Of a stretch of 36,467 nucleotides of DNA, positions 1-36,467 are shown piece after piece (the first letter of the stretch is position 1; each line of letters opens with the position of its first letter). Source of the DNA: a virus. The position numbers and the translations under genes were made by a program. The notes below the pieces were generated by a model. It was not told the DNA's origin. It ran no database searches and worked only from the letters and a program-made list of their open reading frames with translations. The stretch is from IMG/VR virus record IMGVR_UViG_3300024520_000240, positions 1 through 36,467 of that record, one strand, 5' to 3'.

Positions 1-154
1 TAGCTTCTTCTTTAGGGTTTTGCATGTCACCAGCTACATAAATAGTACTGTATTTAAATAATTCTTTATAAACATCTTTAAAGAATTTTCCTTTTTCTTG
101 TGCAGTTACATTAAATGTAATAAGTACGCATAAAGCTAGTAAAATTTGTCTCAT
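1..154 (-). CDS. Secreted protein, 5' part only (runs off the left edge)
   Basis: The ATG at 154-152 opens a frame that stays open to base 1, giving 51 residues. Residues 1-18 form a clear signal peptide: Met-Arg, a hydrophobic run (ILLALCVLITF), then NVTA, with likely cleavage before Gln-Glu. Ending a signal peptide in Ala-Gln is characteristic of Bacteroidota, which supports that host. The mature start is lysine-rich (KGKFFKDVYKELFKYST) and is followed by IYVAGDM. The start codon shares one base with the stop of the 29-residue gene before it (TAATG), so translation is probably coupled. The product would be exported to the periplasm or cell envelope. I vaguely associate the STIYVAGDM stretch with proteins of uncultured marine phages, but I cannot assign a function. 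The rest of the gene is missing. Confidence 0.72.
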   Translation of the reverse strand, partial: MRQILLALCVLITFNVTAQEKGKFFKDVYKELFKYSTIYVAGDMQNPKEEA

Positions 155-243
155 TATTTGTATTTTTTAAACATTAATTTATACATTAATTTATTCCATG
201 CTTCTTGTATTGTATCAATACATTTTTTAATTTTATCTATCAT
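154..243 (-). CDS. 29-residue micro-protein, coupled to both neighbours
   Basis: This short frame starts at 243 with an ATG that overlaps the stop of the giant gene (ATGA, 4-base overlap) and ends at 154 in a TAATG overlap with the next gene. It encodes a basic, probably helical peptide (MIDKIKKCIDTIQEAWNKL, then Lys/Tyr-rich) with one Cys and one Trp. I see no signal peptide or clear membrane segment, although the pattern is amphipathic. The exact junctions on both sides are the main evidence that it is translated. It could instead be a re-initiation bridge with no functional product. No function is assigned. Confidence 0.55.
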   Translation of the reverse strand: MIDKIKKCIDTIQEAWNKLMYKLMFKKYK

Positions 244-3200
244 TTCTTTTTATTTTGAAGTTCAATTATTTTTTTAATTCTATCTTCTTCATATTTTAAT
301 TTTCTTAAATCTGCTTTACTTAATCCAAGTTTTAAAAGAGTTTGTTTTTGTTCTTGACTAGTAGTAGATTTTTTCATATCTATAATACGATTTTTCATCA
401 CCATTTCCGGAGTTTCTTCAACTTTATCTTCTACTCCATAATAAGGTAAACCTACATCCCATGTTGACCAACCTAAAGCTAAAGCAACTTTTTGCCAGTT
501 TTCAGAACTATTACTAGTTATAGCTCTAAGATTATTTACTTTTTGCATTACTCTATCTAATGGAATATTAGTAGTAGCAGATAATATTTGACCACTAGCT
601 AAATAAGCTGGATTATTTAAATTGAATTTTTCATTCATCATTTTTTCTCGTTCCCAACTAAAAGTATTAGCTGCAGATTGAGCTCTTCTTAGTTTAGCAT
701 CTAATGGAGGAGAAAAATCAAATAAATCATTAATAGCTTTTTTAAAGTCTGGAGAATCTTTTCCATTTTCTTTAGCAATAGTTATTAAAGAGTTTTTAAT
801 TGCTACAGCGGCTTTACCTTGTATGCCTAATCCACTTAATAAAGAATCTGCCATTCCATTAGCTGTTCTTACTCCTCTATCAGAATCATCCTCGCCGTCT
901 TCATTAAAGGAATCAGCCCATAAAGCATTTTGTAATCCATTAAATAGTAAGTTTTGAGCAGCTCCATAATATACAATTTTAGATACATTGCTTCTCCAAT
1001 CTCCTCTTCCAGCTACAAGATCTTGTCCAGATCTTTTTATTATACGGGCATATTGCATTGGAGTATTAGCAAACGCCAATACTATTCTACCAGCAGCACT
1101 AGCTTGTTGTTCACTAATTCTTAAGGCACTACTTGATTGCTGGTTTTCTTCAGATATTAATCTAAAATCTTCAAATGCTTGCGTTTTAGCAAGTTCGGGA
1201 TCCATACCGTCTTTCAAGTATTTATTTAGTTTATTTCTATAATATGTAGCACCACCAGAAGCAATAGCAAAACTATCAGCTCCTCTGGTTAATACAAAAC
1301 CTTGATTCAATAAATAGGCTATAGCACCTTTAGCTCCACCTTTTTTACTTGCATCAGCTATTTCTGATTCACTAACATTAATATTTAATCCTTCTCTTCT
1401 ATTAACTAAATAATCTGATCCAAATAATGTTTTAAAATCTGCCCAATATTGTTTTTGATTAGCAAAAGCTTTACCTGCAGCTACTATATTATTATCACCC
1501 CAATCTAAATAATTTACCGCAGATATAGTTTGTAAAGCTGCAGATCTAGTATTTAAGAACATTGTAGCACCAACAGATCCATTAACCCAATCCAAAATAT
1601 CACCAGTTATTTTATTCTGACCAAGTGGTCTATTAGACCCTGATTCCATTCTTGCTAGTGTTTTTTCTAAATTATCTACATATTCATTACCTAACGCTGC
1701 TCTTAATTTGTTTTTATTATCAATTGAAAATATAATACTATGATTTTGTTTCCATTCAGCTAAATATTCTTTTCTATTTACTTTATTTATTTCTCCCATT
1801 ATATCAGTAGTCATAGTTCCTGCTAACCAATTTTCACCTGCTTTAGGATATTCTTTACCTTTTTGCATCTTCATTACTTCATTCACAAATACGCTTAAAT
1901 CTCCATTTTCATTTACAAATTTATTTAATTTTTTCTGATCTCTTTTAGAAAGACCAGGTATTTTAGTTCCTTGTTGGGTCCATACTGCTACACGAGCTGC
2001 ATCACCATAAGAAAATCCTCCAATACCAGTTTCAGTATGCATACTTTTTGGTAACTTAGTTAGTCTTTTCTTTAGTTCTTTAAAATCATTAGATGCTGCT
2101 ATTTTTGCAGTTTCAATCTTTCTTTCAGCTGAATTAAAAGGATCTATTAAATTAGTTTGATAAAACTCTTTCATTGCATCACCTCTTTTACCTCTAGGTA
2201 ATGTTGCATATAATAAACCATTAAAATCTTCAGCACTATAACCAAAAACAAAGTTTTTGAAAGGATTTAAATTTTTCTTTTCTCCAAGAGATCTTGCTCT
2301 AGCAGCAGAAAACTGCCAATCCGCACCAATCATGTTTCCTTTTTCTTTAGTGAATACTTCTAAGTTTTCATTAAATATTTTATTAAAAGTTTTAGGTTTA
2401 GCGCTTAGTTTAGCTTGAACTTCACCTCCTAATTGTATTTGATCCAGAACTTCTTTAACCGCTGTTGTATTTGCTAATATATCATCTGCAAATAAGAAAT
2501 CATTATAACCTTCTCCTGCTTTTTTAATAAACCAATTGGCTTTTGCAGCTGGAGTACCATTTTCTAATCCTATAATATTTTCTATAGGAATATCCATTCC
2601 TTTGGATTTCAACCACGCTTGCATTGAAGGTGAAAAGATTGGAGGTCTAGCACTTAATACAAACATATTTTCGCCTCCATGCTGGTCGTATTGTTCTTTG
2701 TAACGATTAAACCATGCAGCTTCTTTACCTTTATTTATTTTAACAAAGTCATCAAAATTAAGTTCAGCTCCTTGCTCTTCTAATTCTTTTGATTGTTCTG
2801 CAAATTCTGTAGGATTTAATTTTATTGTTAATCCAGTAGGTAATTTTACTCTAATTATACTTTTATCTGTAACAATGGTTTTATCTGCGTCCGCTACTGT
2901 AGCAGATTTCTTTTCTTTTTCTCCAGTTTCTAAATTTATATCATTACTTTTTTTCACAGCTTGATCGGTTTGTGCTGTGTGAATAATTATTTTTTCTTGG
3001 GTATTAAGATTAGGATCTTCATTTCCTACAACTTTTAAACCGCTTCCTTTAGTTTTTGAAGCAGAAAGATTATTTTCTTGTTTTGGTGCTAGCTCTTCAA
3101 AAGCATTCATTTGTTCTCTAGCGTTTTCTCTAGTTAAATAATTTGGACTATCTTCCGGTATTATACCTGCTTCAGATTTAATAATTCTATCAATTAATAA

Positions 3201-6200
3201 ACCTTGTTCATTAATTACTATTTGATTGTTTTCAAATTTTTTATCTACATTAACACTAAAGTCTTCTGCATCTGTTCTATACTCCCATGTACCATCTTCT
3301 TTTTGATGGTATCTACCTAATTTATTTGAATTAGCAGTAAAGTATTCGTTGTAAGCCCTCATTCTAACATCAGGAACTTTACTAAAATCACCTGTTTCTA
3401 ATGCTTCATTCCATGCTTTTTCAAATAATGGATGCATACCAGAATCAGGATTATATTCTGCTATTTTTTCACCTGTACGGAAATTTGTATCTACAGTTTT
3501 TTGATCTAATATTCTTCTTTGTTCTTCACTAATTTTAGTTTGCCAATAGTTTTTCTTAGACCATTCTTTAAATCCATTCCATACCTTATCACTTCCACTA
3601 ACAGCTTTAGCAAATCCTTCTGCAAAATTACCAAATTGGAAAAAATGTTCTTCTCTACCTCTATCTCCTTTTTCAAGTCCTTTTTCAAGTCCCATTACTG
3701 TAGCAAATCCTCTAAACGGATGATTATTTGCAGTTCCAGTATACATCATTTCTATTAAAGTTCCTAATTTATTAGGATCTTTTTCATAAATTTCTCTAAA
3801 TTTTTCAAATATAATTTCTTTACCTTCTTGTATATCTGTGTATTCTTCTTTATTTCTATCTATTCTTCCCGCATTTTGAGTTGTTAAAGCTAGCTTAACT
3901 TTTCTTGCTTCTTCAGGATCTATTTTTATTTCTCTTGTTTCTATTTCTTTATTTAACTCAGAGTTTAAAGTAGGAATATCCATTATACTACCATCCTCTA
4001 ATCCTTTTAAAACAGCTTTATATTCGGGTGTAAAACCATTTTCTGGCTTGCCATCAATATACATACCATGTTTGTTAGCAACTTGCTGTAATACACCTCC
4101 TTCGCCTCTTTTTTCCGCCTGTGTTCCACCTATAGTAGTAGCTCCTTTTCTAGGAATAATTCCTCCTGCTCCTAACCATCCAAAAACTTTTTCAGTGTTA
4201 ACACCAAAAGCATCAGCAAAATCATTTAATATTATACTTCTTATACCCTCATTTCTTTTAATAGGATCTTCTTCTAATGTTTTAAGACCTTTACTTTCTA
4301 ATAAAGAATTAAATCTTTGTCTAAATGTATTTCCTTGTCTTGGTTTAGCAGATAAATACCCTGAATCTAAACGAGCTCCTATAATATTAGCACCTATTTC
4401 TAATGGTAATTCCCCTGTTTCAATTGCTTCATTGGTTATATCTCTAGTAGCTCTATTAGACATGTTTTTACCTAAAATCACCATCATACCTTTTAAGGTT
4501 TGTGCTTCAGAAGATCTAGGATTAAACCCAATCATTCCACCTTTTACTATTTTTAAAGCATTTAAAAAGTTTTCTCTAGCCTTAGGTCCTTTAAATTCTT
4601 CTTTTAATCTATATTGTTTATTACCGTTTATAACTTCACCTGTTTCTTTGTAAAATATATTTCTTACATTTCCAGGAATACCCATGGGTTCTCCACCTAC
4701 TTTTATTGTTTTATCACCTTTCAAAGCTGAAACCTCTGATACTCTCATATTACCCTCTGGCAATGACCCTAGTATTTGATCAACGTTTTTAAGTATAAAC
4801 TTTTGTATATTTAAGTTTTCATCTTTTCTTAAATTATCCTTAGGATTAGTAAGACGAGATACTGGGATATCAAGTTCTTTAGCTAAAGTTTTAAATACCG
4901 CGGCTTCAGTTTTCTTTATATATTTTTTATCACTTATATCTATTCCTTCTGCAAAATCATCTTGCATTTTAGTTTTCATTTCTTCATAGAAATTTTTACT
5001 AAATTCTGGAGATAAACCTTGTAATTTGAATAGATCAATTGTTTCTTTTACTTGTGGTTCTTTTGTTACAACTTCTTCACTAACGATTTCTGCTACAGGT
5101 TCTAAACCTTTTTCTCTCATCTGTTCAATACTAATATTCTTGTATTGATCTTCAGTAATACCATGTTCTTTAAGCATGTCACCCCATTTTCTTTTATATG
5201 TATTGGTTACATAAGTACTAAAATTAGTTCCATGTTTTTCTTTATCATATCTTTTCTTTAAAATAGGTATAAATTTATCTACAAAGCTTTCAAACTCTTC
5301 TTGATTTATACCTTTTCCGCCTTTTGAAATATGTTCTTGTTGTTGTTTTAAATTATATCCCATAGCAGCAGCGGCTAAAGAATGTATGTTTTTTCTTAAT
5401 TCAGCGTCATTTTTAAAGTTTTCTGGATCATTTTTATATTCTTCAATTAAAGTTTGAGCTGGTTTTTGAGCAGCAGAAGCTGCAGCAGCTACTTCTTTAC
5501 TAGGTGTTATTTCCCCTTTTAATTTTTTACTTTCTATAGCAAACGCTTGGGCTTGATCTATAAACCCTTGTTTACCTTCAGCGAATCCTCTAAGCATATT
5601 AAACAATTGTTGGCCTGTAACATTTTCTACATCTAAATTAGGTAGTTTCTTTTTATAAAAAGGTAAAAAATCTTTTAATTTTTCTCCAAATTCCTCAGTG
5701 AATTGAATTTTTTTTCCTTTTATAAGTTCTGAAAGCACTGCTAAATTTTCATCATACCATTCTTCTTTAGGACGTGAAATCATTTGGTCTCCATATTTAT
5801 CAAGCATTTTTTGCCTTAATAGTTTTTGTTGATTAGGAGATAATATATCTATAACTTCATCAATTATTTCTATCCCGTCTTCAGTAATTTTTCCATCTTT
5901 ATTTTGAAGAAAATCCATAGTAATTTTATGTGTATCTTCATGGGTTTTTGCAGTCATATCTTTAACTTCCTTGGCTACTTCCATGTTAATTAACACATCT
6001 TTTGTTATCGGGTTTATAACTGCAATCTCATCTTTTACATTTTTATCTTTTAAACCCCATGAATCATAAAGATCTTGAACTTCTTGCTTAGATTCTATAG
6101 CTCTAGATGAACCTGGTAAATTATATTCACTTCTTACATCTTCTTCTAATAATCTATCTGCTTCATTTTGAACTTTATTTTGTAATTCATCACGTATTTT

Positions 6201-9176
6201 TCCTCCTTCAACATAATCTTGCATTTCTAGTTTTAAATCTTTTATTTCTTTATCTAATTCTATCTTTTCAGATTCTTTTAATTTAGATTTATCTTTACTA
6301 GTTAATGTATGTAAAGTATAATCTATTCCTGATTTTTTATTTAAAAATTCATATACTTCTTGTCTTAATGGAGAACCAGGTTTAGTATTCCATTCTCCAG
6401 CTTTTGACCAAGTTATACCTTTTGGGCTATAAAAAGTTCCTCCTCCATTTAATTGATGTTGTATGAAAGCATTGTTAACATAGAGGTTACTTAAATTTTC
6501 TTCTTCATCACTCCCCGGTGCTATATTTAAATGATTTCTAGCTATTAAAGCTTGTATAGCATTTTCAGGAAGATTATAAAGTTGTTGAGACTCTGCTTCA
6601 CTTAACTCTTCGCCTTTAGATAATTTATTACTAATTACATACATTTGGGCATCTGTAGGAATTAAATTATTACCTTTCGCCTTTTCACCTAATATAACAT
6701 CGTAAGCCGTGTTAACTGCTAATTGAGTTAAAGCCGCTTCTTTATTAAGATTAATTTCTTTTAATAATTCATCAGCTTTTTCTTTAGTTATTTCTTTTGA
6801 TTCTACTCGTTCTGCTAGTTTTTGTATTCGTTCTATAGATGCATCTGTAATAGCTTTTTCACTGTTTTCTTGAGGTTTTTCTATTAAACTATTGTCTACA
6901 TCTAAAAAGCTAGCAGCAGCTTTAGAGGCAGTATTAGATCTTCCTTTAGAACCTATATAAGTTATATCTTGAATAAAAGCTCTTTTAACACCCCCCATTC
7001 CAGCTATTCCTTTACTTAATCTTCCTAAAGCTATCATTTTAATAGTTTCTACAGCTTGGGTTTTTGTAAAACTACTATTTTGCTCTCTTAATTGCTCAAA
7101 ATAACCAGTTGGATTAGTCATTACCCCTGCTATTTGATATACAGAAGCAGCTCCAAAACCTCCACCAACAGCTGTAGTAGTACTTTTATAAATATCAGAC
7201 TTCATTAATCGCGCTGTTATAGGAGAAAATGTTTTTCTAACAAAACCTCTATTTAAAAAGTTTGTAAATCCTCTATATAAAGGATTTCCAAATCCTAATG
7301 CTGTACCAAACATAAAACTATTTGGGGCATCTTTCAAATCACCAAATAAACCTGTTGCGGCACTAAATTCAGCTCCTTCACGCATAGCATCTACAGTTGT
7401 TTTGAAAATACCATGAGCTCTAGGACTATTTTTAAACAAAGTGTAACTATTACTCATTGCTTTTACTTTGGTAGCAAATTTATTTAATAAATTACCTGAA
7501 ACTTTTCTAGTAAGATATATTTCCGCAGCAAATTCAGCTAAATGAGGGAAAGTTGCTGCTGCTTCTTGTCCAATATTTGATTCTAAAGCATAAGATAAAT
7601 CATAATCTCCTACAAATGTAAATCCATTTTCATGCATTCCATCTACAAACATCTGTCTTGCGTCATTATCAGTAACAACGTTTTTACTACCAAACATTTT
7701 TGAAGCCATAGAAATTAATTCGTCTCCTCCCCAACTTTTATCTCTTGTTAAAGGATTTCTATTTATAGCAATAGCCTTGTTCATCACTATATACTTATCT
7801 AATGATTTGTTAAATGCTTCTGATAATGAATGACCTCCAACTATATGTTTCAAGCCTACTGGCATTTTTCCAGTTTCTTTAAATTCTTTTAATAATTTCA
7901 ACTGTTTATCACTAATACGTTGCAATGGATGATTAATACCGAACTTTGTAATTGAAAAATCTTCTTCGTTTTTTAAAATATCATTAATTATTCCATTTAC
8001 TTCATAATATTGATTCCCTAAACCTTCTTGTAATTGATCTAGTTCTGTTGTTTCAGATAAATCTTCTGCTCTTTGAAAAAGCTCTATAGTAGCAATATCT
8101 GCTTTATCAAAATCTACAATATCACCTGTTATAGGATCATATAGTTTTTTACCAAAGTCTTCGTCTTCTGCTATTTGTTCTATTTTTTTTCCTAACTTTA
8201 CTTTCTCTTCTCCATCTTCCATGTTATCAAATTCGGTCATTAATTTTTGGAATTCGATTTCTTCAGGTTGTAAAATACTTTTTCCTATTTCTAATATATC
8301 TTTAGTTTCTAATTCACTATTTTCTTTTGCTTCTGTAGTTAATTTATTTATTCTACGTTGTCTTGATAAAGGTATATTAATAGGGTTAATTCCTGTATAA
8401 GCTTCATTATTATTTTCACTAAATAATACATCATGATCCTTTCCAGTTATATCAAGATACCAAAGATTATCATTTTTAAAACTATCTACATTTTTTTCTA
8501 ACTCACCATGTTCATTTGGATGATAAATTCCTGATCTACCTTGAAATCCTTCTGGAGTAGTACTCGTAATATATTCTTTTAAAGCATCGTAGGTACGCTG
8601 CGTGCCTAATTGATGTGGATCATTATCATCAAACCAAACACTATCTTTTAACACAGTGTCAACTTCGTCTATGTTATAAGGTAAATTTTCTTCTAATTGA
8701 ATATTTCTACTAGTAACAACAGGATCAAACGCTGTTATAGTACCTTCACTAGGGGTTTTGCTGTAAATATTAAACTTTGCTTTTCCTCTATGATCTCTTA
8801 TATACTGATCAACGCTTTCTATGTTTTCAAAACCTGGTTCATTATTATCAATAGCTTCTTGAACTTCTGCTACTGTATATTCTTTTCCAATTTTATCTTT
8901 AGTACCACCTACTTCTATTCTATATTGTATTTCTTCTTCCTCAGTAGGATCTAAAAAAGTTTTTATACCTAATACTTTATTAATATAAGGACTAGTAGTG
9001 AATATAGATGGTTTTTTATCTTTATTTTCTATAACATCTTCAGTTTCTACAACTTTTTTTACTTCTTCAACTTCTGGTTGAGGATTATTTTTTTTCCATA
9101 TCTGTACTTTAGCAAAGATTTCTTCTTTAGATAATCCTTGATCTTGTAAAGACATAGTATATTCTAATAAAGTCAT
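240..9176 (-). CDS. Giant polyvalent virion protein (zincin motif, HAD phosphatase motifs)
   Basis: This is a 2978-residue protein at the end of the virion gene block, in the position where podoviruses often encode huge ejected proteins. Glycine-rich hydrophobic stretches lie near residues 610-690. HEDTH at 1079-1083 is an HExxH zinc-peptidase motif, with Glu1143 (EEWYDEN) a candidate third ligand. Residues 1297-1335 contain a YD...NFSTYV segment (NFSTYV at 1318) that resembles sigma-factor region 2. A HAD phosphatase set follows in order: DADKT (2096-2100), Ser2175 in VLSARP, Lys2212, and Asp-Asp 2231-2232 in LFADD. The C-terminal 700 residues, including AFANTPMQYAR near 2700, look like the large polyvalent protein regions of phages. 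The ATG directly abuts the previous stop (TAAATG); Met8 is an alternative start. I infer that the protein is packaged and injected to act on the host. I see no RNA polymerase DFDGD motif. Confidence 0.75.
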   Translation of the reverse strand: MTLLEYTMSLQDQGLSKEEIFAKVQIWKKNNPQPEVEEVKKVVETEDVIENKDKKPSIFTTSPYINKVLGIKTFLDPTEEEEIQYRIEVGGTKDKIGKEYTVAEVQEAIDNNEPGFENIESVDQYIRDHRGKAKFNIYSKTPSEGTITAFDPVVTSRNIQLEENLPYNIDEVDTVLKDSVWFDDNDPHQLGTQRTYDALKEYITSTTPEGFQGRSGIYHPNEHGELEKNVDSFKNDNLWYLDITGKDHDVLFSENNNEAYTGINPINIPLSRQRRINKLTTEAKENSELETKDILEIGKSILQPEEIEFQKLMTEFDNMEDGEEKVKLGKKIEQIAEDEDFGKKLYDPITGDIVDFDKADIATIELFQRAEDLSETTELDQLQEGLGNQYYEVNGIINDILKNEEDFSITKFGINHPLQRISDKQLKLLKEFKETGKMPVGLKHIVGGHSLSEAFNKSLDKYIVMNKAIAINRNPLTRDKSWGGDELISMASKMFGSKNVVTDNDARQMFVDGMHENGFTFVGDYDLSYALESNIGQEAAATFPHLAEFAAEIYLTRKVSGNLLNKFATKVKAMSNSYTLFKNSPRAHGIFKTTVDAMREGAEFSAATGLFGDLKDAPNSFMFGTALGFGNPLYRGFTNFLNRGFVRKTFSPITARLMKSDIYKSTTTAVGGGFGAASVYQIAGVMTNPTGYFEQLREQNSSFTKTQAVETIKMIALGRLSKGIAGMGGVKRAFIQDITYIGSKGRSNTASKAAASFLDVDNSLIEKPQENSEKAITDASIERIQKLAERVESKEITKEKADELLKEINLNKEAALTQLAVNTAYDVILGEKAKGNNLIPTDAQMYVISNKLSKGEELSEAESQQLYNLPENAIQALIARNHLNIAPGSDEEENLSNLYVNNAFIQHQLNGGGTFYSPKGITWSKAGEWNTKPGSPLRQEVYEFLNKKSGIDYTLHTLTSKDKSKLKESEKIELDKEIKDLKLEMQDYVEGGKIRDELQNKVQNEADRLLEEDVRSEYNLPGSSRAIESKQEVQDLYDSWGLKDKNVKDEIAVINPITKDVLINMEVAKEVKDMTAKTHEDTHKITMDFLQNKDGKITEDGIEIIDEVIDILSPNQQKLLRQKMLDKYGDQMISRPKEEWYDENLAVLSELIKGKKIQFTEEFGEKLKDFLPFYKKKLPNLDVENVTGQQLFNMLRGFAEGKQGFIDQAQAFAIESKKLKGEITPSKEVAAAASAAQKPAQTLIEEYKNDPENFKNDAELRKNIHSLAAAAMGYNLKQQQEHISKGGKGINQEEFESFVDKFIPILKKRYDKEKHGTNFSTYVTNTYKRKWGDMLKEHGITEDQYKNISIEQMREKGLEPVAEIVSEEVVTKEPQVKETIDLFKLQGLSPEFSKNFYEEMKTKMQDDFAEGIDISDKKYIKKTEAAVFKTLAKELDIPVSRLTNPKDNLRKDENLNIQKFILKNVDQILGSLPEGNMRVSEVSALKGDKTIKVGGEPMGIPGNVRNIFYKETGEVINGNKQYRLKEEFKGPKARENFLNALKIVKGGMIGFNPRSSEAQTLKGMMVILGKNMSNRATRDITNEAIETGELPLEIGANIIGARLDSGYLSAKPRQGNTFRQRFNSLLESKGLKTLEEDPIKRNEGIRSIILNDFADAFGVNTEKVFGWLGAGGIIPRKGATTIGGTQAEKRGEGGVLQQVANKHGMYIDGKPENGFTPEYKAVLKGLEDGSIMDIPTLNSELNKEIETREIKIDPEEARKVKLALTTQNAGRIDRNKEEYTDIQEGKEIIFEKFREIYEKDPNKLGTLIEMMYTGTANNHPFRGFATVMGLEKGLEKGDRGREEHFFQFGNFAEGFAKAVSGSDKVWNGFKEWSKKNYWQTKISEEQRRILDQKTVDTNFRTGEKIAEYNPDSGMHPLFEKAWNEALETGDFSKVPDVRMRAYNEYFTANSNKLGRYHQKEDGTWEYRTDAEDFSVNVDKKFENNQIVINEQGLLIDRIIKSEAGIIPEDSPNYLTRENAREQMNAFEELAPKQENNLSASKTKGSGLKVVGNEDPNLNTQEKIIIHTAQTDQAVKKSNDINLETGEKEKKSATVADADKTIVTDKSIIRVKLPTGLTIKLNPTEFAEQSKELEEQGAELNFDDFVKINKGKEAAWFNRYKEQYDQHGGENMFVLSARPPIFSPSMQAWLKSKGMDIPIENIIGLENGTPAAKANWFIKKAGEGYNDFLFADDILANTTAVKEVLDQIQLGGEVQAKLSAKPKTFNKIFNENLEVFTKEKGNMIGADWQFSAARARSLGEKKNLNPFKNFVFGYSAEDFNGLLYATLPRGKRGDAMKEFYQTNLIDPFNSAERKIETAKIAASNDFKELKKRLTKLPKSMHTETGIGGFSYGDAARVAVWTQQGTKIPGLSKRDQKKLNKFVNENGDLSVFVNEVMKMQKGKEYPKAGENWLAGTMTTDIMGEINKVNRKEYLAEWKQNHSIIFSIDNKNKLRAALGNEYVDNLEKTLARMESGSNRPLGQNKITGDILDWVNGSVGATMFLNTRSAALQTISAVNYLDWGDNNIVAAGKAFANQKQYWADFKTLFGSDYLVNRREGLNINVSESEIADASKKGGAKGAIAYLLNQGFVLTRGADSFAIASGGATYYRNKLNKYLKDGMDPELAKTQAFEDFRLISEENQQSSSALRISEQQASAAGRIVLAFANTPMQYARIIKRSGQDLVAGRGDWRSNVSKIVYYGAAQNLLFNGLQNALWADSFNEDGEDDSDRGVRTANGMADSLLSGLGIQGKAAVAIKNSLITIAKENGKDSPDFKKAINDLFDFSPPLDAKLRRAQSAANTFSWEREKMMNEKFNLNNPAYLASGQILSATTNIPLDRVMQKVNNLRAITSNSSENWQKVALALGWSTWDVGLPYYGVEDKVEETPEMVMKNRIIDMKKSTTSQEQKQTLLKLGLSKADLRKLKYEEDRIKKIIELQNKKK

Positions 9177-10280
9177 TTAACTTAATTTATTATCGTCTAT
9201 AAACTTTTGAGCTTTAGCTTTTTTACCTTCTTCAAGATCAAAAACTGCAGCATCTTCTTCAACTGTAGGTAATTTGTTTGTGATAAACTGATTTAAATAA
9301 TTATTTTTAAAATAATCTTTATATCTTTGTTCAAATGTTATTTTATGTTCTTGAGATAAAGGTAATACTTCTTCATAATCCCATGCTAAATATCCAGCAT
9401 TAGCATTTTGTACCATTTGATCATCTTCTTCTATACTGGTTTCATGAGCTAAAAAAACATTCCACGCTGCTACAGCTTCTTGTTCTGAACTTAACAGTCC
9501 TGCAACTTCCGCGTTTATAAATGGTTCAGCTTTTCTCATAATCTTATCCATATCGAATTTAAGAATATTTCTTCCTTTACCCATACCAATATCTATTATT
9601 TCATAGTCATAACTACCATCTGAATTTTTTAAAACAAACATATCTGATATTCTAGCTTGTGGTGTTAATTCGCCTGTCTCAGGATTATTAGCACCTGCTT
9701 CCATTATTCCTAATTCACTTACTAAGTCTAACATTTCTTTGTTAATATCGGGTGTTACTGCAACTAAATTACTTTGAGCATTTAATAAACCTTCTAAAGT
9801 AGTACTATTTATCATTAAAGGTTTTTCAAAAAATGGACCATCAAAATATATTTCTTGGCCACCATCTTCTAATAGATTTACTTGTACATTATAACCTTCG
9901 TTTTTACCAAATCCAGGTTTTTTAGTCATAATTTGATTAGCAATAGTGTAGGCAGAGTTTTGACATACGTCATAATATTGATCATCAGTAACCGCTAGTT
10001 GTGCCATTACATTAGTAATAAAATCTATAGATTTTTGAGGGGCACTTTCTAATCTTCTTAATTGTTTTACCTCCCATTCACAAGCAGGTGAAGTACAAGT
10101 ATTATTATCTACAGCGGTTTTTAACTTTGCATATAACCTCCCACTTCCTTCATAGGTTTTATTTAAAATTCCAAATTCTGACACAGTACGAGCACCTACA
10201 TATTCCATGTTGTACGCCATCGCGTCACTTTGGTTCATATGCTTGACAAACATGTTTACTTGTATATTTTTATCTTTCAT
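9177..10280 (-). CDS. Probable internal virion (ejection) protein
   Basis: This is a 367-residue acidic, soluble-looking protein without signal peptide or membrane segments. It has many Asn, Gln and Asp residues, predicted mixed alpha/beta structure, and a Lys-rich C-terminus. A short Cys pair occurs near residue 62-67 (CTSPAC). I recognise no domain. Its stop directly abuts the start of the giant protein gene (TAAATG), and it follows the Ala/Gln-rich membrane-active-looking protein. It therefore sits in the cluster where podoviruses keep proteins injected with the DNA. The role as virion or ejection protein comes from position only; a chaperone or packaging partner of the giant protein is an alternative. 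Confidence 0.55.
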   Translation of the reverse strand: MKDKNIQVNMFVKHMNQSDAMAYNMEYVGARTVSEFGILNKTYEGSGRLYAKLKTAVDNNTCTSPACEWEVKQLRRLESAPQKSIDFITNVMAQLAVTDDQYYDVCQNSAYTIANQIMTKKPGFGKNEGYNVQVNLLEDGGQEIYFDGPFFEKPLMINSTTLEGLLNAQSNLVAVTPDINKEMLDLVSELGIMEAGANNPETGELTPQARISDMFVLKNSDGSYDYEIIDIGMGKGRNILKFDMDKIMRKAEPFINAEVAGLLSSEQEAVAAWNVFLAHETSIEEDDQMVQNANAGYLAWDYEEVLPLSQEHKITFEQRYKDYFKNNYLNQFITNKLPTVEEDAAVFDLEEGKKAKAQKFIDDNKLS

Positions 10281-10290
10281 TTTAATTTAT

Positions 10291-10962
10291 TTATTCTCCT
10301 TTTTTAGCTGCCACTCCAGCTCCTATCATTCCTATTCCACTTGCCATTGCTCCTGTTAAGGCAGCTGATCCTGCAGCTCTTGAAGCAGCGGCTTGACCTC
10401 TGAGAGCACCTATTTGATTTGATAATCTATCTAATTGTTGCATATCTCTAGTTTCTTGTTGTCCAAATACAAATTGTTTACCAGATACTTCTGCTTGTTG
10501 TATTCTTTGTTTTTCAGCCATTTTTTGTGATATTAAAGCTTGTTCTCCTTGTACACGTGCTTTTTCATTTGCTACTTCTTGTTGTTCTATACTCGCCGCA
10601 ACTCCTTTTTTACTTTGAAGTGCTGCTTGAGCTAAAGCAGTCGCGCTACCAGCGCCACCAGTAGTTCTAATAGTATCTAATGTGTTAGCTAATGAAATAT
10701 CAGCTTCTTCTATTTTCATTTCTGCAGCTTGAGTTGCAACGCTTAAACTAGCAAAAGGATTACTTAGCATATTACTTAAGTCTTGTACGCCTTCAAAAGG
10801 ATTAATAATTTTTTGACGGTTTGCTTCTAGTGAATTCATTTTACCTTCAAGCCTACGAGCTTTAGAGGATTTACTATTTGCTTGTTTTTTGGCTTGAGAG
10901 TTTTGCATCATACCCACTCCTATGGTGGCTGCGGCCATAATGCCGGCTGCTACTACTGTCAT
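10291..10962 (-). CDS. Probable ejection / internal virion protein with glycine-zipper ends
   Basis: This is a 223-residue protein rich in Ala, Gln, Ser and Lys. It begins with a small-residue hydrophobic segment (VVAAGIMAAATIGVGMM) and ends with another (about 196-218, Ala/Gly-rich, MASGIGMIGAGVAA). Between them are long Ala/Gln/Glu-rich helices likely to form coiled coil (about 80-190). The layout of glycine-rich hydrophobic ends around a helical core is typical of podoviral ejection proteins that build a channel through the envelope, such as T7 gp14-like or P22 gp20-like proteins. I see no sequence match that would name it. It sits between the cupin-like gene (1-base gap) and the 367-residue gene. 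Confidence 0.6.
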   Translation of the reverse strand: MTVVAAGIMAAATIGVGMMQNSQAKKQANSKSSKARRLEGKMNSLEANRQKIINPFEGVQDLSNMLSNPFASLSVATQAAEMKIEEADISLANTLDTIRTTGGAGSATALAQAALQSKKGVAASIEQQEVANEKARVQGEQALISQKMAEKQRIQQAEVSGKQFVFGQQETRDMQQLDRLSNQIGALRGQAAASRAAGSAALTGAMASGIGMIGAGVAAKKGE

Positions 10963-10963
10963 A

Positions 10964-11485
10964 TTATTTGGTTTTTAATTTTAATTGTTCTTGTAGGGCT
11001 TCGATACTTACATCTGGATCATCGAAGTCCTTTGCTAATATTTCTTCTAATATTTCTTCTACACTTTCTTTTTCAGTTGCGTGTACGGTTATCCATATAG
11101 TGTCTTCATGAATAAAAATAAGTCTTTTAGTTCCAGGTTTAGTTATATTGTTATAAGGAGCTTTTATTCTTTTGATGCCTTCATCTGTTAAAACAGAAAC
11201 ATCCCCTTGTAATATAAAATAAGGATGTTCTTTTTTATGTATACCAGTAGAGATTAATTGTCCTTTAGGCATAAATATTTCTCTAATATATAATCCACCT
11301 ACAATAGTATGCTTTAAAGGATTTATTTTATTTGCATCCTTACTTTTTCCAGGTGTATTTGGATCTCCATATGAACCTGGAAGATTAACTAATTGATCTT
11401 CAAAATCCATTATAGATTTTCTAAAATAGTTTATTTTTTCTATTTCTTGTGTTGTATACTCTTTTTTTATTAAGGAATTTTTCAT
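10964..11485 (-). CDS. Cupin-like small protein
   Basis: This is a 173-residue protein. Residues about 62-136 read as a double-stranded beta-helix: GGLYIREIFMPKG, then GIHKKEHPYFILQGDVSV with His83 and His87 and Gly94, a PGTKR turn near 117-121, and HEDTIWITVHAT with His126 and His135. This matches the cupin pattern of paired beta motifs with histidines, but it is not the strict enzyme consensus. The tail (140-173) is acidic and helical. Small cupin-like proteins are common in marine phage virion clusters; whether they bind a metal or sugar is unknown. The leader just before its ATG is a TTAAAT repeat with no ribosome-binding purine block. Confidence 0.58.
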   Translation of the reverse strand: MKNSLIKKEYTTQEIEKINYFRKSIMDFEDQLVNLPGSYGDPNTPGKSKDANKINPLKHTIVGGLYIREIFMPKGQLISTGIHKKEHPYFILQGDVSVLTDEGIKRIKAPYNNITKPGTKRLIFIHEDTIWITVHATEKESVEEILEEILAKDFDDPDVSIEALQEQLKLKTK

Positions 11486-11495
11486 TTAATTTAAT

Positions 11496-12995
11496 TTAAT
11501 ATCCGCTGGTAGGTATAAACTCAGCTCCTACGGCAAATAATTCTTTTTCACCTCCTGGATCTGTTACCGTATCTGTAGCTATAGTCACTGTCGCGGTATA
11601 TCCTTTTATTCCACTCATATTATTCCCCCAAATTATTTCTCCTTCAGCAGGAAGACTATTATTTACTAAATTAGCTACATATTTATTTTCTTTTCTGTGA
11701 AACCCAGCCCAATAAAATGGAGGAACCGTGGCATTAGGATACGCTGTGCCTGCAGAATCATATTTTCCTTCAGTATAACTATAGATTAAAGATGATCTAT
11801 CAAAAGAAGTTGACCAGAAAGCACCGCTTAAATCAGCACCTGTTGTGCCTGAAGCAATACTACTTACTTGCCACCCATTACTTCCTTCATATTCTATAGT
11901 TTTAAAAGTTTTAGAAACCATTGGGTTAGGATTTAAAACAAATGTAATAGAACTAGCTTTAGCTGTACCACCTATTCCTGGATAAAATAAATTCCTTGTA
12001 CCAATAACACTATAGTGTTCATATAAGTTTCCAAATTTTAAACTATAAAATTTATTACCTAAACTAAACATACTCTCTGGTTTATAAGTAAAGAAACTAG
12101 TCCAACCTTGAACTAATTCGTCAAACACAAGGGTTTCATTACCTGAATCAAAAGTAGATTTAGTTATACCCGCTTGTTGAGTAGATACAATATATTGTTT
12201 ATTATAAACATCCCATCCCCCTTTTATTTTACCTTCTTCAGTATTTGTATCTATAGTTGCGAATCTATCTCTAAAATAATCTTTCATTCCAGCACCTGAG
12301 ATTTCATCAAGTCCATTATTAGATAACCTTAATACAGCATTGTTGTTTTTATCTGTAAAATATTTATTATATCCATATACAGCAAAGCTTTGTGGATCTT
12401 CACTTATTCCATATTTACCTTGATAAGGTTGGATAGCACCAATAACTAAATTAGCGCTCGTTACAGTACCACCGCCTTCTGCTGAATATATAGCATCTTT
12501 ATCTATAAGTGCTCTACTAAGTTTTAATTCTTGGAATATAATTAAATTAGTATCTTCGGCATATAGTTTTTGAATAGTACCATTTGCTGGATCTACTGAT
12601 TTAGTTATATCGGTTCCTACAGAGAAAACATTTGTGTTGTTTACTCCAGTTCTTGAATTAAATATACCAGAATAAATTAAACTATTTCCTTTTATTGAAG
12701 AATTAGGTTCTTCTTCTACTAAATAAGCTTTAACCCCAAAAGACACTGATGTATTATTATAACCACCATTTATTCTCGCTTCTTCAATTGCCCACTGATT
12801 ATCATTTATAGCAGTTGTACCATAAGGATAACCACCATTATCTTGTGGTATTCCTGGAGATCCATTCCATATAGGAATTTCTCCAAAATCTATACAAGGT
12901 CCACTAAGACAAGGCGTTGCACCATAGTCAACATTTTGCATGGTCTTTTTGAGAACAAAAGAATTAAAATATTTAACTTCTATTAATGCTGGCAT
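11496..12995 (-). CDS. Tail protein with beta-propeller-like repeats
   Basis: This 499-residue protein is almost entirely beta-strand and rich in Asn, Gly, Tyr and Ser. Its middle part contains repeats of the form aromatic or hydrophobic strand, then turn. Examples are NLIIFQELKLSRALIDKDA, YGISEDPQSFAVYGYNKYF, DKNNNAVLRLSNNGLDEIS, and GGWDVYNKQYIVST. Such segments are typical of propeller blades in phage tail stabilization or tail-tip proteins, including those of crAss-like podoviruses. It directly follows the 1413-residue tail protein (43-base gap), so the two probably form one tail substructure. The final quarter (about 400-499) looks like a separate beta domain and could contact receptors. 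The family is inferred from pattern memory; the exact role (nozzle, stabilizer or receptor binding) is not determined. Confidence 0.6.
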   Translation of the reverse strand: MPALIEVKYFNSFVLKKTMQNVDYGATPCLSGPCIDFGEIPIWNGSPGIPQDNGGYPYGTTAINDNQWAIEEARINGGYNNTSVSFGVKAYLVEEEPNSSIKGNSLIYSGIFNSRTGVNNTNVFSVGTDITKSVDPANGTIQKLYAEDTNLIIFQELKLSRALIDKDAIYSAEGGGTVTSANLVIGAIQPYQGKYGISEDPQSFAVYGYNKYFTDKNNNAVLRLSNNGLDEISGAGMKDYFRDRFATIDTNTEEGKIKGGWDVYNKQYIVSTQQAGITKSTFDSGNETLVFDELVQGWTSFFTYKPESMFSLGNKFYSLKFGNLYEHYSVIGTRNLFYPGIGGTAKASSITFVLNPNPMVSKTFKTIEYEGSNGWQVSSIASGTTGADLSGAFWSTSFDRSSLIYSYTEGKYDSAGTAYPNATVPPFYWAGFHRKENKYVANLVNNSLPAEGEIIWGNNMSGIKGYTATVTIATDTVTDPGGEKELFAVGAEFIPTSGY

Positions 12996-13038
12996 ATCTT
13001 ACTATTATTATTACTTATTTTTTCCATTTTTAACCTAT

Positions 13039-16000
13039 CTATCCGTTACAATTATTACATGGGTCAGAATTTACTAAACTAAGTTTAACAAAACCAGAAG
13101 TATCTCTAATACCAGCTTGTGTAGTAGCTGTATCTCTAGCGCATACATAATACGTGGAACTAGCACATGGAGGACCTGCTACTGATTGATCTATAAAACC
13201 ATCTAATGTTTGTGTTTCACCTTCACAATCTGTATAAAGACCACCAGTTATAGTATTACCTGTATCTTGATAAATAAATTCCCAAGTATAACAAGGTGTT
13301 CTATTTATAGTTAAATCAAAAGAACATTCGACTGTTTGGCTGCCAGCATCCTCGACGGTTGCCACACATGCATACACACCATCTTCCATATCTTCTGGTG
13401 GGTCATTACCTACAAAATAAAAACGTCCAGTACCTAAAGTACTTGTTTCATCACACTGTACGTACCCTAAACCATCGGTTCCAGGTCCATAGTTAACTCC
13501 GTCTTTCATAACTGTAATAGGAACTGAAGTCCATGATATCTCTTCTTTATTGTTATCGCCTAAATCATCATGTGCTCCATTAAATCCTGGTAAAGCTATA
13601 AACAGCCCAACTCCACCTCCATCTGTGCCTGGAACATAAGTAACATCACCACATCTTCCTAATAGAATAGATGGATCTTCATTAATTAATGATGCAGTGT
13701 GAGTTACATATGATGTAACTTGAGCTCCACTATCACTATCAAAAGTATTAAGTTCAAAATTAAAACTATAAGTTCTCCATGCTGTATTACTAGAAAAATA
13801 GACTGAATCTTCAAGTTCTACATTCCATACTCCAGTCCCATAATCTTTTAATGAAAAAAGAGGGATTGCAGCTGGTGGACCTACTTCAACACCAGTTTGA
13901 GTAACTACTGATATTAATTGAAGTTGCGGAGGATTTTGGTCTATATATGTAATAGTACTACCAAATTGATCTATTAAACTAAAATTAGCTGCTATAACTG
14001 AGTTAGGAGCTAGAGCTTCAGTAAAAGGAGTTGTAGTAAATGAACTTAAATCAGCAGAAGCAGCTGTGCCGTTTATAATAGCTGTATTTAAATCAGTTAT
14101 TAAACCGGTAGTTGTTGTTTCCCAAAATATATCTAAATTAGATTCTACAGGATCTGTTTCCATAATAGCCAAATGAGGCATAAATAAATACTGAAAACCA
14201 GTTGGTGTAGAATAAGGAATAGTAGGACTAAATATAATTGGTTCTGCGTAAGTAGAAGCAGAATAAGCAATTGGATTTTTATCAAGTGTAAATTCAAGAG
14301 CTGAAAGATTTCCTACTACTTTAGTTCCTGGTTGAATACCATTTCCTGAAACAGTCATACCTGCTCTTATACAATTAGTACCAATTGCTCCGCAAGGAAC
14401 AACAGTGGCATCTAAAGTTATATCCGCACCTGATACAGCAGTAACTTCACCCGATGTTATGACTGCTGGAATACCAAATTGTCCTGATGGCGTATTAATT
14501 CTAGCAATTAACGGATCAGAATCAACATTGTAAAATTCTGGAGAAGGTATATACCCAACTTCATTCACTCCGTCAAAGAGATCGTTGTCTGTAGCAATAG
14601 TACTTACTATAGAAGTAAAGAGACCAGGATAAAATTGTTTATTTACATCTCCCGGATCATTATCTGCTTGATTTTCAACTCTTCCATTCAGTCTTACACT
14701 ACTTCTAAATTGTCTTTGTTCTGGACCAACTTCAGTTAAATCTCTTGGTACTTTATTAATATTGTCATTTATTAAAATAGTGTGAGATGTTTTACCTAAT
14801 TCTTTAAGAGGATCATCAGGATAAGCAGCCATTACTCCAGGTAAATATACATTATAATATTCTTGTTCTGTTTGTTTGACTACTATTTTATACGAATACC
14901 ATCCAAGTGGATTATAATCTACACTAGTAACATCAGAATTATAAATACCTGGCCAACCTGTACCCGGATTAGGTCCTGAAGGAGAAATTATATTATTAAA
15001 TAATACTTTTAAGGAATTACCAAACCACGAAAGAGTATTTACTTCATCACTAATATATTCTGAAAATACAGTTGATCCTAAATAATTTATATTATTATAA
15101 TTAACAGAGCTATCACTTTCTGATAATATTACTGTTGAAGATCTTCCCCATCTATCAGATAAAACAACACCTACTTGATAAGTTCTATTTGTTTTTAAAG
15201 ATGAATTAGGATATTCTATTTCACTAGTTGTATATCTTACATTACTAGGAGCTGTAAATGTAAGTACATCTGGAGCTACAGTAGTTAGACCAACTGCTAA
15301 TGCGTTACTAATAGTTACAGTAGGACCTGAACTATCATACTCGAGAAGAGTGGTTTCTGCTGGAATTGCTCCAACAACAGAAGATGTAACTGTTGATCCC
15401 AGATTATAAACTCCTGTAGGTGTATTTATAGATAATACTGTCTGTCCTATCGCTTCATTTACCCTAATAGTTGCAGAGCCGGTACCTAAATTAAAATCAG
15501 TTTTTTCACTTATTCCTACATTATAATCTAAAGTAGTAGGAGGAGTGTGTTTATTTTGAAAATTACCATAAACAATTCTATTACTTATAATTTCTTGGGA
15601 TAATGCTTTAACTGGAACTTTATCATAAGTTCTAGTTACTTCGTCTGAAGGTAATACTTTATATGGTTTATTAGACTGATATTCATATTCCAAAACAGCT
15701 GCATCATTAAAATATACTCTATCTAAATTAGTTAAAGTTTGTGTAGTAGATAATGTAATACTATCACTACCATTAAAAGCACTTAGTGTCGGTGAATCAG
15801 TAATTTCTCCATTAGTATCTGAAGTAACTTGATCTCCTACAGTAATACTTCCCCATGTAGTAGCAGGAAATATATCAAATTGTGTGCCAGTTGAAGTACC
15901 ATCTATTTGAACAGATCCATTATTATTATCAATATCTGCTACAGGAATTGTTTCAATAACATACACTGCTAAACTATCTGATTCTTTGTATAATATATCA

Positions 16001-17280
16001 ATTTCACTTACATGAAAATTAAGAGACATAGAACCTGGTAAAGGTATTCTAATAATAATTTTATCTACTTTATTTTCCATAAAATCTACAGTAGTAGTTC
16101 TATATGTGTCTTCTTCATCTTCTATTTCTAGTGGTGGTGGTGCAGTTTTATAATTTTTTTGAGCATTATTAGTAACTTGAGATACTTTATACATAAAATA
16201 ACCGTCTTGTTTAGGAATAAAACAGTCTTGAGTAAACGGAGCCATAATTGAATATTCTCCATCATCAAATCTATATCTATAACTAAATCTAACAAATTTA
16301 TCTCTTAAAAAATCTTTATCTCCATTATAATTAGGTATATAATAAGGATTAGCATTAAATACTAGTTTAAGTGCATCAGTAGCGAGTAAAATAGTACCTG
16401 TTGCTACTAATTCAGATGTTGTCGGTAAATTATCACTATAATTAAAAGTTGAAACAGTTTCACCTGTATCTACTAATGCCCCTGTTATAGGGTTTACATA
16501 ATGTATAGTAGCACCGAGAGCTCCTCCAATAGGTTCAAGCACATCACCTGTAATAGTCGTTGCATCTACATCAATAGTGGCAGAAGCAGGATCAACTATA
16601 GCGTCTGCTATAGCTGTTCCACCGTTGGGATAATGTATACTAGTAACATCATACATAGTTGTTTCGTAAGCTTCATCTCCATCAGGTGTAGGGTTGGTTA
16701 AGTTTGTAGATCTTTTATATAGATCTATAGTTTGATATGGATTATATCTAGCAACAGAAATATTATCTTCAGTACTATAATACCCCGCATGTGCACCAAC
16801 TCCGTTTATAGCTAAATCAACATTAATTTTTCTAGGTTGATTTCTATTGTCTGTCCAAAATAACAAATCTTCTATAATATTTATTCCGGTTATAGGATAT
16901 AAAGTAGAAAAATTAAGAAAAGCTCCAGTAACTAATTCAGTAGAAGTTTGTGCTAACGCGTCATACACATAGATATAATGGTTATTATTTCCAGTGTGTT
17001 GATAAGGTGAAGCAGTGTTATCGGTTAAAAATGAAAAAATTCTATTATTAACTTCATCAGTTAGATAACCTATAGAAACTAAATCGGCAACTCCAGTTAG
17101 AGTTCTATAATCTGCTACTAAAGAGTTTCCTAATGTATTTTCTAAAGCTCCAACATTTTCTCCTTCAGATCTACTTATCTGAGCATTTACAGCGTTTCTA
17201 TATTCACCAACAGGTAACAAACGATCGTCAAGATCTTTGTTCATTCTACCTTTGATAAAATTGTTACTTGTTTTTGCCAT
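13039..17280 (-). CDS. Large tail (stabilization / nozzle-like) protein with Cys-rich C-terminus
   Basis: This is a 1413-residue beta-rich protein. The N-terminus (FIKGRMNKDLDDRLLPVGEY, then RNAVNAQI) fits the opening of podoviral tail stabilization or tubular proteins, where a short extended arm precedes a propeller. Propeller-like strands continue to about residue 420 (FSFLTDN, LLFWTDNRNQPRKI). The centre contains inserted Ig-like or small beta modules with an AGMTVSGNGI motif near residue 960. From Cys1210 to the end there are ten cysteines, including the terminal DPCNNCNG, which suggests disulfides or metal sites in a distal domain. It follows the ring protein by six bases and precedes the propeller protein. 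I infer a tail component whose end may bind the host. Its length is comparable to large tail proteins of crAss-like phages, but homology was not tested. Confidence 0.62.
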   Translation of the reverse strand: MAKTSNNFIKGRMNKDLDDRLLPVGEYRNAVNAQISRSEGENVGALENTLGNSLVADYRTLTGVADLVSIGYLTDEVNNRIFSFLTDNTASPYQHTGNNNHYIYVYDALAQTSTELVTGAFLNFSTLYPITGINIIEDLLFWTDNRNQPRKINVDLAINGVGAHAGYYSTEDNISVARYNPYQTIDLYKRSTNLTNPTPDGDEAYETTMYDVTSIHYPNGGTAIADAIVDPASATIDVDATTITGDVLEPIGGALGATIHYVNPITGALVDTGETVSTFNYSDNLPTTSELVATGTILLATDALKLVFNANPYYIPNYNGDKDFLRDKFVRFSYRYRFDDGEYSIMAPFTQDCFIPKQDGYFMYKVSQVTNNAQKNYKTAPPPLEIEDEEDTYRTTTVDFMENKVDKIIIRIPLPGSMSLNFHVSEIDILYKESDSLAVYVIETIPVADIDNNNGSVQIDGTSTGTQFDIFPATTWGSITVGDQVTSDTNGEITDSPTLSAFNGSDSITLSTTQTLTNLDRVYFNDAAVLEYEYQSNKPYKVLPSDEVTRTYDKVPVKALSQEIISNRIVYGNFQNKHTPPTTLDYNVGISEKTDFNLGTGSATIRVNEAIGQTVLSINTPTGVYNLGSTVTSSVVGAIPAETTLLEYDSSGPTVTISNALAVGLTTVAPDVLTFTAPSNVRYTTSEIEYPNSSLKTNRTYQVGVVLSDRWGRSSTVILSESDSSVNYNNINYLGSTVFSEYISDEVNTLSWFGNSLKVLFNNIISPSGPNPGTGWPGIYNSDVTSVDYNPLGWYSYKIVVKQTEQEYYNVYLPGVMAAYPDDPLKELGKTSHTILINDNINKVPRDLTEVGPEQRQFRSSVRLNGRVENQADNDPGDVNKQFYPGLFTSIVSTIATDNDLFDGVNEVGYIPSPEFYNVDSDPLIARINTPSGQFGIPAVITSGEVTAVSGADITLDATVVPCGAIGTNCIRAGMTVSGNGIQPGTKVVGNLSALEFTLDKNPIAYSASTYAEPIIFSPTIPYSTPTGFQYLFMPHLAIMETDPVESNLDIFWETTTTGLITDLNTAIINGTAASADLSSFTTTPFTEALAPNSVIAANFSLIDQFGSTITYIDQNPPQLQLISVVTQTGVEVGPPAAIPLFSLKDYGTGVWNVELEDSVYFSSNTAWRTYSFNFELNTFDSDSGAQVTSYVTHTASLINEDPSILLGRCGDVTYVPGTDGGGVGLFIALPGFNGAHDDLGDNNKEEISWTSVPITVMKDGVNYGPGTDGLGYVQCDETSTLGTGRFYFVGNDPPEDMEDGVYACVATVEDAGSQTVECSFDLTINRTPCYTWEFIYQDTGNTITGGLYTDCEGETQTLDGFIDQSVAGPPCASSTYYVCARDTATTQAGIRDTSGFVKLSLVNSDPCNNCNG

Positions 17281-17286
17281 TAAATT

Positions 17287-18531
17287 CTAGTGTTTAATCC
17301 ATTTAGATTTACCTCTCATAACTTGAATAAATTCTCCAAGTTTAATATTAGATAATCTTATTTTTGCATTTCTTAATGCAGCATATCTATCTTTTTTATA
17401 TCTCATTACAATTCCTTCAGGTACACTAGACCTGGTAGCTAATATATTATAAGAAATACTTTTATACATTGCATCTTCAGCCATTTTAGGAACTCTAGTG
17501 TCTAAATCATACGCTAAACCATCTGAAATATATTCTAATACTATAAGTTTATTAACTAAATTACTAGAAAAAGTAAACTTACCTTCTCTTTCATTTACAC
17601 CAAACCATCCATTACGATTAGCATATTTAGTATCTAGCCCATATAACCGCCCCCAATTCCAAGCACCATTTAATCCATATACTGATTGTGCAACATAATC
17701 ATACCAACTATCCCATGTATTCCATGTTCCATTTATTAATTTTACATTAGCTTCTTTCCATCTTTCTTCAGTTATGGAGGTACCTTCTAAATCTTCTCCA
17801 AAATTATCTTGAGTTGGTATACCAATATCATCTTGTAAAGGAGTAGAGTAAGGATCTGTAGTAAGTTCATTAGCTGGTAATATTCTATGTTTAATACCCA
17901 TCTGGTCTATCCAAGATAAATTTACATAGTTTACATAATCTTGTGGAATAACTAAAGATAAACTTTCTGGAATATTTAATTCTTGAGATTTAATACTTTT
18001 TAATGTATCATAACTGAATTCTTGTAATGATCTTTTTGCCCAAAATACTACATCAGATTTTTTAACTCTTTGTATTAACTTTCCATCTCCCACATAACCA
18101 ACCATATAGTTATCAATTATATCACCTAATTTAAGGTATTGATAACCTCCATAATTATCTTCTACTGCTTGGCCAATAGCTTCTTCAGCTGGAGTATTAC
18201 CATACATTCCTCCATCTAATATTTTAAGTTGTACTACAATATAAACGCTAGCTGCTAAAGTTCCTGTTATAGTTATAACATTATTAATTACAGTATAAGC
18301 TAAAATATATTCACTCCAACTACCAGGAAAACCTGTTGTACTTGTATATACTTTGAAATTATTTAAAGCATAGTTCGCTGTATTAGGATCCCAAGAAGTA
18401 GCATCAGTAAATACTAAATCAGTATCAAACGTAGTAGTAAAAGCTTGATTAAATAATGCCCCTGTTGCTGCTCCTCTAAAGCCTTGTGAACCTTGATAAT
18501 ATTGTTGATTAGTTTCTGTTATTTTTGACAT
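17287..18531 (-). CDS. Head-tail connector / tail ring protein
   Basis: This is a 414-residue protein. Residues about 20-115 look like an added beta (Ig-like) domain ending in VYIVVQLKILDGG. The conserved-looking core follows: YGNTPAEEAIGQAV, NYGGYQYLKLGDIIDNYMVGYVGDGK, then a helix (WAKRSLQEFSYDTLKSIKSQ) and strands (IPQDYVNYVNLSWIDQMGIKH). This core is the pattern I associate with ring proteins below the portal in crAss-like and related marine podoviruses. The C-terminus is basic and helical (RYAALRNAKIRLSNIKLGEF). It lies between the 249-residue connector-like gene and the large tail protein with gaps of only six bases on each side. The name 'ring protein' is an inference from order and fold pattern. 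Confidence 0.6.
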   Translation of the reverse strand: MSKITETNQQYYQGSQGFRGAATGALFNQAFTTTFDTDLVFTDATSWDPNTANYALNNFKVYTSTTGFPGSWSEYILAYTVINNVITITGTLAASVYIVVQLKILDGGMYGNTPAEEAIGQAVEDNYGGYQYLKLGDIIDNYMVGYVGDGKLIQRVKKSDVVFWAKRSLQEFSYDTLKSIKSQELNIPESLSLVIPQDYVNYVNLSWIDQMGIKHRILPANELTTDPYSTPLQDDIGIPTQDNFGEDLEGTSITEERWKEANVKLINGTWNTWDSWYDYVAQSVYGLNGAWNWGRLYGLDTKYANRNGWFGVNEREGKFTFSSNLVNKLIVLEYISDGLAYDLDTRVPKMAEDAMYKSISYNILATRSSVPEGIVMRYKKDRYAALRNAKIRLSNIKLGEFIQVMRGKSKWIKH

Positions 18532-18537
18532 TTTTTA

Positions 18538-19287
18538 TTAAGATTTTTCGTTTACCTCTACTTTATTAGCCTCAGCTGTTGCTGTTTGAATAATCGTTGG
18601 GTCATTTATAATGATACCACAATATTTTAAAATATTAGTAATAATATTAGGTTGTTCAGCTACATCTAATTCAAAATTAGTTGACGCACCTACTGCAAAT
18701 AAATATTGGCCTACACTACCAGTAGTAAAAGCCCATACTGGAGAGGTTGGTTTAAATAAACAATTTACATTTACACTATTTGGTTGTGGCGATATTTTAA
18801 TTAGTACCGAGTTATTTGGACCAGCAGTAGTATAAGATAAAGGATATTGATTGGTTGGAGCAGTAAGGTTAGATCTAGTGATTTTATCATAATCACTTTT
18901 ACTTGCTAATTCTGTAATTGAATCATATTGAGGATTTGTAGTGCTATATGTAGAAATTATTTCTCCTAATTTATAAATAGTTCCTGTACCAGTATATTCC
19001 CATCCCAGCACTCCAGCAGCAGCATTATAAGTGAAAGCTGCGACTTTTTCAAAAGGATATAATTTATAAGAAATATCTTTAAATATGTCAAAGAATTCTG
19101 TATTATTTTGAATATTTTGTTGATTCTGACGATTTGTTTGATTACCATCGGGAAAATATGATTGGAATATTTCTTCTTGTACTTGTGTAGCTATGCTATT
19201 AAACTCCGCTGGAGTTATATAACCCCTTTGTTCTTTGTTTAATATGTACAAGACCGTTGTATATACTGTATTTATATTTACCGCCAT
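18538..19287 (-). CDS. Tail tubular / connector-type protein
   Basis: This is a 249-residue protein. The N-terminal helix block (VYTTVLYILNKEQRGYITP, then AEFNSIATQVQEEIFQSYF) is followed by a beta-rich middle (YKLGEI, ISPQPNSVNVNCLF, FELDVAEQPNIITNILKYCG) and an acidic helical tail. The helix that begins with NKEQ.GYITP.EFN recurs in uncultured marine phages directly after capsid genes. Size and position fit a T7 gp11-like tail tubular A or ring protein. The start ATG is preceded by an AT-rich leader that contains the hairpin at 19309-19331. The connector role is inferred from order, not from a recognised domain. Confidence 0.58.
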   Translation of the reverse strand: MAVNINTVYTTVLYILNKEQRGYITPAEFNSIATQVQEEIFQSYFPDGNQTNRQNQQNIQNNTEFFDIFKDISYKLYPFEKVAAFTYNAAAGVLGWEYTGTGTIYKLGEIISTYSTTNPQYDSITELASKSDYDKITRSNLTAPTNQYPLSYTTAGPNNSVLIKISPQPNSVNVNCLFKPTSPVWAFTTGSVGQYLFAVGASTNFELDVAEQPNIITNILKYCGIIINDPTIIQTATAEANKVEVNEKS

Positions 19288-19308
19288 TATATTTTTTTAT
19301 TATAATAC

Positions 19309-19331
19309 AGAGGTGACAAACTGTCACCCCC
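19309..19331 (-). terminator. Intergenic hairpin before the tail genes (possible attenuator or processing site)
   Basis: On the transcribed strand the perfect 7-bp stem GGTGACA/TGTCACC closes a 3-base GTT loop. It can be lengthened by G-U and G-C pairs to about 10 bp. It lies in the 61-base gap between the 258-residue gene and the connector gene, about 21 bases before the next ATG. The downstream RNA is AU-rich but has no immediate U run, so a strong intrinsic terminator is not supported. RNA processing or partial termination is possible. Confidence 0.45.
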
Positions 19332-19348
19332 TATATTATTATTACTTG

Positions 19349-20125
19349 TTATTTAAGTTTTTTCTCTATAGATTTAAAGATTTCAACACCTTCATCAGTT
19401 TTCAAAAAAGCAGCGAAAGCCGAATATGGATTTTCATCAAACGGTACATTCATTAACTTTCTATCATTTGATCCCCATGTAAAGGTTCTTTGATCTTGAG
19501 ATATTTTAATTATCCCTGTTTCTCTAGCTTTAATCGCAATGTTTCTTAATTGAACATTATCGTCTTTTGCAAGACTAATAAATAAAGCTGGATTCTTTTT
19601 AGCGAATAAAAGTACATCTCTCTTTAATTCTTTAGAACTCATGTTATTTACTATTGATCCTTTTTCTACTCTAAGAATAGCTTCGACTTGATCTACGTCC
19701 ATAGAACGAGCAGCTGTCATAGCATCAATTTCTAAATTAATAACATCCAGTTCATCAGTAGCTTTAACTACAGGTTTAAATTCCTCATATATTTTGTTTC
19801 TCAATGGATGATATAAAGAAAGCATTTTTTGTAAAGCAACTTGAGATTTTGTAGTACGCAATGTACCATCTCTAAATATAATATGACCCATCGTGCATTC
19901 TCCTTTTTGTTCATCTACAAATGGAGATGCCTGATTAGTAGCATATTTTAATTCTCTTTGTTTTCCAGAGCTTTCCTCAAAATATAATAGAGCATGTTTT
20001 TTAGTATGCTTTGCAGGAATTGTTAATGTTAATGGATGTTCTGTTCCTCTTAGATAGTAAATTCTATCTTTTATTTCCCAAGTATTTTTTACTTGTGGAA
20101 TTTCTTTTTCTTTTGTTTTTGACAT
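19349..20125 (-). CDS. Conserved virion-module protein of unknown function
   Basis: This is a 258-residue protein that starts after the capsid terminator and ends before another hairpin, so it may be its own transcription segment. The N-terminal half looks beta-rich (WEIKDRIYYLRG, PLTLTIPAKHT, ALLYFEES). It contains a short GHIIFRDGTLRT segment near residue 80-92, a pattern suggesting a small nucleic-acid or head-associated fold. The C-terminal half is helical (MDVDQVEAILRVEKG, LKRDVLLFAKKNPALFISL) and ends with an acidic and basic tail. There is no signal peptide or membrane segment. Position directly after the major capsid gene suggests a head-completion or neck role; the sequence alone does not show it. 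Confidence 0.6.
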   Translation of the reverse strand: MSKTKEKEIPQVKNTWEIKDRIYYLRGTEHPLTLTIPAKHTKKHALLYFEESSGKQRELKYATNQASPFVDEQKGECTMGHIIFRDGTLRTTKSQVALQKMLSLYHPLRNKIYEEFKPVVKATDELDVINLEIDAMTAARSMDVDQVEAILRVEKGSIVNNMSSKELKRDVLLFAKKNPALFISLAKDDNVQLRNIAIKARETGIIKISQDQRTFTWGSNDRKLMNVPFDENPYSAFAAFLKTDEGVEIFKSIEKKLK

Positions 20126-20150
20126 AATATAATATAATTAAATAGTTTAT

Positions 20151-20187
20151 AAAAAATAATAATTACCCCTGCCCGAAGACAGGGATA
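20151..20187 (-). terminator. Intrinsic terminator after the major capsid gene
   Basis: On the transcribed strand a stem of 7 bp (CCCTGTC/GGCAGGG, one G-U pair) is closed by the very stable C(UUCG)G tetraloop. It extends by A-U, U-A and U-G pairs to 10 bp (20164-20187). It is followed by an AU-rich stretch ending in six U's (20156-20151). It begins 20 bases after the capsid stop codon. This is the best terminator-like signal in the window. The U run is offset by about seven bases, so partial read-through is likely. Confidence 0.7.
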
Positions 20188-20206
20188 GTTATTAATATTG
20201 AATCAT

Positions 20207-21688
20207 TTAGATTCCTTTGAATAATACAAAGTTGTTAGCAGCTTGAGTTACTAAACATCTTTCTGAAAGGAAGTTAACTTCCATTGCATCAAGAGTAGAT
20301 GTAAATGCACCACCAGCAGAACCAGTTAACCAAGATTTCATTCTTCTATCATCTCCTTGAGACGCTCTATATCTTACATGTAAGAAAGGTCTACGGATGT
20401 TAGTTCCTAAAATTTGATCATAAACTGTAGTTGTTCCAGCAGGTACTAATACACCTTCAATTGAATTAACTCCAACGATACCACCTCTTGTAGAAGCGTC
20501 GTTTAAGTATTTCCAATCAGTTTTATAGAAGTCATAAGAACCTCTTCTGAAACCGCTAAAACCTAAGTTTAAAGCCATTTCTTCTGAGTTTTCAAATAAA
20601 CCAAAAGCAACACCACCGTTAAATCCTGCAGATATACCCGCAAGCATATCATCAAAATCTAAAGCAGTTTGTCTTTGTAAGAACATCATGTTCTCTTCTA
20701 TAGCACCTTGAGTGTCTAGGTTTTTAAGAATTGCATCAAACTCATCAAGTCCAGCAGCAGCAGTAAATCCTACTTCTACATTTCCTCTAGCGTTAATTGC
20801 AGCAAATAAACCTTGTGTACCAGGTAAACCAGCAATCGCAGTTCCTGCAATAGCAGCTGCGTTAGCATTTAATTCACCTTCAACCATTGCCATTTCTAAG
20901 TAATCTTCGAATCTTAGTCTAGTTTCAGACTCAGCTTTTAAATACCAAAGGTATCCACTAGCACCATCTTCAGTAGCAACTTCTACCCAACCGATCTGAG
21001 CCATGTCAGAACCGTTGATCACATATTGATCTCTTAAGATAATAGGTGAGTTAGAAAATTGCGTGAATTGTGGGTCAACAGAAATTCTGTCTGCAGTTCC
21101 AGCTGCAAGAGTACCACCAGTCATAGCAGATCCTTTTACATAAGCAGAACCGTAAACAAATACTTTGACTCCCCCTAATAAACCTGCACCAGTAATAGTA
21201 ATGCCTGTAACATCAAATGTTTGGTTAGCAAATGGTTGAACAGTAACTGTTCCACTTGCTCCACCAACTACACCAGCCGTTGTTGCCGTAACAATACCTT
21301 TGCCTTCTACTCCTGTAACAGGGTCTAGAAGAACTACAGTATCACCAATCGACATAACGTTTAATGCAGTGGCACCACCACCGATGTTTACAACAGAGGC
21401 ATTATTAGCACCACCTGCTTCTACACCACAACTATCATATGCAATGTGTAATCTATTTTGTTCAGACCAGATTACTTGATCTGAGGTCATCGGCATCTCT
21501 GCCCCAACCATTCTCAAAAAGCCAGATAACGTTCTGTTTCCATAACGTTCTACTTCTTGTTCGTAAATTTCTGGTAAATATTGTTGCGCAAAATCATTTG
21601 CACCACCATCAAAAGCTAGATAATTACTAGCTAAAGTTTGTTGGACCTGCGAAGGAACAATACTCCCAAATTGTGGAGATAAACTCAT
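20207..21688 (-). CDS. Major capsid protein
   Basis: This is a 493-residue protein in the canonical position after terminase, portal and scaffold. The N-terminal part (NDFAQQYLPEIYEQEVERYG, then NRTLSGFLRMVGAEMP) and the core helices (ESETRLRFEDYLEMAMVEG, LDEFDAILKNLDTQGAIEE) fit the HK97-fold capsid proteins of marine phages. Residues about 95-195 form a Gly/Thr/Val-rich beta insertion, a likely surface domain. The C-terminus (LDAMEVNFLSERCLVTQAAN) fits the last strand and tail of the fold. The gene is visibly less A+T-rich than its neighbours, as expected for a very highly expressed gene, and is followed by a strong terminator. No N-terminal maturation-protease domain is fused to it. Confidence 0.82.
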   Translation of the reverse strand: MSLSPQFGSIVPSQVQQTLASNYLAFDGGANDFAQQYLPEIYEQEVERYGNRTLSGFLRMVGAEMPMTSDQVIWSEQNRLHIAYDSCGVEAGGANNASVVNIGGGATALNVMSIGDTVVLLDPVTGVEGKGIVTATTAGVVGGASGTVTVQPFANQTFDVTGITITGAGLLGGVKVFVYGSAYVKGSAMTGGTLAAGTADRISVDPQFTQFSNSPIILRDQYVINGSDMAQIGWVEVATEDGASGYLWYLKAESETRLRFEDYLEMAMVEGELNANAAAIAGTAIAGLPGTQGLFAAINARGNVEVGFTAAAGLDEFDAILKNLDTQGAIEENMMFLQRQTALDFDDMLAGISAGFNGGVAFGLFENSEEMALNLGFSGFRRGSYDFYKTDWKYLNDASTRGGIVGVNSIEGVLVPAGTTTVYDQILGTNIRRPFLHVRYRASQGDDRRMKSWLTGSAGGAFTSTLDAMEVNFLSERCLVTQAANNFVLFKGI

Positions 21689-21700
21689 AATTTGTTAATT

Positions 21701-22921
21701 TTAATTGTTAAATTTTCGTTTTTTGATTTTCAATTTTGTAGAATCTGCACCACTAATCGATTTTACTTTAAAACCTCCAACAAAAACTTCACCTGTATTT
21801 CCTTCTCTTGCTTTCACATCAGAAAGATTTTTAGAGCTTTTTACCACGTCTTTTACAGCGTCAGCTTTGCCTTGGTCATAAAAATGACTAGCGATTTGAT
21901 CTACATTATCAGCAGCATACATTGCTTTATGATAACCAACCGGGTCTGTTATATTGCCTTCTCCATCTAGGAACTTCCCGATTAGATTGCTAATGTTTGA
22001 TTGATTTTCGGCAACTGTATCACGGTTTTGAACATTATACTTATATTTTTTATCCCCCACATTGATATCAAAACCTTTGAAATCTTTATTGAATAAGTCT
22101 TTAGTTTTTTGTTTAAAATTTTCGTGTAGTTGCTCAGCATGTTCTTGTTGCTCATTGTAGCGATTAAAGAAATCCATAGCTTTTTGTTGTTCTTGAGTAA
22201 CACCCGGTCTCAACTTGATCTCGTCGTAATATTTTTGTTTCAAGTCCTCCAAATAGTTTTTGGCTTCTGCAATTGCTTCTTTTTTAGCGAGTTTTTTTCT
22301 TTTGACGTCACGCTCTTCGTCAACTTCTTCGTCGTAATAGAAGTTTTCTTCCATTACAAAATCTACTTCCTCATTATTAAGATGTGGTTTAGATTTTTTA
22401 TAAAATTCTTTTAATAATGCCTCTTCATTTACTTTAGAATAATCTGCGTTTAATCTAGTGTAATCTTCTATAGTACCACCAGTTTCTTCCATGAAGTTAA
22501 CTAATTTTTCGATGTTTTCTGGTAAAGCTTTACCTAATGTTTTTTCATCTCTAATAGCTTCTTTAACTTCTTTTTCAACTTTTTTTACCTCTTCTTCTGT
22601 GATTTCGGTAATTGGAGAAAACCCTTCAGTAGTCTCGTTGGACTCTTGTACAGGTTCTCCCACCTTTGGGCTATCTCCGGATGGTTCGCCCACAGGTACT
22701 TCCTTTGTTTCTCCGATTTGAATGGCATCTTCTTCTTTTTTCACTTCTACTTTAGTAACATTATCCGGAATCTCTATTAAAGGTTCTTTAGGATTTATAT
22801 TTACTTTAGTAATTTTTTGTTTTTGTTTACCTAATTGCTTAGGAGTTTTCTTTTTTGACTTTATTTTAAAGTCACCTTCTTGTTTTACTTCTTCTTTAGA
22901 AGTTGTTTTTGTTTCTGACAT
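21701..22921 (-). CDS. Capsid scaffolding-like protein
   Basis: This is a 406-residue, highly charged protein between portal and capsid genes, the standard place for a scaffold. The first 110 residues are Lys/Glu/Pro-rich and probably disordered. Residues about 150-270 are helical (NADYSKVNEEALLKEFYKKS, KPHLNNEEVDFVMEENFYYD, then EEVDEERDVKRKKLAKKEA) and likely form coiled coil. The C-terminus is short, basic and beta-like (EVFVGGFKVKSISG, ending KLKIKKRKFNN). A basic C-terminal tail is known in scaffolds that bind the capsid floor (P22 gp8). The leader (ATTAATTTTATATTATTATATT) has no Shine-Dalgarno. The assignment rests on order, composition and helical pattern. Confidence 0.68.
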   Translation of the reverse strand: MSETKTTSKEEVKQEGDFKIKSKKKTPKQLGKQKQKITKVNINPKEPLIEIPDNVTKVEVKKEEDAIQIGETKEVPVGEPSGDSPKVGEPVQESNETTEGFSPITEITEEEVKKVEKEVKEAIRDEKTLGKALPENIEKLVNFMEETGGTIEDYTRLNADYSKVNEEALLKEFYKKSKPHLNNEEVDFVMEENFYYDEEVDEERDVKRKKLAKKEAIAEAKNYLEDLKQKYYDEIKLRPGVTQEQQKAMDFFNRYNEQQEHAEQLHENFKQKTKDLFNKDFKGFDINVGDKKYKYNVQNRDTVAENQSNISNLIGKFLDGEGNITDPVGYHKAMYAADNVDQIASHFYDQGKADAVKDVVKSSKNLSDVKAREGNTGEVFVGGFKVKSISGADSTKLKIKKRKFNN

Positions 22922-22950
22922 AATATAATAATATAAAATTAATTAACAAC

Positions 22951-25365
22951 CTACATAGCTGGAGCTGGAGGTCCCATTGGTCCCACTGCTCCTTGTGCAG
23001 GTATTTCTTGTTCTTCAAAATTAATAGGCATAGAATCGTTTTGTCTTTGACTTATTAATTCACTTTGCTGTGTAGCTTCCATTTTGCTACGCTTATCTTT
23101 ACGATCTTCAATTAGAGCTTCTTTTTTACCTGTGTTTTCACCTTCAAGCTGTTTTAATTGCATATCAAATTGATGTTGCATTTCCATTTTTTGTTGATCT
23201 AATTGTGATTGTAATTGCATACGATCTTTTTCAAATTCACTCTTAGCTTTTTCATATTCTACATTTGCACCACTAATAGCTTGTTGTTTTTGTACTTCAG
23301 CCATAGCTGTTTTTTCTGCAGTATCTGCTTGTGCTGCTGCTTGAGCTTGAATATTAGCTTGTTGATTAGCTTGATCTTCCGCATTTTTAGTTTTACGTTT
23401 AATCTTAAGCATTTGATTAGCTAGTTTAAGATTTTTAATTTGTCTTAAATCAATAGCATCTTCTAAATCAATACCTTGAGCTTGTAAAGCTACTTGAATA
23501 TTCTGTTCTAATTGAGCTTGTTCTTCTTCATCTGGTTCTAATTCTAAGAATATACCAAAATCATGAAGATTAAGATTAACAATTTCTTCTAATGTTTTAA
23601 TATTAAAAGTAGATATAGAATTTTGTAACGACGCTTTAGTTAATGGAAATTCTAAAGCATCAGCTATTTTTAATCCTATATTTTCTGCTAATTTTAAGGT
23701 TACATATAAACTAGATTGTACAATATGTCTAGTTGCAACATTAGACGCATTAGCGGCAATTTTCTGTAATCCTACTAATGTATTTCTATCTGGAGTACTT
23801 CCATCTCTAGCTTCATTTAATCCGGTCACATCTCTTATCATTTGTAAATAATATTGATATGTTTGTATTAAACTTTGTATTTTAGCTCCTCCTGCGGAAG
23901 AATTAAGTTCTTGAATAGGAACTTTACCTGGATTCATATCTCCTTCTTGAGTAAGAGATCTACCAACTATCGAACCAGTTTGGAAATACATATTTAACGC
24001 TTCAGCTGGATTATAATTAGTACCGTTACCAAGATCAACCTCAGCTAAACCGTCCATATCTAAATATACACCATCTGGAACTAATCTTGAAATTACTTGT
24101 TGTAATTTTAAATGTGTTAATTGAATCATATCAGCAAATCCTATACATTTGCCTACTATAGATTCAATTCTACCTTTGTACATTCTAGGTGCACAAATAG
24201 CATAATTCATTTTTACTTTAGTAGTATCAGCCATAGGTCGTGACATATTTTCTGCCATTTCCCATTTTAACATAGTATTAGTTCCTAAAACTTTTGCTCC
24301 ACTATATAATACTTCTATAGATCTTGAAACTCTTTCAAAATTATCATTCTCTGGAGGATTAAATGTATCAGGTTTTTCTAAAGCTTTTTCTAATCCTTGA
24401 TCTGTATGTTTTATTTTAAATACCTGATTGTGATATGTTTTATAATCAAAATATAAAACTTGTACAGTATTTTCATCATAATCTCCCCAACCTGTAATAT
24501 AAGACCTATTACCTGGCATTGCTTGTATTCTTTCTAATTCTTCTTTAGATATATTAGGAAATTCTTTTTTAAGTTCGGGTATAGTTATAGCTTTTAATTC
24601 TCCTACATAATATATATCTTCAAAATTTGGATCTTCTGTGTAAGAATATACCAAATAAGCAGGATCAACATAGTCAACTGTTACCCCATTAGCAGTATTA
24701 AAACTAGTTTTAGCCGCTGTGATTCCACAAACTGTTAAATCCATGTTTAATCTTCTTCTAATAAGATCATATTTATTTTGGGCTAAAACACTAGAGATGG
24801 CTTCTTCTTCTGCAATTTCAATAGATTGTTTATATTTTAATTGCATGTGTAATTCTAACTCATCTTTAGTTTCTGGAATAACATCTAAATCAGGACTTTG
24901 ATATAAATTTATTCCTAAAGTATTTTTTAATATTTCTAAATAATCAAGAGAAAGCATATCTTCATATATCTTAGAAGCATATTCTGTTCTTTTCTTTATT
25001 GATTGAGGATCTTGAGCATAAGCTTTTATATCATAAGTTTTTTGAGATATACCATTAACTACTATATCCACAAATTTAGATAAAATAGGTACTGGTTTCC
25101 AGTCTAAATTAAGATATGATAAATCACCATTAATAGATAATTCATCTTTATATTTTTGAATAGATTGTTCTCCCCGAGCATATAATCTTAACTGGTGATA
25201 ATTATTCCAATTAGTTAAATATCTATTACCATTAGTTCTTCCTGTGCGAAACCACTCTTGTTCTATTGCTTGAGCAACTTGTTCACCGTATTCCAAAGTA
25301 GCTTTTTCAGCATCGCTCACTACTTGACTAGGAAAAGGGCTATTGGTGTTAGTATATATATTCAT
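22951..25365 (-). CDS. Portal protein
   Basis: This 804-residue protein directly follows the terminase with no gap (TAAATG). The region from about residue 85 (LNLDWKPVPILSKFVDIVVN, then GISQKTYDIKAYAQD) matches the portal opening used by crAss-like and related large podoviral portals, where a conserved segment precedes the clip and stem. The middle has a conserved-looking VDPAYLVYSYTEDPNFEDI block near residue 235 and a helix GAKIQSLIQTYQYYLQMIRD near 495. Residues about 650-760 are Gln/Ala/Glu-rich coiled coil, and the last 20 are Pro-rich. It would form the dodecameric ring at one capsid vertex through which DNA is packaged and ejected. It is longer than the usual 450-700 residues, mostly because of the C-terminal coil. 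Confidence 0.82.
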   Translation of the reverse strand: MNIYTNTNSPFPSQVVSDAEKATLEYGEQVAQAIEQEWFRTGRTNGNRYLTNWNNYHQLRLYARGEQSIQKYKDELSINGDLSYLNLDWKPVPILSKFVDIVVNGISQKTYDIKAYAQDPQSIKKRTEYASKIYEDMLSLDYLEILKNTLGINLYQSPDLDVIPETKDELELHMQLKYKQSIEIAEEEAISSVLAQNKYDLIRRRLNMDLTVCGITAAKTSFNTANGVTVDYVDPAYLVYSYTEDPNFEDIYYVGELKAITIPELKKEFPNISKEELERIQAMPGNRSYITGWGDYDENTVQVLYFDYKTYHNQVFKIKHTDQGLEKALEKPDTFNPPENDNFERVSRSIEVLYSGAKVLGTNTMLKWEMAENMSRPMADTTKVKMNYAICAPRMYKGRIESIVGKCIGFADMIQLTHLKLQQVISRLVPDGVYLDMDGLAEVDLGNGTNYNPAEALNMYFQTGSIVGRSLTQEGDMNPGKVPIQELNSSAGGAKIQSLIQTYQYYLQMIRDVTGLNEARDGSTPDRNTLVGLQKIAANASNVATRHIVQSSLYVTLKLAENIGLKIADALEFPLTKASLQNSISTFNIKTLEEIVNLNLHDFGIFLELEPDEEEQAQLEQNIQVALQAQGIDLEDAIDLRQIKNLKLANQMLKIKRKTKNAEDQANQQANIQAQAAAQADTAEKTAMAEVQKQQAISGANVEYEKAKSEFEKDRMQLQSQLDQQKMEMQHQFDMQLKQLEGENTGKKEALIEDRKDKRSKMEATQQSELISQRQNDSMPINFEEQEIPAQGAVGPMGPPAPAM

Positions 25366-27576
25366 TTAACTTATAATTTTTGATGTATATCCTTTATTAT
25401 CGTATCTTTTTATACCTAAATCTACAGATTCTCTTAATATAGGTTTGTTGGGTGTATATCTATGTTTATTACACGCCATCAAAGCCAATCCTGAACTAAT
25501 AGAAGCATCATGAGTAGTTCTATTATTTATATTAAACCTTGCCCAGTCTTCTAATGTTCTTTGAAAATACATATCTCCATATCCGGTTTCTTTTAAACCA
25601 ACATAATGTTCTATATATGTTTCAATTGCTGAAGCGTGTGCTTGTTTAATATCTTCACTTGAATTAGGGATACCACCTATTTCTCTTTCTGTAACTGATA
25701 ATTTATTTCTTCTTTTGTCAGGTCTGTTCATTGCAAACCCTCTATAACCTCTTCTTTTAAAATAATATAAAAGTCTTGGTTTATTATTTTCTGCTAGTAT
25801 TGGCATTCCATAAAATACACACGCCATTAACACATCTTCAAAAAATATTTCAGCTGTTTGAGGTCTAGCTATATATTCTAAAAAGAAATGATTTGCAGGA
25901 TGATTTTCCATAGAAAACTTAGTTAATCCATGCAAAGATCCATTAGATCCTCTTTTATCAACTGTTCCAGATATATCATAGGGGTCACATCCAAATGCTC
26001 CCACGTGTTCATTACCTGGATAATTTACTCCATGTTTGATGTATCTTCTATTTTGTAGAGATTCAGAAGGAACCCAGCTTATTAAAAATCTACCTTGTTT
26101 GTTTGGAACAAATATTACTCTACTATCTTGTTCTCCATTTTCCCATATAAAACTTCCTTTAGTTATACTTAAAGAGTTTTTAATATCTTCATTATAATCT
26201 ATTTGTTGGTATATTTTAGTTAAATTAAATAAAGATTCTTTAGATTCATCTCTAAAAGCGTGTTTAGTAGTTCTTGGAAATTGTCTATAAAATTCATTTA
26301 AACCGTCTTGATCATCTTTTAAACCTTCAACTTCATTATCCCAATACTCTACTACTCCTATTTTAATATCGGCGCCATGTGGCCCTTTAACGCTCTGTTT
26401 TGGGGTATCGAATACAGGTATGCCATAAGCATCAATGTATCCTTCGTAGTTCCATTCCATAGGTATGAACAAACTATATAGTCCTGAGCGAGTCTGTCCA
26501 TTGGCGTTTCTTTTTGTAACATCTGAGTCATCATATAGTCTTTTAAAATTTCTACCTCCTTTATCTAATGCGTTTGAAGTAGAACCCATCATACATTTTC
26601 CAATAATTCTACTCCCTAATCTTAAAGTTGTTTTTGTAACTCTCCAGTTATTTAATATATTGTTTGGTCTTTCCCATTTTCCACTCTCATCATGTACTAA
26701 TAGTTTTAATTTTTCACCATCATAACTATTATCTCCTGTATTTTTCCAGTCAATAGTTGTATCTAATCCTTCTAAATCTATCATTTCACTTCCGGCTTCA
26801 ATACTTCTTCTAGTAAATTTAGAAGCTGGTACTCTATATGCTAGTTCTGTTTTAGGTCGATCCATACCATCTTGAATCGGTTTAAAAAAGAATGGATAAT
26901 TAACTGAAATTGGTACAACCTTATCAGTAAACATTTTTTTTGCATCTTGTCCAGTTTTAGATAATATTCCATATCTTGAATCACTAGATATTGTTGCTAG
27001 ATTTATTACTTCTCCTGAGGCCATAAAAGAGAATCCTGATCTACGGTTTTTAAGATAACAAATTCCATAACATCTGGTATCTGCTTTACAAGCTTCCCAG
27101 AATAAGAAGAATAATCTATTGGCTTCTCTAAAATCTGGTGACCCAACATCAATCTTACTCCACTGCAAGTACATATAGTGAGTGCCAGTAAGATAAGTAG
27201 GTTTACCTTTATTATAAAACCAGAAACCTTCTTCACGTTTTTTAAATTCTTCATCAATATATTCAAACCATTTTTCTTTAAAATCTTCTGGATATTCTCT
27301 CCAATGAAATACTGTTTTTATTCTAGTAAGTGGTTTAGGATATTCAGTTTTAGTCCATCTATCATTTTCAAATTTATGAACTTTATCTGCTTTAGGTAAA
27401 GCTATTTTAAGATTCTGTATCTCATATACTTCACCTATTTTTCCCGTCTTAGATATTATAATTATATCATGTTCTTCATTGTAACCATATTCCCATTTAT
27501 TATACCTATTCATTCTTTTAAGAACTTTAGGTTTAATATAACCAGGTAGTATTTTATATAATTCCTGTTCGTACAT
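25366..27576 (-). CDS. terL: Terminase large subunit
   Basis: This 736-residue packaging motor has an N-terminal ATPase. A Walker A-like loop, KNRRSGFS, lies at 176-183; it is an Arg-rich variant also seen in crAss-like terminases. Walker B is LLVHDES, with Asp296 and the catalytic Glu297. The C-terminal RNase H-like nuclease begins with GCDPYD (Asp531), followed by acidic and basic positions towards residue 690. The protein cuts and pumps phage DNA into proheads through the portal encoded next. Its start shares one base with the stop of the 91-residue gene (TAATG), and its stop abuts the portal ATG, so all three are probably translated together. Length is slightly above the usual 450-700. 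Confidence 0.88.
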   Translation of the reverse strand: MYEQELYKILPGYIKPKVLKRMNRYNKWEYGYNEEHDIIIISKTGKIGEVYEIQNLKIALPKADKVHKFENDRWTKTEYPKPLTRIKTVFHWREYPEDFKEKWFEYIDEEFKKREEGFWFYNKGKPTYLTGTHYMYLQWSKIDVGSPDFREANRLFFLFWEACKADTRCYGICYLKNRRSGFSFMASGEVINLATISSDSRYGILSKTGQDAKKMFTDKVVPISVNYPFFFKPIQDGMDRPKTELAYRVPASKFTRRSIEAGSEMIDLEGLDTTIDWKNTGDNSYDGEKLKLLVHDESGKWERPNNILNNWRVTKTTLRLGSRIIGKCMMGSTSNALDKGGRNFKRLYDDSDVTKRNANGQTRSGLYSLFIPMEWNYEGYIDAYGIPVFDTPKQSVKGPHGADIKIGVVEYWDNEVEGLKDDQDGLNEFYRQFPRTTKHAFRDESKESLFNLTKIYQQIDYNEDIKNSLSITKGSFIWENGEQDSRVIFVPNKQGRFLISWVPSESLQNRRYIKHGVNYPGNEHVGAFGCDPYDISGTVDKRGSNGSLHGLTKFSMENHPANHFFLEYIARPQTAEIFFEDVLMACVFYGMPILAENNKPRLLYYFKRRGYRGFAMNRPDKRRNKLSVTEREIGGIPNSSEDIKQAHASAIETYIEHYVGLKETGYGDMYFQRTLEDWARFNINNRTTHDASISSGLALMACNKHRYTPNKPILRESVDLGIKRYDNKGYTSKIIS

Positions 27577-27851
27577 TATTTAGACCTCCCTTCTGCAAAA
27601 CCTTTAAAAACTTTTTCTTTCTTAACTTCTTTAGGTTTATCTTCTAACATATTATTTTCTTCTTCAATTCTATTTAAAATTTCAAAAGCATCGAATATAG
27701 CTAGTTTTTTAGTAGCTGCAGCATTTTTTAATCTATCTGCGGAAATATCTGGTCCAAAATCTATAATGGGTTCTTTAGCAACTTTAATTAATTCTTTAAC
27801 TGCTATGCGCCCAGCTTGGATTATATTTTTCTTCGTTTCCTTGGTGTTCAT
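27576..27851 (-). CDS. Putative terminase small-subunit-like protein
   Basis: This 91-residue helical protein is encoded immediately before the terminase large subunit, sharing one base at TAATG. The sequence (IIQAGRIAVKELIKVAKEPI, then DISADRLKNAAATKKLAIFDAF, then EILNRIEEENNML) reads as helix-turn-helix-like helices followed by a coiled coil and a basic tail ending GFAEGRSK. Small terminases have that general plan (DNA-binding helices plus oligomerization coil) and sit in this position, but they are usually 120-180 residues long. It overlaps the previous gene by 56 bases, an unusually long overlap. Role inferred from position and size. Confidence 0.5.
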   Translation of the reverse strand: MNTKETKKNIIQAGRIAVKELIKVAKEPIIDFGPDISADRLKNAAATKKLAIFDAFEILNRIEEENNMLEDKPKEVKKEKVFKGFAEGRSK

Positions 27852-28401
27852 ACTTTATAACAATATCATTTGATTTCATACAATATAAGCGCTGTTTATT
27901 AATTAAAAATTCCCATTCTCCGTTAGGAGTATAACCAACTAAGTCTCCTTCGTTGATTTCTAGCGCTTCTAAAGAACTATTACCATATTTTAATATACCT
28001 ATTAATGAACGTTCTTTATTTAATGTTAGAGAATTAGTATCTTTTATGGGTTGAATAAAGCATCTATCACCAAAAGTATGCCAACCAGTAGAATTTTTAT
28101 ATAAATATACTTGGTCTAGTGAACAAAAGTATAAATCATTTTTAAACCACGATCTACTTTTTTTCTTCTCTCCACGCATATCATAAAAAGTTCTAAAAAT
28201 ATTTTGATGGACTATTACAATATCACCTTTTTTTATTTCAGTTTTAAAAGCTAAAGGAGTTTTAATTACTTTTGCTAATCTATTAACAAATTTCCAAGAT
28301 TCAATTTGAGTATTAACGATTACTTTTTTATCACCTACTTGAATTTCATTTTTATATTTTTCACCTAAAGGTTCTATAATAAAATCATATAAACTTTTCA
28401 T
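27796..28401 (-). CDS. Tandem GroES-like (double Cpn10) protein
   Basis: This 201-residue protein looks like two co-chaperonin folds joined head to tail. In the first (about 1-101), LYDFIIEPL is followed by a loop with KKVIVN (25-30), where GroES has its Gly-Gly-Ile-Val-Leu mobile loop, then LAKVIKTP, KKGDIVIVH (57-65) and LDQVYLY. In the second (about 110-185), GDRCFIQPIK, LIGILKYGN, EGDLVGYTPNGEWEF and LYCMKSNDIVIKY follow the same order. The end of module two lines up with this phage's own GroES: EIN-D, then a Gly turn, then (S/A)-x-DIV. The loop in module two lacks the hydrophobic tripeptide. It is coupled to the previous gene by TAATG. I infer a chaperonin cap or a virion assembly factor; fold homology is not confirmed. 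Confidence 0.55.
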   Translation of the reverse strand: MKSLYDFIIEPLGEKYKNEIQVGDKKVIVNTQIESWKFVNRLAKVIKTPLAFKTEIKKGDIVIVHQNIFRTFYDMRGEKKKSRSWFKNDLYFCSLDQVYLYKNSTGWHTFGDRCFIQPIKDTNSLTLNKERSLIGILKYGNSSLEALEINEGDLVGYTPNGEWEFLINKQRLYCMKSNDIVIKYEHQGNEEKYNPSWAHSS

Positions 28402-28628
28402 TAATATTCTAAATCATATTCAACTGATATCGCCATATGAGAATTAAATTTTTTCCATGGTAATACTTCGTTGTTTTTTTTAATATAAATATTATAAGAA
28501 TTATCAGCCTCTTCAAATAAAATATGAGAAATCATATGACCGCCATACACTTGTTGCCCTAAAGCATAGTGCATAGCGTCATTTTTATAATCAGATCCAA
28601 TACTGATCTTTCTAATATTATTTGTCAC
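28401..28628 (-). CDS. Small conserved-looking protein with a GTG start
   Basis: This is a 75-residue protein (NNIRKISIGSDYKNDAMHY, then ALGQQVYGGHMISHILF, ending VEYDLEY). It appears to alternate helix and strand and has no membrane segment. Its start is a GTG within the last codons of the 97-residue gene (11-base overlap), the only non-ATG start I noticed. The purine block encoded by the poly-Glu tail lies just upstream and could act as a ribosome landing site. Its stop shares a base with the start of the tandem GroES-like gene, so the two products may work together. I recall similar proteins in marine phages but know of no function. Confidence 0.62.
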   Translation of the reverse strand: MTNNIRKISIGSDYKNDAMHYALGQQVYGGHMISHILFEEADNSYNIYIKKNNEVLPWKKFNSHMAISVEYDLEY

Positions 28629-28911
28629 CCTTTTTTTCTTCTCCTTCTCCTTCTTCTTCTTCTTTTTCTATTGGAGTATACTCACCTGTTTGTAGATTTA
28701 TATTTACTGAGCCGTATTCTTCTTCTAATTCCTTTTTCATGTCTTCCATTTCTTTTGAAAAACCTTCAAACACACGTTTAACTCCTTCTTTCTGTACTTC
28801 CAATACCCCAATACGATGTAATGCATCAGTAATTTGATTTTGTTTAGTAGTTATATTCGATAATTGTTCCTCAGTAAGTTTATTTACTGTTTTTTCTTCT
28901 TTTTTTGTCAT
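28618..28911 (-). CDS. Small coiled-coil protein with poly-Glu tail
   Basis: This 97-residue protein is dominated by a long helix (about 12-65: LTEEQLSNITTKQNQITDAL, then EVQKEGVKRVFEGFSKEMED) with heptad-like spacing. A short beta segment follows (YGSVNINLQTGEYT), then a Glu/Gly/Lys-rich tail. A helix followed by a beta hairpin is vaguely prefoldin-like, but I would not name it so. Helical proteins with the same SVNINLQTGEY ending occur in phages of Bacteroidota as far as I recall. It starts the four-gene block that leads into the terminase. The 59-base leader contains only an AT-rich weak hairpin and an A-run before the ATG. Confidence 0.6.
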   Translation of the reverse strand: MTKKEEKTVNKLTEEQLSNITTKQNQITDALHRIGVLEVQKEGVKRVFEGFSKEMEDMKKELEEEYGSVNINLQTGEYTPIEKEEEEGEGEEKKGDK

Positions 28912-28970
28912 TTTTTTTAATTTAACTTGATTAATAATTCTATTTATATAGTTACACGTAAAAAAGTAAT

Positions 28971-29525
28971 TTACGTCTCATTTCTCATTGCTATAAAACC
29001 ACCTGCTGTACTAGTGTTTAATACGTAATCTACGTATACAGGTAGTACGCTTCCAGCTTGTACATCGTCGAATGTTACTGCATCACCAACTACTGGTAAT
29101 AAACTTCTTACATCATCTACATTTAAAGTAGCGTTACCACCACCACCGCTAACAGTTATAGTGTCGTTTAATTTATAGTCTGTTCCTGCAGCCGCGATAG
29201 TTAAACTCGTAATAACACCCCCGGTAACAGTTGTAGTAACTGTTAAACCTGTACCATTACCATCAGTTGTTGTGGCAACTCCTACTGCGCCTGTATACCC
29301 TGTACCACCATCACTTATAGTTAAACTTGTTACTGTGTTTTGAGCACCTAGTGTTCCGGCTACAATAACAACTGCTGTTTGAGCGCCAGTACTGTCACCC
29401 ACATAAATAGCAGAACCTGCTAAATATGTACCAAGCGTCCCAGTTTGATTCATAAATTCCCATGCAGGAATTCCATCAATGGTAGCTGATCCAGATATTG
29501 CTAAAGCTTTTCCAAAATATCCCAT
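28971..29525 (-). CDS. Glycine/threonine-rich beta virion protein
   Basis: This 184-residue protein is nearly free of charged side chains in its centre. Residues about 64-135 hold two imperfect copies of a beta unit: VTSLTISDGGTGYTGAVGV with GNGTGLTV, then ITSLTIAAAGTDYKLNDTIT with GGGGNATLNV. This style of repeat is common in phage decoration and fibre proteins. The N-terminal SGSATIDGIPAWEF and C-terminal VYVDYVLNTSTAGGFIAMRN frames suggest a compact structural protein. I infer a head decoration or fibre-like role. Its base composition is less A+T-rich than its neighbours, hinting at high expression. Confidence 0.58.
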   Translation of the reverse strand: MGYFGKALAISGSATIDGIPAWEFMNQTGTLGTYLAGSAIYVGDSTGAQTAVVIVAGTLGAQNTVTSLTISDGGTGYTGAVGVATTTDGNGTGLTVTTTVTGGVITSLTIAAAGTDYKLNDTITVSGGGGNATLNVDDVRSLLPVVGDAVTFDDVQAGSVLPVYVDYVLNTSTAGGFIAMRNET

Positions 29526-29550
29526 TTTAATTTTTTTTTATTGTTAATTA

Positions 29551-30009
29551 TTATTTTTGTTTATAAATACTAGTTGCTTTTTCAGTTGTGCGTCCGCCGA
29601 AATAGGCTAAAACGACGGCCATCATGACCTTTTCAAAAGTATCATTCCATGTACTATTTATATGGAATGGTATACTTTCTACACTATCTAAAATACCAGC
29701 TAGTGAAAATATACATATACACCATACTAATACTAGTGGGCGTACGTTTTTCGACATCCACGAATCGGACATAGAATCTGCTTCCCATCTAGTTGTGATA
29801 GCTTCTAGTTCTTTGTTTTGTTGGTCATATATTAATTGTTGCAGTTTAATTTTATCTTCTGCACTTACACCAGATTTGGTGATTTCTGCTATAGCTTCTT
29901 TTGGTGATGTTACACCTTGTAATATATTACCCAAAGTAGGGTTAATAATAGAAGCAGCACCGAATAATAGTTGTCCAACGGTTGTTTCTTTAAATTTCTT
30001 TTTTGCCAT
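29551..30009 (-). CDS. Holin-like membrane protein (GTA_holin_3TM-type)
   Basis: This 152-residue protein has an amphipathic N-terminal region (about 10-32). A W-x(8)-W-x(5)-RP block follows (Trp75, Trp84, Arg90-Pro91), leading into a membrane helix at 91-108 (PLVLVWCICIFSLAGIL). After a short extracytoplasmic loop (PFHINSTWNDTF) a second membrane helix spans about 126-138 and runs into GGRTTEKA. The D-S-W...RPL signature and the GGRT(T)EK end are typical of the small holins called GTA_holin_3TM, also found in many marine phages. It would permeabilize the inner membrane for lysis. It is coupled by TAATG to the HExxH peptidase gene before it, which may be part of the lysis cassette. Confidence 0.7.
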   Translation of the reverse strand: MAKKKFKETTVGQLLFGAASIINPTLGNILQGVTSPKEAIAEITKSGVSAEDKIKLQQLIYDQQNKELEAITTRWEADSMSDSWMSKNVRPLVLVWCICIFSLAGILDSVESIPFHINSTWNDTFEKVMMAVVLAYFGGRTTEKATSIYKQK

Positions 30010-30317
30010 TATGATCTTTTATATGCTTCCAGTTCCCATGGAAGATTTTTTGCGCCTTCTTTCATTTTAGATCTTGGATAAGTTTTTCCTTTCCAATATA
30101 CATTTTCTTCATCGTAATTTAAATCACCACGTTTCATTTGTTCTATATGAATTTTTTCATGTGCTACAATCTCATCTATTTGATGTGGATCCATATCTTT
30201 ATTTACAATAATAGTTCCATTATTATTAGCTTTGCCAGCAACTCCATCTTCCATATCAACATGGTAAACAGGAACATTATCCGTAGAATACGGGGGATTA
30301 CTTAGTTTAAAAGCCAT
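30009..30317 (-). CDS. Small HExxH metallopeptidase-like protein
   Basis: This 102-residue protein contains HEKIH at 53-57, a zinc-peptidase HExxH motif, in the context DEIVAHEKIHIEQMKRGDL. Glu95 or Glu97 (PWELEAY) is a likely third zinc ligand, about 40 residues later. The N-terminal half forms a short beta sheet (YHVDME, GTIIVNKDM). This is the minimal zincin plan. No signal peptide is visible, so if it acts on the cell wall it would need the holin encoded next, with which it shares the TAATG junction. Possible roles are lysis endopeptidase or virion-maturation protease; the sequence does not decide. Confidence 0.68.
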   Translation of the reverse strand: MAFKLSNPPYSTDNVPVYHVDMEDGVAGKANNNGTIIVNKDMDPHQIDEIVAHEKIHIEQMKRGDLNYDEENVYWKGKTYPRSKMKEGAKNLPWELEAYKRS

Positions 30318-30318
30318 A

Positions 30319-30474
30319 TTAGTTTTTTGAAGGGAACATTTTGTTTAAGATAGTTTTTCTTTTATTACATCCGCAAGGGACATTAGTCGCGGTTGATATA
30401 GTATCAACTACAGACTTAATGCCCGTTGCTTTTGTAATGTTTTCAATTCTATCGCCAAGTCCTCTTGGTTTCAT
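30319..30474 (-). CDS. 51-residue Cys-Gly-Cys protein
   Basis: An ATG at 30474 opens a 51-residue frame ending with TAA at 30321-30319, which fills the otherwise empty gap between two genes. It reads KPRGLGDRIENITKATGIKS, VVDTISTATNVPCGC, then NKRKTILNKMFPSKN. The CGC at 34-36 followed by a basic helix and a FP motif near the end is a pattern I recall from very small proteins of marine phages; it might bind a metal or DNA. The next gene begins two bases after its stop. The strong amino acid patterning and the exact fit to the gap argue that it is real. Function unknown. Confidence 0.66.
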   Translation of the reverse strand: MKPRGLGDRIENITKATGIKSVVDTISTATNVPCGCNKRKTILNKMFPSKN

Positions 30475-30483
30475 AGATCAGTG

Positions 30484-30834
30484 TTATGCAGTAAATGCTA
30501 CAGATCTCCAATACATTTGAACTGGAGTAGCTGCTTTATCTTTACCTAGTTGAACAGTTGAAGCAACCCCGCCAGGATTAGCTGTCATAGCTGATACAAG
30601 TGCATCATATACTGTATCTCCAGTTGCTATAGTTGGAGCTGCTGCCCCGCCTGAATCAGTTGAAGGAGTACATGTCCATTTTTGAGTTGCTGCATGAGCA
30701 CCAACACAATGAATATCTAATACATTATTAGCTTGTACAACTACCCCTGTTATATCATCTAGAGGAATAAGTACAGATGACGGTGCATTAGCAACGTCAG
30801 TTGCAGTAATTTTAAATTTAATAAATCTTGCCAT
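30484..30834 (-). CDS. Small virion-like beta protein
   Basis: This 116-residue protein is rich in Ala, Thr and Val (ARFIKFKITATDVANAPSSV, LIPLDDITGVVVQANNVLDI, then TGDTVYDALVSAM). It ends in a short strand (VQMYWRSVAF). There is no membrane segment or signal peptide. The N-terminal ARFIKF is a start I associate with small structural proteins of marine phages. It has the longest untranslated leader among the small genes (30835-30915), with an unstructured ACA-rich run just before its ATG, which points to strong translation. I infer a minor capsid or decoration protein, without proof. Confidence 0.6.
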   Translation of the reverse strand: MARFIKFKITATDVANAPSSVLIPLDDITGVVVQANNVLDIHCVGAHAATQKWTCTPSTDSGGAAAPTIATGDTVYDALVSAMTANPGGVASTVQLGKDKAATPVQMYWRSVAFTA

Positions 30835-30915
30835 TTTGTTTTTGTTTTTGTTGTTGTTAATGGTTTTGTTTGACTCGAGTTTTAAACAGTTCTCGCACTG
30901 TTATATTTACGCGGT
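30835..30915 (-). promoter_or_regulatory. Structured leader with an ACAAC-rich start region
   Basis: The 81-base gap carries, on the transcribed strand, a 6-bp hairpin AACAGT/ACTGTT with loop GCGAGA (30885-30902). An 8-base palindrome ACTCGAGT (30873-30880) follows, whose CTCG could pair with the CGAG in the loop as a small pseudoknot. After that comes an unstructured run CATTAACAACAACAAAAACA up to the ATG. ACA-rich leaders can enhance initiation when no Shine-Dalgarno is present. I see no clear promoter match. The pseudoknot is a hypothesis from pairing alone. Confidence 0.35.
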
Positions 30916-31164
30916 TTATTGCCAGCCTTTTTTAGCTAATTCAGCATCCACTTTGTCTTGTTCTATATTGTCTTCTTCAACTCGTTCTCCAAATGTTTTC
31001 TTAGGTGTATCGCCTCCGATTTCACTGTGTAAAGGAGATCCTCCACTCATTCTTGATTGACTAGCGTGTTTAGACATCCATGATCCACCTCTTCCTCCAC
31101 TAGCATCTTTTGCTACTGGATTATCGTGAAGTAAATCATATTTTTCTTGCTTATTTGATTCCAT
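30916..31164 (-). CDS. Small protein with SPL motif
   Basis: This 82-residue hydrophilic protein is rich in Gly, Ser, Lys and Asp. It contains GGSPLHSEIGG near residues 41-51, one of the Ser-Pro-Leu motifs shared by this gene cluster, and a preceding GGRGGSWMSKHASQSRMSG stretch. The C-terminal 25 residues (GERVEEDNIEQDKVDAELAK) look helical. There is no membrane segment or known domain. It is the last gene of the small-protein cassette before the structured leader. I would expect a virion-associated or assembly-linked peptide carrier, but that is a guess. Confidence 0.55.
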   Translation of the reverse strand: MESNKQEKYDLLHDNPVAKDASGGRGGSWMSKHASQSRMSGGSPLHSEIGGDTPKKTFGERVEEDNIEQDKVDAELAKKGWQ

Positions 31165-31189
31165 GTTTTAGTTATTTATTTATTATTAA

Positions 31190-31687
31190 TTAATTTTTTA
31201 TTGCTTCTGGGAAACAATTACCAAAACCGCCTGGTAAACAATCTCCTAGTTCTTTAGATTTAGGTTTTTTATTAGTTATTTTTGGTTTTCTATATATTCC
31301 AATAGCTGGTTGATCAGGATTCCATCCACCACGTATCTCACCAACTTTAATCTTAGAGGCTTTACTTATAACTTTATCAGTATCTTTTTTAAACTTTTCT
31401 ACAATCCCTGTAGTTACTTGTTTAGCTGGTGAACCATGATGTTCTTTATCATACTTCATGTCTCCTTCTAATTTAGATATATGTTTTTCATCAGCAGTTT
31501 GATTTTCATCTTTATATTTACCACCAGATTTTTGATCGTCTAGTACATCTCTTTTAAGATAATCTATATGTGCAGCATCATCTCTTTCAGATGCTTTATA
31601 ATCTTCTTTAGTAACTTTTGTGTGGGCATGGTCTCTTGACCATTTCGCGTTACCACTATATTCCCCGTAATGTCCTTTATGTCCCAT
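31190..31687 (-). CDS. Lys/Asp/His-rich small protein with SPA motif and C-terminal Cys pair
   Basis: This 165-residue, very hydrophilic protein has many His, Lys and Asp residues (HYGEYSGNAKWSRDHAHTKV, DKEHHGSPAKQVTTGIVEKF). HHGSPAKQ near residue 84-91 belongs to the Ser-Pro motif series of this cassette. The C-terminus GDCLPGGFGNCFPEAIKN contains two cysteines nine residues apart, which suggests a disulfide or metal site. No transmembrane segment is seen. Its low sequence complexity suggests a largely disordered protein. I do not recognise a family. Confidence 0.55.
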   Translation of the reverse strand: MGHKGHYGEYSGNAKWSRDHAHTKVTKEDYKASERDDAAHIDYLKRDVLDDQKSGGKYKDENQTADEKHISKLEGDMKYDKEHHGSPAKQVTTGIVEKFKKDTDKVISKASKIKVGEIRGGWNPDQPAIGIYRKPKITNKKPKSKELGDCLPGGFGNCFPEAIKN

Positions 31688-31705
31688 TTTAGTTTATTTG
31701 TTTAT

Positions 31706-32257
31706 TTATTCACATTCTCCCGTAGCGGAATTATATTTTTGTGTTCCTGGGCATCTTATATTTGCATCTGGATAATCTATCTCATAATCGGCTTGAGTAT
31801 AATCTGGATCATCTTTAACTCTTTTTAAATCTGCTTTTTGCTTTGCTTTTTTTGCTTTTTTAGTTTTAGCATCAGTAATAGCTAGACTTGCTGTAGTCAT
31901 AGAATCAAAAACTTTATTCCACATATGTGCAGTGGGTGGATTAGGATCTACCATATCACTTGCATCTACATAACCATGTAAAGGTGATTTCATTTCTATT
32001 GCTGAAGCTCGAGCCGCATCTTCATCTTCTTTCACTTGAGTATCTTCTTCTTCAGTTCTTGTAGTACTAGGATCATTATGTGATTCTACTAAGTGTTTTC
32101 TTTGTCTTTGTAGATCTGCTAGATAATCATAATCTTTACTACCCTGCGCATCATATGAATCTGCTTTAGCTATTTTTTTGTCTAATTTTTTTAATTTCCC
32201 TCCATGACTTCTCAAAGGTGATTTAGCCATAAATTTATTTTGAAATGGTGAGTTCAT
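31706..32257 (-). CDS. Small protein with three SPL/SPF motifs and Cys tail
   Basis: This 183-residue, strongly charged protein has NSPFQNKF at residues 2-9, AKSPLRSH near 11-18, and MKSPLHGY near residue 89-96. That makes three copies of the short motif that recurs in neighbouring genes. A long Lys/Ala/Asp-rich helix occurs near 120-150 (TDAKTKKAKKAKQKADLKRV). The C-terminus RCPGTQKYNSATGECE is a Cys-x(12)-Cys loop like small disulfide or chitin-binding-type tails, though I would not call it a domain. No membrane segment is seen. Probably disordered except for helices. Function unknown. Confidence 0.58.
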   Translation of the reverse strand: MNSPFQNKFMAKSPLRSHGGKLKKLDKKIAKADSYDAQGSKDYDYLADLQRQRKHLVESHNDPSTTRTEEEDTQVKEDEDAARASAIEMKSPLHGYVDASDMVDPNPPTAHMWNKVFDSMTTASLAITDAKTKKAKKAKQKADLKRVKDDPDYTQADYEIDYPDANIRCPGTQKYNSATGECE

Positions 32258-32259
32258 AA

Positions 32260-32493
32260 TTATTTATTTTTACATCCAAAATTTTCAGCATATTGAGCCA
32301 TAGGAATTACAGGTCTACCATCTTGTTTTGAATTTTCATATTTACCTTTATTTGCTAATACTGCAGATGCAGCGCTACAAGCGTCTTCAAATCCGTTAGA
32401 TTTTGCCCAAGCAGTAAAATCTCCTTTATGAGATTCTTTTATTTCCGGAAAAGGTTTCTTTAAAAAGGGACTATTATATTGTGCGTATCCCAT
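32260..32493 (-). CDS. Small protein with NSPF motif and Cys-Lys-Asn-Lys end
   Basis: This 77-residue protein starts MGYAQYNSPFLKKPFPEIK, sharing the NSPF-x-x-K form with the next gene. The middle (DFTAWAKSNGFEDACSAASAVLAN) looks helical. The end GRPVIPMAQYAENFGCKNK resembles the end of the 73-residue protein encoded before it, where GRP is followed by LPITECAKVYNK. Both end with an Asn-Lys, a Cys close to the end, and an IP or LP before a polar helix, so the two may be diverged relatives. The gap to the next gene is two bases. Confidence 0.55.
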   Translation of the reverse strand: MGYAQYNSPFLKKPFPEIKESHKGDFTAWAKSNGFEDACSAASAVLANKGKYENSKQDGRPVIPMAQYAENFGCKNK

Positions 32494-32496
32494 GAT

Positions 32497-32718
32497 TTAT
32501 TTATTATATACTTTAGCACATTCAGTTATAGGAAGTGATTTGTAAGATAATGGTGCTTGCAGTATCTTCATTCCTGTTATACCAGAGCTAGAACCTTGAC
32601 CATGAGGTCTACCTTCTTGATCTAAAGGACCATCCCATATATGAGATTCTCCTACTATACCAACTTTACTTCCTGGTTTTAATCTTTCCATTGCTGGATC
32701 GTATTTGTTATTATGCAT
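32497..32718 (-). CDS. Small protein with C-terminal Cys motif
   Basis: This 73-residue protein is Gly- and Pro-rich: a short N-terminal KYDPAMERLKPGSKVGIVG, then WDGPLDQEGRPHGQGSSSG, then GMKILQAPLSYKSLPITECA and a KVYNK end. The first part is a possible beta strand pair. It carries GPL and APL but no strict Ser-Pro-Leu, so it is a weaker member of the cassette. Its C-terminus resembles that of the next gene's product. It is separated from the next gene by three bases. No family recognised. Confidence 0.5.
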   Translation of the reverse strand: MHNNKYDPAMERLKPGSKVGIVGESHIWDGPLDQEGRPHGQGSSSGITGMKILQAPLSYKSLPITECAKVYNK

Positions 32719-32729
32719 AATTATTAGTT

Positions 32730-33344
32730 TTATTTATTAATATCATATTCTGTTCCACCTGCGCCATCATCTCCTGATGTTGGATCGTATGGAGGATTTG
32801 GTGGTTTATAAGCTGTTAAATCTCCTCTTATTTCTTTATCAGAATATCCAAATTTTTTTAATGCTTTTTCTTTTAAAGATCTTGTATTATAAGCCGTACC
32901 TACATTTACAGCATATTTATCATTAACAGAAGCAACTTTATGCCAATCGGCTTCAGAATATAAAGGTTCTTCTTCATTATTATTTACTGGAGATAAGTGT
33001 TTTTCTAATACCATCATACCAGAACCACCTACAGCGGCTTGTCTAGCATTAGTGTTTCCAAATATTCCTTCTGCTGCTGTTACGGTTCCATCATCAAATT
33101 GAGTTGAAGCGTCTGCTATCATTCCGCCTCTGGATCCTATACCTGCTACTGAACCACCTCTAGCATCAACAACTTCTGGGAGTGGAGTTGGATCTACCCA
33201 GTTTTTTGGATTGTAGATTCTTGTTCCCTGTGCTGTCAATAAATTACCAGCAGCGGCACCTTGCATGCCTCCACCAAAAGTTCCTGTTCCCATACCATAC
33301 CCCATTGGGACTTGAAATTTTAATGGTGATTTTTTATTTTTCAT
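32730..33344 (-). CDS. Small protein with N-terminal SPL motif, probably virion-associated
   Basis: This 204-residue protein begins MKNKKSPLKFQVP, a basic Ser-Pro-Leu start. A Gly/Met/Ala-rich stretch follows (GYGMGTGTFGGGMQGAAAG), then low-complexity loops. A SPVNNNEEEP segment occurs near residue 117. The C-terminal third contains a helical SLKEKALKKFGYSDKEIRG and a Pro/Gly-rich end. The ATG overlaps the stop of the wHTH-like gene by four bases (ATGA). No membrane segment or known domain is seen. It leads the six-gene cassette of small Ser-Pro-motif proteins. Function unknown. Confidence 0.56.
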   Translation of the reverse strand: MKNKKSPLKFQVPMGYGMGTGTFGGGMQGAAAGNLLTAQGTRIYNPKNWVDPTPLPEVVDARGGSVAGIGSRGGMIADASTQFDDGTVTAAEGIFGNTNARQAAVGGSGMMVLEKHLSPVNNNEEEPLYSEADWHKVASVNDKYAVNVGTAYNTRSLKEKALKKFGYSDKEIRGDLTAYKPPNPPYDPTSGDDGAGGTEYDINK

Positions 33345-33784
33345 CTTTGTTTATCTTTGTTTACGTTATAAATAGCTGTTGTCATTACTTTATCTGTATA
33401 AGTGGTGCCTGCTATTAATTTATTTCTTCTTTCGCTTGTAGGTATATCATCATATCCTAACATGATTCTATACATTCTACTTATTAATTGTTTACCTTTA
33501 AAAGATAAAGTATAAATATTATATTTTTGTGTAGTTCTATTTCTGTTTCTCCAAATCTTTATCCATTCATTTTGAATTAATTTACTCCATCTTCTATTAT
33601 TCCAACTAAAAGTATATGCTCCTGCTTCAAAATCTTTTTTAGTAAATAAATCAATACAATCTAAATAAATCAATAGTTCTAATTCTGCATCAGTTAAATC
33701 ATTGTTTTTACACGCCCATTTTCTAATGATTCTATAATGTTTCATTAGATTTAATTCTTTAATATCGCCAGCTTTTAATTTCAT
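33341..33784 (-). CDS. Winged-helix-like DNA-binding protein
   Basis: This 147-residue protein looks like a MarR-type winged helix. Helices HYRIIRKWACKNN and LTDAELELLIYLDCID are followed by FTKKDFE, a recognition-like helix RRWSKLIQNEWIKIWR, then the wing strand QKYNIYTLSFKG and a long helix KQLISRMYRIMLGYDDI. In MarR family members this order (helix, helix, recognition helix, beta wing) binds operator DNA. The remaining tail is variable. It is coupled to groES by ATGA and to the next gene by ATGA. A role as late regulator is inferred from fold only; it could be a non-DNA-binding wHTH. Confidence 0.6.
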   Translation of the reverse strand: MKLKAGDIKELNLMKHYRIIRKWACKNNDLTDAELELLIYLDCIDLFTKKDFEAGAYTFSWNNRRWSKLIQNEWIKIWRNRNRTTQKYNIYTLSFKGKQLISRMYRIMLGYDDIPTSERRNKLIAGTTYTDKVMTTAIYNVNKDKQR

Positions 33785-34041
33785 AATACTACCACAATAT
33801 CTTGTGCTTTAATTACATGATAAGATTTCTTTTCTATTTCAATCTTATGTCCAGCGTGTCTATCAAAAAATATTCTATCATTTATTTCAACCCCTATAAC
33901 TTCAGGACCTACTGATATTACATTAGCTTCAATATATCTAATATCTTCTCTTTGGTTCTCTGCTAAAAGTAAACCACCTTTTGTTTTAGTAGTTCCTTCT
34001 TTAAGTTTTTCTATTATTAAATTTCTACCTATTGCTTTCAT
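33781..34041 (-). CDS. groES: Phage co-chaperonin GroES
   Basis: This 86-residue protein is slightly shorter than the 97-residue bacterial GroES. The opening strand NLIIEKL precedes the mobile loop with GGLLL at 22-26, the equivalent of the Gly-Gly-Ile-Val-Leu that docks on GroEL. Then comes NVISVGP, a shortened roof loop, and the closing strands NDRIFFDR, KSYHVIKAQDIVVVL. The roof beta-hairpin is much reduced, as in some phage co-chaperonins. It starts 17 bases inside the end of groEL, so the two are translated together. It would cap the phage chaperonin and perhaps host GroEL too. The order groEL then groES is the reverse of the usual bacterial groESL operon. Confidence 0.86.
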   Translation of the reverse strand: MKAIGRNLIIEKLKEGTTKTKGGLLLAENQREDIRYIEANVISVGPEVIGVEINDRIFFDRHAGHKIEIEKKSYHVIKAQDIVVVL

Positions 34042-35578
34042 TAATTCTTATATTATTAATTACACAATCTGTAGATAAAATAGTAGCTGCCACTGAAGCC
34101 GCATTTTGTAATGCACTTTTTGTAACTAATAACGGGTCTATAATACCATTATTAATCATATTTACCATATTTCCCGTAACCACATCAATGCCATAACCTT
34201 CTTTTTTTGGAAGTTCAGGTTCTAAACCAGCATTTGATAATATTGTTTTAAAGGGTGATAATACAGCTTTTGTTAAAACTTTTTCTCCTTCGTTTTTTTC
34301 TTTTATATTCATTGCAGCGTTAAGCAATGCGATTCCACCACCTGGAACAATTCCTTCTTTAATTGCAGCTTTAGTAGCGCATATAGCATCTTCAACTCTA
34401 TCTTTCTTTTCTTTTAATTCAATATCTGAATTAGCACCAACTTTAACTATTGCTATTCTAGCGGCTAACATAGCCAACCTTTTTTCTAGTTTAATTACTT
34501 CATGATTAGGATTTTCTTGAAGTAATTTATCTTTTATATCTTGAATAATATATTGTATTTCACTAGAAGATTCATTTACTTGAATAATAGTATCTTCACT
34601 AGTGGTTATACTTTTTATACATGTTCCTAAATATTCTACTTTAATTAAATCTAAATCATCTCCTAAATCTTCATTGATTATAGTAGCATTAGTTAATAAA
34701 GCTAGATCATCTAAAACTTGTTTTTTATTAATACCAAATGTTGGTGCATTAATAACGTTAATTTTGATATTACCCTTGATTTTATTCATTGCTAGAGCTG
34801 ATAAAACACCTTGTTCTAAATCGCCGATAATCAGCAAAGGTTTATTGTTTTTTATTACATACTCTAGCACTGTTTGAATTTGCCTAATCGTATCTATTGG
34901 TGACTCAATTAACAGTACTAACGGATTTTCTAACTCCGCTGTTTTTGATTGTTTATTAGTAATGAAATGGGAATTTGTAATTCCTTTATCATATTGAACT
35001 CCATCTACAATTTCTACTTCTGTTTGACCATTAGGTGAAGTTTCCATCATTACTACTCCGGTATAATCTACAGCTCTAAAAGCATCTGCTATAATTTTTC
35101 CTAATAAAGGATCATTATTTGTTGATATAGTTGCAATTTGATCTATCATATCTCCTTCTACAGGTTTTGCTATAGATTCTAAATATTTTATAACTTTATC
35201 AACTGCAGAATTAATACCGTCTTTTAATTCTCTTGAATTTGTTTTATTAGAAATTTTATATGCTTCTTCTAATATAGAGTATGCTAAAATAGTAGCTGTT
35301 GTTGTACCATCTCCAGCTTCTCTCACTGTTTTACGAGCTGCTTCTTTTAAAAGAGTAGCTCCCATATTTTCTACAGGATCTAACAAAACAACTGAATCAG
35401 CTACAGTAACACCATCTTTTGTTATAATAGGATTACCCGCAGCATCTTCTAGTATCACACATTTACCGCTAGCTCCTAAAGTGGAGCTAACAGCATCTGT
35501 GAGTTTTGTTATTCCTTTAAATATCTCTTCCCTAGCTTTGTCACCAAAGTTAAGGTTTTTAACTATCGCATTCGACAT
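34025..35578 (-). CDS. groEL: Phage chaperonin GroEL
   Basis: This 517-residue protein carries all main GroEL signatures. They are TLGASGK at 33-39 (the Pro of the usual TLGPKG is Ala), AGDGTTTA with Asp90 (Escherichia coli Asp87), ITKDGVTVA, and VEDAICATKAAIKEGIVPGG with Asp397 (E. coli Asp398). Equatorial, intermediate and apical regions are all present. In the apical substrate groove, residues that are aromatic or hydrophobic in the host type are changed: ITNSHF replaces YLSPYF, and Gln takes the place of E. coli Leu234. The Gly-Gly-Met tail is absent; it ends VINNIRINESNR. The usual length is about 545. It would fold phage proteins such as the capsid subunit. The leader is a TTTAA repeat without Shine-Dalgarno. 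Confidence 0.92.
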   Translation of the reverse strand: MSNAIVKNLNFGDKAREEIFKGITKLTDAVSSTLGASGKCVILEDAAGNPIITKDGVTVADSVVLLDPVENMGATLLKEAARKTVREAGDGTTTATILAYSILEEAYKISNKTNSRELKDGINSAVDKVIKYLESIAKPVEGDMIDQIATISTNNDPLLGKIIADAFRAVDYTGVVMMETSPNGQTEVEIVDGVQYDKGITNSHFITNKQSKTAELENPLVLLIESPIDTIRQIQTVLEYVIKNNKPLLIIGDLEQGVLSALAMNKIKGNIKINVINAPTFGINKKQVLDDLALLTNATIINEDLGDDLDLIKVEYLGTCIKSITTSEDTIIQVNESSSEIQYIIQDIKDKLLQENPNHEVIKLEKRLAMLAARIAIVKVGANSDIELKEKKDRVEDAICATKAAIKEGIVPGGGIALLNAAMNIKEKNEGEKVLTKAVLSPFKTILSNAGLEPELPKKEGYGIDVVTGNMVNMINNGIIDPLLVTKSALQNAASVAATILSTDCVINNIRINESNR

Positions 35579-35604
35579 ATTTAATTGAATTTAATTTAAT
35601 TTAA

Positions 35605-35922
35605 TTATTTAAAAGTTTTTACAACTTTAGGTCCTTTTAAGAAATCTACTTTCTTTGCATAATGATCGATGCTTCCATCGATTGCTGCTTCGGCACCTTC
35701 TAAAGTTTCTCTTCTTGTTACATCAATCCATTTATCGCAACAATGATCTTTTTTGGGATCACAATTACAATTAACTTCCTTGTATTCTGTTTGGTAGAAA
35801 CCATTAGGTAGTTGTACAATCCTCCAGTTCTTTTTTTCTGCGAGGTGTTTCCAAAGGTTTATTTGGTCTTCGGAAATTTGTGGTTGACTATTCCACGTTC
35901 TAGTCTGATAATAAAACGTCAT
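35605..35922 (-). CDS. Conserved-looking small protein with Cys cluster
   Basis: This is a 105-residue protein: MTFYYQTRTWNSQPQISEDQ, a helix (INLWKHLAEKKNWRIVQLP), a short strand (GFYQTEYKEV), then CNCDPKKDHCCDKW with four cysteines at about 52, 54, 61 and 62. It continues IDVTRRETLEGAEAAIDGSI and ends GPKVVKTFK. The cysteine cluster could bind zinc, though it looks like an insertion in an otherwise Cys-free sequence. No membrane part. I recall related proteins in marine phages without known function. The 87-base gap before it holds no clear gene, only a weak GC-rich 4-bp hairpin at 35962-35972. Confidence 0.62.
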   Translation of the reverse strand: MTFYYQTRTWNSQPQISEDQINLWKHLAEKKNWRIVQLPNGFYQTEYKEVNCNCDPKKDHCCDKWIDVTRRETLEGAEAAIDGSIDHYAKKVDFLKGPKVVKTFK

Positions 35923-36009
35923 TTGGTTTTGGTTTTAAATTAATATTTGGTTATTGCTCTTCCCGAGCCGGGTATAGGTTTATAGTCACTTGTTTTAATG
36001 GAAATTTAC

Positions 36010-36378
36010 TTAATCTTCTACTGGTGGTACCGGTGGGACTGGATTTTGCCAAGTAAAATATAAATCTTCGTTTACTGGTGTAATCTCAAGAGCTATAGTT
36101 GCAGCTATGCTAGCTTGCATGGCAGGTACGTCTAGCGAGTCTTCTAACCATCCGATAACTACATCTTCAAAAGCTTCAGTATCTTCGTAAGGAACGAAAG
36201 GTTCTCCGGCTACGTATGTGTAACCCTGTGTCCCTATATTAGTACTTGAATAAGTTTCGCCTCCAGATTCTTCATAGCCAGTGTATCTGTAATGTACCGT
36301 GTATATTACATTGTCTTCACCCTCTGATTCAATGTGAGCATTCATTTGTGGGATATCCCATGTGTAAGTAATTGCCAT
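36010..36378 (-). CDS. Small acidic beta protein
   Basis: This is a 122-residue acidic protein: MAITYTWDIPQMNAHIESEG, then NVIYTVHYRYTGYEESGG, a Tyr/Ser/Gly-rich middle, and EAFEDVVIGWLEDSLDV before a Pro-rich end (PVPPVPPVED). The TWDIPQM opening and the VVIGW helix are patterns I associate with small proteins of marine phages, probably virion or tail related, but not with a named function. It has no membrane segment. The leader is AT-rich (AATTAAAATAAAATT) without purine block. It directly follows the incomplete gene at the right edge, with 21 bases between them. Confidence 0.6.
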   Translation of the reverse strand: MAITYTWDIPQMNAHIESEGEDNVIYTVHYRYTGYEESGGETYSSTNIGTQGYTYVAGEPFVPYEDTEAFEDVVIGWLEDSLDVPAMQASIAATIALEITPVNEDLYFTWQNPVPPVPPVED

Positions 36379-36399
36379 AATTTTATTTTAATTGTTTAT

Positions 36400-36467
36400 T
36401 TATTTTATTAACCATTTGCGAAGAACAGGTGTATATAATGCCCCTTCTTTATTTAAGTTTGTATTAT
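36400..36467 (-). CDS. 3' end of an upstream gene (runs off the right edge)
   Basis: One frame is open from the right edge to a TAA at 36402-36400 and gives 21 residues, NTNLNKEGALYTPVLRKWLI with a final Lys. The stop is followed 21 bases later by the ATG of the 122-residue gene. Leu-Tyr/Phe-Thr-Pro near the end of a basic C-terminus is a pattern I recall in marine phage proteins, but the fragment is too short to assign. The other frames on this strand stop within this stretch, which supports the choice. Confidence 0.45.
   Translation of the reverse strand, partial: NTNLNKEGALYTPVLRKWLIK

Follow-up and report, generated by a model that had tools for sequence, protein, structure and literature searches.

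Encapsulins load their cargo through a short terminal peptide, the cargo-loading peptide, which recruits diverse proteins inside an HK97-fold shell. In bacteriophage T4, gp21 cuts off the N-terminal propeptides that target proteins to the capsid (PMC9026906); in crassviruses, the head and the tail of the virion both contain stored cargo proteins (PMC10172136). Here we describe a cassette of small late genes in 36,467 bases of DNA from an uncultured virus (an IMG/VR record; the whole stretch is referred to as the window), in which otherwise different proteins carry the tripeptide Ser-Pro-Leu or Ser-Pro-Phe (SP[LF]). This tripeptide, found in late genes, has the behavior of a short linear motif: it is portable and sits mostly at the N-terminus. 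In the open-access literature we found neither the phrase "SPL motif" in connection with phage nor DUF6321, a domain that recurs among the tagged proteins.

Gene layout and lineage of the window

The main genes of the window all lie on the minus strand, and matches to PHROG families identified a portal, a terminase and three virion structural proteins. The cassette is flanked by a GroEL/GroES/147-aa block on one side and by a GroES-like/terminase large subunit (TerL)/portal block on the other:

33341 to 35578, minus strand: GroEL/GroES block, one cassette anchor (GroEL 34025-35578, GroES 33781-34041)
33341 to 33784, minus strand: conserved 147-aa protein of the same anchor block
25366 to 28401, minus strand: the other cassette anchor, the whole GroES-like and TerL block
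27796 to 28401, minus strand: GroES-like gene of the second anchor
25366 to 27576, minus strand: TerL of the second anchor
22951 to 25365, minus strand: portal protein
21701 to 22921, minus strand: scaffold-position protein, 406 aa, N-terminal KQEGDFKIKSKKK, a tentative candidate docking partner
20207 to 21688, minus strand: virion structural protein in the major-capsid position
11496 to 12995, minus strand: crassvirus-type muzzle protein, C-terminal part (PF25731, E=3.7e-10; PF25729, E=1.1e-9)
240 to 10962, minus strand: proteins of 223, 367 and 2978 aa in ejection or cargo position, their putative role taken from position

Both muzzle matches are above the curated Pfam cut-off. The muzzle is seemingly split in this lineage (11496-17280), such that 11496-12995 encodes the C-terminal part and an upstream gene for 1413 aa holds the position of the N-terminal part. 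The GroES-like gene just before the terminase is a second, longer one (201 aa), separate from the GroES/GroEL pair at 33781-35578. Relatives have another cluster of small tagged genes after the giant ejection-position gene. Adjoining the cassette of the window, 30009-30317 encodes a small zincin-like protein with the sequence HEKIH, which has distant relatives in large phages; its match to DUF6782 (E=0.011) is under the curated Pfam cut-off. Upstream of most cassette genes there is an A-rich leader that contains AATAAATAA-like repeats and in which a Shine-Dalgarno site is not obvious, a situation that resembles translation initiation of the Bacteroidota type.

The TerL of the window shares 62% identity with its counterpart in the spring-water phage genome MW202828, 45% with those of Flavobacterium elemo phages, and 37% with those of Cellulophaga phi18:3 and phi38:1. 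Relatives of the window phage were found mostly in Bacteroidota MAGs, with some obvious mis-binning. Members of the same lineage (L204, L206, L216, L221 and L226) were binned in Desulfobacteraceae, Woesearchaeota, Pacearchaeota and Pelagibacter MAGs, a placement that is most likely mis-binning. We regard the tagged lineage as marine Bacteroidota podoviruses with crassvirus-type tails.

Tagged proteins of the cassette

A sequence-only reading of this DNA had listed seven peptides, in five of six consecutive small proteins at 30916-33344, as copies of a shared tag. We found all seven on the minus strand in five of the six ORFs, as indicated below, including several copies within one protein:

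32730 to 33344, minus strand: tagged protein 1, 204 aa, N-terminus MKNKKSPLKF (KSPLKF), with the swappable module LYSEADWHKVASVNDKYAV
32497 to 32718, minus strand: cassette protein without the motif, 73 aa, GESHIWDGPLDQ family
32260 to 32493, minus strand: tagged protein 2, 77 aa, MGYAQYNSPFLKK tail (NSPFLKK) on a small helical GKFTAWAK domain
31706 to 32257, minus strand: tagged protein 3, 183 aa, SPF at 3, SPL at 13 and SPL at 91 (NSPFQNK, AKSPLRS, MKSPLHG)
31190 to 31687, minus strand: tagged protein 4, 165 aa, conserved N-terminal module ending HHGSPA (HGSPAKQ)
30916 to 31164, minus strand: tagged protein 5, 82 aa, GGSPLHS (GSPLHS) at residue 43, behind the DNPVAKDASGGR module

The GESHIWDGPLDQ family, untagged in the window, has relatives in some genomes that start with MKKSPLK. 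Further examples of tag peptides are MSSPFQKAFSAKSPL, MYTQYNSPFFKEG and SRKTSPLNDM. A short contig (L232, IMGVR_UViG_3300024517_000410) encodes a 77-aa protein 100% identical to that of the window.

Enrichment of SP[LF]

Within the cassette (six proteins, 784 aa), SP[LF] occurs 6 times against 0.22 expected from within-protein shuffling, and SP[LFA] 7 times against 0.48; none of 20,000 shuffles reached either count. Outside the cassette (10,893 aa), the window contains SP[LF] at chance level (4 versus 2.7 expected). Because the motif was picked after viewing the window, the relatives provide the independent test set, comprising about 160 related uncultured marine contigs collected by TerL and 147-aa-protein searches. 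In these contigs, which are not independent of each other and in which ORFs were called mechanically from ATG, the interval between GroES/147-aa and GroES-like/TerL contains 384 copies of SP[LF] versus 43 expected (8.9x), and the remaining called genes contain 75 versus 79. The sequence-only reading would have been refuted by a lack of enrichment in related phages, and it passed this test. Permuted or altered tripeptides in the same interval of the relatives reached 0.6-2.0x.

When the motif and its flanks were masked, the cassette proteins fell into 140 similarity groups, of which an average of 52 carry SP[LF], versus 7.6 +/- 2.4 after shuffling (maximum of 200 shuffles, 16). As is typical of a short linear motif, SP[LF] is enriched over composition-matched shuffles in many families. 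The shuffles of the window, the relatives and the masked families rule out chance or composition as the source of the motif, and the 52 families rule out a shared fold or single gene family in its simple form, though module shuffling among these proteins is real.

Form and position of the motif

Among the relatives, the residues favored after Ser-Pro are Phe (10.1x) and Leu (8.9x), followed by Ala (3.1x) and then Met, Val and Ile, and the residue favored before Pro-(Leu/Phe) is Ser (8.9x), with Arg less so (4.5x). The tag as first proposed, Ser-Pro-(Leu/Phe/Ala), therefore stands for SPL and SPF, with SPA as a weaker form, and its supposed association with Lys reduces to a weak tendency (1.9x at position -1, where Ser reaches 3.0x and Asn 2.2x). 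Met at position -2 is favored 7x. The median position of SP[LF] is residue 15, and 62.5% of copies lie inside the first 30 residues; many copies are internal, which would be unexpected of a packaging signal restricted to the N-terminus.

Conservation and module shuffling

In an alignment of the 183-aa protein with 12 homologs (24-59% identical to it), all three tags are invariant, and S3 P4 F5, F9, K12 S13 P14 L15 and S91 P92 L93 are among the few invariant residues. In the GKFTAWAK (77-aa) family, SP[LF] is present in 36 of 36 distinct N-terminal tails of 6-21 residues while its neighbors vary; SP[LF] is missing from a few members of this family whose leaders are very short (e.g. MAEKEF..., L305 and L309). 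At L091:12475-12879 a GKFTAWAK body stands behind a long leader with SRKTSPIK and RKTSSPLNE, the usual short tail being replaced in what amounts to a swap of tag type. AlphaFold2 placed a helical body behind residues 1-10 of the 77-aa protein, which contain the tag and were modeled with low confidence (pLDDT ~45), and a fold search with this model gave no PDB match with E below 7. Conservation amid diverging flanks, in disordered or linker regions, is a second property of short linear motifs that SP[LF] displays; the AlphaFold2 model of the 183-aa protein is an exception, as it is poorly folded and of low confidence (pTM 0.29) and has helices beginning at SPF and SPL.

The cassette proteins had been described as otherwise unrelated, and this needs correction, as small modules are shared and exchanged among them in relatives. 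The tagged proteins are combinations of such modules, drawn from a set that has been shuffled. The first 86 residues of the 165-aa family, ending HHGSPA, are constant and the C-termini differ between relatives; the LYSEADWHKVASV module is found behind different tags; and DNPVAKDASGGR, NLPxxLxxAI, DxDGDG and DUF6321 are further modules that are shuffled. DUF6321 (PF19846) was detected in 3 of 52 tagged proteins scanned against Pfam. Tagged proteins with an EF-hand-like DxDxDG module, e.g. GDLNKDGKMSGWEQ, occur at L107:3552, L132:4564 and L134:3406.

Distribution of tagging across genomes

In the long tagged records, including the window, SP[LF] is enriched 12.0x in the GroES-TerL interval (93 versus 7.7 expected) and 8.4x after the giant ejection-position gene (18 versus 2.2), compared with 1.35x in tail-fibre-like genes, 1.22x in core structural genes and 1.05x on the early strand (4 versus 3.8). 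The tag is confined to two late-gene clusters. In four untagged records the corresponding figures were 1.5x in the interval (3 versus 2.0) and no copies after the giant gene.

Leaders of the DUF6321 domain in this lineage carry SP[LF] at 54 loci (e.g. MYVQHNSPFTKKGD), xPL at 8 and neither at 15 (e.g. MASKN), and this variation shows that the tag does not belong to the domain itself. Contigs were first defined as untagged by this leader, and the state of the leader was compared with SP[LF] in small proteins elsewhere on the same contig, leaving out the DUF6321 protein itself. Contigs with SP[LF] leaders had 55 such copies versus 15.0 expected, those with xPL leaders 6 versus 1.5, and those with neither 3 versus 4.9. 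Some DUF6321 proteins (L334, L336, L345, L354 and L366) have Cys-rich leaders such as SCGCSHKGPLTRRKS instead of SP[LF], which could represent another type of tag. Across a TerL tree of 98 records, parsimony requires at least 6 changes of tag state, and for the untagged group at least 3 are imposed by supported branches. The covariation of the DUF6321 leader with the rest of the contig, together with these repeated changes, demonstrates that tagging is a property of the genome that was gained or lost more than once. Such repeated gain and loss is what would be expected if the tag required a partner encoded by the phage, and it points to a partner that is genome-specific and probably of phage origin.

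The nearest isolates (phi38:1, phi18:3, elemoA and Gundel_1) and the genome MW202828 have no tagged cassette, so that the proteomics-based annotation of phi18:3 and phi38:1 does not bear on the tagged proteins; a tblastn search of phage records with the 183-aa protein gave no match, and searches with the tagged modules for other phage lineages returned only this lineage among the best 80 matches.

The proposal that these proteins share a short signal, rather than a fold, is strongly supported by the enrichment, the many independent families, the invariance of the motif in diverging proteins, the disorder and variability around it, its portability between domains, and its presence or absence genome-wide.

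Candidate docking partners

Tag type was compared with the divergence of individual genes by a Mantel-type Spearman correlation, which gave 0.54 for the muzzle, 0.49 for a 258-aa protein and 0.42 for TerL; correlations were similar for most structural genes, and tag type tracks no single one clearly better. The giant ejection-position protein gave no signal as a coevolving partner in this weak test (-0.07). The N-terminus of the scaffold-position protein is KQEGDFKIK-like in 21 of 21 tagged records in which the scaffold gene was found, and the pattern was scored absent in 6 of 6 untagged records, where L155 and L157 hold the close variant KQEGEFSLK; that of the untagged G027 reads TEGSFKIQ. 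The 367-aa protein adjoining the giant gene was found in 11 of 16 tagged records and was undetected in untagged ones, a difference confounded by divergence and truncated contigs. Both the scaffold N-terminus and the 367-aa protein are no more than leads to the putative partner of the tag.

Possible roles of the tag

We propose that SP[LF] is a docking motif by which small late proteins attach to the head during assembly or to the cargo zone, a model to which we assign an even chance. One or several copies per protein, mostly located in a flexible N-terminal extension or else between small modules, would attach to one shared, repeated surface encoded by the phage while the particle assembles. 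This surface would most likely lie inside the head, on the scaffold, the capsid lining, the portal or the ejection core, and the variable small modules would thereby ride in the virion as cargo or as internal structural proteins. The partner would presumably be a single one and a component of the virion, and the tagged proteins would be packaged. Docking on the assembling head or ejection core is the best explanation given the late gene context, the genome-wide covariation, the disordered tails and the multiple copies, as well as a crassvirus-type tail, for which cargo storage is known; in this the tagged proteins would parallel the internal proteins of T4 (PMC9026906). Of the functions first suggested for the motif, capsid packaging or a common partner would fit best, and processing is disfavored. 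Several observations count against the model: some tags are internal, tag type tracks no one structural gene clearly better than others, the second tagged cluster includes lysis-gene neighbors, and the tagged proteins of the window are not strongly basic.

Alternatively, SP[LF] may be an address for a partner outside the virion, such as the phage GroEL/GroES or a host factor, that keeps small disordered late proteins soluble, stable or localized. The cassette adjoins groEL and groES in this lineage, and the tags are short, hydrophobic and probably exposed. However, genomes without tags still have GroEL and GroES, small proteins of the early strand are at chance level though folding and stability would be needed there too, and a host partner would leave several changes within one phage lineage unexplained, unless the hosts differ. 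We therefore consider a non-virion partner unlikely.

The motif could also be a junction between shuffled modules, that is, a linker or recombination scar spread by duplication, with little function of its own. It often stands at module boundaries, as where unrelated C-termini follow the shared module ending HHGSPA, and tags within one genome are alike across families (mean flank score 1.07, versus -0.28 +/- 0.26 with genome labels shuffled). Against such an origin, the tag serines use both codon families (TCN 287, AGY 97), and serine-codon sharing is no higher within a genome (0.298) than between genomes (0.295). Since the tags of one genome are alike and yet do not share serine codons more often, a genome-specific partner fits better than recent copying. 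The codon diversity likewise disfavors a DNA copying or recombination site. Moreover, the tags are the invariant part of diverging proteins, and untagged genomes have similar small proteins without the motif. Taken together, we regard a scar as quite improbable.

Docking of variable modules on the outside of the virion, as external decorations or tail and receptor proteins, would agree with the variable accessory genes in the late cluster and with the tail-fibre-like genes beyond groEL, but the latter show no motif excess, and the tagged proteins are small, partly disordered-looking and devoid of fibre repeats, which makes external docking very unlikely. Least probable of all, with only a slight chance in our estimate, is a role in processing, in which a phage protease would cut at the motif as the head matures: the N-terminal position recalls the T4 propeptides and the zincin-like gene lies beside the cassette, yet flanking preferences are weak rather than strongly conserved, Pfam scans recognized no prohead protease among the late genes, the zincin-like gene is not detected by similarity in some tagged genomes, and a cut at an N-terminal tag would mostly take off 3-15 residues.

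Returning to internal docking, its most far-reaching form is that a three-residue address code loads a fast-shuffled library of tiny proteins into virions via one phage-encoded surface, and was switched on or off genome-wide several times. We advance this only tentatively and consider it rather doubtful. If this is true, cargo loading in these phages would be programmable, since the gain of SP[LF] would turn any small module into cargo. Signals that tag proteins are already known in general, and the novelty would lie in packaging on a three-residue code. A packaging or docking code would also provide a sequence rule predicting which of the many unknown small late proteins are carried in the virions of abundant marine flavophages, and a very short tag, transferable between proteins, with which to load cargo into a phage head. 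Even if the mechanism is left aside, dozens of unannotated families are now tied to one common property.

Comparison with known systems

The crassvirus PhicrAss001 is comparable in having a related tail type, a homolog of its muzzle being encoded in the window. Its cargo (gp45, gp46, gp47, gp49 and gp50) consists of a few large proteins, unlike the small tagged proteins described here. Among the crAss001 genes that we checked, no small protein has SP[LF] and a few isolated matches occur in larger proteins, and the tagged proteins scanned against Pfam had no match to any crassvirus cargo family. DUF6321 and other small marine-phage modules are a further point of reference, DUF6321 being present in several tagged proteins and also in untagged ones. 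Encapsulin peptides, which SP[LF] may resemble, differ in sequence and position and belong to a non-phage system. The capsid-targeting sequence of T4 is a propeptide of 10-19 residues cut by gp21, whereas the tag described here has three residues, is often repeated or internal, goes with no recognized protease and would serve packaging only if our model holds. What the tagged cassette has in common with IPI-IPIII and Alt of T4 is that several small proteins, differing in function and encoded with late functions, carry one short signal that can be transferred between proteins, and that in the tagged proteins lies mostly, though often not, near the N-terminus.
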